Shown: one piece after another, positions 1 to 57,954 of the stretch
How positions within the stretch are numbered: the first letter of the stretch is position 1
Layout of the letters: every line of letters begins with the position of its first letter
Source of the DNA: Tenericutes bacterium RIFOXYA12_FULL_35_10
Lineage (GTDB): Bacteria; Bacillota_I; Bacilli_A; Acholeplasmatales; Acholeplasmataceae
Assembly: GCA_001830045.1 (NCBI GenBank)
Contig: MIDA01000020.1
Span: 1-57,954 of the forward strand
Reading direction: 5' to 3'
DNA length: 57,954 nucleotides
Program-made: the position numbers and the translations under genes
Notes under the pieces: generated by a model
The model's database searches: none
What the model was told of the DNA's origin: nothing
What the model saw: only the letters and a program-made list of their open reading frames with translations

Positions 1-34
1 TGTCATCAAATTTAAATTTAAATACTTTTTTCAT
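1..34 (-). CDS. start of an unidentified gene, cut by the window edge
   Basis: Eleven codons are visible (MKKVFKFKFDD), starting at the ATG at 34-32. A weak purine-rich ribosome site lies just upstream in a short palindrome, AGGTATACCT (35-44). An AT-rich stretch follows at about 50-75 that could hold the promoter. Nothing can be said about function. The palindrome resembles the AGGTAATACCT box in front of the sulfoquinovose cluster at 25142. Confidence 0.4.
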   Translation of the reverse strand, partial: MKKVFKFKFDD

Positions 35-105
35 AGGTATACCTCTATCTTTTTTTATACTTCTATTTTACCATAATGCAATCAAGGAAGAACATTTGGG
101 TTCGA

Positions 106-564
106 TTAGGCGGGTGAAACGAAAGTGCTAAAAAGAAGTCCTATCAAAATCAAGGGTATCGTCAGTACATCAAACACAGGAAAGATCCATTTTGAATAAC
201 GTTTATTAAGCATGGCATCTAAGGTATATGCAATTAAGTACCAGAAAACGAGAATTCCGTATGCTATAGGAAGTATCTCATGTCGTGGGAAACTGTAATA
301 ATAATCAATTTCGCCATTGACTAAATGCATACCTACACTGACATTAAATGATGTATAAAGTATAACTACAGTTATTGGAAAAAAGGGTATGATTGTTTTG
401 TGTTTGGGAAATAAGAACAGTGTAGCGATAAGTGCGGTGATGGTAAAAAATAAATATAACACAGGTTGAATCAATCCGATATAATCGATGTATAAGTTCG
501 TCATAAAGAGTAAAACTGTTTCTATTAAAATGATGATACAATAAATGATACTTTTAAGTTTCAT
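106..564 (-). CDS. small integral membrane protein, unknown function
   Basis: About 152 residues and almost entirely hydrophobic, with around five predicted membrane spans. I chose the ATG at 564 because a strong GAGGGGG ribosome site lies just upstream; the longer reading frame up to 603 adds 13 residues with no such site. No catalytic or binding motif is recognisable and I do not recognise a family. It stands alone between the left-edge gene and trhO, which has its own terminator. Confidence 0.6.
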   Translation of the reverse strand: MKLKSIIYCIIILIETVLLFMTNLYIDYIGLIQPVLYLFFTITALIATLFLFPKHKTIIPFFPITVVILYTSFNVSVGMHLVNGEIDYYYSFPRHEILPIAYGILVFWYLIAYTLDAMLNKRYSKWIFPVFDVLTIPLILIGLLFSTFVSPA

Positions 565-634
565 GACATCCCCCTCTTTGTGCCTGATATATATTTTCGT
601 CATTTGCTTATCTCATTATAGCATGATTAATCTA

Positions 635-671
635 TAAAAAAACCACCTTTATAACATCTCAAAAAGTGGTT
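635..671 (-). terminator. intrinsic terminator of trhO
   Basis: On the minus strand an AACCAC/GTGGTT stem with an AT-rich loop is followed by seven T residues. It lies 12 bases beyond the trhO stop codon. Confidence 0.8.
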
Positions 672-682
672 TTAATGATTCA

Positions 683-1627
683 TTACTGATAAAGTTTTGA
701 TACTCTTTCTTGGACTTCTTCTTTTGATAACTGATGCTTTTCAACATAACGGTTTCTTTCATGTAAACTACATTCAATTGTGCATCCACCTAAATGTTTA
801 TGCTCATTTTCCTCTGAAGTTAAGATCTGTTTATTGCAATCTGGATTTGCACAATTAATCTGTCTTTCACATGGACTACCATCAAAATGATCTTTTCCCA
901 CAATGACATGTTCAACGCGGTTAATGGGGACTTTTAACCTTTTATCAAAGACGTAACATTGTCCATCCCAAAGTTGCCCTTGAGCAACTTCGTCTTTGCC
1001 ATATGTGACAATACCACCTTTGAGTTGCCCAACATTCTCATAGCCTTCAGCCTTTAGGAATCCAGACATCTTCTCGCAGCGTATGCCGCCCGTACAATAC
1101 GTCAAGATATTCTTACCTTGCAAGATTTCTTTATTATCTTTGATCCACTGTGGGAGTTCTCTAAAGTTTCTGATATTAGGTTTAATCGCTCCTCTAAAAT
1201 GTCCTATCATATGTTCATAATCATTTCTCGCGTCGATGACAATGGTATTCTCATCTTGCATTCGTTTATAAAAATCTTTAGGTTCTACGTATTCACCTGT
1301 GAGTTTTTTAGGGTTAATATCTTCTTCTAAACTTAAATTGACAAGTTCTTTCTTAACTTTCACATGCATTTTGTCAAACGCATTTTCATCTGCTTCATCA
1401 ATTTTAAAAACAATCCCTTCAAATCTTGGATCTTCTTTTAAATAATTCATGTAGGCTTCAACGTCTTCTTTTAATCCAGATACCGTTCCGTTGATCCCCT
1501 CATGCGCAATGTATACTCTTCCTAAAAGGTTATGCTCGACACTAAATTGATGATGTTCATCGCGATAGTTTTCTAAATCTTCGATGGTTGTGTAATGATA
1601 ATATAAAATGACATAAAATGATTGCAT
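683..1627 (-). CDS. trhO: tRNA uridine(34) hydroxylase TrhO (rhodanese family)
   Basis: TrhO (formerly YceA) hydroxylates uridine 34 of tRNAs, producing 5-hydroxyuridine as the precursor of wobble modifications. The 314-residue protein has the family layout: an N-terminal acylphosphatase-like part ([13 protein letters not shown] start), a rhodanese domain with the active Cys at about 178 in [10 protein letters not shown], and a C-terminal Cys-rich tail ([13 protein letters not shown] and a later CTIEC). I start it at the ATG at 1627, preceded by AAAAGGAG; the 19 upstream in-frame residues to 1684 have no ribosome site and no family counterpart. It has its own terminator and looks monocistronic. 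Confidence 0.92.
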
Positions 1628-1699
1628 GGTAAAACTCCTTTTCTTTACTACTACCATCTTAACGGAAAAGCGTGTTTCAATCAAAAGTTATGCTGTTAT

Positions 1700-1734
1700 T
1701 AAAAAAGAAATCCCTTCTCAAAAGAGAAAGGTTT
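1700..1734 (-). terminator. intrinsic terminator of the MerR gene
   Basis: On the minus strand CCTTTCTC pairs with GAGAAGGG around a TTTT loop, followed by a broken T run. It begins nine bases after the MerR stop. Confidence 0.75.
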
Positions 1735-1742
1735 CTGTTTGA

Positions 1743-2510
1743 TTAAATATCATTGATTAGATGTTCTTGAACGATGTTTTTCAGAAGTTCTGCAAGTCCG
1801 TCTTCGTGTTGGTCATAATACTTTTTAAAGCGTTCATCACTAACATACATATCGACTAAATTGTAGTGTGCTTCTTTGTTATAAGTTCCACCCCAAGACA
1901 TGGTTAACCATGTTTGATGGAGATTGAAAACTTCGTTTTTAAGTGTTTGATTCTTGGGATCTTTTTTGACTTGAATGAGTGTTTTGATAAGATCACTTGC
2001 GAGTTGATTCAGATAATCAAATTGTTCTTTGGTGAAGTTTTTGAATGCTTTTCTTGAAGATTCATACGCATCTTTACCCCATCTTTCAATGACTTCATCT
2101 TTATATAAAGCATCATTATCTGAAACCATTTTATTTTTTAACCCTTCAAACTTATCTTGATTTTTCATCTTTATTTCTCCTTTCATTTCTTTCATGGTGG
2201 TACTTACATTATGAATGAGGGCATCAATCTGTTTTTTCTTCGTTTCTAAAGATGATAAATGATCTTCTAACATGTGCATGCGTTTGGTAGAATCTATGTT
2301 TTTAATCATCTTTTTGATATGTTCAAGCTCAAATCCCATTTCTTTTAGAATTAAAATATGCTGAAGTTGATTAACCGATGTTTCATCATAGATTCGGTAG
2401 TTTGAGTCTTTGATTCTGATGGGTACCAATAATCCGATATCATCATAATGTCTTAATGTACGTGTACTAATGCCTGCTAGCTTGGCTAATTCGCTGATTT
2501 TATAATTCAT
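1743..2510 (-). CDS. MerR-family regulator with TipAS-like effector domain
   Basis: A 255-residue transcription activator. Residues 1-70 form the MerR winged helix (YKISELAKLAGISTRTLRHYDDIGLL), followed by a coiled-coil dimer helix at about 75-110. The C-terminal part (about 115-255) resembles the TipAS antibiotic-recognition domain. In that family the domain captures multidrug ligands, after which the regulator activates its own promoter. The promoter here (2529-2559) has the 19-bp spacer and dyad expected for MerR control. The neighbouring gene upstream is an MFS exporter, so a role in drug response is plausible; the ligand is unknown. Confidence 0.85.
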   Translation of the reverse strand: MNYKISELAKLAGISTRTLRHYDDIGLLVPIRIKDSNYRIYDETSVNQLQHILILKEMGFELEHIKKMIKNIDSTKRMHMLEDHLSSLETKKKQIDALIHNVSTTMKEMKGEIKMKNQDKFEGLKNKMVSDNDALYKDEVIERWGKDAYESSRKAFKNFTKEQFDYLNQLASDLIKTLIQVKKDPKNQTLKNEVFNLHQTWLTMSWGGTYNKEAHYNLVDMYVSDERFKKYYDQHEDGLAELLKNIVQEHLINDI

Positions 2511-2528
2511 ATTCTCACCACCATCATT

Positions 2529-2559
2529 AGTATAAACCTTGACGTTACGGTAATGTCAA
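2529..2559 (-). promoter_or_regulatory. MerR-type promoter with 19-bp spacer and operator
   Basis: On the minus strand, -35 TTGACA and -10 TATACT are separated by 19 bases instead of 17. The dyad TTGAC-RTTAC-G-GTAAY-GTCAA (2539-2559) fills the -35 and spacer. Over-long spacers with a central operator are the hallmark of promoters that MerR proteins activate by DNA distortion. It directly precedes the MerR gene, so autoactivation is the simplest reading. Confidence 0.85.
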
Positions 2560-2581
2560 TACTTATTGAATATATCATAAT

Positions 2582-2611
2582 AAAAAACTCTTCTATCACT
2601 GAGAAGAGTTT
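2582..2611 (-). terminator. intrinsic terminator of the MFS gene
   Basis: On the minus strand ACTCTTCTC and GAAGAGT flank a short loop, followed by a run of T. It separates the MFS gene from the MerR promoter, so the two genes are independent units. Confidence 0.8.
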
Positions 2612-2633
2612 AGTTTTCAATCCAATAATAAAA

Positions 2634-3869
2634 TCATTCTGTAACACTTTCAACACTTTGTTTGATAACAATACCTTCTTTGATCAACTTTCTATTAAAG
2701 AGTGGCACAATCGCAATCAATACCATTAAGATACCGCTGATAAAGATAATCGTCGAAATATCAACAAAGTCTGATAACGGACCAAAGACAAGCATACCCA
2801 TGGGTAAACTAATCGTATGAATCAATCCGAATACGGAAAATACGCGACCTATATATTTGGGATCAACTTTTTCTTGGATAAGCCCCACTAAGAGCGGATT
2901 GCTAATGGCAATAAATAAACCTACCCATGCCCAAAACCCAATATACACCCAAAAATTCAAAGGAACCCCTAATCCCATGGTACCTACACCAATGAGAATA
3001 TATGCGATAAAGAAAGTCTTAAGTCTATTTTTAAAACCACCTGATAAAGAGATGATCAATGATCCTAATAACATACCTGTACCAAATACAGCTTCTAAAA
3101 TGGATAATCTCCAAGGTTCAGCACCAAAGACTCTCGCTACTTGTAGATATGATAAAAATGAGGGAGCTGCAACAACAATCATAAAGATAAAACCAAATAA
3201 AATCATATTAAAAATAAGTGGGTGTTTAAATGTGTAATTTAATCCTTCTTTTATGTCTTTAAAGTAATCAATCACATCTTGATTCATCTCAGCTGCATGC
3301 TTCGGTAATTTCACTAAGAACACAAGAATGAGAACTGCAGCAACTGCTGTAATGATATCGATAAATAAAATGTACTCTAAAGGAAATAATGCCATAAGAA
3401 GTCCTGCAAGTAGTGGCATTAAGACCATAGATGTTGATTGTATCCCTTGAGCGATTCCTTGTACTTTAACCAAATATTCTTTGGGAACAATCTGTTGATA
3501 AACTGCTGATACAGCAGGTTGATGAACAGATTGACCAAACGCACGAATGATGGAAATAATAAAGATAATCCAAATATCTCTAATATCAAAAAAGAAGAGA
3601 ATCGCAATCACAAGTGTAACAAAAGCTATCGATAAATCAGCAACAATCATCAACATCTTACGATTTAACCTATCAGCCCAAACACCTGCAAAAGGTGCGA
3701 TAATCAATGAAGGTATAAATGTACATAACACCATAATAGTCATCATCACGCCTGATTGAGTGCTTAACGTAACATGCCAAAAAATGGCATACATGACAAG
3801 CATTGAACCGAGTAAGGATACGGTTTGGCTAATCATAAACTTGAGTACTGTCTTCTTCCACATTTCCAT
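2634..3869 (-). CDS. MFS drug exporter (DHA3/macrolide-efflux type)
   Basis: A 411-residue major facilitator with 12 predicted spans. The loop 2-3 signature reads GVWADRLNRK at about residue 62, typical of DHA3 multidrug or macrolide exporters. It starts after a good AAGGAGATTAG ribosome site. It has its own terminator and lies directly upstream of the TipA-like MerR gene, which suggests a drug-response pair even though the genes are separately transcribed. The substrate cannot be read from the sequence. Confidence 0.82.
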   Translation of the reverse strand: MEMWKKTVLKFMISQTVSLLGSMLVMYAIFWHVTLSTQSGVMMTIMVLCTFIPSLIIAPFAGVWADRLNRKMLMIVADLSIAFVTLVIAILFFFDIRDIWIIFIISIIRAFGQSVHQPAVSAVYQQIVPKEYLVKVQGIAQGIQSTSMVLMPLLAGLLMALFPLEYILFIDIITAVAAVLILVFLVKLPKHAAEMNQDVIDYFKDIKEGLNYTFKHPLIFNMILFGFIFMIVVAAPSFLSYLQVARVFGAEPWRLSILEAVFGTGMLLGSLIISLSGGFKNRLKTFFIAYILIGVGTMGLGVPLNFWVYIGFWAWVGLFIAISNPLLVGLIQEKVDPKYIGRVFSVFGLIHTISLPMGMLVFGPLSDFVDISTIIFISGILMVLIAIVPLFNRKLIKEGIVIKQSVESVTE

Positions 3870-3979
3870 TTTCTAATCTCCTTGAAATCTCATAGCATCC
3901 ATTATATGCGAATTAAAAAATGTTGTAAATAGATACGAATTATTCCTTCAATAATAAAACAATGTATACGAATGGAAAG

Positions 3980-4016
3980 AAAAAACACATGATCTAAAAT
4001 AGAAATCATGTGTTTT
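3980..4016 (-). terminator. intrinsic terminator of pepO
   Basis: On the minus strand ACACATGAT pairs with ATCATGTGT around an 11-base loop, followed by TTTTTT. Confidence 0.85.
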
Positions 4017-4038
4017 AAATGTTTGTCTTATGTGGTCC

Positions 4039-5940
4039 TTACCAAATACTAACCATTTTTTCTTTGGGTAAATACATCTTGTCTTCAGAACTTACTTGAT
4101 AAAACTCTTGGAATTCAGGTAAGTTACTTAACTGCATGTTTGCTCTTAAAATAGATGGACCGTGTACATCAACTCTTAAGAGTAATTGACTGTATTGTAG
4201 CGAAGATTTATTACGCCATACACGTGCCCAATTCTGAAAGAACTCATCAAGGCTATGATGGTTACCCTTTCTACTTGCTTCAAGTGCACATCTGAGTCCA
4301 CCGCTATCAGCGATGTTTTCAGACACGGTTAATGTTCCGTTACATGGACCAAATCCGGTTTCAACACCATCAAATAAGGTGATCATATCTTTTGCTTTTT
4401 GATTAAATGCTTCTAGATCTGATTCAGTCCACCAGTTATTGAGTGATCCTGTTTCATCAAATTTTGCACCATTGTTATCAAACGCATGTGAAATTTCATG
4501 AGCCATGACTGCACCAATACCACCATAGTTTTCTGATGGTGTTTGATCTAAGCTATAATATGGTCTTTGAAGAATGGCTGCTGGGAAGACGATTTGGTTA
4601 TTCGTTGGACTGTAATAAGCATTCACCATGCTTGCTGGCATACCCCAAATATTTTTATTTGGAGCCTTATTATATTTATTAAAATCATATTCAGTCAGAA
4701 TTCTTGTTACTGCAAGTTTTTCTTGAATGAGATCTGAACCTTGTTCGTAACCTTTGATTTCAAACTGATTATAATAAGGAGGAAGTTCATCAGGATAACC
4801 AACATGAACAGTTAATGTTGATAACTTCTTAATTGCTTTTTCCTTTGTCTTTTCATTAAGCCATGTGTTATTGGTAATACGTTCTTTATAGACATCAATC
4901 ATTTCAAAAACCATGGTTTTTACATCTTGTTTTGCAACTGGTCCAAAATAGTTTTCACCATAGTATAAACCAACGATTTGGCTAAAACGATTGTATGCTT
5001 GATAGAATGCGAACTTTTCTTTGCTTTGTGCTTCTTTTGTACCAGAGAGTGCGCGTCTAAATGCACCACCAGCAACTCTGATTTCATCGGTTAAATCAGA
5101 TGAGAATCTGAAGACATTTGAAATGATCATCCATGATTTAATCAATTCAAAATTATTATCATTGATGATGTTATCAAATGCATTGATAAAATCGAGATTA
5201 GTAATAATCAGTTGATCAATAGGCTGCTTAACTAATGTTTCAGCATGTTTGATTAGATTAAAGTTTGTCGTGAGTTTTAACACTTCTTCTTTAGTAAGTG
5301 GGTTATACATCTTCACATAATCTGCTTTTTCAACACTTGATTTTGTAACTGGTACGAGCAGTTCATCAAATGCTAACGCATCTGATAATAACTTTGTTGA
5401 TTCTTCTTCAGAAAAACCGAACAATGTTAACAGTTGTTTCGTTGATTGACTAAATAAACCAATCATTTGTGCTTTTGTCTTTTCATCTTTGTAGTAACTT
5501 GTATCGGGTAAGAAAAGATTGGATGCACCAAAATAGAGAACTTGATTATTACTGTTCATGAAATCTTGCATCACAGCAAACCCAAAGGGCGTTTCTATGG
5601 ATTCAAGTGTTAAATCAACGAAAGCTTGATCTAATTCTTTAAGACTTGTAAGCTTGTTGATTTTGTTTAAGATCACTTCAAATGGTTTTGTCCCAAGTTC
5701 ATTACGTTTATCAAAATCTTTTGTCATTTGATAAAGTATAATGAATTTTTTTAGGTTGTCATTGAGATTTGATGGATCTTTTTCCCACGTTGATGTTAAA
5801 TCCATTAACGTTTTTTCGATACCTAAATGTAGTTCTAAAAATGCTGATATGGAAGGTTGATCTCCTGGAATAACTGCTTGATCGAGCCACTCCCCATTTA
5901 CTGCTTCAAAAAAGTTTGTTTTAATGAGTTCTTTTTTCAT
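4039..5940 (-). CDS. pepO: M13-family zinc endopeptidase (PepO/neprilysin-like)
   Basis: A 633-residue metallopeptidase. The zinc motif HEISH is near residue 480 (AHEISHAFDNNG), with the third zinc ligand in ENIADSGG about 60 residues later and the family NAYYSPTNN motif before the active site. No signal peptide is visible, so it should be a cytoplasmic oligopeptidase like lactobacterial PepO. It starts after AAAAGAGGTG. It lies 85 bp downstream of the GH31 gene; no terminator is obvious between them, so read-through from the sugar unit is possible, but the functions are unrelated. Confidence 0.92.
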   Translation of the reverse strand: MKKELIKTNFFEAVNGEWLDQAVIPGDQPSISAFLELHLGIEKTLMDLTSTWEKDPSNLNDNLKKFIILYQMTKDFDKRNELGTKPFEVILNKINKLTSLKELDQAFVDLTLESIETPFGFAVMQDFMNSNNQVLYFGASNLFLPDTSYYKDEKTKAQMIGLFSQSTKQLLTLFGFSEEESTKLLSDALAFDELLVPVTKSSVEKADYVKMYNPLTKEEVLKLTTNFNLIKHAETLVKQPIDQLIITNLDFINAFDNIINDNNFELIKSWMIISNVFRFSSDLTDEIRVAGGAFRRALSGTKEAQSKEKFAFYQAYNRFSQIVGLYYGENYFGPVAKQDVKTMVFEMIDVYKERITNNTWLNEKTKEKAIKKLSTLTVHVGYPDELPPYYNQFEIKGYEQGSDLIQEKLAVTRILTEYDFNKYNKAPNKNIWGMPASMVNAYYSPTNNQIVFPAAILQRPYYSLDQTPSENYGGIGAVMAHEISHAFDNNGAKFDETGSLNNWWTESDLEAFNQKAKDMITLFDGVETGFGPCNGTLTVSENIADSGGLRCALEASRKGNHHSLDEFFQNWARVWRNKSSLQYSQLLLRVDVHGPSILRANMQLSNLPEFQEFYQVSSEDKMYLPKEKMVSIW

Positions 5941-6025
5941 ACGTTCACCTCTTTTATTATTGTAACATCTTTTATTTAATCTTCAAACTATGTGGTTTTA
6001 CCCATAATTTATAATGATTTAATTT

Positions 6026-7966
6026 CTATTTCAATTGTTGAAAGAGTTCACGAAACTCGCTTTTCTCTTTATAAAATGCGATTGGCATACCGAGAGGTGT
6101 ATTCACTTCATGTGTTCCCCCATCAAAATGTGTGTTCGTCACACATTGTCGCCATGATCCCTCAGGTAGTCTCACAATCATTTTCGTTGTATCCTTATTT
6201 AAAACGGGATAACAAATAAGATCTTTTCCATACATATACGCATAAGATTCTTCAAATGCCCATGCTTCATCTATATGATAAAAAAGTGGACGAATCAAAG
6301 GATAACCAAAATCATGATATTCCTTAAGGATGCTTTGATGATAAGGAGTAAGCATCATAAACATTTGACTCAATCTCTTCATATGCATCAGTGTATCTTC
6401 ATCATGACTAAACTGAACATTTTTTGTTGGCTGATTACCTTCATGAAAACGAAAGATAGGTGAGAATACATTCATTTCAGCCCAACGTATCAAGAGCTCT
6501 TTTGAACGTTTCATATGAAGAATGGTTGTATAACCGCCAATGTCTGAATGTGTAACACCAATTCCTGATGTCGCTAAAGAAAGTGCAGATACGATTGCTG
6601 AGGGTAAGCCATCTTCTTTTGAAAAGTCGACGTGTTGATCTCCTGCCCAAAGGGATGGCGCATACTTAGCAGTATCTTTAAATCCTGCTCTGACAAAAAA
6701 GAAAAGTTCATTTTCTTTGTCTGATTCAACAATAGCTTCATGATTAAGCTTCGCCCATAAGACTGGCCAAAGATTGTGAACCTGTTCAGGATGTCCTTCA
6801 TGAATTACTGAATCTGTTGGTAAATATTCACCAAAATCAGCCATCCACCCGTTCATTCCAAGATCAATCATTTCTCTTTTAATGACTTCTTTATACCATT
6901 GATAAGCTTTAGGATAAGTTAAGTCTACAATACCTGCTTGAAATGTCGTGGACTGTATATGATAAATGCCACCTTGTTTTGTTTTAACAAGATAGTCTAA
7001 CGCTTTCGCTTCACGATAAAGTCTTGTATCCTCTTTTAAAAATGTATTGATGTACCCTAAAAATGCAATGTTTTGATCATTTAAATCTTTGATTGTTTCT
7101 TTAAGATTTGGATATAGTTCTTCATCGGTCTGCCAGTTCCAATAAACCTGATAACCAAAAGATGTGATGATATTTCCAGACCAATCTTGAGACCAGACAC
7201 CAGCCAGTGGTATCTGATTTTCTTTTGCAATCTTAACGTTATTTAAAAGAGCATCCTTGCCCCCTTGAGAAGCGATAATCGCTCCATTTGTGATCCAATC
7301 TGGTAATTTAGGTTGAATGCCAATCCACTTAGAAAACAGTCCGGAAAGTTCTAAAAATGACTCATGGTGGAAAAAATGAATGTCTTTGGGAATACTTCTA
7401 AATCGATGAACGGTTTGATTTTCTTTAAAGTGGTAGGTTTGATACGAATCACACACGGCATGAAAAAGATAACCTTGACTTGACATATACGTGGGTTGCG
7501 CATAATACGTTTGTTGATCTTTCCATGGGCTTTGATGATTCGGATGAATACCAAAAAACTTTTCTCTTAAAAATTTTTTGACTAACTTCTTAACAGAATG
7601 ATGTTCACTTACCCAAATAGTGACTTTCTTTTTCTTTAAATCAAAAGATGCGAACTGTTCACCACATCCATAGATATGTTCATCTGAGGTCGTTGTCGTG
7701 ATAAATTCAAAGCGGGTAAAGTCAGATTGATTCATCAAATGAAGAATTGTATGATGGTCTTTTTCCTCAGGTTTAACACCAATCATTTGATGATCATATG
7801 AATACCAATAAATCCCTTCATCTTCGTGATGAAAGGATAGATTTTCCCATGCTTTAATGTGATCTTTTGTTTTAAACGTTCCACGTGACATGGCATAACT
7901 TGCATGCCCATAAGAAGCACGCATCTTAAGCGATGTGTAATCGCCTATGAGCTTATCCATGTTCAT
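6026..7966 (-). CDS. GH31 glycosidase, sulfoquinovosidase-like with altered sulfonate pocket
   Basis: A 646-residue GH31 enzyme of the YihQ branch: catalytic nucleophile Asp in WMADFGEYLPTD (about 377), acid/base Asp in LWAGDQ, and SDIGGY. E. coli YihQ binds the SQ sulfonate with Q262, Q288, R301, W304 and Y508. By spacing, four of these are present here (Q234, Q260, W276 and the Tyr of SDIGGY), but the Arg position is Gln (Q273, in GYQVYW). The start at 7966 forms an ATGA overlap with the symporter stop and follows GGGGA; an in-frame ATG at 7981 lacks a ribosome site. It probably acts on a related glycoside; the altered pocket makes plain SQ uncertain. Confidence 0.85.
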   Translation of the reverse strand: MNMDKLIGDYTSLKMRASYGHASYAMSRGTFKTKDHIKAWENLSFHHEDEGIYWYSYDHQMIGVKPEEKDHHTILHLMNQSDFTRFEFITTTTSDEHIYGCGEQFASFDLKKKKVTIWVSEHHSVKKLVKKFLREKFFGIHPNHQSPWKDQQTYYAQPTYMSSQGYLFHAVCDSYQTYHFKENQTVHRFRSIPKDIHFFHHESFLELSGLFSKWIGIQPKLPDWITNGAIIASQGGKDALLNNVKIAKENQIPLAGVWSQDWSGNIITSFGYQVYWNWQTDEELYPNLKETIKDLNDQNIAFLGYINTFLKEDTRLYREAKALDYLVKTKQGGIYHIQSTTFQAGIVDLTYPKAYQWYKEVIKREMIDLGMNGWMADFGEYLPTDSVIHEGHPEQVHNLWPVLWAKLNHEAIVESDKENELFFFVRAGFKDTAKYAPSLWAGDQHVDFSKEDGLPSAIVSALSLATSGIGVTHSDIGGYTTILHMKRSKELLIRWAEMNVFSPIFRFHEGNQPTKNVQFSHDEDTLMHMKRLSQMFMMLTPYHQSILKEYHDFGYPLIRPLFYHIDEAWAFEESYAYMYGKDLICYPVLNKDTTKMIVRLPEGSWRQCVTNTHFDGGTHEVNTPLGMPIAFYKEKSEFRELFQQLK

Positions 7967-9420
7967 GGTTTTTGTCCCCATAACTGATCATAGCTATAAC
8001 CGGTAACAACTTCACAAACACGCTTCTCTTCTTCTGTTGTCAAACTGTCGTCTAAACCTTTTCTTCTCTGTATTTCTTTTTTAATGATATCAAATTCCTT
8101 TTTATTTAAAGGATAACGATATGTCACATATAGAGCACCAATCATGAAAAGTGTTGGTAACAAAATAAACGCATACTTAATGCCTTCAATCGTTAAGTTA
8201 CTTTGAACACCACTGATATCCTCTATACCTTTATCATAACCGATGAGTGTTAACAAAACACCCACAATACCAAATGCGATCCCATTGGCTATTTTTCTCG
8301 TGAACGTTGCCATACCTGAATAAATACCAGGTCTTCGTTGACCAGAAATAAGTTCATCAACATCGGTTAAATCAGGAAGAATAGCAAACGCAGTCACTGA
8401 AGATGCTGCAGTTCCAAACCCTGAAATAAAGGATGCAATGAAGATTGGAAGAATCGGAGCTCCTTGATATGCAAAGAATAACATGGATAATGTCGCGATA
8501 ATACGAATGGGAAATCCATATAGAATAGGAACTCTCTTTGATGTCTTTGATAAGATAAACTGAAATAAAAACATCGCTAAGATTTGTGAACCTAAAACAC
8601 CTGACATAATAAACGTGTATTGATTGCTTTGACCTAAAACATCACGCAAAAAATAAATAAAGAGAATCATCACGAAATCTGCAGATCCTTGACCTAAAAG
8701 AAATATACCTAAAAAGTATTGAAAAGACTTATTTTTATAAACTGTTCCAGATTCTTTAACAAACTGACCAAACGAAAAGGTTGGTATCACTTTATCATTT
8801 GGTTTTTCCCATGTCTTAAAGAATGTAAAAAGAATGGATAATAAGAAAATAAAGCCAAAGATGATGCCCATCACTAAGTATCCTTGTGAAGTATTACTTT
8901 CACCAACGCGTGAAATGATCATATTCGGTAACAATCCAGCAATAATCGCCGATGCTGCAGAGAAGATCATCCGGATACCGGTGTATTGTCCTCTTAAGTG
9001 ATAATCATCGATCATTTCTGGAAGTAATGCATTATATGGAATCATAACGATGGTGAAGCCTGTTGAAAAGAGTAAGAATGTCACTAAATAAAAGATATAT
9101 GTCCAAAAGAGTGGTCCTGTGAGTGAAACCCAGAGGAGAGCAAATGTCATTGAGCCAATAAAGCTTCCAATCAAGAGGTAAAACCGTTTAGACCCAAACT
9201 TATGTTTGGTACGATCAACAATGGTTCCCATAATTGGATCTGAGATCGCATCCCATATTTTACCGATTAAAGGAATGGTACCAGCAAGGATTGCTGGAAT
9301 ACCCAGACTTGTTAAAAACTCTAAATAAAAAATGGAGACAATAAGAAAAGTACCTCCACCAAACATATCAGCTGCACCATAGGCAATTTTTGAGGTAAGT
9401 CGTTTTTCTAAAGGTTTCAT
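7963..9420 (-). CDS. GPH-type sugar symporter (MelB/YihO-like MFS)
   Basis: A 485-residue glycoside-pentoside-hexuronide family transporter with 12 membrane spans. Family features include GTFLIVSIFYLEFL in span 1 and DPIMGTIVDRTKHKFGSKR in loop 2-3. YihO/YihP of E. coli, which serve SQ and its glycosides, belong to this family. It is translationally coupled to the divergent GH31 (ATGA overlap) and 13 bp downstream of a GntR gene, so these form one unit: import plus hydrolysis of a glycoside under GntR control. It starts after AAGGAGACTGT. The substrate is inferred from context only. Confidence 0.85.
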   Translation of the reverse strand: MKPLEKRLTSKIAYGAADMFGGGTFLIVSIFYLEFLTSLGIPAILAGTIPLIGKIWDAISDPIMGTIVDRTKHKFGSKRFYLLIGSFIGSMTFALLWVSLTGPLFWTYIFYLVTFLLFSTGFTIVMIPYNALLPEMIDDYHLRGQYTGIRMIFSAASAIIAGLLPNMIISRVGESNTSQGYLVMGIIFGFIFLLSILFTFFKTWEKPNDKVIPTFSFGQFVKESGTVYKNKSFQYFLGIFLLGQGSADFVMILFIYFLRDVLGQSNQYTFIMSGVLGSQILAMFLFQFILSKTSKRVPILYGFPIRIIATLSMLFFAYQGAPILPIFIASFISGFGTAASSVTAFAILPDLTDVDELISGQRRPGIYSGMATFTRKIANGIAFGIVGVLLTLIGYDKGIEDISGVQSNLTIEGIKYAFILLPTLFMIGALYVTYRYPLNKKEFDIIKKEIQRRKGLDDSLTTEEEKRVCEVVTGYSYDQLWGQKP

Positions 9421-9433
9421 ACAGTCTCCTTAC

Positions 9434-10195
9434 TTACTTCGATTTTATTGGAATAATGGATTGAAAATAGTAACTGCTTGTTGAGTGACTTTGTCCATAA
9501 TCAATCAACCTTTGATGTTGATCATAAACATGATTGGTTGATGAAATAGACGGTGAACCTTCGGGCTCATTTAAATATTTAGCGATATCCTTAGGCAAAT
9601 TGACGGCTTTAGTCACACGATGAGAATCTTTCGCATATAAACCATAATGCTCATAAATGAAGGCATTTAAAGGTTCAACACCCGTTAGAAGTTGATCTAT
9701 CTTAGGAAATATGCTCATTGGTATGTAGTTTTCTAGAATAATTAAAGGTCTTTGATTACCTTTATAAATACGGTTGATATATAAAAATGATCGCTCAGTA
9801 TCAAATCCATAACTTCTAGCTATTTCATCACTTAAAACGATAACCTTCTTACTTACACATTCAATGGAAGGTGTTAGACCTAATGCGATAATCGCATCAT
9901 AAATAGCCACATTTCGATCGAAAAAGTAATTGGTTAATTCGAGATATGCAATCTCATAACCATTTTCTGTCTTTTTAATAAAGCTGTCTTTAACAAGATG
10001 TTTATATGCCTGAAGTGTTAATTCTTTATCAATACTAAGCGAAACTGCTAAATCAAGTGGATCTGGTAAGATATCTTGATAGTAAAATGTTTGATCGAGA
10101 ATTAAAGCTTTAATACGATCTCTAATCTGTAAATCATACGGTCTTTTTTCTCTTCGATCAATCGAAATCAATTCATATCCTTTATGGTTTTGCAT
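9434..10195 (-). CDS. GntR/UTRA-like regulator with divergent DNA-binding domain
   Basis: A 253-residue protein. Residues 1-80 can be laid over a GntR winged helix but lack the usual PSE..LA..LGVS recognition pattern (here PDPLDLAVSLSIDKELT). Residues 95-250 form a UTRA effector domain (SFLYINRIYKGNQRPLIILENYIP). It overlaps the preceding conventional GntR gene by 14 bp and has its own GAGGTGA ribosome site. It could bind DNA alone with altered specificity, or act as a heteromeric partner. The likely effector is a sulfosugar or its phosphate-like metabolite, inferred from the cluster. Confidence 0.72.
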   Translation of the reverse strand: MQNHKGYELISIDRREKRPYDLQIRDRIKALILDQTFYYQDILPDPLDLAVSLSIDKELTLQAYKHLVKDSFIKKTENGYEIAYLELTNYFFDRNVAIYDAIIALGLTPSIECVSKKVIVLSDEIARSYGFDTERSFLYINRIYKGNQRPLIILENYIPMSIFPKIDQLLTGVEPLNAFIYEHYGLYAKDSHRVTKAVNLPKDIAKYLNEPEGSPSISSTNHVYDQHQRLIDYGQSHSTSSYYFQSIIPIKSK

Positions 10196-10925
10196 GAACA
10201 GTCACCTCGAATGAAGAAAATTCCCCAGGAAAATAATTGACAACATACCCAATTACACATTGTTTATCATCATAAATCTGACTTCTGATAAGATAAACTG
10301 CTTCACCTGGCAAGATGTGAAGAAGTTGAGCTTCTGCTGTCGATGCTAATGTTGGCGAAAACGTGTTTTGAATGTGATCAATCTTATGGTGATAGACACC
10401 TTGAATCAGTGAAAAAATTCCAACGTTAACTGGAAGATTTTTCTTTAGTTTTGGATAATGTTTTTCTGGTAAGTAAATATGTTGATATACTAATGGAATT
10501 TGATTTTGCTTAATGATTCGGTGAATCACACAAAAGGACTCTTCACGGCTTATTTTAAGCATGCGCTGAATCATATATTCATCATCAATACAATCAAACA
10601 TAATATCTTGAATTTGATATTTAGTTAAAAAATCAGGATCCATTTCAAATGAAAAGACGTTAGCTACTTCTTGATGGTAAACATGTCTATTGGTTACAAA
10701 GGTTCCTTTACCTTTAATGCGTTTGATCTTGTTTTGATCGATTAATTGTTGGTAAGCCATCTTCACTGCAGTTTGGCTAACATCAAAAACCTCACAAATT
10801 TCCTTCTCTGTGGGAAGTTTATCATTATAGGTAAGTCTGCCACTATCGATGGCATCTAAAATGGATAGGGCAATCTGTTTATATATGGATGTTTTGATGG
10901 TTTTATCAATGAAGATATAATCCAT
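10182..10925 (-). CDS. GntR/HutC-family (UTRA) transcriptional regulator
   Basis: A 247-residue repressor-type protein. The N-terminal GntR winged helix is conventional (SIYKQIALSILDAIDSGRL, then LPTEKEICEVFDVSQTAVK). A UTRA ligand domain follows from about 90 to 245. It starts after AAGGAGGGGC and lies 65 bp downstream of the acyl-CoA synthetase gene. A perfect 6-bp-arm palindrome at 10963-10977 overlaps its likely -10 and is the obvious autoregulatory site. With the divergent paralog that follows it, it probably controls the sulfoquinovose genes. Confidence 0.87.
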   Translation of the reverse strand: MDYIFIDKTIKTSIYKQIALSILDAIDSGRLTYNDKLPTEKEICEVFDVSQTAVKMAYQQLIDQNKIKRIKGKGTFVTNRHVYHQEVANVFSFEMDPDFLTKYQIQDIMFDCIDDEYMIQRMLKISREESFCVIHRIIKQNQIPLVYQHIYLPEKHYPKLKKNLPVNVGIFSLIQGVYHHKIDHIQNTFSPTLASTAEAQLLHILPGEAVYLIRSQIYDDKQCVIGYVVNYFPGEFSSFEVTVHAKP

Positions 10926-10962
10926 GGAAGCAGCCCCTCCTTGTCATTGATTTTGGTTTCAT

Positions 10963-10977
10963 CATAACATAGTTATG
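10963..10977 (-). promoter_or_regulatory. palindromic operator in front of the GntR pair
   Basis: CATAAC-ATA-GTTATG is a perfect inverted repeat with 6-bp arms. It overlaps a TATGAT -10-like hexamer on the minus strand, 38 bp upstream of the GntR start codon. Position and size fit a GntR-family operator. Binding itself is an inference. Confidence 0.55.
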
Positions 10978-10990
10978 TCTAAAAAGCGAC

Positions 10991-11881
10991 TTATTTTTTT
11001 ATGACACCGAGTTCTTCTAGCAGTTTTCCTACTTTTCTTGGTCGATCTGCAACTTTAGCTCCAGCTTTTTCTAAAACTTCAATCTTATGTTGCACGGATC
11101 CTTTACCACCCGTAATAATTGCACCAGCGTGACCCATCTTTTGACCTTTAGGTGCAGTTCTACCACCTAAAAATGCAACCAGTGGTTTCGTGAATGTGCC
11201 ATTCATCATCGCTTCTGCAACTTCTTCTTCCATGGTTCCACCAAGTTCACCTATAATAACTACGGCGTTCGTTTCTGGATCAGCTTCAAAAAGTGGTAAA
11301 AATTCAGCAAATCTCGCACCAGGAACGGGATCTCCACCAACACCAATGAGTGATGAGACACCGTATCCAGCTTCAACTATCATCGCTGTAACTTCGTTCG
11401 TTAAAGAACCACTGCGTGTCATGACACCAACGGATCCTTTTTTATATACACGTTCAATCCAGTGAGGGAAACTTCCCATCATTGCTTCTTTTGGAGAGAT
11501 CACTCCTGAGGTATTTCCTCCAACAACAAAAGCTTTCTCTTCTAAAGCACGCACACGAATGTCCATCATTTCATGAAGAGGAATACCATCTGCAATCGTG
11601 ACTATTTTTTTAATCCCTGCATCAAGTGCTTCAAAAACAGCATCTTTTGTCATTTTAGGTGGAACAAAAAGCATAGTTGCATCAATCTTGTGGTGTTTCA
11701 TCGCATTCTTAACTGAATGATAAACCGGTACACCTTCAACCAATTGACCTTCTTTACCGGGTGTAGCACCACACACAACATGCGTGCCTAAATCCATCAT
11801 GTGTTTTGTCCAGAAACTTCCTTCACTTCCTGTAATTCCTTGGACGCAAACGTTTGTTTTTTGATCAATAAAAATACTCAT
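10991..11881 (-). CDS. sqwL: ADP-forming acyl-CoA synthetase alpha subunit (probable sulfoacetate-CoA ligase)
   Basis: A 296-residue SucD-type subunit: CoA-binding Rossmann domain at 1-130, and a C-terminal ligase domain with the phospho-histidine at 251 in GHAGAIITGGKG. With the beta subunit it should convert sulfoacetyl-CoA + ADP + Pi to sulfoacetate + CoA + ATP, the energy-yielding last step of the sulfoacetate-forming transketolase pathway. It overlaps the beta gene by 4 bp and is the last gene of the main cluster. The organism could also use it as ordinary succinyl-CoA synthetase, but the neighbours argue against that. Which of the K/L letters belongs to which subunit is from memory and may be reversed. 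Confidence 0.85.
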   Translation of the reverse strand: MSIFIDQKTNVCVQGITGSEGSFWTKHMMDLGTHVVCGATPGKEGQLVEGVPVYHSVKNAMKHHKIDATMLFVPPKMTKDAVFEALDAGIKKIVTIADGIPLHEMMDIRVRALEEKAFVVGGNTSGVISPKEAMMGSFPHWIERVYKKGSVGVMTRSGSLTNEVTAMIVEAGYGVSSLIGVGGDPVPGARFAEFLPLFEADPETNAVVIIGELGGTMEEEVAEAMMNGTFTKPLVAFLGGRTAPKGQKMGHAGAIITGGKGSVQHKIEVLEKAGAKVADRPRKVGKLLEELGVIKK

Positions 11882-12999
11882 AGCGTTTCCCCCTTTGCAA
11901 GACGAACTGCAGTTCTCACAGCTTCTTCAGTATCAAAAAGAGGTGTTAGTCCAGCCTTTCTTAGAAGTTCAACCGCATGCGCTTCATTAGTCCCACGTAT
12001 ACATGTCACAATTGGGCGATCAGGTTTAAGTTTAGAAATAGCTTCAACAATACCTTCAGCCATCACATCTGCTCTTGCAATGGTTCCAAATGTGACAATC
12101 AAGATTACCTTTGATGGAACTTTTAAACAGATTTCCATCGCTTTAACAGCTTTTTTATAATTAGGACCACCAAATTCAAGGTAGTTTGCTACAGTTCCAC
12201 CTTCATAATGAATAAGGTCATACACAGTTGTCGTTAAACCTGCACCTGCACACATCAACCCGATGTCACCATCAAATTGAATAAATGGAATACCCTCTAC
12301 GGATGCTTCATAGGCAGCTTCAGATGAATAATCTGCTTCTTGTTGAGCAAATCTTGGTTGACGAAACATCGAATTATCATCAATCATGATTTTTCCATCT
12401 CCAGCAACAAGTGTATCTTCTTTGGTTGCAAAAAGTGGATTAATTTCCACGAGTTCTGCATCATATTTAATAAAGACTTGATAGAGATTCATTAAGATTT
12501 GAATCATAGCCTTTGTTTGATTGGTTGATAAATTCATTTGATAAGCAATATGTCTTGCTTGATGTGGCATTAATCCATAACTTAAATCAATTTCTTCTTT
12601 TAAGATTAGTTCTGGATGTTCAACAGCGAGGTTTTCAATCTCAACACCACCAGATTCACTTGCGATCAAAACAGCTTTACCACTTGGCGCATCCACCGTG
12701 ATGGATACATAAATCTCTTTATCAATGTGAATCGCTTCTTCAATCAGTAAGTGTTTCATCGATGGCTCAATCTCAAAAAGACGTTTGATTTGGAGATTAG
12801 CGTCTTTTTCATTATGTACAACTTGGATTAAACCACGTTTACCACGACCACCACTTAAAACTTGTGCTTTAACAACACACGGATACCCCACCTCTTCAAA
12901 ATGAATTGAGGTATCTTCTCTTTCAATTAAGATACGTTTGGGTGTTGGAATTTGATGTTCACTAAAAACTGTTTTTGCCTGGTACTCATAGAGTTTCAT
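11878..12999 (-). CDS. sqwK: ADP-forming acyl-CoA synthetase beta subunit (probable sulfoacetate-CoA ligase)
   Basis: A 373-residue SucC-type subunit with an ATP-grasp fold (KAQVLSGGRGKRG near residue 45) and a C-terminal CoA ligase domain (FGGPNYKKAVKAMEICL). It starts after GAGGTGAAAGC inside an ATGA overlap with the dehydrogenase gene and overlaps the alpha subunit by 4 bp, so the three proteins are translationally coupled. It supplies the nucleotide site where ADP is phosphorylated. Confidence 0.87.
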   Translation of the reverse strand: MKLYEYQAKTVFSEHQIPTPKRILIEREDTSIHFEEVGYPCVVKAQVLSGGRGKRGLIQVVHNEKDANLQIKRLFEIEPSMKHLLIEEAIHIDKEIYVSITVDAPSGKAVLIASESGGVEIENLAVEHPELILKEEIDLSYGLMPHQARHIAYQMNLSTNQTKAMIQILMNLYQVFIKYDAELVEINPLFATKEDTLVAGDGKIMIDDNSMFRQPRFAQQEADYSSEAAYEASVEGIPFIQFDGDIGLMCAGAGLTTTVYDLIHYEGGTVANYLEFGGPNYKKAVKAMEICLKVPSKVILIVTFGTIARADVMAEGIVEAISKLKPDRPIVTCIRGTNEAHAVELLRKAGLTPLFDTEEAVRTAVRLAKGETL

Positions 13000-14396
13000 G
13001 CTTTCACCTCAGCTAAATAAGCACCAAAAATCTCATCATCTGTTGGACGTTTAGGTGTAAAGTATTCAGAAACCCAAGTGACATTGATAAAATGTTTAAA
13101 AGTAATATTTTCAGATGTGATATTTCCACCCCAAGATCCACAACCCAATGAAACTGTTGATGGCATACCGTTAAAAAATGCACCACCATTACCGGCTGCT
13201 TGTGGTTGATTAACCATCACACGACTTGTCTTCATACGCGAACCTAAAGTTTCAATATAGGATTGATTAAACGTATGAATTCCACAAGAATGACCTGTAC
13301 CGTAATGATTGGTTAGTCTTTCTAAGATTTTATAACCTTCTTCAAATTGTGTATATTTGAAAACTGTTAAAACGGGTGATAATTTTTCTTGTGAGAAAAA
13401 ATCATGTTCAATATCGGATGCCCCTTCAACAAGAAGCACTTTAACATGATCATCTACATGAATTCCTGCTTTATCAGCAATTTTCTTTGCAGATTGTGCA
13501 ATGATCTCTGGATTAATCGAACGATACCCTTTAGCATTTGTAATCCACATGTATTCTTCTAAGGTTGATCTTTCTGTTTTCACGAAGTAACTACCTAAAC
13601 GAATCAGTTCATTGACAAAGGCATCATAGATAGATTCATGGACAATGACTGAATTCTCACTTGAACATGAAGTGGCATTATCAAAGGATTTACTGCTAAA
13701 TACTTTTCTAGCAGCATCTAATACATCGCAGTCTTCAGCTATGATTTGAACGGAGTTTCCAGGTCCAACACCGTAAGCGGGTGTACCTGATGAATAAGCC
13801 GCTTTAACCATGGGACCGCCACCTGTAGCAAGCACGACATTCACTTGTTTCATCAGTTCTGCAGTGAGTTCTAAAGAAGGTTCTTCAATGACTTGAATTA
13901 AGTCTAGTGGAGCTCCTACTTTTCTTAGACCATCACGCATAAAATCGACTGCCATTTTAGAAGATAGTTTCGCTTTTGGATGTGGTGCAAAGATGACTGC
14001 ATTCTTCCCTTTTAAAATAGAGATTGCATTACTTGCTGGTGTAGCCGTTGGATTAGTAACGGGTGTTAAAGCTCCAACAACACCAACTGGTTTTGCATAT
14101 TTTTTAATTTTCTTTTCTAGATCTTCTTCAATCAATCCAACTGATTTAGCGCCTTTAACATCTTTTAAAACACCGAGAACTTTATTCTTGTGTTTTAAAA
14201 CTTTATCAGATATATTTCCCATCCCAGTTTCCTCAACGGCACAGGTTGCAAGTTTTAAAATATTATCATCTTGATAAACTTCATAACCAATCGCAACACA
14301 TAGTCTATCGATTTGTTCTTGTGTATAGTGATCGATCGATTTTTGAGCTTCTTTTGCTCGTTTTACATATGCTTGTATTATTTCTTTATGATCCAT
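12996..14396 (-). CDS. sqwD: CoA-acylating aldehyde dehydrogenase (sulfoacetaldehyde dehydrogenase)
   Basis: A 466-residue acylating aldehyde dehydrogenase of the EutE/PduP/AdhE-N type. The catalytic Cys is at about 244 in FDNATSCSSEN and the nucleotide-binding region carries ATGGGPMVKAA. In the sulfo-TK variant known from Acholeplasma it oxidises sulfoacetaldehyde with NAD+ and CoA to sulfoacetyl-CoA. Coupling to the acyl-CoA synthetase genes fits that chemistry exactly. It starts after AAAGGAGTG, 12 bp from the exporter gene. Its substrate is inferred from context, since the fold also handles acetaldehyde and succinate semialdehyde. Confidence 0.87.
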   Translation of the reverse strand: MDHKEIIQAYVKRAKEAQKSIDHYTQEQIDRLCVAIGYEVYQDDNILKLATCAVEETGMGNISDKVLKHKNKVLGVLKDVKGAKSVGLIEEDLEKKIKKYAKPVGVVGALTPVTNPTATPASNAISILKGKNAVIFAPHPKAKLSSKMAVDFMRDGLRKVGAPLDLIQVIEEPSLELTAELMKQVNVVLATGGGPMVKAAYSSGTPAYGVGPGNSVQIIAEDCDVLDAARKVFSSKSFDNATSCSSENSVIVHESIYDAFVNELIRLGSYFVKTERSTLEEYMWITNAKGYRSINPEIIAQSAKKIADKAGIHVDDHVKVLLVEGASDIEHDFFSQEKLSPVLTVFKYTQFEEGYKILERLTNHYGTGHSCGIHTFNQSYIETLGSRMKTSRVMVNQPQAAGNGGAFFNGMPSTVSLGCGSWGGNITSENITFKHFINVTWVSEYFTPKRPTDDEIFGAYLAEVKA

Positions 14397-14408
14397 GATT
14401 TCACTCCT

Positions 14409-15653
14409 TTATACGAGAATGCCTACAAGACCTAAAATCCATAAGAAAATTGCGATAAACGCTAAGGATACGAAGGCATAAGCAAATAGTTCATTAAATA
14501 ACTTCTTACGATCAATCGTTTCTGGTGCACTTGCTATCGCAAGAGCTCCCATTGTTGAAAAGGGACTAATCGTAACAAAGTGTGATCCAATAGCAATGAC
14601 GATCGTAATCACAGCTGGGGTAACCACGTGATTAAGTTTAGTTGCAAGTTCAACGGCAGTTGGAATCAAGGTTGGCATAACAACACCAATTGCTGATGAG
14701 AACATGGACATCACACCTGATAAAAGTGCCATAATTGGAATTGCAGTGTTTTTGTTCATTAAATTAGCTAGTAATGTAGTTAGTAGTTCAACACCACCGA
14801 GTTCACTGATGACACTAATTAAGACAGCAGTTCCACAGATCAATGTAATTGCAGTCCACGTGACACTTTGAATCGCTTTATGTGGGTCAGCTGATTTAAT
14901 AATCAGTAGGAAGGTTGCAAATACGATACTTGCGAAACCTACATTAATACCAAATGCCATCACCCAAACAATGAGTAAAATAATACAGATCAATGTTATG
15001 ATTTGTTGTTTGTTAAGTTTTTCAGGCTTTTCGATATCGATACGATTACCTTTTAGTTTTGCTCCCCCAAGTAAAAAGAAGAGGAAAAATGAAAGTACCG
15101 TCATACTCATCACATGCGTCAAATAAATTCTAAAACCTAAATCACCAACACCGTGTTCCATCGCTAATTGCAGTGCGACGATACCATTAGGGGCAATCGG
15201 GGAAAGACCACCAGCAATTGCACCATTGATAATGATGACACTCATAAGTGTTATAGGTATTTTAGCTTGATATGCTAGCGTTAACCCAATGGGTAATAAC
15301 AACGCTCCTGTTGAGATGTTACCTGGTCCAATTGATGCTAAAATTAAGGATAAAAAATAAAATACAATGATAATTAAAATCGTTTTCCCATGTGATTGAT
15401 AAATCATCATGTTCGACACTTTTTCAAGTGTTCCATTGAGTTTGGTAATCCCAAAAAGTAAGGTGACACCAAAGGTTGTAAAAAATAATTTGAGTGGCCA
15501 GTAAGATATAATCGTGTCAATAGGAATTCCACCTAGAAAGTAGCCAACGAGTAGCGAAAAGACGAGTGCAATAAGCCCAACGTTGACATTTTTCCAAAAC
15601 CCTATTGCAATCGCTAAAACGAGCGATAACAGAGAAATGATTGCGATTGTCAT
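14409..15653 (-). CDS. SLC13/MatC-type permease, probable sulfoacetate exporter
   Basis: A 414-residue polytopic protein with about 11-12 spans, of the ion-transporter group that includes MatC N-terminal and DctM-like carriers. Conserved turns include GPGNISTGALLLP and GGLSPIAPNGIVAL, and repeat-related SPFSTMGALAIAS in the second half. Such carriers move small organic anions. It lies between the sulfotetrose isomerase and the sulfoacetaldehyde dehydrogenase, so export of the end product sulfoacetate is the likely job. Uptake of an anion is the alternative. Confidence 0.75.
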   Translation of the reverse strand: MTIAIISLLSLVLAIAIGFWKNVNVGLIALVFSLLVGYFLGGIPIDTIISYWPLKLFFTTFGVTLLFGITKLNGTLEKVSNMMIYQSHGKTILIIIVFYFLSLILASIGPGNISTGALLLPIGLTLAYQAKIPITLMSVIIINGAIAGGLSPIAPNGIVALQLAMEHGVGDLGFRIYLTHVMSMTVLSFFLFFLLGGAKLKGNRIDIEKPEKLNKQQIITLICIILLIVWVMAFGINVGFASIVFATFLLIIKSADPHKAIQSVTWTAITLICGTAVLISVISELGGVELLTTLLANLMNKNTAIPIMALLSGVMSMFSSAIGVVMPTLIPTAVELATKLNHVVTPAVITIVIAIGSHFVTISPFSTMGALAIASAPETIDRKKLFNELFAYAFVSLAFIAIFLWILGLVGILV

Positions 15654-15659
15654 AAACCC

Positions 15660-16148
15660 CTAAGACCGACTTTTATGAAAACTAGCTTGTTCGATTTCTC
15701 TTACAGCAACTCTTGCTTTTTCTAAGTTACGTGCACGCCAATCTTCTAGATTTTGTGTAAATGATGTATTGATAAATGCTTTTGTCATTTCAACACCCAT
15801 GATAGGTGCAATGATCCATCCACCCATACATAGGATGTTTGCATCATTGATTGCACGACATTTTTCTGCAGCATAGACGGACTCACATGCTGCAGCATAA
15901 ACACCTTCATGTTTATTTGCAACAACAGACATTCCCATGCCTGTACCACAAATCAAAATACCTCTTTCAAATGCTTTTTGTTGGATGAGTTTAGCACCTT
16001 TTTGAGCAACTTCAAAAAATGGAAAAGGATTATTTTCGTCAACTGTACCAATATCTTCAACTGTAAAACCTTGTTCAACTAAATAAGCTTTAACAGCCTC
16101 TTTAAGCGTATATCCAGATTTATCTGAACCAACAAATATGTTCTTCAT
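15660..16148 (-). CDS. sqwI: RpiB/LacA-like sugar isomerase (4-deoxy-4-sulfoerythrose isomerase)
   Basis: A 162-residue RpiB-family aldose-ketose isomerase. The catalytic Cys is at 67 in ILICGTGMGMS. The N-terminal motif, GSDHAG in phosphopentose RpiB, reads GSDKSG here with Lys10 at the His position near the phosphate site. In the sulfo-TK pathway the homolog converts 4-deoxy-4-sulfoerythrose to the ketose so that transketolase can act a second time. Its place directly after the two transketolase genes supports this. A plain ribose-5-phosphate isomerase is less likely given the motif change. Confidence 0.85.
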   Translation of the reverse strand: MKNIFVGSDKSGYTLKEAVKAYLVEQGFTVEDIGTVDENNPFPFFEVAQKGAKLIQQKAFERGILICGTGMGMSVVANKHEGVYAAACESVYAAEKCRAINDANILCMGGWIIAPIMGVEMTKAFINTSFTQNLEDWRARNLEKARVAVREIEQASFHKSRS

Positions 16149-16165
16149 GATAGATTCTCCTTCTT

Positions 16166-17116
16166 TTATTTTGTCTGTTTTCTTGCTAGAACGCGGTGCA
16201 CCGCATCGACGATGTTTTTCGCTTTTAATCCGAATTTTTCCATGAGGAAATCTTTTTTACCGACTTCACCAAAATGGTCTTTGACACCTACACGTTCCAT
16301 TGCAACTGGATAATGTTCACCTAATACTTCTGCAACAGCACTACCTAATCCGTTGATGATATTATGATTTTCAGCAGTGACAACAGCGTTTGTCTTCATC
16401 GCTTCAGAAATGATCATTTCTTGATCGATAGGTTTAATGGTGTGGATGTTTACAACACTTGCAGAAATACCTTCTTCTTTTAAGATCTTTGCTGCATCAA
16501 TCGCTTCTTTGACCATAATGCCTGTCGCAAAAATAGATATATCTTTTCCATCCATAATCTTTGTAGCCTTACCTAATGTAAATGATTGATTGTCTTCAAA
16601 AATAGCATCAAATTCTTGACGTAGTAAACGAATATAAACAGGTCCTTGATGTTCGATGATTTGTGGGAAAAGTGCAGCAAGTTGAACACCATCAACAGGT
16701 TCAACAATCATCATATTGGGTAAATTTCTCATTAAACCAACGTCTTCTAATGACATATGTGTGCCACCGTTAAGTTGTGCCATAATGCCTGGATCTGATC
16801 CACACATCTTGACGTTTAGTCCTGAATACGCTACTGATAATGTGACTTGGTCAAAAACACGACGTGTCGCAAACGGTGTAAAGGTATGCGTAAAGGGGAG
16901 TTTTCCCATATTTGCTAATCCGGCTGCTACACCGATCATATTAGCTTCTTGAACGCCAACATTCACTGTTCTTTCAGGATATTTTTCTGCAAAAAGTGTC
17001 GTTTTCAAAGCTTTCATTAAATCAGCTTCAACAATCACTAACTGAGGATATTTTTCAGCATACGCCATCAGTAAATCAACATAGATATCTCTTAATTGTC
17101 TATTTCTTAGTTCCAT
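16166..17116 (-). CDS. sqwH: transketolase C-terminal subunit (6-deoxy-6-sulfofructose transketolase)
   Basis: A 316-residue protein covering the pyrimidine-binding and C-terminal transketolase domains. The conserved Glu for ThDP activation is in NVGVQEANMIGVAAGLA near residue 57. With the N-terminal subunit it moves two-carbon units from 6-deoxy-6-sulfofructose, and again from sulfoerythrulose, to glyceraldehyde 3-phosphate. This gives two xylulose 5-phosphate and sulfoacetaldehyde. The gene begins 2 bp after the N-terminal subunit stop. Split transketolases also serve the pentose phosphate pathway, so substrate is assigned by context. Confidence 0.87.
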   Translation of the reverse strand: MELRNRQLRDIYVDLLMAYAEKYPQLVIVEADLMKALKTTLFAEKYPERTVNVGVQEANMIGVAAGLANMGKLPFTHTFTPFATRRVFDQVTLSVAYSGLNVKMCGSDPGIMAQLNGGTHMSLEDVGLMRNLPNMMIVEPVDGVQLAALFPQIIEHQGPVYIRLLRQEFDAIFEDNQSFTLGKATKIMDGKDISIFATGIMVKEAIDAAKILKEEGISASVVNIHTIKPIDQEMIISEAMKTNAVVTAENHNIINGLGSAVAEVLGEHYPVAMERVGVKDHFGEVGKKDFLMEKFGLKAKNIVDAVHRVLARKQTK

Positions 17117-17118
17117 AG

Positions 17119-17931
17119 TTATTCCAACCCTTCAATCGCTTCTTTTGCCATATCTTTTGTAACTGGCATATTATGAGACCCAACTTTACCTTCGCAGAAA
17201 GATGCACCTTTACCTTTGATCGTATTTAAGATAATCATTGAAGGTTTACCCTTTTGTGCTTTCGCATTCAAGATAGCATCTTGGATTTGAATGACATCAT
17301 GACCATCAATCACTTGAACATACCAATTAAATGCTTCCCATTTTTTATCCAGTGGATGAACGTCATTAATCTGATTGACATCACCATCGATTTGCATTTT
17401 ATTATAATCAGTAAACGCAATTAAATGATCAAGTTTTCTGTTACCTGCAAATAGTGCTGCTTCCCAAATTTGACCTTCTTGAGATTCACCATCACCAATC
17501 AAAGTGTAAATTTTATAAGGAGCATGATCCATTTGAGCTGCAGTCGCCATACCGACAGCTGCAGAGAAACCTTGTCCTAAAGAACCTGTTGTCATATCCA
17601 CACCTACGGTTTTATTCATATCGGTGTGCGAGGGTAAATTAGTATTAGATACGTTTAATGTATCAAGTAAATTCATTGGAAAATATCCTTTTAAAGCCAG
17701 TGTTGCATAAACAGCCGGTCCACCATGTCCTTTTGATAAAACAAAACGATCTCTTTCACTCCATTTAGGATTTTTAGGATCAATCTTCATTTGATCAAAA
17801 TATAAAACCGTTAATGCATCAACAATTGATAATGATCCACCGATATGCCCAACACCGAGTGTTGCAATCGTATGAAGTGTAAGTTTTCTAATTTCTTTAG
17901 CGTACTGCTCTAATGTTTTTCTGTTTTCCAT
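17119..17931 (-). CDS. sqwG: transketolase N-terminal subunit (6-deoxy-6-sulfofructose transketolase)
   Basis: A 270-residue protein holding the ThDP diphosphate domain: GDGESQEGQIWEA followed by the Asn of FTDYNKMQ forms the GDG-N magnesium/diphosphate motif, and HIGGSLS and SKGHGGPA are standard. It is half of a split transketolase with the next gene. It starts after CTAGGAGATAACT, 9 bp from the SQ isomerase gene. Confidence 0.88.
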   Translation of the reverse strand: MENRKTLEQYAKEIRKLTLHTIATLGVGHIGGSLSIVDALTVLYFDQMKIDPKNPKWSERDRFVLSKGHGGPAVYATLALKGYFPMNLLDTLNVSNTNLPSHTDMNKTVGVDMTTGSLGQGFSAAVGMATAAQMDHAPYKIYTLIGDGESQEGQIWEAALFAGNRKLDHLIAFTDYNKMQIDGDVNQINDVHPLDKKWEAFNWYVQVIDGHDVIQIQDAILNAKAQKGKPSMIILNTIKGKGASFCEGKVGSHNMPVTKDMAKEAIEGLE

Positions 17932-17940
17932 AGTTATCTC

Positions 17941-19320
17941 CTAGTAAATGTATGAGTCCATATTAAGTAGTTTACCTAATACGATCAATTCTTCTTTGAT
18001 ATTGCCATATACAACCACAAAGTGTGGTTCCCAACCTTCTTGAACAAGTTCTTCAATCATTGGATGAACATCTTGTTCAACTTTAACAACAACTGAAGTT
18101 CCCAAAAATTGTTGTGGTTTATCTAAAATCTCTGCTGATGCGATAAAGAATCTAAATGTACCATCTGGACGTCTGCCAATTCTAAAGAGTGTTGCTTCTT
18201 TAGATGCTTTTAAACCAAACTCCATCGTTGGTCCAATCTTACGATTCGGATGCACGCCAGTCATTGCACCGGTATCTTGTCTCGCGAGTGAACATGCAGC
18301 GGTACCGCAATGCCAAAATGTAATCGTGTTTTCTTCTTCATTAATTGAAACAGGATCGCCTAAATACGTTGGTTTATCCGATAACTCTTGACCCACATAC
18401 ATCGATAAAGCACCATATGCATCGGCTTCACATGCAGCAACAATCTTTCTGTCATTAAGAAGTCCTAATACACCACATACCGGTGTCTTATATTCTGTAA
18501 AGAAGTCAGGCCAACATCTGGATGCGATCGCTTGTATTTGGTGCTGATCAATATAGTCTTGATATGCTTTAAACAATTTAACAAAATCTGTTTGATTTTT
18601 TTGATCAATCTGATTTAAACCAAGCATTTTCTTTTCAGCAAGATTCTTTTCTGCAATCACTTCATCATCTTTAAAGTTTTGAGCAATTTGCATAAATTCT
18701 CTTGCTTCTATCGTTTTAAGATTTACACCAAATGCATTCGCTATATCTAAATCAAGTGCACGACCAAATCCAAAACCTTCAGGCGTATTCCCAATGACGA
18801 GTAAATTCATTTTTGCCATTTTGTTTTTTACTTGAATCGCTGAAATTACTTGTTTTAAATACGTTTTTACATGATCTTCATCTGGAGATCCAATCAAGGT
18901 TAAAAGATGATCTTCTCTCATATGTGCAAATGCATAACCTGCACTAAATGCACCTGTCAGTGAATTCAAACGAAGTCTTCCACCATCAATCACGGGTTCA
19001 CGTAATGTCCAGTGGAGTACGGGACTCTTTAAGTGCTTTAAAATGGTTGTCATATATGCTGAGTTAGCAAACGTAATATTTTGAACGATGACTAAATCAA
19101 CATGTTTATCCTTAATAAAAGACTCTAATAACGAAATACTTAAAAGCATTTCATCGGGTGCAATCAAATCTTCATGAAATGATGCTAAGAGCGTCTTAGA
19201 TTTTTCAAACAATGCTTGCGCAGATGGCATATGGAACGTCGGTACACCGATTGGTAAATAGATCATTTTCATAAGTTCAGTTAGGTCTCCTTTCACTTTA
19301 TCCATTGGTTCATCAATCAC
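17941..19320 (-). CDS. sqvD: FucI/AraA-like isomerase, probable sulfoquinovose isomerase
   Basis: A 459-residue protein of the L-fucose/L-arabinose isomerase fold: an N-terminal Rossmann-like part (IYLPIGVPTF) and a C-terminal half with the metal-dependent isomerase pattern (CGVLGLLNDRKIVAACEADAYGALSMY, then FWHCGTAACSLA). SQ isomerases in Gram-positive sulfoglycolysis clusters belong to this family and convert SQ to 6-deoxy-6-sulfofructose. The start is uncertain: the ATG at 19320 has AGGTGA very close, while the ATG at 19272 lies nearer the first conserved strand and has GGAGA 14 bases upstream. It follows the binding-protein gene after a strong hairpin. Confidence 0.82.
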   Translation of the reverse strand: MIDEPMDKVKGDLTELMKMIYLPIGVPTFHMPSAQALFEKSKTLLASFHEDLIAPDEMLLSISLLESFIKDKHVDLVIVQNITFANSAYMTTILKHLKSPVLHWTLREPVIDGGRLRLNSLTGAFSAGYAFAHMREDHLLTLIGSPDEDHVKTYLKQVISAIQVKNKMAKMNLLVIGNTPEGFGFGRALDLDIANAFGVNLKTIEAREFMQIAQNFKDDEVIAEKNLAEKKMLGLNQIDQKNQTDFVKLFKAYQDYIDQHQIQAIASRCWPDFFTEYKTPVCGVLGLLNDRKIVAACEADAYGALSMYVGQELSDKPTYLGDPVSINEEENTITFWHCGTAACSLARQDTGAMTGVHPNRKIGPTMEFGLKASKEATLFRIGRRPDGTFRFFIASAEILDKPQQFLGTSVVVKVEQDVHPMIEELVQEGWEPHFVVVYGNIKEELIVLGKLLNMDSYIY

Positions 19321-19364
19321 CTAAGGTCATTGACAAAACAATGCATACCAAAACTTCAATGAAA

Positions 19365-19387
19365 GGGTGCTGCCCTAGGACAGCACC
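19365..19387 (-). terminator. strong hairpin between binding-protein and isomerase genes
   Basis: A GC-rich stem (GGTGCTG/CAGCACC, extended by CC/GG) lies about 20 bp after the binding-protein stop and is followed by only a weak T-rich tract. It most likely works as a partial terminator or 3' mRNA stabiliser. That would allow high expression of the binding protein relative to the downstream enzymes, as known for malE-type operons. Confidence 0.65.
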
Positions 19388-19406
19388 TCATTCAATAGAT
19401 GAAGCT

Positions 19407-20615
19407 TTAGTCCATAATACCTTTTAAATCTGTTTCAAGTTGTGTTAATAATTCTAATGCTGACTTCGTGTTGTTTGGATTTGCAGCATTTTCAACAAGT
19501 AAGTTGATGATTGGATACATACCAGGAATCATGACTTGATTTAACCAGTCAGTGATATACACGTTATCTGTATTCGCGATTTCATCTAAGAACACATTGT
19601 ATTGTTCTGCATAAGGACCATAGTTAACTTCTGCGCCAAGTCTTGGTGTTAAGTAAGGAACACCATTCGTGAATTGGTCATGGTTAACGCCTTTAGAAAG
19701 CCATTTAATAAAATCTTTAGCTTCTGTTTCAGCACCACTGTTTGCAAACGCAGCCATTGATTTACCACCAAGGATTGTCGCACGGTTTTCGCCTTTAGGC
19801 ATTGGTACAACTGTCCAATTGAATTCTAAGTTTTGGTATGCACTCACATTCCAGTTACCTGACATGTGGAATCCATAAGTACCCTTACGGAATTCAGCTG
19901 CTGAGTTCTTGACGACATAAGTTTGATCACTTAAGAAACCATTGTCATACCAGTCCATCAATTTTTGAAGTGTAGCAACTGCTTCAGTTGACTTCAAATT
20001 AGATGTTGTGTATGGTGTATCCCATAAAGTAACGCCATTTTGATAGAACAAAGGCATAAAGCGGTGTGCTTGATGGTCAAAAATACCAGGAGCAGTGACA
20101 TCTTCTTTGTCTCTTAATTTGTTCATTTCAGTTTCAAATTGTGCCCATGTCCAAACTTCTTCACCAAGAGCTGGATAATCCACGTTATATTTGTCAAGTA
20201 AATCTAAGTTAACAAATAAACCGTTTGCAGTAATATCCATAGGTAATCCAATCACTTCGCCGTCTTCATTAAAGAACAAGTTTTTAAATTGGTCTTCATC
20301 AAACACGTCTTTTAAACTCAAGATTTGATCTTGGAAGTTATTTAAATGACCTTCGGTTACTCTTGCCAAATGAGGTGCTTGACCTCCACTGATCATGGTT
20401 GCTAGACGTTGTTCATACTCATTGTATGGTGTAGATACTAACGTAATTTTAACGCCAGTTTCTTCTTCATAACGGTTTAGTAATGTCTGCATAACGAAAC
20501 CTTCAGTTCCATCACTCCACCAAAGCATGGTTAATTCGTCTTCACCCTTTTCGTTACAGCCAATCATAAAGAATGCTGCCAATACTGTAACTAAGATTAA
20601 AGCAAATTTCTTCAT
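19407..20615 (-). CDS. ABC sugar-binding lipoprotein (sulfoquinovose or its glycosides)
   Basis: A 402-residue family-1 extracellular binding protein. A lipoprotein signal peptide is present (MKKFALILV..., lipobox MIGC with Cys 20). The mature part reads LTMLWWSDGTEG and continues with the typical family-1 fold (YEEETGVKITLVSTPYNEYEQRL). It captures substrate outside the cell and passes it to the two permeases encoded upstream. It starts after AAGGAGGAAC. Context points to SQ or SQ-glycerol; the ligand is not readable from the sequence. Confidence 0.88.
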   Translation of the reverse strand: MKKFALILVTVLAAFFMIGCNEKGEDELTMLWWSDGTEGFVMQTLLNRYEEETGVKITLVSTPYNEYEQRLATMISGGQAPHLARVTEGHLNNFQDQILSLKDVFDEDQFKNLFFNEDGEVIGLPMDITANGLFVNLDLLDKYNVDYPALGEEVWTWAQFETEMNKLRDKEDVTAPGIFDHQAHRFMPLFYQNGVTLWDTPYTTSNLKSTEAVATLQKLMDWYDNGFLSDQTYVVKNSAAEFRKGTYGFHMSGNWNVSAYQNLEFNWTVVPMPKGENRATILGGKSMAAFANSGAETEAKDFIKWLSKGVNHDQFTNGVPYLTPRLGAEVNYGPYAEQYNVFLDEIANTDNVYITDWLNQVMIPGMYPIINLLVENAANPNNTKSALELLTQLETDLKGIMD

Positions 20616-20660
20616 AAGTTCCTCCTTATTTTTATATAATATCTGTTCGATGACAGATAA

Positions 20661-21482
20661 TTATCCCTTCATACCAGATTCCACAGTTCCTTGAACAAAT
20701 TGTTTTTGGAACACGATAAAGATAATTAACATAGGAATCATTGAGAAAACAGAAATAGCAAGTGCGGATGTATAATCCGTTCCAAACTCACCCGTTAAAT
20801 TTGCAATTGCTAATTGCAATGTATACTTCTCTGGGCTAAAGATTGAAATCAAAGGCCAGATATAGTCATTCCAACGCCACATGAACGAGAAGATAGCGAG
20901 TGTTGCGATCGCAGGTTTCGCGTTTGGAATAATAATTTTCGTGAAAATCTTCCATTCAGATGCACCATCAATACGTGCAGAACAAATCAGATCATCAGGA
21001 ATCGTAATCAAATACTGTCTCATTAAAAAGATACCTGTAGGTGTCGCCGCTGGCGGGATGATAATCGCCCATAATGAGTCATACATGCCAAAGAATGTAA
21101 TGATTTTAAAGATTGGTGCCATAAAGATTTCTAGGGGAAGCATGATGGTTGATAAAATGATAATCATGATCACCGTTGATCCCTTAAACTTAAATTTAGC
21201 TAGTGCATAACCACTCATTGTATTAATCACAATTGCAATCACAGTAGATGTGGTTGCTACAATGAGTGAGTTTAGGATGTACTTTAAGTAATCACCATGA
21301 GATAAAACATGAATGTAGTTAGAAATTGTCCATTTCTTTGGGAAAAAAGTCGGCGTAGTCGAGAACAATTCTGCCATACCTTTAAATGACGATAAGATTG
21401 TATAAAGCACTGGAACTAAAAAGACAAAGATGAGAAGTGTAGCAATCATTTGAGATGTGATGACATGTCTTTTATTTTTCAT
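20661..21482 (-). CDS. ABC sugar permease, MalG type
   Basis: A 273-residue permease with six predicted spans. The cytoplasmic EAA loop reads DGASEWKIFTKIIIPNAKPA near residue 185 and contacts the ATPase. It overlaps the MalF-type gene by 4 bp. No ATPase gene lies in the cluster, so the importer must borrow a shared MsmX/UgpC-like subunit encoded elsewhere. Confidence 0.9.
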   Translation of the reverse strand: MKNKRHVITSQMIATLLIFVFLVPVLYTILSSFKGMAELFSTTPTFFPKKWTISNYIHVLSHGDYLKYILNSLIVATTSTVIAIVINTMSGYALAKFKFKGSTVIMIIILSTIMLPLEIFMAPIFKIITFFGMYDSLWAIIIPPAATPTGIFLMRQYLITIPDDLICSARIDGASEWKIFTKIIIPNAKPAIATLAIFSFMWRWNDYIWPLISIFSPEKYTLQLAIANLTGEFGTDYTSALAISVFSMIPMLIIFIVFQKQFVQGTVESGMKG

Positions 21483-22417
21483 TGATTTTCACCTCGCTTT
21501 GAAGTGAAGAATATAAGTCCAGAGAATGTCGTAACAAGAATCAACATCACAACAGACATAGCACTCGCCTGTCCAATTTGATAATGTCTAAATGCCATTT
21601 CATAGATATATTGGACCGTGAACTCTGTTGCTTTAAAGGGTCCACCACCCGTGAATGTAACAACTAATGGATAAATCTTAAAGATTTCCATCGTGACTAA
21701 GATTAAGACCATCACGCGTGCTGCTTTTAATGAAGGAATGGTGATAAACCGAAACTGTTGTAACCGACTCGCTCCATCCATCTCTGCTGCTTCATAAAGT
21801 GTTTCAGGAATAGAAAGTAGTGCTGCTAAGAAGATGATCATGTAATACCCTGAGCGTGACCAAAGAATTGCAAATACAACGGAGATCCAAGCGAATCTAC
21901 CATCACTTAATGTGGGTGATGGATTAAATGCTTGTGTTGTTAAGCCAAGGGATGTCGTGAATTTGTGTATCGCTTCTAGTGTGATATTGAATAAACTGTA
22001 ATTACCCGCTAAGATCCACTGCCATATAATACCAACAACAATAGCAGATATCATAACTGGCCAATAATAGATTGACCGGTAAAATCCAATCCATTTAATC
22101 GGTTGTTTTAAAAGTGTTGCTAAGAGTAATGAGACTGCAAACATCAGAGGTACAGTTACAAGCACTAAACCTACAGTATTCTTTAAAGCTTTAATAAAGA
22201 ACTCATCTTTAAAAATCGTGACATAGTTTTCTAAACCTACAAAATTAGCAGGACCAAATGTAAATAGGGTACGATCGGTAAATGAGTATAAAATACCAAT
22301 AATTGCCGGTAAAATAATAAAGACAGAAAAAATAAAGAGATTGGGAGCAAGAAAGACATAAGGGACTATTTTTTGCCTGAATTTATAATTTTTATACGAT
22401 TGTACTTTTGTGGTCAT
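21479..22417 (-). CDS. ABC sugar permease, MalF type
   Basis: A 312-residue permease with six spans; the EAA loop reads EAAEMDGASRLQQFRFITIP near residue 220. It begins after TTAAGGAGTC, 9 bp downstream of the sulfoquinovosidase gene. It pairs with the MalG-type permease as the membrane channel for the binding protein at 19407. Confidence 0.9.
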   Translation of the reverse strand: MTTKVQSYKNYKFRQKIVPYVFLAPNLFIFSVFIILPAIIGILYSFTDRTLFTFGPANFVGLENYVTIFKDEFFIKALKNTVGLVLVTVPLMFAVSLLLATLLKQPIKWIGFYRSIYYWPVMISAIVVGIIWQWILAGNYSLFNITLEAIHKFTTSLGLTTQAFNPSPTLSDGRFAWISVVFAILWSRSGYYMIIFLAALLSIPETLYEAAEMDGASRLQQFRFITIPSLKAARVMVLILVTMEIFKIYPLVVTFTGGGPFKATEFTVQYIYEMAFRHYQIGQASAMSVVMLILVTTFSGLIFFTSKRGENQ

Positions 22418-22426
22418 AAAGACTCC

Positions 22427-24424
22427 TTAACGATATGTTTTTGTGATTGCTTCAAAAACGAAAGCAAATGAAGATTTCTTTCTGTAGAAAACAGGTGGGT
22501 ACCCCACTGGACAACTGACATGAACTTCTTTTCCACCCTCATAGTGATCTCCTGTCCAAAGATGAACCCATTGATCATCGGGTAGATAAACATCCATTGA
22601 TTCTTGATGTTCGTTTACCACTGGTTTAACCATGACATCTTTTCCAAATAAATATTGATACTGAAGTTGATAGGCTTTTTGATCATCTTCGTAATGGAAG
22701 AATAGAGGTCTTTGAACAGGAAATCCGAGGAGAGTTGCTTCATGGAAAAGATGTTTTATATAAGGCTTAAGAGAAAGACGTATGTTTGTCATTCTTGCCA
22801 TGTGATTGAGTGTGTCATCATCTTGATAAAATTGGAAATTATCTTTAGGGCGATTGCCTTCATGACTTCGCATATACGATGTGAACACATTCATTTCACA
22901 CCAACGATCAAATAACTCTTTGGTTCTGATATTTCCATGGAGTGATGTATATCCTCCAATATCACTGTGTGTGAAGGGATTTCCGATGATGCCAACGGAA
23001 AGTGCTGCAGGGATCGTTGATGCGATTCCATCATGTATTTCCCAGTTCACACTTTGGTCACCTGCCCAAAGTGATGTCGCGTACTTTTGTGATAAATAAC
23101 CACCCGCACGCATGAAATAGAATACTTTACCTAAATTATTCGTTTCTTTAACAGCTTCATAGTTACATTTAGCCCATAAGACAGGCCATTCATTATGCAT
23201 AAGAACTGCATCAACACCATTATGGAGTTTGCAATCAATGGGTAGATATTCACCAAAGTCTGCCATCCAACCTCGAATACCTAATGAAATCAAATTCTTT
23301 TTAATGATCTCTTTATACCAGTTAAACGCATCCGGATTGGTTAAATCCACGATGCCACAATAAAACTCACCAAAATCTTCTTTATAACTTTCATTTTTTT
23401 GATTGAGGACTAAGAAACCTTGACTTTCTGCTTCTAAGAAAAGAGATTCATTTTCAAGTAAGAATGGACAAATATAACTTAAGAAATGAACGCCTTCCTT
23501 TTCAAGTTCTTGAATCACTTTAGGTAGTTCTGGATAAAGTTTTTCATTGAGCTTCCAGTTCCAATACAGTCTTTTTCCAAATGTTGTAAATCGGTAACCT
23601 GCCCAGTCTTGACACCAAAGTCCTGAGACTTTGACATTCTTTTCTTGAGCTTGTTTTAAATAAGATAATACTTGATCAAGACCACCTTGAACACCTAAGA
23701 CCATACCATCTAAAAGATATTCTGGTAATAGAGGAGGTCTTCCCGTATGATCTGTGATGTCGGTTAAAAGATCTGTGAAGTGATCTTTTTTAGAAAATAT
23801 AAATCCTTTTGGAATTTCCCATGACATGAATTCATGAAATTGTGGATTTTTGAAATTGAAAACGGAATATGCATACGTCTCCAGATGAAACCAGTATTTT
23901 CTACTGCTAACAATACTTGTTTCGGGGTAGTATGTTGAGTAATAATATCCCCCTGCCTTGTCTTTTAAGTTTGCATAAAACGTTGTTAGTGATTTAGGAT
24001 CTCTACCAACACCAGATTCACTTGTAAAAAGTGGGAAATCTCTACCTCTTAGATTAAAGTATGAACTTTGTTCACCACATCCGTAAACGGATTCGTTTTT
24101 TTCAGCATGAAGGCGAAACCAGAAACGGTTCATGTCTTGGTTTAATGAAAACTTTCCGATTAATCGCTGGTTTTCAATAGATAAAGTTAGTGTGAGTGCA
24201 ATGTCTTGATGTGAGAATGTAATGGCGTGATGATCAACACTGACATTCTCTAATGGAATACGTGTTGTTATGTAGTCATCTATCTCAAAATTACCCCTGT
24301 AGCTATCAATAGATTCATATCCTTTACCCACATAAAAGGAGGGTTCTTCTTTGGTATGCTTAAGAATGGTTTCTTGGTTAAAGCTAACGATTAAGTTGTT
24401 GTTTTCAAAGTTGATTTTTAGCAT
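22427..24424 (-). CDS. yihQ: GH31 sulfoquinovosidase
   Basis: A 665-residue GH31 enzyme that should release SQ from sulfoquinovosyl glycerides or SQ-glycerol. Every diagnostic residue of E. coli YihQ is present at a constant offset of 16: sulfonate pocket Q246, Q272, R285, W288 and Y492, nucleophile D389 in MADFGEYLP and acid/base D456 in WAGDQ. No signal peptide is visible, so hydrolysis is intracellular after ABC import. The start overlaps the stop of the DUF4867 gene, with AAAGGAT as ribosome site. Confidence 0.93.
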   Translation of the reverse strand: MLKINFENNNLIVSFNQETILKHTKEEPSFYVGKGYESIDSYRGNFEIDDYITTRIPLENVSVDHHAITFSHQDIALTLTLSIENQRLIGKFSLNQDMNRFWFRLHAEKNESVYGCGEQSSYFNLRGRDFPLFTSESGVGRDPKSLTTFYANLKDKAGGYYYSTYYPETSIVSSRKYWFHLETYAYSVFNFKNPQFHEFMSWEIPKGFIFSKKDHFTDLLTDITDHTGRPPLLPEYLLDGMVLGVQGGLDQVLSYLKQAQEKNVKVSGLWCQDWAGYRFTTFGKRLYWNWKLNEKLYPELPKVIQELEKEGVHFLSYICPFLLENESLFLEAESQGFLVLNQKNESYKEDFGEFYCGIVDLTNPDAFNWYKEIIKKNLISLGIRGWMADFGEYLPIDCKLHNGVDAVLMHNEWPVLWAKCNYEAVKETNNLGKVFYFMRAGGYLSQKYATSLWAGDQSVNWEIHDGIASTIPAALSVGIIGNPFTHSDIGGYTSLHGNIRTKELFDRWCEMNVFTSYMRSHEGNRPKDNFQFYQDDDTLNHMARMTNIRLSLKPYIKHLFHEATLLGFPVQRPLFFHYEDDQKAYQLQYQYLFGKDVMVKPVVNEHQESMDVYLPDDQWVHLWTGDHYEGGKEVHVSCPVGYPPVFYRKKSSFAFVFEAITKTYR

Positions 24425-24425
24425 A

Positions 24426-25106
24426 TTATCCTTTATAAATGATTTTCAGATTTTCACCGATTAATCCTGCGTGTGCACCGAGTTCTATGACTGTTTTATT
24501 TTCGTGATGTGCGATTAACCATTTGTTTGTTTTGAATAAAAGTGGATCATTCTTTTCCATTTTCTCTTCTTTTGATGTGAATGCCATGTTAGTCCCATAG
24601 GGTAAGATGACTCCACATTTAAAACCTGCATCACTGACTTTGCAAGGCGAGAAATGAAGCGTCGTTGGATAAAACATAACTACTGAGTGCGCAGGAATGT
24701 AGAATGCTTGTATATTTTTTACTTCATATGTGAGATCCTTCACATCATCAACATGACCTAGCATTAAGACAAGTGGCGTTAATGCGATATTAATCTCAGG
24801 TGATGGATGCCATTCAAGTGCATTTAAACTAGAATTATAACCATTGACATATCCAAACTGAAGAGGGGTATTCCCAAATACATGTTTGAGAAGTTCTTCA
24901 TTGTGCTCTTCCTGATGAAGTCTGACATCATCAGCAATATATTGATTATTCATTTCTGGCATATGTGTTTTTTGATCAAGGTAGTCTGCATATGATAAAA
25001 AATCGTCATAATTCAGAACTTTTGCATAACGTAAAAAAACGGGATCGTTAATATCTCTTAAGTCAAGCATCGGGTTAAGCTTTTGAAGTGTTTTTAGTTC
25101 TGTCAT
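24426..25106 (-). CDS. DUF4867 family protein, first gene of the sulfoquinovose operon
   Basis: A 226-residue protein of the cupin-like DUF4867 family (LNPMLDLRDINDPVFLRYAKVL at the start; FYIPAHSVVMFYPTTLHFSPC later). Homologs occur in sugar operons, including, as I recall, Gram-positive sulfoglycolysis clusters, but no reaction is established. I use the ATG at 25106, preceded by AAAAGGAAAG; an ATG at 25130 has no ribosome site and would place the cre-like box inside the gene. The position, first in the operon and coupled to the sulfoquinovosidase, suggests a role in sugar handling such as mutarotation, which is only a guess. Confidence 0.8.
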   Translation of the reverse strand: MTELKTLQKLNPMLDLRDINDPVFLRYAKVLNYDDFLSYADYLDQKTHMPEMNNQYIADDVRLHQEEHNEELLKHVFGNTPLQFGYVNGYNSSLNALEWHPSPEINIALTPLVLMLGHVDDVKDLTYEVKNIQAFYIPAHSVVMFYPTTLHFSPCKVSDAGFKCGVILPYGTNMAFTSKEEKMEKNDPLLFKTNKWLIAHHENKTVIELGAHAGLIGENLKIIYKG

Positions 25107-25120
25107 TTTAGTAAGCGCTT
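25107..25120 (-). promoter_or_regulatory. cre-like catabolite repression box
   Basis: On the minus strand GGAAAGCGCTTACT matches the Gram-positive catabolite-responsive element (TGAAARCGYTTNCA) at the central AAAGCGCTT core. It lies directly before the start codon of the first cluster gene and overlaps the ribosome site. CcpA binding is inferred from the consensus. Confidence 0.65.
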
Positions 25121-25141
25121 TCCTTTTCATTGAAAAAAAAT

Positions 25142-25152
25142 AGGTAATACCT
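25142..25152 (-). promoter_or_regulatory. short palindrome, candidate GntR operator
   Basis: AGGTA-A-TACCT has perfect 5-bp arms, 35 bp upstream of the start codon of the cluster. A near-identical AGGTATACCT lies at 35-44. It differs from the palindrome before the GntR genes, so either regulator or another protein may use it. Confidence 0.4.
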
Positions 25153-25166
25153 CGTACAAAAATAAT

Positions 25167-25204
25167 GAGAGTAAAAAATGTTAAACATTATTAATTCTAC
25201 TCTC
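25167..25204 (-). promoter_or_regulatory. leader hairpin of the sulfoquinovose operon
   Basis: GAGAGTA pairs with TACTCTC as an outer 7-bp stem, and AATGTT pairs with AACATT inside it. On the minus strand the stem is followed by a T-rich stretch. A TATAAT hexamer near 25252-25257 could be the -10, which would place the hairpin in the 5' leader. An attenuator is possible. The remaining bases up to the hydrolase terminator (25205-25390) are AT-rich with no gene. Confidence 0.45.
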
Positions 25205-25390
25205 GTCTCTTTTTTTGGATTAACTTGGATTTAAATATATGATTTGTAATTATATTACCATTAAAAAAATGATAAAACAACACCTTTTTGATATTTTTAT
25301 GCACATATATATATTTTTTTCGCTATTTTGGTGTTGACTCCAATGAATGACTTTGTCCATTGATTATAACGGTGTTAAATTCATATAAAA

Positions 25391-25423
25391 TAAAAAAGTA
25401 GACATTTTTCTATATCTACTTTA
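25391..25423 (-). terminator. intrinsic terminator of the membrane hydrolase gene
   Basis: On the minus strand AAAGTAGA pairs with TCTACTTT around an AT-rich loop, followed by TTT. It separates the hydrolase gene from the sulfoquinovose operon. Confidence 0.8.
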
Positions 25424-25464
25424 AATGATGATGAGGTATGACAAGATTTCTTATGCTACAAAGA

Positions 25465-26844
25465 TTAATTAAACTCGATTTGATGTAATTCATCATAATC
25501 AGTGAGATCTACCGTTTGATTGATCTCACCTTTGAGATGTTCATCAAAAAATGAGTTCATGATGTCTTTTTGCATATGAAGAAGGTAATCAGCATCTAAT
25601 GATCCTGTAATACCAAGCATGCCTGTTAATGTTGAAAACATATATGCCATTGAAAAGTCTGAATGTGTTGTCCCATCAATTTGATAGAGTATTGCTTGAT
25701 TGCTATTTAAGATTAACTCTGAGAGATTGTTATTATTTGGTCCAGTTTTCCATGTTTCACTTCTTAGAAAAAGAGATGGTATATTTAGACCTTTTGCTAT
25801 CTCTGTTTGAAGGATGGGTTCAACCCATGCATCAAGACCGAGTAGTGCTTTAATGCGTGTATCATTTAAGGCAACAGCAACATCAGCACCACCGCCAGTT
25901 GAATGTCCAAGTAATCCAATGCGATCTAAATCCAATCTATCATCAAATAAGGCATAAGGCATTGGCCCATCTTTTCCTTCAAGATATTCAATTGTTCTCG
26001 ATATATCCCCTGCATAAGTGTAAACGAGTTGATTTGCTGCATCTAAGAATCCCGGATCTTCACGATCAGGTAATGCTTCTTTATTTTGATAAACCGTTTC
26101 ATCGATAAATGTGGTTGCAACTGAACCATACGTGTGATCAATGGCAACAACAACATAACCGCGACTTGCAAGTTCTTCTGCGAGATCGGTATGAAGTGTC
26201 ATAAATCCACCCCAGCCATGTGAAATAATCACAATCGGGTAAGATTCTTGATCTTGACTTAATGGAACATATCCATAATGATTAGATGGAATATCATTGA
26301 TGTGATCCAAAAGAAACGCAGGTAGTCCCATGTCTTTCGCTAGACTCTCAGTTATAGCACTACTGCCAATCCATTTGCGGGGTTCACTGGAGATAGCATT
26401 TATTGTTGGATACCACACTTTAATCATAAATCTTCGTGTATCCGTTGGATCTTCTGTGTAGAGTTCTAAACGATCTTCATCTTCAATGATGTCATAAAAA
26501 GATCCTATTTTGTATTCTCCTGTTGGATCAGGGATACCTCTCATTGGAAATGCATAAAACAAACCGAGTGAAACTAATATAAGCAAAGATGAAATCGTAA
26601 CATAGATAACTTTCATATAAACCTTTGGTGATTTGATATAAGCAAAGATGAAAAAAAGAACTAAAAAGAAGTAGATGGGTGAGAGTTGCCACGATCTAGG
26701 ACTAATGAAATCATGGATCATGAAACTCGCGATAATGAAAAAAACAGTAATCGTTATCGCCTTTGGATTTACTCTATTTCTGTTTAAAATAACAATCATC
26801 AACGCAAACGACAGCAAAATAATGATGATGCTTAAAATGTTCAT
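25465..26844 (-). CDS. membrane-anchored alpha/beta hydrolase (PAF-acetylhydrolase-like)
   Basis: A 459-residue protein. The first 120 residues hold about four membrane spans, followed by a PAF-acetylhydrolase/dienelactone-hydrolase domain. The nucleophile elbow is GLLGHSTGGGADVA near residue 315; an Asp follows in LLGLDAW and the His is probably in DGTTHSDFS near 395. Such enzymes cleave short-chain or oxidised phospholipid esters, or small esters generally. It starts after AAGGGGAAATT, and a TATAAT hexamer lies at about 26884-26889. The physiological substrate is unknown. Confidence 0.82.
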   Translation of the reverse strand: MNILSIIIILLSFALMIVILNRNRVNPKAITITVFFIIASFMIHDFISPRSWQLSPIYFFLVLFFIFAYIKSPKVYMKVIYVTISSLLILVSLGLFYAFPMRGIPDPTGEYKIGSFYDIIEDEDRLELYTEDPTDTRRFMIKVWYPTINAISSEPRKWIGSSAITESLAKDMGLPAFLLDHINDIPSNHYGYVPLSQDQESYPIVIISHGWGGFMTLHTDLAEELASRGYVVVAIDHTYGSVATTFIDETVYQNKEALPDREDPGFLDAANQLVYTYAGDISRTIEYLEGKDGPMPYALFDDRLDLDRIGLLGHSTGGGADVAVALNDTRIKALLGLDAWVEPILQTEIAKGLNIPSLFLRSETWKTGPNNNNLSELILNSNQAILYQIDGTTHSDFSMAYMFSTLTGMLGITGSLDADYLLHMQKDIMNSFFDEHLKGEINQTVDLTDYDELHQIEFN

Positions 26845-26983
26845 AATAATTTCCCCTTATAAAACATATGAAGAGTTTATGTTTATTATAGCATACATCA
26901 TCTTGCTCATATGAAACACCACCTCCATTTGATATCCTTTTAACATTTTTAGTAAAAACACCTATTTGAATCATTTCAAAAAC

Positions 26984-27027
26984 AAAAAAGACTTTTTAAA
27001 CAGCTAGCCGCTTAAAAAGACCTTTAT
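26984..27027 (-). terminator. intrinsic terminator of the MBX-like operon
   Basis: On the minus strand a long imperfect stem (GTCTTTTTAA against TTTAAAAAG) around a GC-rich centre is followed by TTTTTTGTTTTTG. It ends the 13-gene operon. Confidence 0.8.
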
Positions 27028-27060
27028 GTTTATCTGTTCAAGTTGAACGATCGATAAGTT

Positions 27061-29070
27061 TTATTTTAATGTACGTTTTCTTTCAGGTCTCAAAGATAAA
27101 TCAGGATTGTTAAACTTAACAGCTTCTCTGATTTCATTGACATAATCATTTAACTCTTTTTTCTTTGCCTTGTTATAAAGATAATCATCAATGGCAACAG
27201 CAGCTCTATGACCGTCTGAAACAGCTGTGATAATGTCTGGTCCTCTGAAGATATCACCACCGACAAATAACCAATCTAGACCTTTAATTTGACCAGATTC
27301 ATTTGCTTTAATCTTGCCACGTTCATATGTAACTTGATCTTTGAAAGGATCAGAGATGTATGTATAATCAGGTGCTTGACCAACAGAGAAAAAGACTTGT
27401 TCACCTTCTAAAATAGTTTCCTGATCGTGATCAAACACTGGATTAAATCTACCATTTTCATCAAAAACTCTTAAGCATTTATGAACTTTTAATCCCTTGA
27501 TAATGCCATTTTCAATAACGACTTCTTGCGGTCCATAACCTAAGAAACATGAAATGCCCTCTTCGTTACCTTCGATATATTCATCATCGCTACCAGGTAA
27601 AATATCAAGTGATTCTAAAGCGGTTAATTTCACATCAGCTTTACCGTACTTTTGAATCTGAATTCTTGTCACATTACGTGCAACATCAAATGCAACGTCA
27701 CCACCACCGACAACAACAACAGATGGTTTTACGTTTAAGTCATCTAGTTTGAGATTACCTCTTGCAAAGTCTCTTGTAAGTGGTAGGAAATCCATCGCAC
27801 CCATTACATCCTTATGATCAGAACCTGGGATATTAAGCTTTCTTGCTGTGAAAAATCCTGTTCCTAAAAAGACAGCATCATAGTCTTGGTGTAACTTGTC
27901 TAAAGTAATATCTTTTCCAACTTCAGTACTCGTATGAATATTTACGCCAATTTTTTGAATGAAACGAATATCTTTCTCGACGGCTTCATCGGGTAAACGG
28001 TACTCTGGCGCACCATAACTCATTACACCACCAGGCCGTTCGTTTTTCTCAAAAACATCAACATGATAACCTAAACTTCTTAAATAATAAGCTGTACTCA
28101 ATGATGATGGACCAGATCCTGCAATCGCAACTCTTGCATCAATAACTTCAGAGACTGGTTCATTAAAGATTTTTTCATACATCTCATCTGGAGCGCTATC
28201 AATGATGTATCTCTTTAACCAACGGATAGCAATAGCTTCGCCACGAACAGCGATTGCGCATGCTGTTTCACAGTTATGTGTACACACTCTTCCACATACG
28301 CCAGGAAGCGGATTGGTTTCATAAACAATCTTCAAACCACCTTCGATGTCATCTTCCCATATCGCTTTGATATAATCTGGAATATGCATTTGAACTGGAC
28401 AAGATGATGTGCAAACACCACATTCAACACATCTAGCTGCTTCTTGCTTTGCAAACTCTTTTGAATACCCTCTAACAACTTCAATATATGACTTAATACG
28501 TTCACTTGGTTGAATGTGTTCCATGTCAACACGTTTTAAATCAAGTAAATCAGTCACTTCTGTTTTTTGATATCCCAACGCCACGTCTTCATTTTGCCAT
28601 GTTTCTATTGGCATCAGTTTAAACGATTCAGGATTTGAATCACCAAACACATATTCTTTTGTCATTTGTAAGGAGCCTGTTGTACATGTGTCTACACAGA
28701 GTGCACAAAAACAACATCTACCGTAATCGATCACAGGTCTTTGTTGAAGCTTTCCTGCTTCAAGTGGTAAATCATGTCTCGGTACCATTTCGATAGCTTG
28801 TGTTGGACATATATCCTCACAGGTTGCACATCCAATACATTTTTCCCAATCGTTAACATGAAATCCTCTTAAGTTATCAGGCGCAGTTCTTGGACTCGAA
28901 TCTTTTAAATGATTTTTTAATAACAAGTTATTTTGATTTAGATAGTCCGCATTTTTTTGAGTGAATATGCGATTCATCGGATGAGATACAGGTTTTTTAA
29001 ACAGATATTTCAACACTCTAAGTGGCTTAAAAATGCTTGATTTTGGGTATTTATGATCTCTATTTTCCAT
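27061..29070 (-). CDS. NuoI-like ferredoxin domain fused to NfnB/GltD-type NAD(P) oxidoreductase
   Basis: A 669-residue fusion. Residues 1-140 are a NuoI/MbhN-like subunit: a basic N terminus, then two [4Fe-4S] sets (C78-C81-C84-C88 and C119-C122-C125-C129). Residues 200-300 carry the GltD/NfnB iron-sulfur region (C214, C217, C220, C224, then C259, C263, C267, C271). A FAD site follows at GSGPSS (318-323), an NAD(P)H site at GGGDVA (455-460), and the family C-terminal FAD motif VGGDIFRGPDIITAVSDG. It is the last gene, 9 bp after the NuoD-like subunit. I infer that it couples the membrane complex to NAD(P)(H), a job done by separate proteins in Thermococcales. Confidence 0.9.
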   Translation of the reverse strand: MENRDHKYPKSSIFKPLRVLKYLFKKPVSHPMNRIFTQKNADYLNQNNLLLKNHLKDSSPRTAPDNLRGFHVNDWEKCIGCATCEDICPTQAIEMVPRHDLPLEAGKLQQRPVIDYGRCCFCALCVDTCTTGSLQMTKEYVFGDSNPESFKLMPIETWQNEDVALGYQKTEVTDLLDLKRVDMEHIQPSERIKSYIEVVRGYSKEFAKQEAARCVECGVCTSSCPVQMHIPDYIKAIWEDDIEGGLKIVYETNPLPGVCGRVCTHNCETACAIAVRGEAIAIRWLKRYIIDSAPDEMYEKIFNEPVSEVIDARVAIAGSGPSSLSTAYYLRSLGYHVDVFEKNERPGGVMSYGAPEYRLPDEAVEKDIRFIQKIGVNIHTSTEVGKDITLDKLHQDYDAVFLGTGFFTARKLNIPGSDHKDVMGAMDFLPLTRDFARGNLKLDDLNVKPSVVVVGGGDVAFDVARNVTRIQIQKYGKADVKLTALESLDILPGSDDEYIEGNEEGISCFLGYGPQEVVIENGIIKGLKVHKCLRVFDENGRFNPVFDHDQETILEGEQVFFSVGQAPDYTYISDPFKDQVTYERGKIKANESGQIKGLDWLFVGGDIFRGPDIITAVSDGHRAAVAIDDYLYNKAKKKELNDYVNEIREAVKFNNPDLSLRPERKRTLK

Positions 29071-29079
29071 TGTATCCTC

Positions 29080-30186
29080 CTATCTGTCTATCTCTGGGGA
29101 ACAAATCCCCATCGTATCAATCCAAAGAGCAGCATCATCGATGCGCGTACCTGGTAGATACTTTTCAACTCCAAGTAATCCCTGAGGATAACTTGCACCT
29201 CGTACACCTACACGCCATGGACTAGTTCCACCATTGGATACCATGTAATATCCAAATTCACCTCTTGATGATTCAACAGGTGCATAAACATATCCTTTAG
29301 GTACGGTCCATCTCATTGACTGACCTCGTCCCGGTTTAACTCTGACTTCACCTTCAGGCATTTTGTCTAAACATTGTCTAATAATTCTTATTGATTGAAC
29401 AACTTCTTTTATTTTAATGTCTAACCGTGCTCTTGCATCACTATAATTGGATGTTGGAACATCAAATTCAACTTGATCATAACGTGCATATGGCATAACT
29501 TTTCTTAAATCATAGGGCTTATCCGTAGCAGAACGCATACCGATACCTGTTACACCTAATTCCCAAACAACTGATTCGGGTAGCATAATTGTATCTTTAA
29601 TTCTTTTAATAATGGATGCACTATCAATACCTAAATCACGATACTCTCCGATTCTAGATTCTAATCCATCAAGGAAATCTCTAATATCTTTATCAATACC
29701 TTGAGGTAAGTCCATACGAACGCCACCAATTACGATGTATTGGTGATAAACTCTTGCACCTGTAATTTTTTCAAAAATATCTAAAATTAAATTTCGATCC
29801 ACGTGTGCATGATACATGAGTGTATAGTTACCTGTAGGTCCACCTAATCCACCATAAGCCATCAAATGTGCAGAAATACGTGCAAGTTCTAAAATAATCA
29901 TACGAATCCAATGTGCTCTTTCAGGTATTTCCAATTTCAATAATTTCTCAGCAGCACATGCAAATGACATTTCATTAATATCGGGTTCAGGAACGCAAAC
30001 TCTAGGAATTAATGCAATGTTATTAACCCATAATTTTCTTTCCATTTGTTTTTCAAATCCACGATGTAGCATACCGGGAAGTAGATAAGATCTTTTGATG
30101 ATATCACCATCGACAAACAGATGCACAGAAGCATTACCATGCATACCTGGATGTTGAGGTCCTAAAAACAACTTCATCTCTTTCAT
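29080..30186 (-). CDS. NuoD/MbxL-like large subunit lacking the NiFe ligand pairs
   Basis: A 368-residue protein related to the 49-kDa subunit of complex I and group 4 hydrogenase large subunits (GPQHPGMHG start, HRGFEK). Hydrogenases carry CxxC near both ends. Here the first site reads PRVCVPEPD with one Cys (C64) and the last reads DTMGIC with one Cys (C362). That single-Cys pattern fits the MBX/MBS branch rather than H2 chemistry. It overlaps the NuoC-like gene by 4 bp. Its redox role, by analogy to MBS, would be disulfide or sulfane reduction, or simple electron relay. Confidence 0.9.
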   Translation of the reverse strand: MKEMKLFLGPQHPGMHGNASVHLFVDGDIIKRSYLLPGMLHRGFEKQMERKLWVNNIALIPRVCVPEPDINEMSFACAAEKLLKLEIPERAHWIRMIILELARISAHLMAYGGLGGPTGNYTLMYHAHVDRNLILDIFEKITGARVYHQYIVIGGVRMDLPQGIDKDIRDFLDGLESRIGEYRDLGIDSASIIKRIKDTIMLPESVVWELGVTGIGMRSATDKPYDLRKVMPYARYDQVEFDVPTSNYSDARARLDIKIKEVVQSIRIIRQCLDKMPEGEVRVKPGRGQSMRWTVPKGYVYAPVESSRGEFGYYMVSNGGTSPWRVGVRGASYPQGLLGVEKYLPGTRIDDAALWIDTMGICSPEIDR

Positions 30187-30773
30187 GATGATTCACCTCC
30201 GGTTCTTAAGTTTTGTGCTCTTTTTCTCTTTTCAGCTTTCTTTTCTAAGATTTTATTATTCTCATCTTTAACTGAAAATGAATCTGGATAAGTTCTTGAA
30301 GGAAACTTTTTCGCACTATAAGCACTCGGATCAAAATCTTTTCTTAAAGGTGGGATATCATCCCATCTTTCTAAGATTAAAGGTTTTTCATATTCAGGAT
30401 TTCCTGGGAAATGAATACCAAAAAACTCATGAGCTTCTCTTTCATAATACTTAGCTCCTGGAAAAATAGCTAAAACAGAAGGCATCACAGGTTGATTTCG
30501 ATCAATTTTCGTTCTGATTTGAACATATGAAGGTTGTTCCCAATTCATCAGGATGTAGACCACTTCAAATTTCACTTCATTTGGCCAATCTACAGCGCTT
30601 AAATATGAGAGTTGTTTCCACCCCTTAAGTTTTAAAGCGGATAAGACATTAAAAACGTCTTTTTGTTCGAGTTCATAGGCAACTTGATGCTGATCAATCA
30701 CATCTTTTAATAAAGGCTTAGATAGACTCAAGACCACTTGATCTATAACATCTATGTTATTGATGGAACTCAT
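30183..30773 (-). CDS. NuoC/MbxK-like subunit
   Basis: A 196-residue member of the 30-kDa complex I family, with the pattern YEREAHEFFGIHF near residue 110 followed by PPLRKDFDPSAY. It bridges the catalytic subunits of the peripheral arm. I use the ATG at 30773, preceded by GGAGAGGTGG inside the NuoB-like gene; an in-frame TTG six bases earlier is less likely. Confidence 0.88.
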   Translation of the reverse strand: MSSINNIDVIDQVVLSLSKPLLKDVIDQHQVAYELEQKDVFNVLSALKLKGWKQLSYLSAVDWPNEVKFEVVYILMNWEQPSYVQIRTKIDRNQPVMPSVLAIFPGAKYYEREAHEFFGIHFPGNPEYEKPLILERWDDIPPLRKDFDPSAYSAKKFPSRTYPDSFSVKDENNKILEKKAEKRKRAQNLRTGGESS

Positions 30774-31335
30774 CTTCAATCGCCACCTCTCCTAAAACAT
30801 CTTTTTGATTCTTTTTATACCATTCATTATGCTCATGATACTTCTTCCAACCATTAGCAGTCTTATTCTTTATACCTTCCATTAAATCAACAAATCCATT
30901 TAAAACAGATTCTGGGTTAGGCATACATCCTGCAACATATGTATCAACAGGAATGTATTGATCAAGTTGGTTAATGACGGCATGTGAGTCATGATAAATA
31001 CCACCATTGATTGGACAAGAACCTAAAGCTACCACATATTTAGGTTCACTCATTTGTTCATATGTATAAACCAGTCTTCTCAATGTTTTTAATGACAAAT
31101 ACCCGGATACTAATAAAATATCAGCTTGTCTCGGTGTTGCCATAGGTCCCATACCTAAGCGCTCCATGTCATAAGCACTCGTCATTGATGGTGGTAATTC
31201 GATGGCACAGCACCCCGTACAATACATCAGTAACCATAACGAATTTCTTCTAAAATAGTCACCAACTTCCCACCACTTACGATCTATTTCTTCTTTTGTT
31301 AAACTTTGTTTTACCGTATATTTTGTGCTTATCAT
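30757..31335 (-). CDS. NuoB/MbxJ-like iron-sulfur subunit
   Basis: A 192-residue PSST-family subunit. All ligands of the proximal [4Fe-4S] cluster are present: CTGCC at 39-43, the Cys in ALGSCPINGG and the Cys in VAGCMPNPE. It passes electrons between the ferredoxin-like subunit and the NuoD-like interface. It overlaps the next gene by 17 bp. Confidence 0.92.
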   Translation of the reverse strand: MISTKYTVKQSLTKEEIDRKWWEVGDYFRRNSLWLLMYCTGCCAIELPPSMTSAYDMERLGMGPMATPRQADILLVSGYLSLKTLRRLVYTYEQMSEPKYVVALGSCPINGGIYHDSHAVINQLDQYIPVDTYVAGCMPNPESVLNGFVDLMEGIKNKTANGWKKYHEHNEWYKKNQKDVLGEVAIEDEFHQ

Positions 31336-31336
31336 T

Positions 31337-32242
31337 TTATATCACCCATCCAAAGTATATTGCGATAACTGCCTGTGTTACAGCCATGAATAATGGCCAT
31401 TTATAGAAAAATACAACTACTTGATCAATTTTGAAACGTCCATTGACGTTTGAAATAAGATTTGCAATCGTATAAACAATAAAATACTTAATTAAGAATT
31501 CAATAATATTACTTGCTCCACCTAAAAATAAATGAACAAATAAGCTTACTTCGATGAATACCGAAATTTCATGAAGAATAAATAACATGCCTAATTGTTT
31601 TCCACCATATTCGACCATCGGACCTGATGCGATTTCTGCTGGTGCGATATAGGTTTCAAATGGTTTTTTCCCAAGCATACCCATGAGTGCGATAAACCCA
31701 ACAATACCACCAATAGGTAAAGCAATTAAGAAAATGTTGTTTCCTGATTGTTGTTGATACATCATGATTTCAGTCAATGAACTATGACCTGTTAAATTAA
31801 TGATTGTTAAAACAACAATTAAAAATGGAACTTCATAAGCGAGCATCGTTGTCAATGCGCGCATGACACCTATGCTTGCCCATGGATTACCAGAACCGCT
31901 GGCACTCATAGCCATTCCTAACATACCAACTGCAAGAAGATAAACAAAGATAAAGAAGTTATCATAACCTTCAAATGCAACAATATTTGATGTAATGGGC
32001 ATAAACATTGCAGTCGCAATGATGCCACCCAAAGCCATAATGACACCAAAATCAAAGATCCAACCGTGACTGACACTGCGTTTACTCAAAAGTTTGAAGA
32101 TATCTAAAAACTCTTGGTACCATTTTGGACCTTGACGTTTTTGCATACGACCTACGATTTTTCGGTTAATACCACCAATCGATGTCTGCAAGACAAACCC
32201 GAAAAATGCAACTAAAATCCCAATGAGTATATTTAAGATCAT
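31337..32242 (-). CDS. NuoH/MbxM-like membrane subunit
   Basis: A 301-residue protein with about eight spans. The loop RMQKRQGPKWYQEFLDIFKLL and the later KKPFETYIAPAEIASGPMVEYGG are the conserved contact surfaces of the NuoH family. It anchors the peripheral arm to the antiporter-like subunits. It overlaps the upstream gene by 4 bp. Confidence 0.92.
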   Translation of the reverse strand: MILNILIGILVAFFGFVLQTSIGGINRKIVGRMQKRQGPKWYQEFLDIFKLLSKRSVSHGWIFDFGVIMALGGIIATAMFMPITSNIVAFEGYDNFFIFVYLLAVGMLGMAMSASGSGNPWASIGVMRALTTMLAYEVPFLIVVLTIINLTGHSSLTEIMMYQQQSGNNIFLIALPIGGIVGFIALMGMLGKKPFETYIAPAEIASGPMVEYGGKQLGMLFILHEISVFIEVSLFVHLFLGGASNIIEFLIKYFIVYTIANLISNVNGRFKIDQVVVFFYKWPLFMAVTQAVIAIYFGWVI

Positions 32243-34062
32243 AAGACTTCACCCCACAATACAAAGATGATGATTGACATGATTAAGAGTATCACTACAG
32301 ATAAACTGTTGGACATAAACACATATTTTAAAAATGTCCCCAATTCTTTTACCTTTTCTGCCAACGCTTTATAAAACTTCGTCATATAATGACTTTGTTT
32401 TTCATAGAGTCTTTCAAGAGGTGCATAAAAGTCTGTTGAATAATGGAATAAATGTTCATCGTGAACGAAATTCCCTGCTGTATACGTATCCATCAATCCT
32501 ACTTTTCTTGATTTCTTGAGAAGAATAAAAATAATAAATGCAATCACAATACCTACAACAAAGACAAGAGAAATCAATCCTGGATTTAAGGTACCATTAT
32601 TACCGCTAATCGTAAACGTTGTATATGTTATGCCACCAAATCCTAATTCAAGAATGATCTTATTAATAACATCAAAGAAAACTTTCGGAAAAATACCTGT
32701 ATAAATATTTAGACCCATGATGATTGCAGTAGGAATCAAAATCAACAGCGGTGCTTCTTTTACATCTTTGTATTCTCTAAATTCTTGTCCTAAAAATAAA
32801 GCAGCTAAAGGTCTAAACACATATAAAAATGATCCAACGCTACCAAAGAATACAGCGATACCCACAAAGATTAAACCTTGATCAATCACCGCTTGAAAGA
32901 TTAACCATTTCGAGATGAAACCACCCATAGGTGGAATCCCTGCCATCGAAATAATGGCAATCAAATATGCCAAATAAGTGATTGGCATCTTATGAATCAT
33001 ACCACCCATCTCACTAATCTTTGTCGTGTGTGTCACTCTTGCAACAGCTGCAATTGCCATAAAGGCACCCGCACTGGCAAGTGCATGTGCTAAGATGTGA
33101 TATAATCCACCAGCAAAAGCAATACTGTTAAATAAAGAGAATGCAACTAAGATATAACCACCATGACTCATTGAAGAATAAGCAAGTAATTCTTTAGCAT
33201 CATCTGCTTTAATCGCCATTAATGTTCCAAATACGATGGATAATCCACCAATAAGTGCAACCACATAGTGTCCAACGGGTAGTCCTACTGTTTCGAAAAC
33301 CTGTGTTGTTGGGAATATTTTAACTAAAGCTAAAATACCGATGAATGCACCTAACTTAACCAATGCACCCGATAATACAGGTGAAAATGGGTGAGGTGCA
33401 TGACCATGTGCAATGGGTAACCATAGGTGAAGTGGAAATGCACCTAATTTAGCAAATGCAGCAATCAAGAATAAAACAAAAACAAAAGTTCCTGTACTTC
33501 CTGAAAGTGTACTTAAGCTTTCATTGATAATTAATGTTCCAGTTTGCTCAAATGCTAACAAGATACCTAATAATAAAGAAACGCTACCTGCTAAGCTGAA
33601 ACCAAAATATGTGACTGCCGCTTCCCTGCTCTTACCTTGCGGAATTAAAAACATTGTTGTCCAAATGATTAATTCGAAGAATAAAAATAAATTGAGGAAA
33701 TGATCTGTATAAAATGCACCTATAACACCTGCCAAACTGAGTAAAAAGAGCATGTTATATGTGTTTTTATATGTATATTTATCCATAAAGTGTGGGTGAA
33801 AGAAACTTACCATCAAGTAGATAAATATAATAATGATTGCAAAATAAAATCCTAAATAACTTTGAGAAAAACTAATGCCTGGTAAATAATGAACCGTTGT
33901 ATCTAAACCCATATTGAAGCCAAATGCAGCAACAGATACAAATACAAACATAACTGCGAAAATAGTGAAAATAGATCCAATAACTTGTTTAAATCGCGTC
34001 AAAACATATGCAATAAGTGATGATACAACTAAACCTAAAATCAAGAGTTCAATACTAGCCAT
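32239..34062 (-). CDS. second NuoL/M/N-type antiporter subunit (MbxH'-like)
   Basis: About 607 residues with 14 or more spans and a C-terminal extension with a further span. The proton-channel core includes the pattern HLWLPIAHGHAPHPFSPVLS near residue 217 with its conserved Lys downstream. Two antiporter-like subunits and no MbhI homolog is the MBX/MBS arrangement, implying two ion channels. I use the ATG at 34062 because GAGGTGG precedes it; it overlaps the stop of the previous gene. Confidence 0.88.
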   Translation of the reverse strand: MASIELLILGLVVSSLIAYVLTRFKQVIGSIFTIFAVMFVFVSVAAFGFNMGLDTTVHYLPGISFSQSYLGFYFAIIIIFIYLMVSFFHPHFMDKYTYKNTYNMLFLLSLAGVIGAFYTDHFLNLFLFFELIIWTTMFLIPQGKSREAAVTYFGFSLAGSVSLLLGILLAFEQTGTLIINESLSTLSGSTGTFVFVLFLIAAFAKLGAFPLHLWLPIAHGHAPHPFSPVLSGALVKLGAFIGILALVKIFPTTQVFETVGLPVGHYVVALIGGLSIVFGTLMAIKADDAKELLAYSSMSHGGYILVAFSLFNSIAFAGGLYHILAHALASAGAFMAIAAVARVTHTTKISEMGGMIHKMPITYLAYLIAIISMAGIPPMGGFISKWLIFQAVIDQGLIFVGIAVFFGSVGSFLYVFRPLAALFLGQEFREYKDVKEAPLLILIPTAIIMGLNIYTGIFPKVFFDVINKIILELGFGGITYTTFTISGNNGTLNPGLISLVFVVGIVIAFIIFILLKKSRKVGLMDTYTAGNFVHDEHLFHYSTDFYAPLERLYEKQSHYMTKFYKALAEKVKELGTFLKYVFMSNSLSVVILLIMSIIIFVLWGEVL

Positions 34063-35446
34063 GAATGACCACCTCACTTATCTCATCGATGTTATGATCA
34101 AGTTTATTGAGCGGATTTGAATACGTACCAAAGACGAGTAAACTTAAAGCGATGACCACACAAACAACCTTAAAAGCGAGATGATATTTAACTTCAACTT
34201 TTTGATCACCTGGATACCATAACTTAATCAGTAATCTCACCAAATATATACCTTCAATAAGTGATGCAAGTAATATAACAATCATCACAATGAATTGATT
34301 TTGTTGTGCAAACATAGTTAAATAATTAAGTTTAATGATAAAACCGATAAACAAAGGTAGTCCCATAAGCGACAAAGTAGCGATTGTAAATGTCGTTCCT
34401 ACTAAAAGATTATGTGAAAACAATCCTTTTAATGATTCAACTTCATCATCATTTGTTTTTTGTACGGAATGGTTAATCACGAGAAACATCACGGTTTTAC
34501 TTAAAGCATTCGCGATAATTAAGTAAACAGCCCAAATGACTAGTCCATTGACAAAAAGTAAAACAATGATTGAACTTTGTGCAATTGAACTAAAGAGCAA
34601 AATCTCTCTTACTTTCGTTGAGCTAAAAGCCATCAAATCACCAACTAAAATACCTACAGTTAATAAGATGGTTACAACAAGTAACAACGATCCTTCAAAT
34701 TGAAATAAGTTAGTAATCAGTCTGCCGAATACGAATGTTGTTGCTGCCATATAAACGCTTGCAATCATGGGTCCTGATAAACTATTTGAAGTTCCTAAAA
34801 CTCCTTTGACCCAATGATTGAATGGTAAAAGTTTTGCTTCTACACCTAGTCCAATAAACATCATCAAGAAGGGTAAAATCAATTGACGATAATCATTTAA
34901 GGCTTCTATTTCTCTAATCATAATAACGATATTTAGTGTTCCAAACATCGCGTATAAAATGACAATTCCAAACAAAAATAAACTACTTCCTATGGAACCA
35001 TATAGTAAATATTTAAAAGTACTTACTGGTTTTTTATTTGAAGTTGTAATTAAATAAGCCGCAATTCCAGAAATCTCAATAAACACAAATAAATTAAATA
35101 AATCATTTGCTAAAACTAAGCCATTGAGTCCTGCCATCGCGAGTAATAAAATCGTTCCGTATGTTTGATACGATTTAATATTTAAAAGTGCTATTACCAA
35201 GATTAAACCATTGATGACCCATAAGGCAATCACGGCATATACATCAAGAAAAAGTGTTATGCCTAATAGATTGTGGGTCAACTCATCTTCATACCCACCA
35301 ACAAAAATCATGCCCTGCTTTAAAAAGAATAAGATTATCACATTAAACAGTGCAACAAAGATTAAAAGCATCATTTGATATTTCTTCACTAAGATGGAAA
35401 GGAATGCGACCAATAAAGGAATAACGATTAATAGAATAATGTTCAT
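34055..35446 (-). CDS. mrpD: MrpD/NuoN-type antiporter subunit (MbxH-like)
   Basis: A 463-residue polytopic protein of the proton_antipo_M family, with the conserved central Lys/Glu helices (LMMFIGLGVEAKLLPFNHWVKGVLG). In Mrp antiporters MrpD carries one ion path. It overlaps the MrpC-like gene by 4 bp. Confidence 0.88.
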   Translation of the reverse strand: MNIILLIVIPLLVAFLSILVKKYQMMLLIFVALFNVIILFFLKQGMIFVGGYEDELTHNLLGITLFLDVYAVIALWVINGLILVIALLNIKSYQTYGTILLLAMAGLNGLVLANDLFNLFVFIEISGIAAYLITTSNKKPVSTFKYLLYGSIGSSLFLFGIVILYAMFGTLNIVIMIREIEALNDYRQLILPFLMMFIGLGVEAKLLPFNHWVKGVLGTSNSLSGPMIASVYMAATTFVFGRLITNLFQFEGSLLLVVTILLTVGILVGDLMAFSSTKVREILLFSSIAQSSIIVLLFVNGLVIWAVYLIIANALSKTVMFLVINHSVQKTNDDEVESLKGLFSHNLLVGTTFTIATLSLMGLPLFIGFIIKLNYLTMFAQQNQFIVMIVILLASLIEGIYLVRLLIKLWYPGDQKVEVKYHLAFKVVCVVIALSLLVFGTYSNPLNKLDHNIDEISEVVIHG

Positions 35447-35778
35447 TGGATTGCCTCCAATTCATCTAACTCTAAGGTGTGATATGTATCAAAGATGTTT
35501 TTAGATAGTGCTAAACCTAATGCAGTTGTTCCAACACCAATAACGATTGCTGTTAAAACAAGTGCTTGTGGAATGGGGTCTACATAAATTAAACCCAGAT
35601 CATCAACAGAAGATACGATCGGAGCGATCCCATCTGAAACAAAACCAATGCTAATAATGAATAAAAATAAGCCAATTTCCATCACATTTAAGGAAACAAT
35701 CAGTTTGATGATGTTTTTATTGACAAACAGTCCATAAAAACCAAGTGCAAACAGAAAGATTGCTGCATATTGTATCAT
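35443..35778 (-). CDS. mrpC: MrpC/NuoK-like subunit
   Basis: A 111-residue protein with three spans and the NuoK-family pattern KLIVSLNVMEIGLFLF plus PIPQALVLTAIVIGVGTTAL, which includes the conserved membrane Glu. It links the MrpD-type channels. Four-base overlaps join it to both neighbours. Confidence 0.9.
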   Translation of the reverse strand: MIQYAAIFLFALGFYGLFVNKNIIKLIVSLNVMEIGLFLFIISIGFVSDGIAPIVSSVDDLGLIYVDPIPQALVLTAIVIGVGTTALGLALSKNIFDTYHTLELDELEAIQ

Positions 35779-36485
35779 GACTTTTCCTCCTCTGTTAAAA
35801 ACTGATCAATCACACTAGCGATTTCACTACCAACTTTAAGTCCTATAAGAACATAAATGATAGGTATAATACCTGCACTCAATAAGTTACCGATCACACC
35901 TGTGTTTAAGAAGTTTTCAAAATATGCTGTTCCAATCACAAGCCCAACTAAACCGATCACAACGATTAAGCTACCTGCTGCACTTTCAAGTATTTTGAAC
36001 CCTTGAATTTTACTTCTAAACTGATCATCCGCTAAGTATAACAATAAGACTGAACTTGCAATCATTGCTCCACCAGGAAAACCTCCACCAGGACTTAAAT
36101 GACCATGCAAAATCATGTAAAAACTTACAACTAAAATGATTGAAACGAGGATGTAAGAAGCAGTTTTTAACATGAAATTAGGTTTAAAAGCTAATTCCAT
36201 ACGCTTTTTATGTTTAAAATCAAGAATTAAAGCTACACCAAGTGAACTAACGAAAAGGACGGTAACTTCACCAAGCGTATCGAACGCTCTAAATCCTAAA
36301 ACAACTGATGTTACGATATTTGCTGAACCTACAAGTTCTGCAATTGCACTTTGGAAATATGAACCAGATATTCTTTCTGCAAGATTGACATCACCATAAG
36401 CGGGAAAACCGCTCATGTTTCTCAATGCAAGTATAATCATTAAACCAAAGGCAAAAGCAACGATTAAACCAAAGAATTTTTTCAT
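35775..36485 (-). CDS. mrpB: MrpB-like subunit fused to an MbhE-like N-terminal part
   Basis: A 236-residue membrane protein. The C-terminal about 140 residues are the MnhB family (HGHLSPGGGFPGGAMIASSVLLLYL). The first about 95 residues match the short MbhE-type segment (DTLGEVTVLFVSSLGVALIL). In Pyrococcus MBH these are two genes; here they are one. It overlaps both neighbours by 4 bp. Confidence 0.85.
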   Translation of the reverse strand: MKKFFGLIVAFAFGLMIILALRNMSGFPAYGDVNLAERISGSYFQSAIAELVGSANIVTSVVLGFRAFDTLGEVTVLFVSSLGVALILDFKHKKRMELAFKPNFMLKTASYILVSIILVVSFYMILHGHLSPGGGFPGGAMIASSVLLLYLADDQFRSKIQGFKILESAAGSLIVVIGLVGLVIGTAYFENFLNTGVIGNLLSAGIIPIIYVLIGLKVGSEIASVIDQFLTEEEKS

Positions 36486-36733
36486 TTCGCATCCCTCCTT
36501 TTAATTGAAAGCAATACGAAGATAAATAAAGCAGTAACTAAGCCACTACCAATCACCGCTTCAGTAATGGCTACATCTGGTGCCTTCATTAAAATGAACG
36601 CAACCACCGCAAGCATGCTGAGTGCAGATAGATAGATAACAGAGTGGATGAGTTTTTTAGCGTTTATTGCTAAAAAAGCAATGACAAGTATTAAAACAGA
36701 TATGATGAGAGAGAAAACATCGAAAAATGTCAT
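36482..36733 (-). CDS. MbhD-like (DUF4040) membrane subunit
   Basis: An 83-residue protein with three spans, matching the MbhD/MrpA C-terminal module (KLIHSVIYLSALSMLAVVAFI, then DVAITEAVIGSGLVTALF). In Mrp antiporters this piece is part of MrpA. Its Glu in the TEAVIG helix is the conserved membrane acid. Confidence 0.87.
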   Translation of the reverse strand: MTFFDVFSLIISVLILVIAFLAINAKKLIHSVIYLSALSMLAVVAFILMKAPDVAITEAVIGSGLVTALFIFVLLSIKRRDAK

Positions 36734-37062
36734 TGTTTTTCACCCCTACCTTTTAAATCATCTTTTAATAACGTATCTTGTAGTGTTTTTGATTTGTAAA
36801 TAGCTTTTGCTATTGTTGAAGATCCTACAGGATTGGATAATGCAATTAAAATAATCAGGATAATCAGTTTAAATATCCAATTTGGATGGGATTCAATACT
36901 TGCAAAAATAACACCTAAAATCATTGAAAATGATCCAAGCGTTGTTGCTTTTGTTCCCGCTTGAATACGATTGAATGTATCAGGCATTCTAAGAACACCA
37001 AGCCCACCTAAAAGATAGAAGAGAGCACCTATCATTAAGAATACATAACTAGCGATGGTCAT
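36730..37062 (-). CDS. mrpG: MrpG-like subunit
   Basis: A 110-residue, three-span MnhG family protein (GALFYLLGGLGVLRMPDTFNRIQAGTK). The ATG at 37062 follows GGAGGGT inside the mrpF gene; a longer frame to 37098 has no such site. Confidence 0.9.
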   Translation of the reverse strand: MTIASYVFLMIGALFYLLGGLGVLRMPDTFNRIQAGTKATTLGSFSMILGVIFASIESHPNWIFKLIILIILIALSNPVGSSTIAKAIYKSKTLQDTLLKDDLKGRGEKQ

Positions 37063-37318
37063 TGTTTTTACCCTCCACATATCTTGCAAATACGACAATC
37101 TCTAGAAACGCTAATATGCCATAAACAATAGCGATATCTAAATAAAGAATGCTATTTTGCAGTAAAGCAATAAACACAATGATACCAATCACGATCATGT
37201 TAAACGTGTCTAATGCCACAATACGATCAGCCAATTTGGGTCCAATAACTAATCTGATAATCACAAGCAATAAACCTAAAATAAGTAAGCTAAAGACGAT
37301 GTAATCTAGCCATATCAT
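37049..37318 (-). CDS. mrpF: MrpF-like subunit
   Basis: An 89-residue, three-span MnhF family protein with the signature RLVIGPKLADRIVALDTFN. The Asp residues in that loop are conserved in the family. It overlaps mrpE by 4 bp and mrpG by 14 bp. Confidence 0.9.
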   Translation of the reverse strand: MIWLDYIVFSLLILGLLLVIIRLVIGPKLADRIVALDTFNMIVIGIIVFIALLQNSILYLDIAIVYGILAFLEIVVFARYVEGKNNDHR

Positions 37319-37788
37319 TTGAAGATACCTCCTAACAATTTTTCGAAAGGTTCTGATAAATCATCAGGATTTTCAAACTTAGTGATATCGATTGCATGAA
37401 CATAGATGGTGTCATCATCTACATCAATCGATAATGTACCTGGTGTTAGTGTGATTGAGTTTGCTAAAGCTAATTTACCAACATCACTCTTTATGTTCGT
37501 TTTAACTTTTAAAATACCTGGATTAACAGGTATTTTAATACTCAATACTCTTCTTGCTACATCTAGGTTCGCTAAGATCAATTTCCAAATAAATACGGGT
37601 ATGTAGATAACTACAAACTTAATCAATTTAATAGGAAAATTCCATTTGACCTTGAAATCAAGTTTTCTTGCAATGAGTGCGGTAATTATAGCACTGACAA
37701 GAGAACCTAAGATGACTTCTTCTACTGTAAATCCAGCCAAAAAAAGATACAACAGTAGAAGGGCTAAAAATGCCGTTGCATATTTCAT
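37315..37788 (-). CDS. mrpE: MrpE-like subunit, first gene of the MBX-like operon
   Basis: A 157-residue MnhE family protein: two or three N-terminal spans and a cytoplasmic tail with LALANSITLTPGTLSIDVDDD. It starts after TAGGAGGAAG and is preceded by a structured leader with an intrinsic terminator, so its expression, and that of the whole operon, is probably set by that leader. Confidence 0.9.
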   Translation of the reverse strand: MKYATAFLALLLLYLFLAGFTVEEVILGSLVSAIITALIARKLDFKVKWNFPIKLIKFVVIYIPVFIWKLILANLDVARRVLSIKIPVNPGILKVKTNIKSDVGKLALANSITLTPGTLSIDVDDDTIYVHAIDITKFENPDDLSEPFEKLLGGIFK

Positions 37789-37841
37789 TTTCTTCCTCCT
37801 AAATAATACTTCTCATTTTATATAAAATGTGAAACTCACAC

Positions 37842-37980
37842 AAAAAAGTAGTTGCTCCCACTACTTTCCCTGAGCTACACACCAATAAATTAGGTTCATT
37901 GAAACCTCTTATAAAAAGTTAGTATGCCATCACTTTTTCTAGGATTAATGCGTTAATTCGCATTCATAGGTTTTAAATTA
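37842..37980 (-). promoter_or_regulatory. structured leader with attenuator, riboswitch candidate
   Basis: On the minus strand the leader begins about 6 bases after the -10. A hairpin AATGCG/CGCATT (37948-37965) comes first, then an AAAAAGT/ACTTTTT stem, an AGGTT/AACCT hairpin and a conserved-looking stretch with GTGTAGCTCAGGG. An AAAGTAGT/ACTACTTT hairpin with six T (37842-37867) follows, a good intrinsic terminator placed before the gene. AGGTTT can pair either with an upstream AAACCT, closing a multi-helix domain, or with the downstream AACCT. This switchable layout is riboswitch-like. I cannot assign the class; a Na+-responsive RNA would suit an Mrp-type operon. Confidence 0.6.
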
Positions 37981-37985
37981 GTTTC

Positions 37986-38014
37986 ATTATACCACTAAGT
38001 TTAGTGCGTGAGAA
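37986..38014 (-). promoter_or_regulatory. promoter of the MBX-like operon
   Basis: On the minus strand the -10 TATAAT (37986-37991) is preceded by TGG, giving an extended -10. A TTCTCA -35 lies 17 bases upstream. It sits just before the structured leader. Confidence 0.65.
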
Positions 38015-38074
38015 GTTAAGATTTGAAGAAAACTAAATTATTTAGTTTTTGCATATTTTATCTAATTAAATCGG

Positions 38075-38941
38075 TCATTTTAAAACACAAAATTGTACTG
38101 CATAAGATTGATGAGTTTGTATTCCCCAAAGCAACCATGTTTTCATAGCACTTTGAAAATGCTCAGCTAGATCTGCTAGTCCGAAATCTCCGAGTCCAAT
38201 ACCATATTGACTGAGATAAGCTTGATACGTATCATTCATCCATTTTTGATTCGAAATATGTTTTTTTACATTCAACGAAAAATCATTATCCGTCAGTAAA
38301 AAAATATCAGATGCAACAAAAATAATACCTTCTGGATTTAATAAGTTCATTATTTCTTGATTAAAATGGTGAAGTATTTTTGCCATTTGTTGTAGGATAA
38401 ATGAAAGTATATCATCTTTTCTTGATGGCGATAGTCCATATGGGATCATTGTGTCTAGTTTATACTCACATGCTCTATATAAAAGTTGCGTATAGATGGG
38501 GGAGATATAAATGACATCAAACTTCGTCATCAATTTTTTTGAAAAATGATGATCAAGTATATGGTCTATTTCTTGTAATACGTCATATTCAATTTGTTCT
38601 TTTGATTTATGTATCAGGGCATTAAAAAAAGCATGGTTGAAATACACATCGTCCAACCCAAGGTAATCCATTTGAATCACCTTGATTTTAGATTGTTGTT
38701 TTTCAACTAATGCTTGATTCATGCTTTCTTGGTCGATATCTGTTAAATAAATCTCATGAAACTTTTCACAAAAATAATCTAGCGGGATATCTGAAAGATT
38801 TCCTGCACCAATGATTAAAATTGTGTTAAACATAGCTTTATGGTTTAAAGCATCTTTCATTAATGATGATGTTTTATGTATGTAATCTTCTTGATGAAGA
38901 TTTCTGTGTGATTGGTTAAGTTGATGATAAAAGTGATTCAT
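38075..38941 (-). CDS. SAM-dependent methyltransferase-like protein, unknown substrate
   Basis: A 288-residue soluble protein. A class-I methyltransferase nucleotide site is visible in ILIIGAGNLSDIPL near residue 45 and an acidic strand end in YLTDIDQES near 68, followed by FDVIYISP. The charged N terminus (HRNLHQEDYIHK) and the C-terminal half match no family I recognise. It stands between the MBX-like operon promoter and a flavoprotein gene, with no clear functional link. Confidence 0.65.
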   Translation of the reverse strand: MNHFYHQLNQSHRNLHQEDYIHKTSSLMKDALNHKAMFNTILIIGAGNLSDIPLDYFCEKFHEIYLTDIDQESMNQALVEKQQSKIKVIQMDYLGLDDVYFNHAFFNALIHKSKEQIEYDVLQEIDHILDHHFSKKLMTKFDVIYISPIYTQLLYRACEYKLDTMIPYGLSPSRKDDILSFILQQMAKILHHFNQEIMNLLNPEGIIFVASDIFLLTDNDFSLNVKKHISNQKWMNDTYQAYLSQYGIGLGDFGLADLAEHFQSAMKTWLLWGIQTHQSYAVQFCVLK

Positions 38942-39013
38942 AAGGATACCTACTCTTTACGATTGACATGATAACCTTATTAAACCATGAAAAAGTAACC
39001 TTTTCAACATGAA

Positions 39014-40630
39014 TTAAACGTCTGAGAATGATTGATACTTAGAAATGATTTTTTCAGCTGTTTTCATGCCATCAACTGCAGAACTCATAATGCCACCTGC
39101 ATATCCTGCACCTTCACCCATAGGAAAAAGACCAAGGATATTGGATTCATGATTTTCGTTTCTTGTCATACGAATCGGTGATGACGATCTTGTTTCAGCG
39201 CCTGTTAAGATAGCATCATGCATCGAGAAACCTTGTATCTTTCGATTAAAATCAATCAGTGCTTCTTTGATAGTTTGTGTAACATAAGGTGGAAATAATT
39301 CTTTAAGTTCAGCAAACTTGTAACCTGGACGATATGATGGTTTTACAGTCCCTAACTTCGTCGACTTTTGATCATTTAAAAAATCGCCAACAAGTTGAAT
39401 AGGTGCGTTATAATTAGAACCACCTAATACAAATGCTTTTTGTTCAATGGCTCTTTGATAGGAAACACCTGCGAGGGGATGATCAGATCCAAAGTCAGAT
39501 GGATTCACATTGACTAAAAGTGCAGCATTTGAGTTTTCATAATCTCTTTGACTTTCACTCATCCCGTTTGTGACAACACCAAATTCTTCAGAAGATGCAC
39601 ACATGACCCATCCGCCTGGACACATACAAAATGTATACGCAGTTCGATCATTGGATGCATGATAACTGAGTTTGTAATCAGCAGCTCCGAGTTGTGGTAA
39701 AGTTGAGAAATTCCCGTATTGAGATTCATTGATCAATTGTTGTGGGTGTTCGATACGAACGCCTATAGAAAATGCTTTTTGAACGATGTCTAATTTTTGA
39801 TTGTAAAGAAGCTCAAAAGTATCTCTTGCACTATGTCCAATACCAAGTAAACAAATAGAGGTATGGATGGTTTCATTGTTATTAACGATAACCCCTTGTA
39901 GGGTTTGATCTTGAACTAAGAGCTTTGTTACTTTGGCATTAAATCTAATTTGTCCACCTAAGGAAATGATTTCTTCTCTGATATTCTTCACAACATTTTT
40001 TAAAACATCGGTTCCTACATGTGGTTTATTGATGTATAAGATTTCAGGTTGTGCACCGTTTGATACAAGTGATTCTAAGACATAGCGACATCTGATATCA
40101 CTAATGAGTGTTGTGAGTTTTCCATCAGAAAACGTGCCTGCGCCGCCTTCACCAAAAAGAATGGTAGACCCTTCACTGTATTCCCCTGTTTGATAGAAAT
40201 GATCGACATTTTTTGACCTTTGATCAACATCATATCCTCTTTCTAAAACAATGGGTTTATAGCCTCTTCTTGCAAGTAGTAAAGCAGCAAACATACCGGA
40301 TGGACCAAAACCTACAATAACGGGAGAATGAGTTAATTGGCTATCTCCTGAAGGTATCTCTTGGTATGTTAAAACAGGGGCTAGCGTTAACCCTTTAATT
40401 TTTTTATTTAAATAGATCTTTTCATTGGTTAATTCAAGATCAACACTATAGACAAAATAGATTTGTTCTTTCTTTCGAGCATCAATTGCTTTTTTATAAA
40501 TTGAAAATGATTTAATCTCTTTAGCTTGAATGCGATACTGATGGTTTATATATTTAATGAGGTTTTCTTTTTCTATTGCTAATGTTGGAGCTTTACCAAC
40601 TTCAAGTTTTATATCGGTTATTCTGATCAT
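39014..40630 (-). CDS. FAD-dependent oxidoreductase of the COG2509 type
   Basis: A 538-residue flavoprotein. The dinucleotide fold starts at VIVGFGPSGMFAALLLARRGYKPIVLERG near residue 105, followed by the family motif GEGGAGTFSDGKLTT. Near the C terminus are TGAETRSSSPIRM and MGEGAGYAGGIMSSAVDG. An N-terminal 80-residue domain precedes the FAD fold, as usual in this widely conserved but uncharacterised group. It starts after AAGGATTGGTG. The substrate is unknown. Confidence 0.85.
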   Translation of the reverse strand: MIRITDIKLEVGKAPTLAIEKENLIKYINHQYRIQAKEIKSFSIYKKAIDARKKEQIYFVYSVDLELTNEKIYLNKKIKGLTLAPVLTYQEIPSGDSQLTHSPVIVGFGPSGMFAALLLARRGYKPIVLERGYDVDQRSKNVDHFYQTGEYSEGSTILFGEGGAGTFSDGKLTTLISDIRCRYVLESLVSNGAQPEILYINKPHVGTDVLKNVVKNIREEIISLGGQIRFNAKVTKLLVQDQTLQGVIVNNNETIHTSICLLGIGHSARDTFELLYNQKLDIVQKAFSIGVRIEHPQQLINESQYGNFSTLPQLGAADYKLSYHASNDRTAYTFCMCPGGWVMCASSEEFGVVTNGMSESQRDYENSNAALLVNVNPSDFGSDHPLAGVSYQRAIEQKAFVLGGSNYNAPIQLVGDFLNDQKSTKLGTVKPSYRPGYKFAELKELFPPYVTQTIKEALIDFNRKIQGFSMHDAILTGAETRSSSPIRMTRNENHESNILGLFPMGEGAGYAGGIMSSAVDGMKTAEKIISKYQSFSDV

Positions 40631-40753
40631 ATGACACCAATCCTTTTTTATAACACATCAATCATACATGATTTGCATAAGAATTACAATGCATAATGCC
40701 ATTTGTTTGTATCTAAAAATGAGTTAAAATCAACGATTAAGTCCGTCTTAATT

Positions 40754-40784
40754 CAAAAGGCTCTTCTCGAGACGAGAAAAGCCT
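40754..40784 (-). terminator. intrinsic terminator of the PocR/GGDEF/HD-GYP gene
   Basis: On the minus strand AGGCTTTTCTCG pairs with CGAGAAGAGCCT, followed by TTTTG. Confidence 0.8.
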
Positions 40785-40831
40785 AACAATCACTTATTGT
40801 AATCAGTACCGGTTGAATATCTATGAATCCA

Positions 40832-43525
40832 TTAAATCGTTAAATGTTCTTTTTCAGTAACTGCCTTAATAAATATATCGACTAATTCTATATCGAATTG
40901 AGAACCAGCACATCGATTCAGTTCAGCAATGGCAACTTTATAATCTAAAGCTTTTCGATAGGGTCTATCAGCTGTCATGGCTTCATAAGAATCACATATA
41001 CTAATGATTCTTGAAAACAGTGGAATCTCATCTTCTTTTAATCCATTAGGATAACCTTTCCCATCCCATCTTTCGTGATGCGTAAGGGCATATTCAGCTA
41101 ACATCGAATATTTATCTGCAGAGCGAAGAATATGATAACCGTTAATGGTGTGAGTTTTCATAATGACCCATTCATCTTCAGTTAGTTTTCCTGGCTTATC
41201 TAAAATACGATCAGGTATTGTTATTTTCCCAATATCGTGCATTAAACCTGCAAATTCTAACTCTTTCGTTTGATCTTCACTTAACTTAAGTTCTTCACCC
41301 ATCATTTTGCAGTATTCACTGACTCTACTAGAATGCAATTTTTCTTCATCATACTTCTCTTTAAGTGCTTCGAATAGTGTCATAATTGTCTCATTACGCG
41401 CACTTTGTCCATGCAAAATCTTGTTGGCGTACATTTTGTCTTCTGCGTTTTTTAAAACATCCTTGATTTCCGTAGCACTATCAGTTTTCACATCGTAGCC
41501 TACAGATATAGAAAACTTAAAATCGTTATGCATGAACGATAAACTATCGTTAGAAATAGCATTTCTTATTACTTCGAATTCTTTTGCTTGCGTGTTGGGA
41601 AAGATCATTACAAATTCGTCTCCACCTATTCTTGCAACAAAATCATCGTCACCTAGATAAGATTTCAAGACACTACTGATTTTAATAAGAACCTCATCAC
41701 CTAAATCATGACCATAAGCATCATTAATCAGTTTAAGACCATCTAAATCTATCATCGCAACCGTAAGAGGAAAATACTGTTCTTGATCGAATTCTAACAT
41801 CTTTTCTTCGAAATACTTTCGATTAGGAAGACCTGTAAGATAGTCATGATTACTGGTATATATGATATCTTCTTCTTTACGCTTTTGTTCTGTGACATCC
41901 ATAACCATCGAAATGATAAGTGGGGAGTTTGGAACATTGACACCTTGAGCTGTAATATAGCGAACAATTTGCCCATTTTTAGTAATGGGGACATACTCCC
42001 AACGTTTAAGTTTGGGATCGTCACTTGCTAGACCTTTTAAAACTTTTTCTTTTATTTCTTCTCTAAATACTTCGTCCTCATAAACTTCATCCCAAAAGGA
42101 ATTTGATTGCATTAATGCTTCTCTCGTTGTTCCATAAAAAATAGGGAAATTACTATTCATGTATTCAAAATTAACTTCTGGATTGACTGAGTTTACTGCG
42201 ATACCAATCGTCAGATTATCCATCACGAGTTGTAATCGATTAATTGTAGTTTCTAGCTTGATTTCTGTTTCAACGATGTGATCGATTACTTCGGTATATA
42301 AAATAATACCAGCTACATTCTCCTTATCATCATACCAAGGTTGAGCGGACCATCTTGTATACCTAACACTACCATCGGCACGTGGAAATGTATCTCTATC
42401 ACTGGAGAGCGTTTCTCCATTGAGGGCTCTTTGATGCGCATCTCGAAATTTTTTAGGTAAATCCGGGAAAATATCATAGTGATGCTTACCAATGATATTT
42501 TTACTTACATTAAAAAGTTCACAAAATTTATCACTGACATACACGTAGTTTAACTGTTTATCAAGTACGACGACTGCTTGTGCACTATGGCCAATAATAT
42601 ACTGAAGTAAATCCTTTCTATAACTAATCTCACGTTGGGCTTCAACGATACTCGTAATATCTCTTGCAAAGGCTGTTGCACCAATGATATCTTGATTCTC
42701 ATCATATAAAGGATTGTATAATGATTCATAATATCTGATATGTTGATCGCCATACTCTTGAATCGTTTTGTGAGATTTGCCCGATAAAGCAATGTCATAG
42801 TTTGTTTTTGCATTGATTTTATCTAACTCAGTGGAGATTGCATCCATTAAGTTAGAACCTGTTTTGATATCCGCATTATATGCATATTTCATTACGTCTT
42901 TATGCACATTATTAAAATATAAGTAATTATATGCTTTATCTATCGCCAGGATGATGAAATCAGTAGGACTTTCTAGACTTGATTTTAATAGCAATTCTGA
43001 TTTTTCTTTTTCGAATCTGTCAATGGTTAAATCAACAATCATTTGGGTGAGATTGAGTAAAAAATCAATGATATCTTCGATTTGCTTCTCACTTACAATG
43101 GGGACCTCTTCAAGTGCTTTCAAGTATATGTCTTCATCAAAACCATATTTTTTTGCTTGATTAACAAAAAACTCAACATCTGGTTTTTCTAAAAAACATT
43201 GTCCTGTAAAAAGATTGGCAATATGTTCTCCTTGAATAATGATTGGTACTGCAATATCAATTAAACCGTTATGACACTTGTAAATACTATATTTTTTATC
43301 TTTGCTTGCATTATTAGCTAATACTGTATCACTTATTTTGCAGTTTTTACTTGTCTCAGTGTTAACACGGTGAAAATCGGTGCATATATGTCTCCACCCT
43401 GATTTGGATATGACATTTCCTTCTAAATCCAAAATGGCAGTTACAAAACCTGTGGACTTATTAAAACCTTCCAGTAAAGTGTTGAACCTATTAAAATCAA
43501 TATACTTCAATATGTCTTTTTTCAT
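40832..43525 (-). CDS. PocR-PAS-GGDEF-HD-GYP cyclic-di-GMP signalling protein
   Basis: An 897-residue soluble sensor. Residues 1-165 form a PocR ligand-binding domain, a small-molecule sensor with conserved Cys and His. About three PAS domains follow to roughly 560. A GGDEF diguanylate cyclase domain has an intact RIGGDEF core, with no RxxD inhibitory site before it. A C-terminal HD-GYP phosphodiesterase domain has intact HDIGK and HHERWDGKGYP. It can thus in principle both make and break cyclic-di-GMP. I use the ATG at 43525 after GGAGAGGTGC; an upstream in-frame TTG is unlikely. Confidence 0.87.
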   Translation of the reverse strand: MKKDILKYIDFNRFNTLLEGFNKSTGFVTAILDLEGNVISKSGWRHICTDFHRVNTETSKNCKISDTVLANNASKDKKYSIYKCHNGLIDIAVPIIIQGEHIANLFTGQCFLEKPDVEFFVNQAKKYGFDEDIYLKALEEVPIVSEKQIEDIIDFLLNLTQMIVDLTIDRFEKEKSELLLKSSLESPTDFIILAIDKAYNYLYFNNVHKDVMKYAYNADIKTGSNLMDAISTELDKINAKTNYDIALSGKSHKTIQEYGDQHIRYYESLYNPLYDENQDIIGATAFARDITSIVEAQREISYRKDLLQYIIGHSAQAVVVLDKQLNYVYVSDKFCELFNVSKNIIGKHHYDIFPDLPKKFRDAHQRALNGETLSSDRDTFPRADGSVRYTRWSAQPWYDDKENVAGIILYTEVIDHIVETEIKLETTINRLQLVMDNLTIGIAVNSVNPEVNFEYMNSNFPIFYGTTREALMQSNSFWDEVYEDEVFREEIKEKVLKGLASDDPKLKRWEYVPITKNGQIVRYITAQGVNVPNSPLIISMVMDVTEQKRKEEDIIYTSNHDYLTGLPNRKYFEEKMLEFDQEQYFPLTVAMIDLDGLKLINDAYGHDLGDEVLIKISSVLKSYLGDDDFVARIGGDEFVMIFPNTQAKEFEVIRNAISNDSLSFMHNDFKFSISVGYDVKTDSATEIKDVLKNAEDKMYANKILHGQSARNETIMTLFEALKEKYDEEKLHSSRVSEYCKMMGEELKLSEDQTKELEFAGLMHDIGKITIPDRILDKPGKLTEDEWVIMKTHTINGYHILRSADKYSMLAEYALTHHERWDGKGYPNGLKEDEIPLFSRIISICDSYEAMTADRPYRKALDYKVAIAELNRCAGSQFDIELVDIFIKAVTEKEHLTI

Positions 43526-43895
43526 TTTGCACCTCTCCAATACGAGTCATTCTCATAAAATCAAGTCACAAATTTTCCTCTAGTGATCATTCATGTTTGC
43601 AGAGATGTGTTAGCTTGTTTTTATTATACTATAAAATGATTAATTGGTTATTAATCTTTACATAACGTTTTTTCATGAAACAAAGTGGATGTTTGATTTT
43701 GTTTTGTTACTAAGAGACGTTTGTCCGAATGAAAAAAAGAGATTCATAGCACTTTCTCGTACCTAATAAAGCAAAAAATAGACAAGAAGGATCAAATCCA
43801 ACACTCACAAAATCTAAGGTTAAAGTGAACTCCATTAAGTAGACAAGAAAAAAAGAGGTTCATAGTCTTTAATGGATTTTGAAGTTAAGCATATG
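43526..43895. other. intergenic stretch with a possible IS3-family end remnant
   Basis: No gene of useful size is visible. The stretch holds the upstream region of the PocR sensor gene (a TATAAT-like hexamer near 43627). It also carries two near-copies of AAAAAAAGAGRTTCATAG (from about 43734 and 43848) and two of TAGACAAGAA (from about 43787 and 43840). TGAACTCCATTAAGTAGACA at 43826-43845 looks like the terminal inverted repeat of an IS3-group element, so this is probably an insertion scar. Confidence 0.4.
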
Positions 43896-43925
43896 AAAAA
43901 AACTCTTTTCACGAATGAAAAGAGC
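43896..43925 (-). terminator. intrinsic terminator
   Basis: On the minus strand CTCTTTTCATTCGTGAAAAGAG forms an 8-bp stem followed by seven T. It ends the small membrane protein and pseudouridine synthase unit. Confidence 0.85.
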
Positions 43926-43943
43926 ATCTCATCTGATTAGTTT

Positions 43944-44387
43944 TTATACACCCATTCCTGCAAGTCCCATTCCAAAAATGATAATTTGCATCGCAAGCAT
44001 AAAACTGATGACGATAAACATATGGATAATCACATCTAACACTTTGTTAGCCATCCATTCCTCTATTTTTACATAAATGAAACCGATAATAATTAAGGCA
44101 GGTACGACAATCATCATGCCCTGCATACCCCCTCTATAATCGAAAAAAGAAACCACAGAGTAGACAATAAAGTTTAATATGGATAGAAACATAAAGGTTG
44201 AATGTTGATTTCGGGTAGATGTTTTTATCCGTGATGATAATAGTTTAATCACAACGACACCGATACCCATAAAAATGGCTGATGAGTAATACCATTTTTC
44301 CCAATCTAAAAATAAGCCTAATAAAAATGTGGTCAATATAACCAAAGATAAAAGTAGATAGACTAATTTGTTGTTGTCACTTTTCAT
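43944..44387 (-). CDS. small integral membrane protein, unknown function
   Basis: A 147-residue protein with about five spans and no recognisable motif. It starts after AAAGAGGTAATC, 35 bp downstream of the pseudouridine synthase stop, and shares its terminator, so the two genes are probably co-transcribed. No family recognised. Confidence 0.6.
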   Translation of the reverse strand: MKSDNNKLVYLLLSLVILTTFLLGLFLDWEKWYYSSAIFMGIGVVVIKLLSSRIKTSTRNQHSTFMFLSILNFIVYSVVSFFDYRGGMQGMMIVVPALIIIGFIYVKIEEWMANKVLDVIIHMFIVISFMLAMQIIIFGMGLAGMGV

Positions 44388-44422
44388 AGCATTGATTACC
44401 TCTTTTTTTTAAATGATAGATT

Positions 44423-45118
44423 CTATTTTCTTATCAATTTGAACAATTGATCAAGTTCTTTTTTCGTTAATTCTCTATATTTACCTGTAGGAACATCCAA
44501 ATGAATGTGCATGATTCTAACACGTTTTAATGAGACGACTTGGTAACCAAAATAATCGCACATACGTCTAATTTGTCTATTTAAGCCTTCAGTTAAAATG
44601 ATCTTAAATGTTTTTTCTCCAGTTTGTTTGATCACACATGGTTTTGTTACGGTATCTAAGATGGGTACACCCTTTGACATATTCGTCAGAAAATCTTGTG
44701 TGATTTTTTTATTGACAACAACAACATATTCTTTTTCATGATTGTTTTCCGTGCGAAGAATTTCATTAACGATATCACCATCATTTGTCATAAGGATGAG
44801 ACCTTCACTCTCTTTATCAAGTCTTCCAATATGAAAAATACGTTTATGATAGTTGATATAGTCTACGATGTTACCTTTGATAGCCTGATCTGTAGTTGAG
44901 GTAATTCCAATGGGTTTATTGAATGCTAAATAAACAAACTCATTTTGTTTTTTAATAGGCTTATCATCAACGGTAATCTTATCTTGATCCGTAACTTTTG
45001 AACCTATTAAAGCAAGTTCTCCGTTAATTTTGATACGCTTTTGTTCGATTAATCTATCGGCTTCTCTTCTGGAACAATAGCCTGATTCACTTAAGTATTT
45101 ATTGATTCTTGTTTCCAT
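44423..45118 (-). CDS. rRNA pseudouridine synthase, RsuA/RluB/RluF family
   Basis: A 231-residue enzyme: an S4 RNA-binding domain at 1-60 (RINKYLSESGYCSRREADRLIEQ), then the catalytic domain with the Asp in IGRLDKESEGLILMTNDGD near residue 100. It isomerises one uridine in rRNA. The NNHEKEYVV sequence resembles RluF (23S rRNA) more than RsuA, but the target cannot be fixed here. It starts after GAGGTCACC. Confidence 0.9.
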   Translation of the reverse strand: METRINKYLSESGYCSRREADRLIEQKRIKINGELALIGSKVTDQDKITVDDKPIKKQNEFVYLAFNKPIGITSTTDQAIKGNIVDYINYHKRIFHIGRLDKESEGLILMTNDGDIVNEILRTENNHEKEYVVVVNKKITQDFLTNMSKGVPILDTVTKPCVIKQTGEKTFKIILTEGLNRQIRRMCDYFGYQVVSLKRVRIMHIHLDVPTGKYRELTKKELDQLFKLIRK

Positions 45119-45221
45119 GTATGGTGACCTCGTTAAATAACTTTACTCTATATTTTAAACTCATGGTTATATCAATTACTGCATTTATACATATTAGCTT
45201 ATTGGTAAAAAGAGATTACAT

Positions 45222-46682
45222 TTAAGTAGTCTCGTTAATAACTAATGAAACCGTAGCGTATGGAGATATTCTATACTCGGTCAATGCACCATCAATTTCT
45301 AAATTAAAGCTTTGACCGCTATAACTCATGTTGTGAAGTACCACCATGATGGAATCATCTGGATTTAAAAAACCAGTAGCTATCACGTCACTACGATTTG
45401 ATTCTACAAAAATTCTTTTTGCTCCAGGTATAACAAACTTTGAAAAATGAGCAATACTGTAGTATTCTACATTTTTTGTATAAGTTCCGTCATCATGTAT
45501 GGTAATAACACCACGACAATTGGTACAACCACCATTGGTTGGACCATCTTGATCATTTAAAGCAAGATTCCATAACAAGACACCTTTTGAATGATAATTG
45601 ATGGAGCCGATGAATACATTTTCCATGTTCCATTGCATATTACTTTGAAAATTGGTAGCCCATTTTCCCCCAGAACATTCAGTAAACCATATACCTTTGT
45701 CTGGATGTGCTTGATTCAAAACATCTTGACTTGATACATCTCCACCGTAACAATGAAAGGCTGTACCAGCGACATCATCTCGAATTGATTCATTGTTAAG
45801 TATCATGGTAGGATATGTGTATTGATCCCAATTGTGGTCATATGCAATGATCAATGTGTTATATCCTGCATTTCTAAGTGTAGGTGCTAATCTTTCGATG
45901 AATGCTGTTTGTTGTTGGACAGACATATACATCGTTGGATAGTTTGATGTTTGATGAAGTGGTTCATTTTGTGGTGTTATCGCGTAAATAGATAGTCCAT
46001 GTGCGTGATAACCCTCAATGAATTTTAAGAAATAGTTTGCATAAACATCATAGTATGCAGGCAGTAAAGAACCACCATTCATGGACCTGTTATCTTTCAT
46101 CCATGCAGGTGCTGACCAGGGTGAGGCAATCAATTTAATCTGTGGATTGATGGATAATGCTTCTTTTAGAATAGGTATGATGTAGGTTTCATCTCTTTCT
46201 AAAGAGAAGTTTTCTAACTCCAGATCAGTCGTACCCGTGGGCATATCGTTATATGAATACGTATTTAATGCAAAATCTGATGCTCCCATGGGAATGCGAA
46301 TGAAGTCAATGCCAATACCTTCCGTTTTTGAAAACAAATCTTTAAGTAATGCTTGTCTCTTTTCATCAGGAAGTGATGAGATGAGATAAGCTGATGATTC
46401 GGTTAAAGCAGCACCAAAACCATCCATCACTTGAAAGGTTGTTATGGTATCAATGATGATCTTTTGGGATAGTATTTCTTGATCTGGTGTTGTTGTAAAT
46501 GATTGTTCTTCGTTTAGAAGTAAGCTTTGATTGCCTTTTGTTACGTATGGTTTAATCTCGTAAGTTTTTATATCTTCTGATTCTTCGCTATTTTGGCATG
46601 AAAAAAGAAACATGGTTGTTAGCATGATCAGTGTGGCATGTGTGAATCTTTTTATAGATGAATGAAATGGTTTTTTATGCAT
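45222..46682 (-). CDS. GH30 glycosidase lipoprotein (glucosylceramidase-like)
   Basis: A 486-residue surface enzyme. A signal peptide with lipobox FLFSC (Cys 29) anchors it outside the membrane. The GH30 barrel starts at FQVMDGFGAALTESSAYLI. The acid/base Glu is in ITPQNEPLHQT near residue 235 and the nucleophile Glu in WFTECSGG near 335. Members hydrolyse beta-glucosides, beta-1,6-glucans or xylans. The target may be a host or plant glycolipid or glycan. It is single, with a double-hairpin repeat about 140 bp upstream of its start. Confidence 0.88.
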   Translation of the reverse strand: MHKKPFHSSIKRFTHATLIMLTTMFLFSCQNSEESEDIKTYEIKPYVTKGNQSLLLNEEQSFTTTPDQEILSQKIIIDTITTFQVMDGFGAALTESSAYLISSLPDEKRQALLKDLFSKTEGIGIDFIRIPMGASDFALNTYSYNDMPTGTTDLELENFSLERDETYIIPILKEALSINPQIKLIASPWSAPAWMKDNRSMNGGSLLPAYYDVYANYFLKFIEGYHAHGLSIYAITPQNEPLHQTSNYPTMYMSVQQQTAFIERLAPTLRNAGYNTLIIAYDHNWDQYTYPTMILNNESIRDDVAGTAFHCYGGDVSSQDVLNQAHPDKGIWFTECSGGKWATNFQSNMQWNMENVFIGSINYHSKGVLLWNLALNDQDGPTNGGCTNCRGVITIHDDGTYTKNVEYYSIAHFSKFVIPGAKRIFVESNRSDVIATGFLNPDDSIMVVLHNMSYSGQSFNLEIDGALTEYRISPYATVSLVINETT

Positions 46683-46823
46683 GTGTTGGGTGTCCTTTTG
46701 TTAGCATCTTATTTAAATTTCTATATTATTTTATCATGTAACGTTGTTCAATTTTTATCTTTTTGACGATTTGTATTGATTTCAAACATTTATTAAAATT
46801 ATGTAATATTTCGCAGGCATATG

Positions 46824-46894
46824 AAAAAGCCCTTCCCATGGGTGAGAAGAGAGTTTCATGCTTTATTGGTGACCCGTACTGGTTCACGATTTTT
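46824..46894. repeat. double-hairpin intergenic repeat, copy 1
   Basis: About 71 bp with two hairpins: CTTCCCATGGGTGAGAAG, followed on the minus strand by a T run, and GTGACCC...GGTTCAC, followed on the plus strand by ATTTTT. It looks like a bidirectional terminator. It lies about 150 bp past the end of the HD-GYP gene ending at 47045, and copies 2-4 are nearly the same in sequence. The rest of 46683-47044 is AT-rich without a gene. Confidence 0.8.
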
Positions 46895-46987
46895 GCCGAG
46901 TAATTTTAGCTAGAATGAATTAGAACTTCATATATCACTGGTAATTTGAGTAACTCTTATAATAAAATTCATTTGATAAGAATATTT

Positions 46988-47023
46988 AACCCCGTATGAT
47001 CACTTGTGATGAAACTAGGGTTT
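46988..47023 (-). terminator. hairpin terminator after the HD-GYP pair
   Basis: On the minus strand AAACCCTAG pairs imperfectly with the GGGGTT end across ATCAC/GTGAT, ahead of an AT-rich stretch. It is the first terminator after the HD-GYP gene; the repeat element lies further on. Confidence 0.55.
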
Positions 47024-47044
47024 CCTTAAAAAAAGAAATTATGT

Positions 47045-48307
47045 CTACCATTTAAAACCCTTGTCTCTAAATAATATAAAACAAGCATCAATCACTTGAG
47101 CATCATATTTTACATCGCGATCTTTGTTTATCTCTTCGGAGATTTGATTGATGCTAAAAGCTGGCCTGTAGGTACGATGTGAGTTCATAGCAACAACTGC
47201 ATCAGTGACAGCTAAAATCCGAGATTCTATCGTGATTTCATCACCTGAGATACCATCGGGGTAACCCGAACCATCAAGTCTTTCGTGATGATGGAGTGCC
47301 ATATCCCCTATGATATCGGGAAATTCCGCATCATTAAGTAACTTGAATCCTTCAATTGTGTGCATTTTAACAATATTGAATTCAATTTGAGATAATTGTG
47401 CTGGCTTATTTAGAATATCTGTTGGAATGAAAATTTTCCCGACATCATATATTCTTGCACCTAAATCTATGAGTTCTATTTTTTCATTGGGTAATCCCAA
47501 TTCAGTTGCTATCGCAGATGCCAATTTTGCCGCCTTTTGATGATGACCCGCAGTATAAGGATCTCTCAGTTCGACAATCTTAGCCATTGCGTTGATGGTT
47601 TGATTAAGCCTTAACTTCATATTATCTCTTTGTGATTTCAGTTTTTCATTTTCAATTAAATCATGCAAATTAACACGATTAATTGTAATAATAAACGCAA
47701 AGACGATGAAAATGGTCATAAATTGATTTAACAGTTGAGCAGTTGATGCCACTAGACCAGCACTAAGATAATCAGTTGTTGGTGATATAATTTCTATGAC
47801 TATCCGATATATTTGTATTGAGATATATAAACAACTGACGAAACCCAAAAGTTTCGTAAATTTGCGTCTTTCAATCACTTTTCGACTAAACAACAATATA
47901 GCTGATTGTAAAAATATAAGTGATACAAAAACAGAAACTAAAATGATTCGAATCGATGTAGATTCTTGTATAAAAGTAAAATAGTATTGAAACATTACAT
48001 AGATAAAAATCAGTGCATAATTGTAGGTATTCGTGGATTTATTGTCTGCAAAGACTTTAAATCCAAGATGCATGAGAAAAATGCCAGTTACTATACAAAC
48101 ATTTGATAAAACAACAGTGATAAAATCGGGTAATATCCCACGTATCCCTATTAATAAGAATCCAATAGTTTGTAGCAATAATGCAGTAGCCCAATAACCA
48201 ATACCTTTGACGAATTTTTTGTTTTGCTTCCAATAGACAAACATTACGATGGTGTTAATTAAAGCATTGCCAACAAATGTTATCATCAAAGTTCTCATAT
48301 CTAGCAT
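47045..48307 (-). CDS. membrane HD-GYP protein with broken HD motif
   Basis: A 420-residue protein: seven to eight N-terminal spans (1-210), a short coiled coil, then an HD-GYP domain. The first His region (DPYTAGHHQKAAKLA) and the HHHERLDGSGYPDG motif are intact. The central HD dyad, HDxGK in active enzymes, reads YDVGK here (Tyr287), removing a metal ligand. It may be a non-catalytic receptor. The ATG at 48307 follows AAAGAGGTGG; a GTG 9 bp upstream is in that ribosome site. It lies about 40 bp downstream of a full HD-GYP paralog. Confidence 0.85.
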   Translation of the reverse strand: MLDMRTLMITFVGNALINTIVMFVYWKQNKKFVKGIGYWATALLLQTIGFLLIGIRGILPDFITVVLSNVCIVTGIFLMHLGFKVFADNKSTNTYNYALIFIYVMFQYYFTFIQESTSIRIILVSVFVSLIFLQSAILLFSRKVIERRKFTKLLGFVSCLYISIQIYRIVIEIISPTTDYLSAGLVASTAQLLNQFMTIFIVFAFIITINRVNLHDLIENEKLKSQRDNMKLRLNQTINAMAKIVELRDPYTAGHHQKAAKLASAIATELGLPNEKIELIDLGARIYDVGKIFIPTDILNKPAQLSQIEFNIVKMHTIEGFKLLNDAEFPDIIGDMALHHHERLDGSGYPDGISGDEITIESRILAVTDAVVAMNSHRTYRPAFSINQISEEINKDRDVKYDAQVIDACFILFRDKGFKW

Positions 48308-48348
48308 TAAAACCACCTCTTTCTGATTTAAGAATCTTTCAAAAGATT

Positions 48349-50502
48349 TTAAAACGTGAAATTTTTTTCTTTGAAGAGCCTAATGCTAGCCTCGACAACT
48401 TTAGCATCATACTTAATATCCTTAAATCGATTGACTTCTGCTAAAGCTACATCTATACCTAAAGCAGGCCTGTAAGGTCTATGCGAATTCATAGCTTCAA
48501 TCACATCTGCAACTGCTAAAATTCTTGATTCAATAGTAATTTCATCACCTGATATACCATCAGGATAGCCTGTTCCATCAAGTCTTTCATGATGATGTAA
48601 AACCATATCAATAATTTCTGGAGCGAACCCAATGTCGGAAATAATATGATAGCCTTCAGATGGGTGTGTTTTAATCAATTCCAACTCCATATCATTTAAT
48701 TTCCCTGGTTTGTTTAAGATATCGGTCGGTATAAAAAACTTTCCAATATCATGAATCGTTGACCCATATTTAATTAATTCAATTTTTTCTTTTGATAATT
48801 TTAATTCTTCAGCAATGGCACAAGCCAATTGTGTTACTCTAAATTGGTGACCCGCGGTATAAGGATCCCTTGTTTCTCCCATTTTAGCGATCAAATATAC
48901 AGTTTGTTCTAATTTCAGTCTAATTTCATCTCTGCTTTTTTTTAATTCTTCTTGTAGTAAAACTCTTTGGGTTATGTCCTTACCAAAAACAGAAATTCCA
49001 TAGATATCCCCTTTGCTATTTTTTAATAATCCAAATGTTAATATCATTTGAGCTTTTCCATCATATCTCGAGTACTCAGTACTATAAGGACCATTTATAA
49101 GTGCTTGTTGATAAAATGAATACCATTTTTCTTTAAATTCTTCACCAGGATACATATCTTCGGGTCTCATATTTAACTCAAGTTTAATATTCGACTTAAG
49201 GAAATATTCTGATAAAGCTTTGTTGAATGTCAGAAGTCCAAAATTCTTTGAATCAACAGACCATATCATATCAGAAGTACTCTCAACGATTTTAGCAAAT
49301 AATTCTTGGCTATAAGCTAAAGCATCTTGAGTGTTCTTCAAATCGGATAAATCACGTATGATTGCTTGTATATAGGGTTTCCCACTTAAATAAAGTCGTT
49401 TTAAACTAACTTCAGCAGCAAAAGAGGAGCCATCTGCTCGGCAATGTTCCCATTTAAAAAGTTGAGGCTCGCCATCATAAGCCAAATTGATTAATTTAAT
49501 CGCTTCCTCTTCAGATGATTGACCATCAGGTTGTTTTGGGGGTGAAAAAGTGATTGGATGTTCCCCTATAATTTGATCCCGTGTACAACCAAACATCTTC
49601 AAAGCTTTTTCATTACAATCTACCCAACGTCCTTCAGTAAAAAGTAAAATGCAATCATCTTCAGTCTCAAACAGAGTATGATATTTGATTTCTCTATCAC
49701 GGAGTTCTGTTTCTGCTTTTTTTCTTTCAGAAATATCTTTGACAACCCCCATAGTAAATACATGGTGATCTATTTGGATTTTGCTTATTGAAAGTGTGGC
49801 TGAAAATAGCATCCCGTTCTTCTTTTTACCTTGTAATTCCAATTCTTTGATAAAACCATTATTTTGGATTTCTGCAACCATTTTTTTTCGATCTTCAATA
49901 TTTGCATATAAACCCAGTTCAGATGATGTCTTGCCTAAAGCTTCATCCCGAGTATAGCCAAAGACAGATTCAAAACTGTCGTTTACCTCTAATATTTTAC
50001 CTTCAGGCAGTGTTGCCCAAAAAAAAGCATCAGGTGCAGTCATGAAAGCCGCTTTAAACTTTGATTCACTTTCTTTCAATAAAAATTGTGTTCTTTTTCT
50101 TTCTGTGATATCACGTACAATACTTATCAGTACTTTTTCTTGTCCAAAAGTGGTTCCCTTTGAACTCACGAGTACGTCGATAACCGAATTATCCTTTTTG
50201 TAATGTTTAGTCTCTAGTAAAATGCCTTCCATAGATGCAATCTTCATCTGCTGTTGAATAGATTCTTTATTGACTTCACGTCTAAGATCAAATATACTCA
50301 TGATTTCAAACTCATCAAGGGAGTACCCATACAAACTCCTTGCTGCAGAGTTTGCATATAAAATGCTTCCGTCCAAATTGATGAAATAAATGGATTCATG
50401 AATCATTTCAGCAAAGACAACAAAATCATCTAAACACTCTTTAAATGTTTTATTCACACAGTCTAAACTATCTTTGTTTTTTTCTTCAGTGGATAAACTC
50501 AT
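48349..50502 (-). CDS. multi-PAS HD-GYP phosphodiesterase
   Basis: A 717-residue soluble sensor with about four PAS domains (20-535; for example SIVRDITERKR and FTMGVVKDISERKKAE ends), a coiled-coil linker, and a complete HD-GYP domain (HDIGKFFIP, HHHERLDGTGYPDG). It should hydrolyse cyclic-di-GMP in response to a bound signal. The last 180 residues are closely similar to the neighbouring membrane HD-GYP protein, indicating a tandem duplication. The two genes are probably co-transcribed. Confidence 0.88.
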   Translation of the reverse strand: MSLSTEEKNKDSLDCVNKTFKECLDDFVVFAEMIHESIYFINLDGSILYANSAARSLYGYSLDEFEIMSIFDLRREVNKESIQQQMKIASMEGILLETKHYKKDNSVIDVLVSSKGTTFGQEKVLISIVRDITERKRTQFLLKESESKFKAAFMTAPDAFFWATLPEGKILEVNDSFESVFGYTRDEALGKTSSELGLYANIEDRKKMVAEIQNNGFIKELELQGKKKNGMLFSATLSISKIQIDHHVFTMGVVKDISERKKAETELRDREIKYHTLFETEDDCILLFTEGRWVDCNEKALKMFGCTRDQIIGEHPITFSPPKQPDGQSSEEEAIKLINLAYDGEPQLFKWEHCRADGSSFAAEVSLKRLYLSGKPYIQAIIRDLSDLKNTQDALAYSQELFAKIVESTSDMIWSVDSKNFGLLTFNKALSEYFLKSNIKLELNMRPEDMYPGEEFKEKWYSFYQQALINGPYSTEYSRYDGKAQMILTFGLLKNSKGDIYGISVFGKDITQRVLLQEELKKSRDEIRLKLEQTVYLIAKMGETRDPYTAGHQFRVTQLACAIAEELKLSKEKIELIKYGSTIHDIGKFFIPTDILNKPGKLNDMELELIKTHPSEGYHIISDIGFAPEIIDMVLHHHERLDGTGYPDGISGDEITIESRILAVADVIEAMNSHRPYRPALGIDVALAEVNRFKDIKYDAKVVEASIRLFKEKNFTF

Positions 50503-50868
50503 TTTTTGTATCCTCCATGTTTATTCAATAGTGTTTTGTAAAAATATTAAATTAGTATAGTTCATTCAGACTAATTTTACGCTATGAATGAGAAGTTGAA
50601 TCGCAGTTGTTAATCTAATTTTATCACGATTTTTTTATATTACGAATCTTAATCTATTGAATAAAACTTCAAAACTTATATCAACATAAGTTAGCTTTTT
50701 TGATCTAAATTGAAAACTTATTGTGGACTTCTTTTAATTGGAACGAATTATGCTAATGCAGACATAAGTTTTTATAATTTTTTCTACTGCATTAAAATCG
50801 GTCTCACTTATAACTCTTGCTGATAATTTGGTAAAATTCAAAATCCAAAACATGGTATAAATATCAAG
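50503..50868. repeat. AT-rich part of a longer degenerate repeat
   Basis: No gene is visible. From 50671 (CTTCAAAACTTAT) a sequence runs about 205 bp up to the double-hairpin core. The same start and spacing recur at about 56008-56214, and the first 40 bases (AAAACTTAT..AATATAAGTT, then CTTTTTT) recur near 57673. The hairpin ACTTAT/ATAAGT followed by TTTTTT may terminate on the plus strand. Confidence 0.5.
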
Positions 50869-50869
50869 A

Positions 50870-50942
50870 AAAAAGCCCTTCCCGCGGGTGAGAAGAGCGT
50901 TTCATTTTTTTATTGGTGACCCGTAGGGGTTCACGTTTTTTT
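50870..50942. repeat. double-hairpin intergenic repeat, copy 2
   Basis: Same two hairpins as copy 1 (CTTCCCGCGGGTGAGAAG; GTGACCCGTAGGGGTTCAC then seven T). It lies about 70 bp past the end of the HTH-MacB-like gene, and similarity with copy 4 continues another 50 bp (CAGACT.RACTGAT, then ATTCACG-like). Confidence 0.85.
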
Positions 50943-51014
50943 CAGTATCTATCAGACTAAACTGATATAAATATCATTAGTTCACGTGTGGTTTTAGGGC
51001 CCCTTGATATTCCC

Positions 51015-52673
51015 TTATCTCTCAAACTCTTTTTTAGCACTTCGAAAACATCGCACGAATTCACTTGTAGAAATAGAGAAAATCAAGAGACTTGAACTGA
51101 TCAACAGACCGAGTTTGATGTCTATATATTCTGCAAGCATATCGCTTCCTGTAACTATCCCAATCTTCATGAATCTATCACCATAATAATTAGCATAATT
51201 ATCTCCATCAACCAATATATCGATGATCTTTTTTTTATCTGCATCACTTGAAATGAATTTTTGTGTATGAATAACGTAGGAATCATAATCTTCATTTGAT
51301 ATTTCAAATGAAGGATAATCTTTAAAATAATATGGAATATACACATAAGAATCTAGCTGTACTTCGTTTGGATCAACACCGTTTGAAATTGCTCCCTCTA
51401 AAAATCCTTTAGCTGCTTTTGTATTTGTTACTACTCCAATGACCTTCCATTGTTCTTGATTTATAGAAAGATATTCACCTACTGCATCAACTTTACCAAA
51501 GGTGTTTAACGCTGTATCTTTATCAATGACAATAACTTTTTTGATTGAATCCTCTTCCCAAATTTCCCCATATAAAAGTGATACTTGTTCTACATGATTG
51601 AGACTAGAACTGGTGTTTACAACGACCCCATTTTTAATAAAATTCGAAGTGTATGCATAAATTTGAAGCTCTGATGTGATTTCAACATATCTACTTAAAG
51701 TTACATTTTCTATGCCATAAAGATCTATAATTGCATTTGTTTGTTCATCAGTAAATGAATCATCGTAGTAGGATTTCCATACATATATACTACTCATATC
51801 AATATGTCCAACAGTTAATTTGATACTTGTAGCAGTAATTACACTTAATACGAGTATTAAAACAAAAAAACCAGAAACACTTAAAAGTTTACCTTTAATT
51901 TTTTTTACAACTTTATTCTGATAATTTTTATTTAAATATAAATATTGGTGTAAAAACAGTAATAGTACTAAGCAAAAACTATAAATGATAAACCCAGTTT
52001 GTTTATTTACTTGTATGACAGTATCACTATTTATCGTAGTATACCATATTGTAAATGAACTTAAATAAATAAAAGTAGCAAGCAAGAGATTCCAACTTCC
52101 TAAAAAATTTACCAAAAACATATCATTTTTCAATATATTCTGCTTTATGATATATATAATCATCATTATCAAAGATATAAAAAATAATACGATTATAAAA
52201 TAATTCAGTTCAAATTGAATCAACATGCTGATTGTGGTCATCAATGTAATAATAAGCACAATTATATTTATAACATACCCTCTTGAGTAGTTGGCTGTTA
52301 GGTATATGGAATAGAAGAATAGAGAAAACATGGTTATGAAATATGCCAGTTTGGCAGGTGCAAGTAATATGAAAATTAAACCTAGAAATAAGATGATCGA
52401 AGAGATTAACAGATGCTTATGACGATTAAAAAATACGATTGTTTTACTCCATAAACTTTTTTCCCCAAGTTTATAATGTTCTCGATCAATGAGTAATCCA
52501 TAATCTACTTCTAAAATATCAGCAATTTTCTTAATTGTAATAATATCTGGTATACTTCTACCGCTTTCCCATTTACTAATTGTTTTGTCACTAACATATA
52601 GCAAATCTCCAAGTTGTTTTTGTGTCAGTTTCTTTTGTATTCGACATATTCTAATATTATCAGATATTGCCAT
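51015..52673 (-). CDS. HTH regulator fused to a membrane protein with MacB-like extracellular domain
   Basis: A 552-residue fusion. Residues 1-66 are an XRE helix-turn-helix (IQKKLTQKQLGDLLYVSDKT, then WESGRSIPD). Around eight spans fill 85-300. A 220-residue extracellular domain follows, of MacB-PCD type (VSLLYGEIW, VIVIDKDTALNTFG, VGEYLSINQEQWKVIGVV), and a last span near 530. MacB-PCD domains normally belong to ABC permeases with FtsX-like spans. Here the module is joined to a DNA-binding domain, so the protein may be a membrane-bound one-component regulator. The ATG at 52673 follows GAGGTGGGGG. Confidence 0.78.
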   Translation of the reverse strand: MAISDNIRICRIQKKLTQKQLGDLLYVSDKTISKWESGRSIPDIITIKKIADILEVDYGLLIDREHYKLGEKSLWSKTIVFFNRHKHLLISSIILFLGLIFILLAPAKLAYFITMFSLFFYSIYLTANYSRGYVINIIVLIITLMTTISMLIQFELNYFIIVLFFISLIMMIIYIIKQNILKNDMFLVNFLGSWNLLLATFIYLSSFTIWYTTINSDTVIQVNKQTGFIIYSFCLVLLLFLHQYLYLNKNYQNKVVKKIKGKLLSVSGFFVLILVLSVITATSIKLTVGHIDMSSIYVWKSYYDDSFTDEQTNAIIDLYGIENVTLSRYVEITSELQIYAYTSNFIKNGVVVNTSSSLNHVEQVSLLYGEIWEEDSIKKVIVIDKDTALNTFGKVDAVGEYLSINQEQWKVIGVVTNTKAAKGFLEGAISNGVDPNEVQLDSYVYIPYYFKDYPSFEISNEDYDSYVIHTQKFISSDADKKKIIDILVDGDNYANYYGDRFMKIGIVTGSDMLAEYIDIKLGLLISSSLLIFSISTSEFVRCFRSAKKEFER

Positions 52674-52691
52674 AAACCCCCACCTCTTCAA

Positions 52692-53104
52692 TACCTATTG
52701 TATCATTTCGACGTATAATCTACTCTTTTTTTATGTATACATTTTGGAGAGTTCTATTTCAACTTAATAAACCTTATTTCTTTGTAAGATTATAAAAAAA
52801 AGAATTATTGAAGTTCAATGATTTTATTTGATATTAATCATATGTCAACACCTTGATGTTGAGAATCAGCTAAATTTTATCTTAACATACGTCGCCTTTT
52901 TTGAATAAGTTCCCACATCCATCATGGACTTACTATATTTGGGGTAATTTTTTTATGCTCGTATTAATTTATAGACTTCAGTTTCGATTAATTAAAATCA
53001 ATTACACTCTTTATTTATGTTTAGCTAGATGTCCAATTTATCATGTGTATTTTGGTAATACTTTACACTTTAATAGGAGAAACAAAAGTGATTTTTGATA
53101 AATT
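52692..53104. other. intergenic stretch, no gene seen
   Basis: AT-rich. It must hold the promoter of the HTH-MacB-like gene. A CAACA/TGTTG inverted repeat lies near 52843-52859. A plus-strand frame here has no ribosome site and runs antisense into the next gene, so I do not call it. Confidence 0.4.
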
Positions 53105-53551
53105 TTACAATTCTTCGATTTTTCTGGTATTTTCAGTTTTCTTATCTGGAAAAAGAAAGTTGAGTAAAACGAACCCTCCCATATTGAGCATAGAACCAAT
53201 AGAAGCACTCAAGCGTATTAAAGAAAAAACAAAATCCTCTGTTGTCTCTTCTGCTATATTTATATTACTAAATAGTATTGACCCTACCCATAAGTGTAAT
53301 CCAATAATCATGACACAAGATATAAATACCACAAAAAATTTTTTGCAACCTTTATAGATTCTCAGTCTGGAAACCATTATTAAGATCACGATAGCACTAA
53401 CAAGCAGAGCTTCAACTTCATATAAAAAGATTGTTCCCAATTTGATATCTTCTATTGAGCTAAATTCATATTGAGTTAATCTAATTACTATTGATAATAG
53501 TACAACTAAAATTAATGCAACAATTATCATTTTTTTCTCATGCTTTGTCAT
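53105..53551 (-). CDS. four-span membrane protein, unknown function
   Basis: A 148-residue protein with four predicted spans (10-27, 42-62, 73-95, 113-135) and charged ends. No motif and no family recognised. It lies between the HTH-MacB-like gene and the RelE module. Confidence 0.6.
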   Translation of the reverse strand: MTKHEKKMIIVALILVVLLSIVIRLTQYEFSSIEDIKLGTIFLYEVEALLVSAIVILIMVSRLRIYKGCKKFFVVFISCVMIIGLHLWVGSILFSNINIAEETTEDFVFSLIRLSASIGSMLNMGGFVLLNFLFPDKKTENTRKIEEL

Positions 53552-53792
53552 AGATTATCCCCCAATGAATTCACATATACTATTATTATACATTACTTAT
53601 TCTCAAATAAAAATTGCCTATTTTAATGATTATTCTCAGGGTTTAGTATATATTTCCCAATTACCATGTAAAAATGTGAGTTAAATCCACAATTTATATT
53701 AGTATGGGTTTTCTATAAACAAAGTTCTAGAACCAATATGACAAAGTAAGCTATCTCATGATTGTGATAGATTTAAACAATAAACTTTGGCG

Positions 53793-53825
53793 AAACGTAC
53801 TGGTTTATGAATTTACCCGAGTATG
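53793..53825. repeat. decayed copy 5 of the double-hairpin repeat
   Basis: ACGTACTGGTTTATGAATTT and then CCCGAGTA align with the second half of copy 1 (GTACTGGTTCACGATTTTT and then CCGAGTA). It lies about 30 bp after the RelE toxin gene, again at a 3' end. The rest of 53552-53853 holds no gene. Confidence 0.5.
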
Positions 53826-53853
53826 ATTATTTTACTAAGATAAGCTTTCAAAT

Positions 53854-54120
53854 TTACTTATAAATGTCTCTCCGATGACCTGCATCAACGACAAGTATGA
53901 TCAATCGATCATCAAAAATATGAGCTAGCAATCTATAGTCTCCAACTCTATATCTCCAGATACCTTTTTTGTCAGCAACCAATCCTTTTCCATGAATTCT
54001 TGGATTTTCACAGCCTTCCAAATTTTTAGTTATCCATGCAAAAATCATCGTTGCTATTTGCTTGTCCATTTTCTTAAAGGTTTTTAGTGCATTTTCACTT
54101 AGCTCAACCCGATACATCAT
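53854..54120 (-). CDS. relE: RelE-family mRNA interferase toxin
   Basis: An 88-residue RelE/ParE-fold toxin: MYRVELSENALKTFKKMDK start, then WRYRVGDYRLLAHI with its conserved Arg residues and the C-terminal GHRRDIYK. Members cut mRNA at the ribosome when free of antitoxin. It overlaps the antitoxin gene by 4 bp (ATGA), the usual coupled order of antitoxin first. Confidence 0.88.
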   Translation of the reverse strand: MMYRVELSENALKTFKKMDKQIATMIFAWITKNLEGCENPRIHGKGLVADKKGIWRYRVGDYRLLAHIFDDRLIILVVDAGHRRDIYK

Positions 54121-54338
54121 TTGATACCTAATAAAGACTTAGCTTCTTCTATGGTGTAAGTTCTAGAGTTTTGTTCATATGCTTTCAATGCTTTTTCGTA
54201 AAGAAAAATATCGAACTCGTCTTCGATTTTTTCTAGGATAGCTTTACGCATGACTTCTGAAACAGTTGAACCATTGAGTTCAGCATATTTTTTAATCAGT
54301 TCTAGTTCTTTTTCATTCATTCTAATGGATATAGACAT
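54117..54338 (-). CDS. ribbon-helix-helix antitoxin of the RelE toxin
   Basis: A 73-residue RelB/DinJ-like antitoxin: MSISIRMNEKELELIKKYAE forms the DNA-binding strand and helix, and the C-terminal part (YTIEEAKSLLGIK) should wrap the toxin. I use the ATG at 54338 after GAGGAGATG; the longer frame to 54389 would cross the operator and promoter. Confidence 0.85.
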   Translation of the reverse strand: MSISIRMNEKELELIKKYAELNGSTVSEVMRKAILEKIEDEFDIFLYEKALKAYEQNSRTYTIEEAKSLLGIK

Positions 54339-54355
54339 ACAATCATCTCCTCTGT

Positions 54356-54404
54356 AATACATTGTACTACATATTGGTAAAAACCGCAATACATTGTACT
54401 ACAT
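54356..54404 (-). promoter_or_regulatory. promoter and paired operators of the RelE module
   Basis: AATACATTGTACTACAT occurs twice, at 54356-54372 and 54388-54404, 32 bp apart (about three helical turns). Each copy holds the palindrome TACA-T-TGTA. On the minus strand a TTGCGG -35 and a TACAAT -10, 17 bp apart, lie across the pair, and the -10 is within the first copy. This fits conditional autorepression by the antitoxin. Confidence 0.75.
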
Positions 54405-54461
54405 TCGCGTAGAACTTCACAACTAACTTTGGTGATGTTTGAAAACTGTCTATAAATATCT

Positions 54462-54535
54462 AAAAATGGCCCTTCCCACGGGTGAGAAGAGCGTTTCATG
54501 TTTTTATTGGTGACCCGTACTAGCTCACGATTTTT
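54462..54535. repeat. double-hairpin intergenic repeat, copy 3
   Basis: CTTCCCACGGGTGAGAAG and GTGACCC...AGCTCAC with ATTTTT. It lies about 70 bp beyond the stop of the NERD-HRDC gene (54603). Confidence 0.85.
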
Positions 54536-54602
54536 CCCGAGAAATACTGGATGTTCTATAATGAAGGTTCATATTTTCACGTGCTTTCTTGGTGACGATC
54601 CC

Positions 54603-55868
54603 CTATAAATTGTCGCTAATGACTCGAATAATTAGATCTCCATAATTATCAACTTGTTGTTTATTGTAATATTTGATTTGGAAAAGTTGATCTTTATCTT
54701 TAGGCATTAACTCAACGATTTGATCGAGTTGTTGATTGTTGAATACCTCATATGCTTTAAGGTTATTTTGTTTAGCTGTTTCTAAACGAAGTGTTTTTAG
54801 AGCTTCTTGTATTTGGTTCATGGATTCCGTTATGAGGGCAATGATATCTTCTCCGTACTGTTCATACTTCTTTTCTCCAAATCCCGGTACAGTTAAAAAC
54901 ATCTCTTTTGATGTTGGTCTTATTGATAGTAATTGATCGAGTTCATTGTTATTGAAAATGAAATATGGTTTTATGTTTAATTCTTTTGCTTTTGTGTAAC
55001 GATATCTTTTTAACTTCCCATGCAACTTGGTTTGCGGTATATTATCATTATAGTCTAACTTATCATTTTCTGATTCAATAGGAACTGTCTCCTTGACTGG
55101 TTGAATTACTTCTTCGTTTACAACAGGCTTCATTTCAAGGCTTAGTTTTTTTACGAAATCATACTCAATAGGTTTATTTTCCTTGATTATAGTTTCAGCA
55201 ATCTCTCGCATATAATTATGTTTGAGTTTTACTTCGTTGTTATTTTTGATGTAGTAATTAAGTTTTTCAATCAATTGATCGTGTTTAATGATAAGATTTT
55301 TGACTTCCGCTTTTGCAAACTTTTTATTAACGATAGTTTTATCATTTGCTATTACAATTAATGAATAAATTGGACAATGTTTTATCAGTTTATGATCCCT
55401 TAAAAACTCATCAAGAAGTTTTACATGTCTTTCATTTTGAGTGATGGGACTATACATTCCTTCTTTAAATGTTCTATTATTGATTTGATATTCTCTTGTA
55501 AAATTCCCCTCATTATCTACATTAATGTTACCAAATAGTTTCTTTGTTTCCAGAACTAGAATGAATTCAGATGCAATGATAATGAAGTCAAACTGTGCTT
55601 CAAGATTTTTGTACTCTAATCTAATATCATGAAGACAAACTATAGGTAGTCTCGAATTTTTAAGTTCGTAATAGACATTTTTTTCTCCCGCTAAGCCACT
55701 TCTAACATTAAGTATTTCTTTTTCTACCTTAATTTTAGATTCATCATTGACTTGATTTAAAAGACTTGTAAGTGTATTTAGCTGTGTGTTATCATCCAAT
55801 GAAAAGTCTTTAGTAAATTCTGGCCCTTTTATTTCTCCATAACCTAAAATTTTATCTAGTAATCCCAT
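54603..55868 (-). CDS. NERD nuclease-like protein with two HRDC domains
   Basis: A 421-residue protein. Residues 45-190 form a NERD domain, a PD-(D/E)xK-type fold (GLAGEKNVYYEL, then AQFDFIIIASEFILVLETKK with the D and ExK positions). Two HRDC nucleic-acid-binding domains follow, at about 285-345 (YFIFNNNELDQLLSIRPTSK) and 355-420 (YEVFNNQQLDQIVELMPKDK). HRDC domains normally sit on RecQ helicases. A DNA repair or anti-foreign-DNA role is plausible; no helicase is present here. It starts in an isolated transcription unit. Confidence 0.85.
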   Translation of the reverse strand: MGLLDKILGYGEIKGPEFTKDFSLDDNTQLNTLTSLLNQVNDESKIKVEKEILNVRSGLAGEKNVYYELKNSRLPIVCLHDIRLEYKNLEAQFDFIIIASEFILVLETKKLFGNINVDNEGNFTREYQINNRTFKEGMYSPITQNERHVKLLDEFLRDHKLIKHCPIYSLIVIANDKTIVNKKFAKAEVKNLIIKHDQLIEKLNYYIKNNNEVKLKHNYMREIAETIIKENKPIEYDFVKKLSLEMKPVVNEEVIQPVKETVPIESENDKLDYNDNIPQTKLHGKLKRYRYTKAKELNIKPYFIFNNNELDQLLSIRPTSKEMFLTVPGFGEKKYEQYGEDIIALITESMNQIQEALKTLRLETAKQNNLKAYEVFNNQQLDQIVELMPKDKDQLFQIKYYNKQQVDNYGDLIIRVISDNL

Positions 55869-56204
55869 AATATCCCTCCACTTTTATAGAAATCGTCTTA
55901 ACCTATGTTTATTATAACATTAATTGTTTCCTCTAATAAAGTCCTTTTGAGTTGTGCAGGAATTGTTCACGTCGATGATTCTATCTTTTGTTTTGTAAAA
56001 ATCTTCAAAACTTGTGTGTAGATAAATATTTGATTTTTTTCTTAAACTCATTTTTCTCTTTGTAATCTCAGTATTTTAGTCAAATTTCGCTTATTTACAC
56101 ATTAGTTTTTAGTTAATTCTTTTGCGTGATTAATTTTGTTGTAACCCATCAGAATTGTGTTCTTTGCTCTATTTATAACTACTCAAATAACATATGAAAT
56201 TCAA
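55869..56204. repeat. AT-rich part of a longer degenerate repeat, second copy
   Basis: No gene visible. CTTCAAAACTTGTG at about 56008 lies 206 bp before the double-hairpin core, the same spacing as at 50671. The sequences in between are only partly alike. Confidence 0.45.
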
Positions 56205-56280
56205 GAAAAAAAGCCCTTCCCACGGGTGAGAAGAGCGTTTCATGTTTTTATTGGTGACCCGTAGGGGTTCACGTTTTTTT
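56205..56280. repeat. double-hairpin intergenic repeat, copy 4
   Basis: The best preserved copy: CTTCCCACGGGTGAGAAG, then GTGACCCGTAGGGGTTCAC with seven T. Similarity to copy 2 continues to about 56325. It lies about 90 bp beyond the ParE stop (56371). Confidence 0.87.
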
Positions 56281-56370
56281 CAGTGACTAACAGACTAGAC
56301 TGATGTGGATATCTTTAATTCACGGACTATTTTGGTAATGCATGCTATTTTATAGATCAGTATATAAACA

Positions 56371-56682
56371 CTATAAATCTTCAAGATAATCAACTTTCGA
56401 ATATATAACTCTAATGATTTCAACTAGTTTTTCTATCTCATTATAAAAATACACGATAATGTAGTTTTGCACGATACACTTTCTCAAATCTATTTGAAAA
56501 ATGAGTTTACTCTTTATCAGTGGATATGATAATGGGAATAATAACAGTTCATTAAATTTAGTTTCAAATTTATCTATTAGATTTGATGCTGCTTCTGGAT
56601 TCACTAACTCTATTGCAATATAAGAGAATATATTTTCTAAATCCTCTTGAGCTTTAGGTAATAATACAAACCTATTTTCCAT
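56371..56682 (-). CDS. parE: ParE-type toxin
   Basis: A 103-residue ParE/RelE-superfamily toxin: ENRFVLLPKAQEDLENIFSYI start and the typical LRKCIVQNYIIVYFYNEIE core. ParE members poison DNA gyrase, while RelE members cut mRNA; the LENIFSYIA helix favours ParE. It overlaps its antitoxin gene by 11 bp. Confidence 0.82.
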   Translation of the reverse strand: MENRFVLLPKAQEDLENIFSYIAIELVNPEAASNLIDKFETKFNELLLFPLSYPLIKSKLIFQIDLRKCIVQNYIIVYFYNEIEKLVEIIRVIYSKVDYLEDL

Positions 56683-56935
56683 ATTTAGTTTTCATTTCAT
56701 TTAAAAACATAGTACCATCAATCTTTTGACCAGTTTTATCGATATCTTTGAGAGAGTCATTGATCAGTTCAATCATTTGTCTTTTAGCAATTTCTTTTTC
56801 ATAAACTTCGATACTCATAATAACCATAGAACCATAACCATTTTTAGTGATAAAAACAGGTTCATTCGTCTCTTCTACATACTTTGAAATTGACGCAGTA
56901 TTTTTGAGTTCTCTAATTGGTATTATTTTTGGCAT
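56672..56935 (-). CDS. Phd/YefM-family antitoxin
   Basis: An 87-residue antitoxin. The N-terminal Phd/YefM DNA-binding fold reads IPIRELKNTASISKYVEETNEPVFITKNGYGSMVIMSIEVYEK. The C-terminal helix should neutralise the ParE-type toxin that follows. It starts after AAAAGGAGACG. Confidence 0.88.
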   Translation of the reverse strand: MPKIIPIRELKNTASISKYVEETNEPVFITKNGYGSMVIMSIEVYEKEIAKRQMIELINDSLKDIDKTGQKIDGTMFLNEMKTKYGK

Positions 56936-57044
56936 AATATTCGTCTCCTTTTTATACCATAATTATACCATACCAAAAATTCTGAGACAATACATAGATG
57001 GTAAATTACCGATTAATGTTCTATAAAGAATAGGAATCAAAGAT

Positions 57045-57074
57045 AACCCCCATCTCGATTAAGAAATAGGGGTT
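57045..57074 (-). terminator. hairpin terminator after the small membrane ORFs
   Basis: On the minus strand AACCCCTAT pairs with the GGGGGTT end, followed by ATCTTTG. It lies about 25 bp after the stop at 57101. Confidence 0.6.
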
Positions 57075-57100
57075 TACTGATAACTTCGGTGGCCACTAGG

Positions 57101-57328
57101 TCAATTAAAAAGCCAAACTATGCCAGCAATAATCAAAAATGGGATTAATGCAAAAATGACCGTCCATAAAATTGTGAAAAGATTTCTTTTTTCAACTGAT
57201 CTTGTATTCTCTATCTCTCCATACTTTATGTTTAACTGATAACCATCACTTAAAAACCATTTCTTATGTCTATGAAGTCTTATAGTGACTGTCTCATCCT
57301 TTTGAACGTCGATAGTAATTTTATTAAT
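57101..57328 (-). CDS. small ORF with C-terminal membrane span, ATT start or read-through partner
   Basis: A 75-residue frame without ATG/GTG/TTG start: INKITIDVQKDETVTIRLHR, then KKWFLSDGYQLNIKYGEIEN and a hydrophobic end (FTILWTVIFALIPFLIIAGI). GGGGGAG lies seven bases before an ATT. It is in the same frame as the preceding gene, separated by a single TGA (57344-57346) and five sense codons. It is either a coupled ORF using a rare ATT start or the second half of a gene broken by a stop. Confidence 0.45.
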   Translation of the reverse strand: MNKITIDVQKDETVTIRLHRHKKWFLSDGYQLNIKYGEIENTRSVEKRNLFTILWTVIFALIPFLIIAGIVWLFN

Positions 57329-57343
57329 AGCAAATCTCCCCCA

Positions 57344-57580
57344 TCATTTTAACAGATATGCAGACTCAGTTGCATATCCAAAGAAGCTTATTGCCATTAG
57401 GAAAGCTCCAAATAAAAAATATACACTATTTAAGATATGATATTGTTCAACTTTAATTTCATGTAGTCCAGGTTCAACCATTAATGTTTCTGATTTCATC
57501 CTCTTTCCATCAATATAAATATTAAATTTTTTATTGAATTCATCTGTATATTTTATATAATTAAATGATAGTTTGTGCAT
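57344..57580 (-). CDS. small one-span protein, possibly the first half of a split gene
   Basis: A 78-residue protein: a beta-rich N terminus (NKKFNIYIDGKRMKSETLMV, then EPGLHEIKVEQY, reminiscent of PEGA-like surface domains) and one span (NSVYFLFGAFLMAISFFGY). The ATG at 57580 follows GTGGGGAG. The next frame continues in phase after the TGA; see that entry. Confidence 0.55.
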   Translation of the reverse strand: MHKLSFNYIKYTDEFNKKFNIYIDGKRMKSETLMVEPGLHEIKVEQYHILNSVYFLFGAFLMAISFFGYATESAYLLK

Positions 57581-57592
57581 TATTCTCCCCAC

Positions 57593-57875
57593 TTTAATTA
57601 GTAATACGACTTCTTATTGATACTATTTTATCATGTGTCTCTTATATTACCCTACTTACTTCTGAAAAAAAACCCAAAACTTATGCTAATATAAGTTGAC
57701 TTTTTTAATATAAATCAATAATTTATCATCAACCTTCAATAAGTGGTCTAATTTTCACTTATATCGACATAAATTTTGATGATTGTTATAACTTTTACAA
57801 AACTGACCAAATTACGAAAACCTCTAGCTTTGTTACTTCTTAATAAAACAAAAAAAATTGTAAAGGTCAAATATT
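57593..57875. other. intergenic stretch with part of a degenerate repeat
   Basis: AT-rich, no gene. AAAACTTATGCTAATATAAG and TTGACTTTTTTAATATAAAT (from about 57675) match the start of the longer repeat at 50673. A possible insertion-sequence left end (TGTAAAGGTC) begins at 57859. Confidence 0.4.
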
Positions 57876-57903
57876 AACACTCTAACAAAATGGAGTGTTT
57901 TTT
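57876..57903 (+). terminator. plus-strand intrinsic terminator ahead of the right-edge gene
   Basis: AACACTC pairs with GAGTGTT, followed by a T run. It blocks transcription entering the right-edge gene, as terminators often do upstream of transposase genes. Confidence 0.75.
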
Positions 57904-57937
57904 CGTATCCTAAGACCATGAAACGAGGGAATAACAC

Positions 57938-57954
57938 ATGGGAAAACATTATAC
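57938..57954 (+). CDS. start of a plus-strand gene, possibly an IS3-type transposase
   Basis: MGKHYT is visible before the window ends, after a GAGGGA ribosome site. This opening is common in IS3/IS150-group OrfA proteins, and the terminator just upstream fits. The identification rests on six residues and is tentative. It is the only plus-strand gene here. Confidence 0.4.

Follow-up and report, generated by a model that had tools for sequence, protein, structure and literature searches.

Among complexes of solved structure, the NuoB, NuoD and NuoH subunits of the gene cluster described here have their nearest relatives in MBS of Pyrococcus furiosus (6u8y), presumably the complex formerly called MBX. 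MBS is described as reducing polysulfide at a NuoB cluster that has only three Cys ligands (PMC7684303), and the series from MBH over MBS to complex I is presented as a standard model of the evolution of respiration (PMC7684303, PMC10451490). Two antiporter-like subunits are given in the mbx gene table of P. furiosus (PMC2678158). In Thermotoga maritima, MBX is described as a 13-subunit putative membrane-bound sulfur oxidoreductase that is induced by S0, with mbxA upregulated 4.36-fold (PMC9431562).

Here I analyse a cluster that has 13 genes, as T. maritima MBX has, in the window, the whole stretch of 57,954 nucleotides from Tenericutes bacterium RIFOXYA12_FULL_35_10 (contig MIDA01000020.1). 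My preferred reading, of which I am about half convinced, is that of an NADH-fed, MBX-type respiratory ion pump in which the NfnB half of the last gene replaces NuoEFG, with a hydrophobic electron acceptor that is most likely sulfane sulfur.

Gene order and distribution

The 13 tightly packed open reading frames occupy positions 27061-37788 of the minus strand, each where the first-pass annotation had placed it. According to Pfam and NCBIfam models, the order of transcription is MrpE (37315..37788, 157 aa), MrpF (37049..37318, 89 aa), MrpG (36730..37098, 122 aa), an MbhD-like protein (36482..36733, 83 aa), a protein with MbhE and MnhB (MrpB) domains (35775..36485, 236 aa), an MrpC/NuoK-like protein (35443..35778, 111 aa), the first and second antiporter-like subunits (MrpD1, 34055..35446, 463 aa; MrpD2, 32239..34077, 612 aa), the NuoH/MbsM-like membrane subunit (31337..32242, 301 aa), the NuoB/MbsJ-like (30757..31335, 192 aa), NuoC-like (30183..30779, 198 aa) and NuoD/MbsL-like (29080..30186, 368 aa) subunits, and a fusion of a NuoI-like part with an NfnB/GltD flavoprotein (27061..29070, 669 aa, PRK13984-like). 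Ten of the 12 junctions are overlaps of 4-50 nt; the other two leave 1 and 9 nt between the genes. This is an order of the MBX/MBS type, in which a single cluster has first an Mrp E-F-G-D-B/E-C-D-D' module and then NuoH-B-C-D-I. The open reading frames, their order and their homology thus bear out the earlier suggestion that an NfnB-type flavoprotein is built into a complex of the MBX/MBS type. The Mrp module E-F-G-B-C-D proposed at that time is present as well, but its 'B' consists of two genes, the MbhD-like one and the one with MbhE and MnhB domains. The MbhD/MbhE/Mrp membrane module is shared with MBH and other group 4 [NiFe] hydrogenases and the two antiporter-like subunits with MBS, while the core of NuoB, C, D, H, I and antiporter-like subunits is also that of respiratory complex I, from which the window cluster differs in having no NuoEFG.

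The gene order of the cluster recurs in Clostridia, Bacteroidales and Proteobacteria. I found no paper describing an MBX fused to NfnB in the open-access literature, searches on Izemoplasma included, which agrees with the original statement that no characterised example is known. However, the arrangement is not unique, given its occurrence in these groups and the presence of the fusion family in T. maritima. Transfer by phage or plasmid was also considered and set aside; the search of plasmids gave no relative at E 1e-60, and the pattern-based search of viral contigs none that could be confirmed.

The fusion protein and its nucleotide site

Residues 56-634 of the fusion align to positions 33-609 of the 611-position PRK13984 model (NF010590), nearly its full length, with 820.3 bits against a curated cut-off of 946 bits. 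PRK13984 is the best family for all six fusions scanned, every one of which scores below this cut-off, and judged by sequence the window fusion belongs with this NCBIfam family. In the T. maritima genome the family is found above the curated cut-off, a genome-level match from which I know the fusion family there; the gene is presumably TM1217. The C-terminal part matches GltD/NfnB profile models, and NfnL/GltD is the best match of the structure model (top six matches with TM 0.87-0.89 on the target). The fusion thus resembles NfnAB (4ylf, 5jca) in its fold and in the two-cluster N-terminal domain of NfnB/NfnL, although the window cluster contains no NfnA partner. MBS, in contrast, has a short NuoI-like subunit, MbsN (208 aa chain), where the window has the flavoprotein fusion. 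The FAD motif (318-323) and the NAD(P) motif (455-460) lie exactly where they had been reported, and the four potential iron-sulfur sites are recovered as four Cys clusters, two of the NuoI type (C78/81/84/88 and C119/122/125/129) and two of the NfnB type (C214/217/220/224 and C259/263/267/271). In an alignment of 31 rows, all 16 positions are Cys wherever a fusion row is not gapped, and the sole non-Cys is found at the C84 position of an NfnB row, L024.

A join of two genes by sequencing or assembly, a refuting case named at the outset, is ruled out: the complete chromosome CP017948.1 has the fusion as one open reading frame with 91% identity, and it occurs in many other loci too. It is also very hard to believe that the last gene is an ordinary small subunit of glutamate synthase that stands beside an MBX operon by chance. 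The match of the C-terminal part to GltD/NfnB models would suit this explanation, but the NuoI-like part is fused in frame and conserved, and NuoD lies directly upstream in 29 of the 30 loci that hold both genes (the exception being L014, where NuoD is absent from the 2.7 kb upstream of the fusion). Moreover, NuoH and the fusion are present in exactly the same eight of 61 genomes, and the window genome has a separate NfnB (G000:C41), with an NfnA-like open reading frame beside it by eye.

After beta-strand 2 of the nucleotide fold, the window fusion has Glu (E486), as do 31 of the 33 fusion rows in all (the others having Lys in L010 and Gln in L015), whereas both NfnB rows, one of them from the window genome, have Arg. 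Arg at this place is what I take to be the NADP(H)-binding residue of NfnAB, and the fusion does not have it; the Tyr-Arg-Arg of the NfnAB nucleotide site is Leu-Glu-Ser in the window. Because of the Glu in place of the Arg of NfnB, the fusion is predicted to use NAD(H) rather than NADP(H). The NADPH of the first-pass annotation would thus give way to NADH, also the donor of complex I.

An ion-pumping ferredoxin:NAD(P)+ oxidoreductase, as proposed in that annotation, would have an older published model in the P. furiosus mbx genes (PMC3608648, PMC2678158, PMC6349859), and electron exchange of the NfnB half with both ferredoxin and NAD(P) is feasible in principle. Nevertheless I consider it unlikely. 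In newer work the P. furiosus complex figures as a sulfane reductase, MBS (PMC7684303), and the two partners would dock at the far side of NuoB/NuoD, which would leave the coupling site of related complexes outside the circuit. Neither activity is missing in the genome either, since it has both RnfC (E 7.5e-95; RnfD- and RnfG-like open reading frames adjoin it, by eye) and the separate NfnB with its NfnA-like neighbour. The idea that the cluster replaces Rnf is rejected as well, as Rnf coexists with it: RnfC is found in all eight fusion-bearing genomes among the 61. The window genome also encodes an [FeFe]-hydrogenase.

Core subunits and electron acceptor

Compared with solved structures, NuoD is closest to MBS 6u8y (263 bits, versus 223 for complex I and 111 for MBH), as are NuoB (220 bits, versus 131 for NDH and 102 for MBH) and NuoH (186 bits, versus 70 for MBH); the catalytic and membrane-anchor subunits are nearer to MBS than to complex I or MBH. 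The MBH large subunit and other group 4 [NiFe] hydrogenases have four [NiFe] Cys ligands, whereas NuoD keeps only two, C64 and C362, and these are the same two as in MbsL (C85 and C385; conserved in 29/30 and 30/31 rows). For the roles of the NuoD/MbsL site residues I follow PMC7684303. The quinone-site pair of complex I, His38 and Tyr87 of Nqo4, is incomplete: H16 occupies the His position, unlike in MBS, and this His is kept in 19 of 30 rows, whereas the Tyr position is V65 in the window and Val in 30/30 rows. NuoB has a CTGCC motif (C39, C42, C43), C107 and C137. The corresponding motif of MBS is CTGCG; the extra C43 is present in the window and 13 other rows, and the MBS form in 9 of 23 rows. 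As C43 stands where MBS has Gly, and the pair C42/C43 aligns with the tandem Cys that complex I has, the open, three-Cys iron site of strict MBS is not predicted in the window; the extra Cys would close it.

In view of the tandem Cys C42/C43 of NuoB and H16 of NuoD, the cluster could be read as a complex I whose NADH module is of another kind, and so as an NADH:quinone oxidoreductase; this is the sense in which Izemoplasma papers annotate their 'complex I'. Papers on relatives list complex I together with cytochrome bd oxidase (PMC7761423, PMC8397711), one of 21 genomes (G009) has both cytochrome bd and the cluster, and a scavenged quinone is conceivable. Yet this explanation appears improbable, for in addition to the Val in place of Tyr87 and the closer relation of NuoD and NuoB to MBS, no UbiA-family protein was detected in the window genome or its 20 relatives (0/21, with 14/14 controls positive), and no cytochrome bd in the window genome. 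The lineage, which stands beside the wall-less bacteria, is apparently quinone-free.

According to the preferred reading of an NADH-fed pump, the cluster would encode a bacterial offshoot of the MBX/MBS complexes of archaea. Directly observed are which genes there are, how they are ordered, their homology and conservation, and their co-occurrence; I infer that the products assemble as one complex with NADH as substrate, and also the acceptor, the ion and the direction. The position of NuoEFG in complex I would here fall to the NfnB-like flavoprotein that is covalently fused to the NuoI-like subunit. From NADH, electrons would enter at the FAD and travel along four [4Fe-4S] clusters, two of the NfnB type and two of the NuoI type, as far as the NuoB cluster. 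Their acceptor would be a small hydrophobic molecule in the cavity of NuoB, NuoD and NuoH, most likely sulfane sulfur (polysulfide or persulfide). Ferredoxin may enter too, at a cluster. Turnover would drive ions, probably Na+, through NuoH and the antiporter-like and Mrp subunits, to be used by the ATP synthase, whose c subunit reads by eye as Na+-type, by what I take to be the Na+ motif. A link to sulfur is suggested by the response of T. maritima mbxA to S0 and by the CoA-disulfide reductase genes described below. Against sulfane sulfur speak the extra Cys of NuoB, the His of NuoD in 19/30 rows and the cytochrome bd of G009. Furthermore, the passage of electrons from NADH to polysulfide yields little energy, and therefore pumping on NADH alone would be marginal.

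The pump could also run in reverse, with an ion gradient driving electrons from sulfide or sulfane sulfur to NAD+ or ferredoxin. The proteobacterial homologues occur in metagenome-assembled genomes named Gallionellaceae, Hydrogenophilales, Thiohalobacter and Thiomargarita, presumably autotrophic sulfur oxidisers, and above all for such copies reversal is plausible. In the Riftia symbiont, rTCA genes are reported to be expressed together with a putative Mrp-Mbx complex (PMC11636981). In the window genome I found no need for reversal, direction is not readable from sequence, and I give this reading little credence.

Linked genes and significance

Genes of the CoA-disulfide reductase family lie beside the cluster in L022, L065 and L067 and near it in L011; this proximity in four relatives is new here. 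The window genome encodes, unlinked to the cluster, a rhodanese-domain protein that resembles CoA-disulfide reductase but scores below the cut-off of the family. The family is present in four of five genomes with the cluster and in six of 16 without it (4/8 of the genus, 2/8 of the order), which is no clear correlation, and as a partner that tracks the cluster in near relatives it was discarded. As the three linked Bacilli loci all fall in one subclade, they may represent a single event. In Xianfuyuplasma, a strain taken here irrespective of its cluster content, growth is reported to be promoted by thiosulfate, with known sulfur genes not clearly induced (PMC8397711).

A different neighbour is tightly tied to the cluster, an observation that is likewise new. 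A methyltransferase-like gene (38075..38941, minus strand, 288 aa), which I propose as a 14th gene, lies 286 nt upstream of mrpE and occurs in seven of eight genomes with the cluster and in none of 53 without it. Neither NCBIfam (E up to 1) nor PHROGs (E up to 0.1) gives a match to its product, Pfam gives only PF08241 (E 0.0024, under the cut-off), and among PDB sequences there is nothing better than E 0.66; a four-sequence alignment gives a weak match to the class-I methyltransferase fold (best E 2e-6, TM about 0.3-0.5 among the rows listed).

Tentatively, and with more doubt than for the pump itself, the clusters could form a branch of their own within the complex I superfamily, namely NADH-fed, Na+-pumping reductases of sulfane sulfur or another non-quinone acceptor with an NfnB-type flavoprotein for NuoEFG. 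The methyltransferase-like protein, occurring only with the cluster, would then be a dedicated 14th component, acting in the maturation of the complex or in the synthesis or handling of its substrate, and in the Bacilli/Clostridia branch the MBS-like site would have been rebuilt towards complex I (CTGCC of NuoB, His of NuoD), as an intermediate between sulfur and quinone reductases.

The MBH-MBS-complex I series could naturally be put to the test on a bacterial form that is found in several groups, has its own NADH module, lacks the quinone Tyr and combines residues of the MBS site with residues of the complex I site. For an apparently quinone-free lineage adjoining the wall-less bacteria this form may be a second ion pump beside Rnf, and the linked methyltransferase-like gene offers a concrete new handle on it.

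The gene cluster and its fusion protein

The cluster at 27061-37788 on the minus strand consists of 13 genes, which read from 37788 to 27061 as MrpE, MrpF, MrpG, an MbhD-like gene, MbhE+MnhB, MrpC, two antiporter-like subunits, NuoH, NuoB, NuoC, NuoD and a 669-residue fusion (27061-29070). Neighbouring genes overlap at ten of the twelve junctions and are separated by 1 and 9 nt at the remaining two. With all 13 genes assigned, the MBX-like cluster ending in an NfnB-type fusion that the first-pass annotation had observed is confirmed. Within the fusion, NCBIfam NuoI models match about residues 65-145, a two-cluster domain of the NfnB type covers residues 192-294, and Pyr_redox_2 matches the FAD/NAD(P) part at residues 313-614; the FAD and NAD(P) motifs lie exactly where they had first been placed. 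The AlphaFold model of the protein (mean pLDDT 75, low at residues 1-37, 56-67 and 139-161) is closest to NfnL and GltD, the top six matches having TM 0.87-0.89 on the target.

In Rossmann folds, an acid at the position after beta-strand 2 favours NADH, and Arg favours NADPH. Here the second Rossmann fold of the window's fusion reads LES. Of the 33 fusion rows that are not gapped at this place (two are), 31 carry Glu, the exceptions being L010 (Lys) and L015 (Gln), whereas both NfnB rows, one of them from the window's own genome, read YRR. NADPH as the nucleotide is thus not borne out, as Glu stands where NfnB rows have Arg. On the established view, complex I and enzymes of the MBH type couple pumping to the arrival of electrons at the NuoB/NuoD site. 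The NfnB half should lie at the outer end of the chain of clusters, the place of NuoEFG in complex I, and for this reason I read it as the NADH module.

Nearest complex and electron acceptor

The first solved-structure match of NuoD, NuoB and NuoH alike is MBS, the sulfane reductase complex of Pyrococcus furiosus, and the window's NuoD keeps the same two of the four [NiFe] ligand Cys as MBS. These two are conserved in 29 of 30 and 30 of 31 rows, both being absent from the Bacteroidales row L022. The quinone Tyr position of complex I is Val in NuoD (30/30 rows), while the quinone-site His is kept in 19 of 30, with Glu in 10 and Val in 1. In NuoB, every row that has a residue there carries Cys at C39, C42 and C107 (23/23) and at C137 (24/24); position 43 is Cys in 14 rows and Gly in 9, the latter shared with MBS. 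Judged by sequence, the window's branch is MBS-like overall, but its NuoB cluster is probably closed and complex I-like. As a predicted closed cluster fails the feature that defines MBS, I do not file the window's complex as MBS.

Sulfane sulfur is the likeliest candidate for the acceptor. Kinship with MBS speaks for it, as does the induction by S0 in Thermotoga maritima, for which PMC9431562 gives a 13-subunit MBX and a 4.36-fold rise of mbxA; the extra NuoB Cys and the small driving force from NADH speak against it. Genes of the CoA-disulfide-reductase family (NSR-like) near the cluster in relatives are also in its favour. Among all loci and the window, with flanks of unequal length, I found one on the same strand 90 nt downstream of the cluster (L067:2040-3380), two separated from it by one ORF (L065:16244-17668) and by three (L011:8539-9864), and one upstream of the cluster that is more diverged in sequence and scores under the family cut-offs (L022:27-1376). 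Given the unequal flanks and the close kinship of three of the four loci, these represent at best two independent events. At genome level the reductase occurs in 4 of 5 cluster-bearing genomes versus 6 of 16 that lack the cluster, an unclear correlation that counts against sulfane sulfur. The window's genome, which is 94% complete with 2.05 Mb in 106 contigs, encodes on a different contig a similar protein that has a rhodanese domain and scores under the family cut-off.

The missing UbiA family, with no member in 21 genomes including the window's (controls positive 14/14), again favours sulfane sulfur. Quinone is an unlikely acceptor, on the basis of this one quinone-synthesis family, though a scavenged quinone might serve. 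Cytochrome bd was not found in the window's genome; only one of the 21 has it (G009), and this genome also has the cluster.

The window's genome also contains rnfC, an [FeFe]-hydrogenase and, apart from the fusion, an NfnB of its own that scores 544 bits, above its cut-off; RnfD- and RnfG-like ORFs next to rnfC and an NfnA-like ORF next to this NfnB were identified by eye. Genes for all three chemistries, Rnf, Nfn and hydrogenase, thus exist in the genome already. The first-pass interpretation is partly right: it holds for an MBX/MBS-type complex with an NfnB-type flavoprotein, and fails for the replacement of Rnf. The residues of the ATP synthase c subunit match what I take to be the Na+ signature.

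Distribution among relatives

A first set of 23 loci came from a search of genome contigs (L024 among them being a plain NfnB-like row), and genomes from two family searches extended the comparison to 34 loci and the window; 16 loci have at least 12 of the 13 genes. In 29 of the 30 loci with both genes, NuoD is the immediate upstream neighbour of the fusion; in L015 the two frames are separated by 366 nt. NuoD is missing in L005, L009 and L027, where the sequence starts at the fusion, and in L014. The latter, a Thiomargarita MAG (fusion at 2778-4568), is an exception, with other genes in the 2.7 kb upstream, among them a large ORF that by eye is kinase/formylglycine-enzyme-like.

Judging by record titles, the loci come from Mycoplasmatota/Bacilli, Clostridia, Bacteroidales and Proteobacteria (including Gallionellaceae, Hydrogenophilales, Thiohalobacter and Thiomargarita). 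The fusion occurs in 7 of 392 genomes of the phylum sample (E 1e-150) and in 8 of 61 of the close sample (E 1e-100), where NuoH is found in the same 8 and the other 53 have neither. In the fusion tree, the window's copy groups with Tenericutes MO-XQ and copies of other families, apart from those of six congeneric genomes (L025-L029, L031; a seventh, G016, has a partial copy that was left out), which suggests transfer, or an old duplication with loss.

Several neighbours were seen in passing. In two proteobacterial loci the fusion is immediately followed by a rubrerythrin-family gene (PF02915; L014:4575-5075, L019:11797-12312). The window encodes a platelet-activating-factor-acetylhydrolase-like protein (PF03403) at 25465-26844 (minus strand), with a homologue near the MO-XQ cluster (L002:13577-14983). 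In one Clostridia locus, a small regulator of the ArsR type (PF01022), containing several Cys, is encoded directly upstream of mrpE (L007:882-1160); in P. furiosus, the regulator of mbx, SurR, is likewise of the ArsR type.

A linked methyltransferase-like gene and a named family

The next gene upstream (38075-38941, same strand, 288 aa) ends 286 nt before mrpE. Its product has no family match above cut-off, and its predicted model (pLDDT 78, four sequences) weakly matches class-I methyltransferases. Upstream of mrpE there is a homologue in L002, in L003 and, truncated at the locus end, in the Clostridia locus L007, as well as in all six further phylum-sample fusion genomes opened (L064-L069, L069 being the same contig as L003). 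Measured on stop-to-stop frames, the copies of L064, L066 and L067 overlap mrpE, that of L065 stands 18 nt from it, and that of L068 is divergent. Five further genomes from the window's own genus carry the gene downstream of the fusion (L025, L026, L027, L029, L032), and it was not found in the flanks, short upstream, of the proteobacterial and Bacteroidales loci. In the close sample the gene occurs in 7 of 61 genomes, all within the 8 with the fusion, on a different contig in G012 and split over two frames in G018; the eighth, G013, gave no match, the 7.9 kb upstream of its cluster being free of the gene and its contig ending 146 nt past the fusion. None of the 53 genomes without the fusion gave a match, although a single-sequence search could miss diverged copies, as known ones are only 26-33% identical. 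The putative enzyme might modify a cluster subunit or act on a thiol; in mitochondria, NDUFAF7 modifies the NuoD homologue.

The fusion is not a unique architecture. Its best family is the named NCBIfam PRK13984, 'putative oxidoreductase', spread over several groups (820 bits, below the curated cut-off of 946; aligned 33-609 of 611), and five further fusions scanned behave likewise, with the same best family and scores under cut-off. Of the 14 genomes used as controls, T. maritima alone was positive, above cut-off, the family being known there at genome level. PMC2246101 describes an mbx operon of twelve genes adjoining mal1, while its table places a TM1217-like ORF beside mal1 in T. petrophila, which makes the edge of that operon tentative. 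The architecture is thus already known, yet as far as I found in the literature searched, the named family is uncharacterised. As it is named and present in several groups, the surprise is moderate; the interest for specialists lies in the NADH-type site, the site residues shared partly with MBS and partly with complex I, and the methyltransferase-like gene linked to the cluster.
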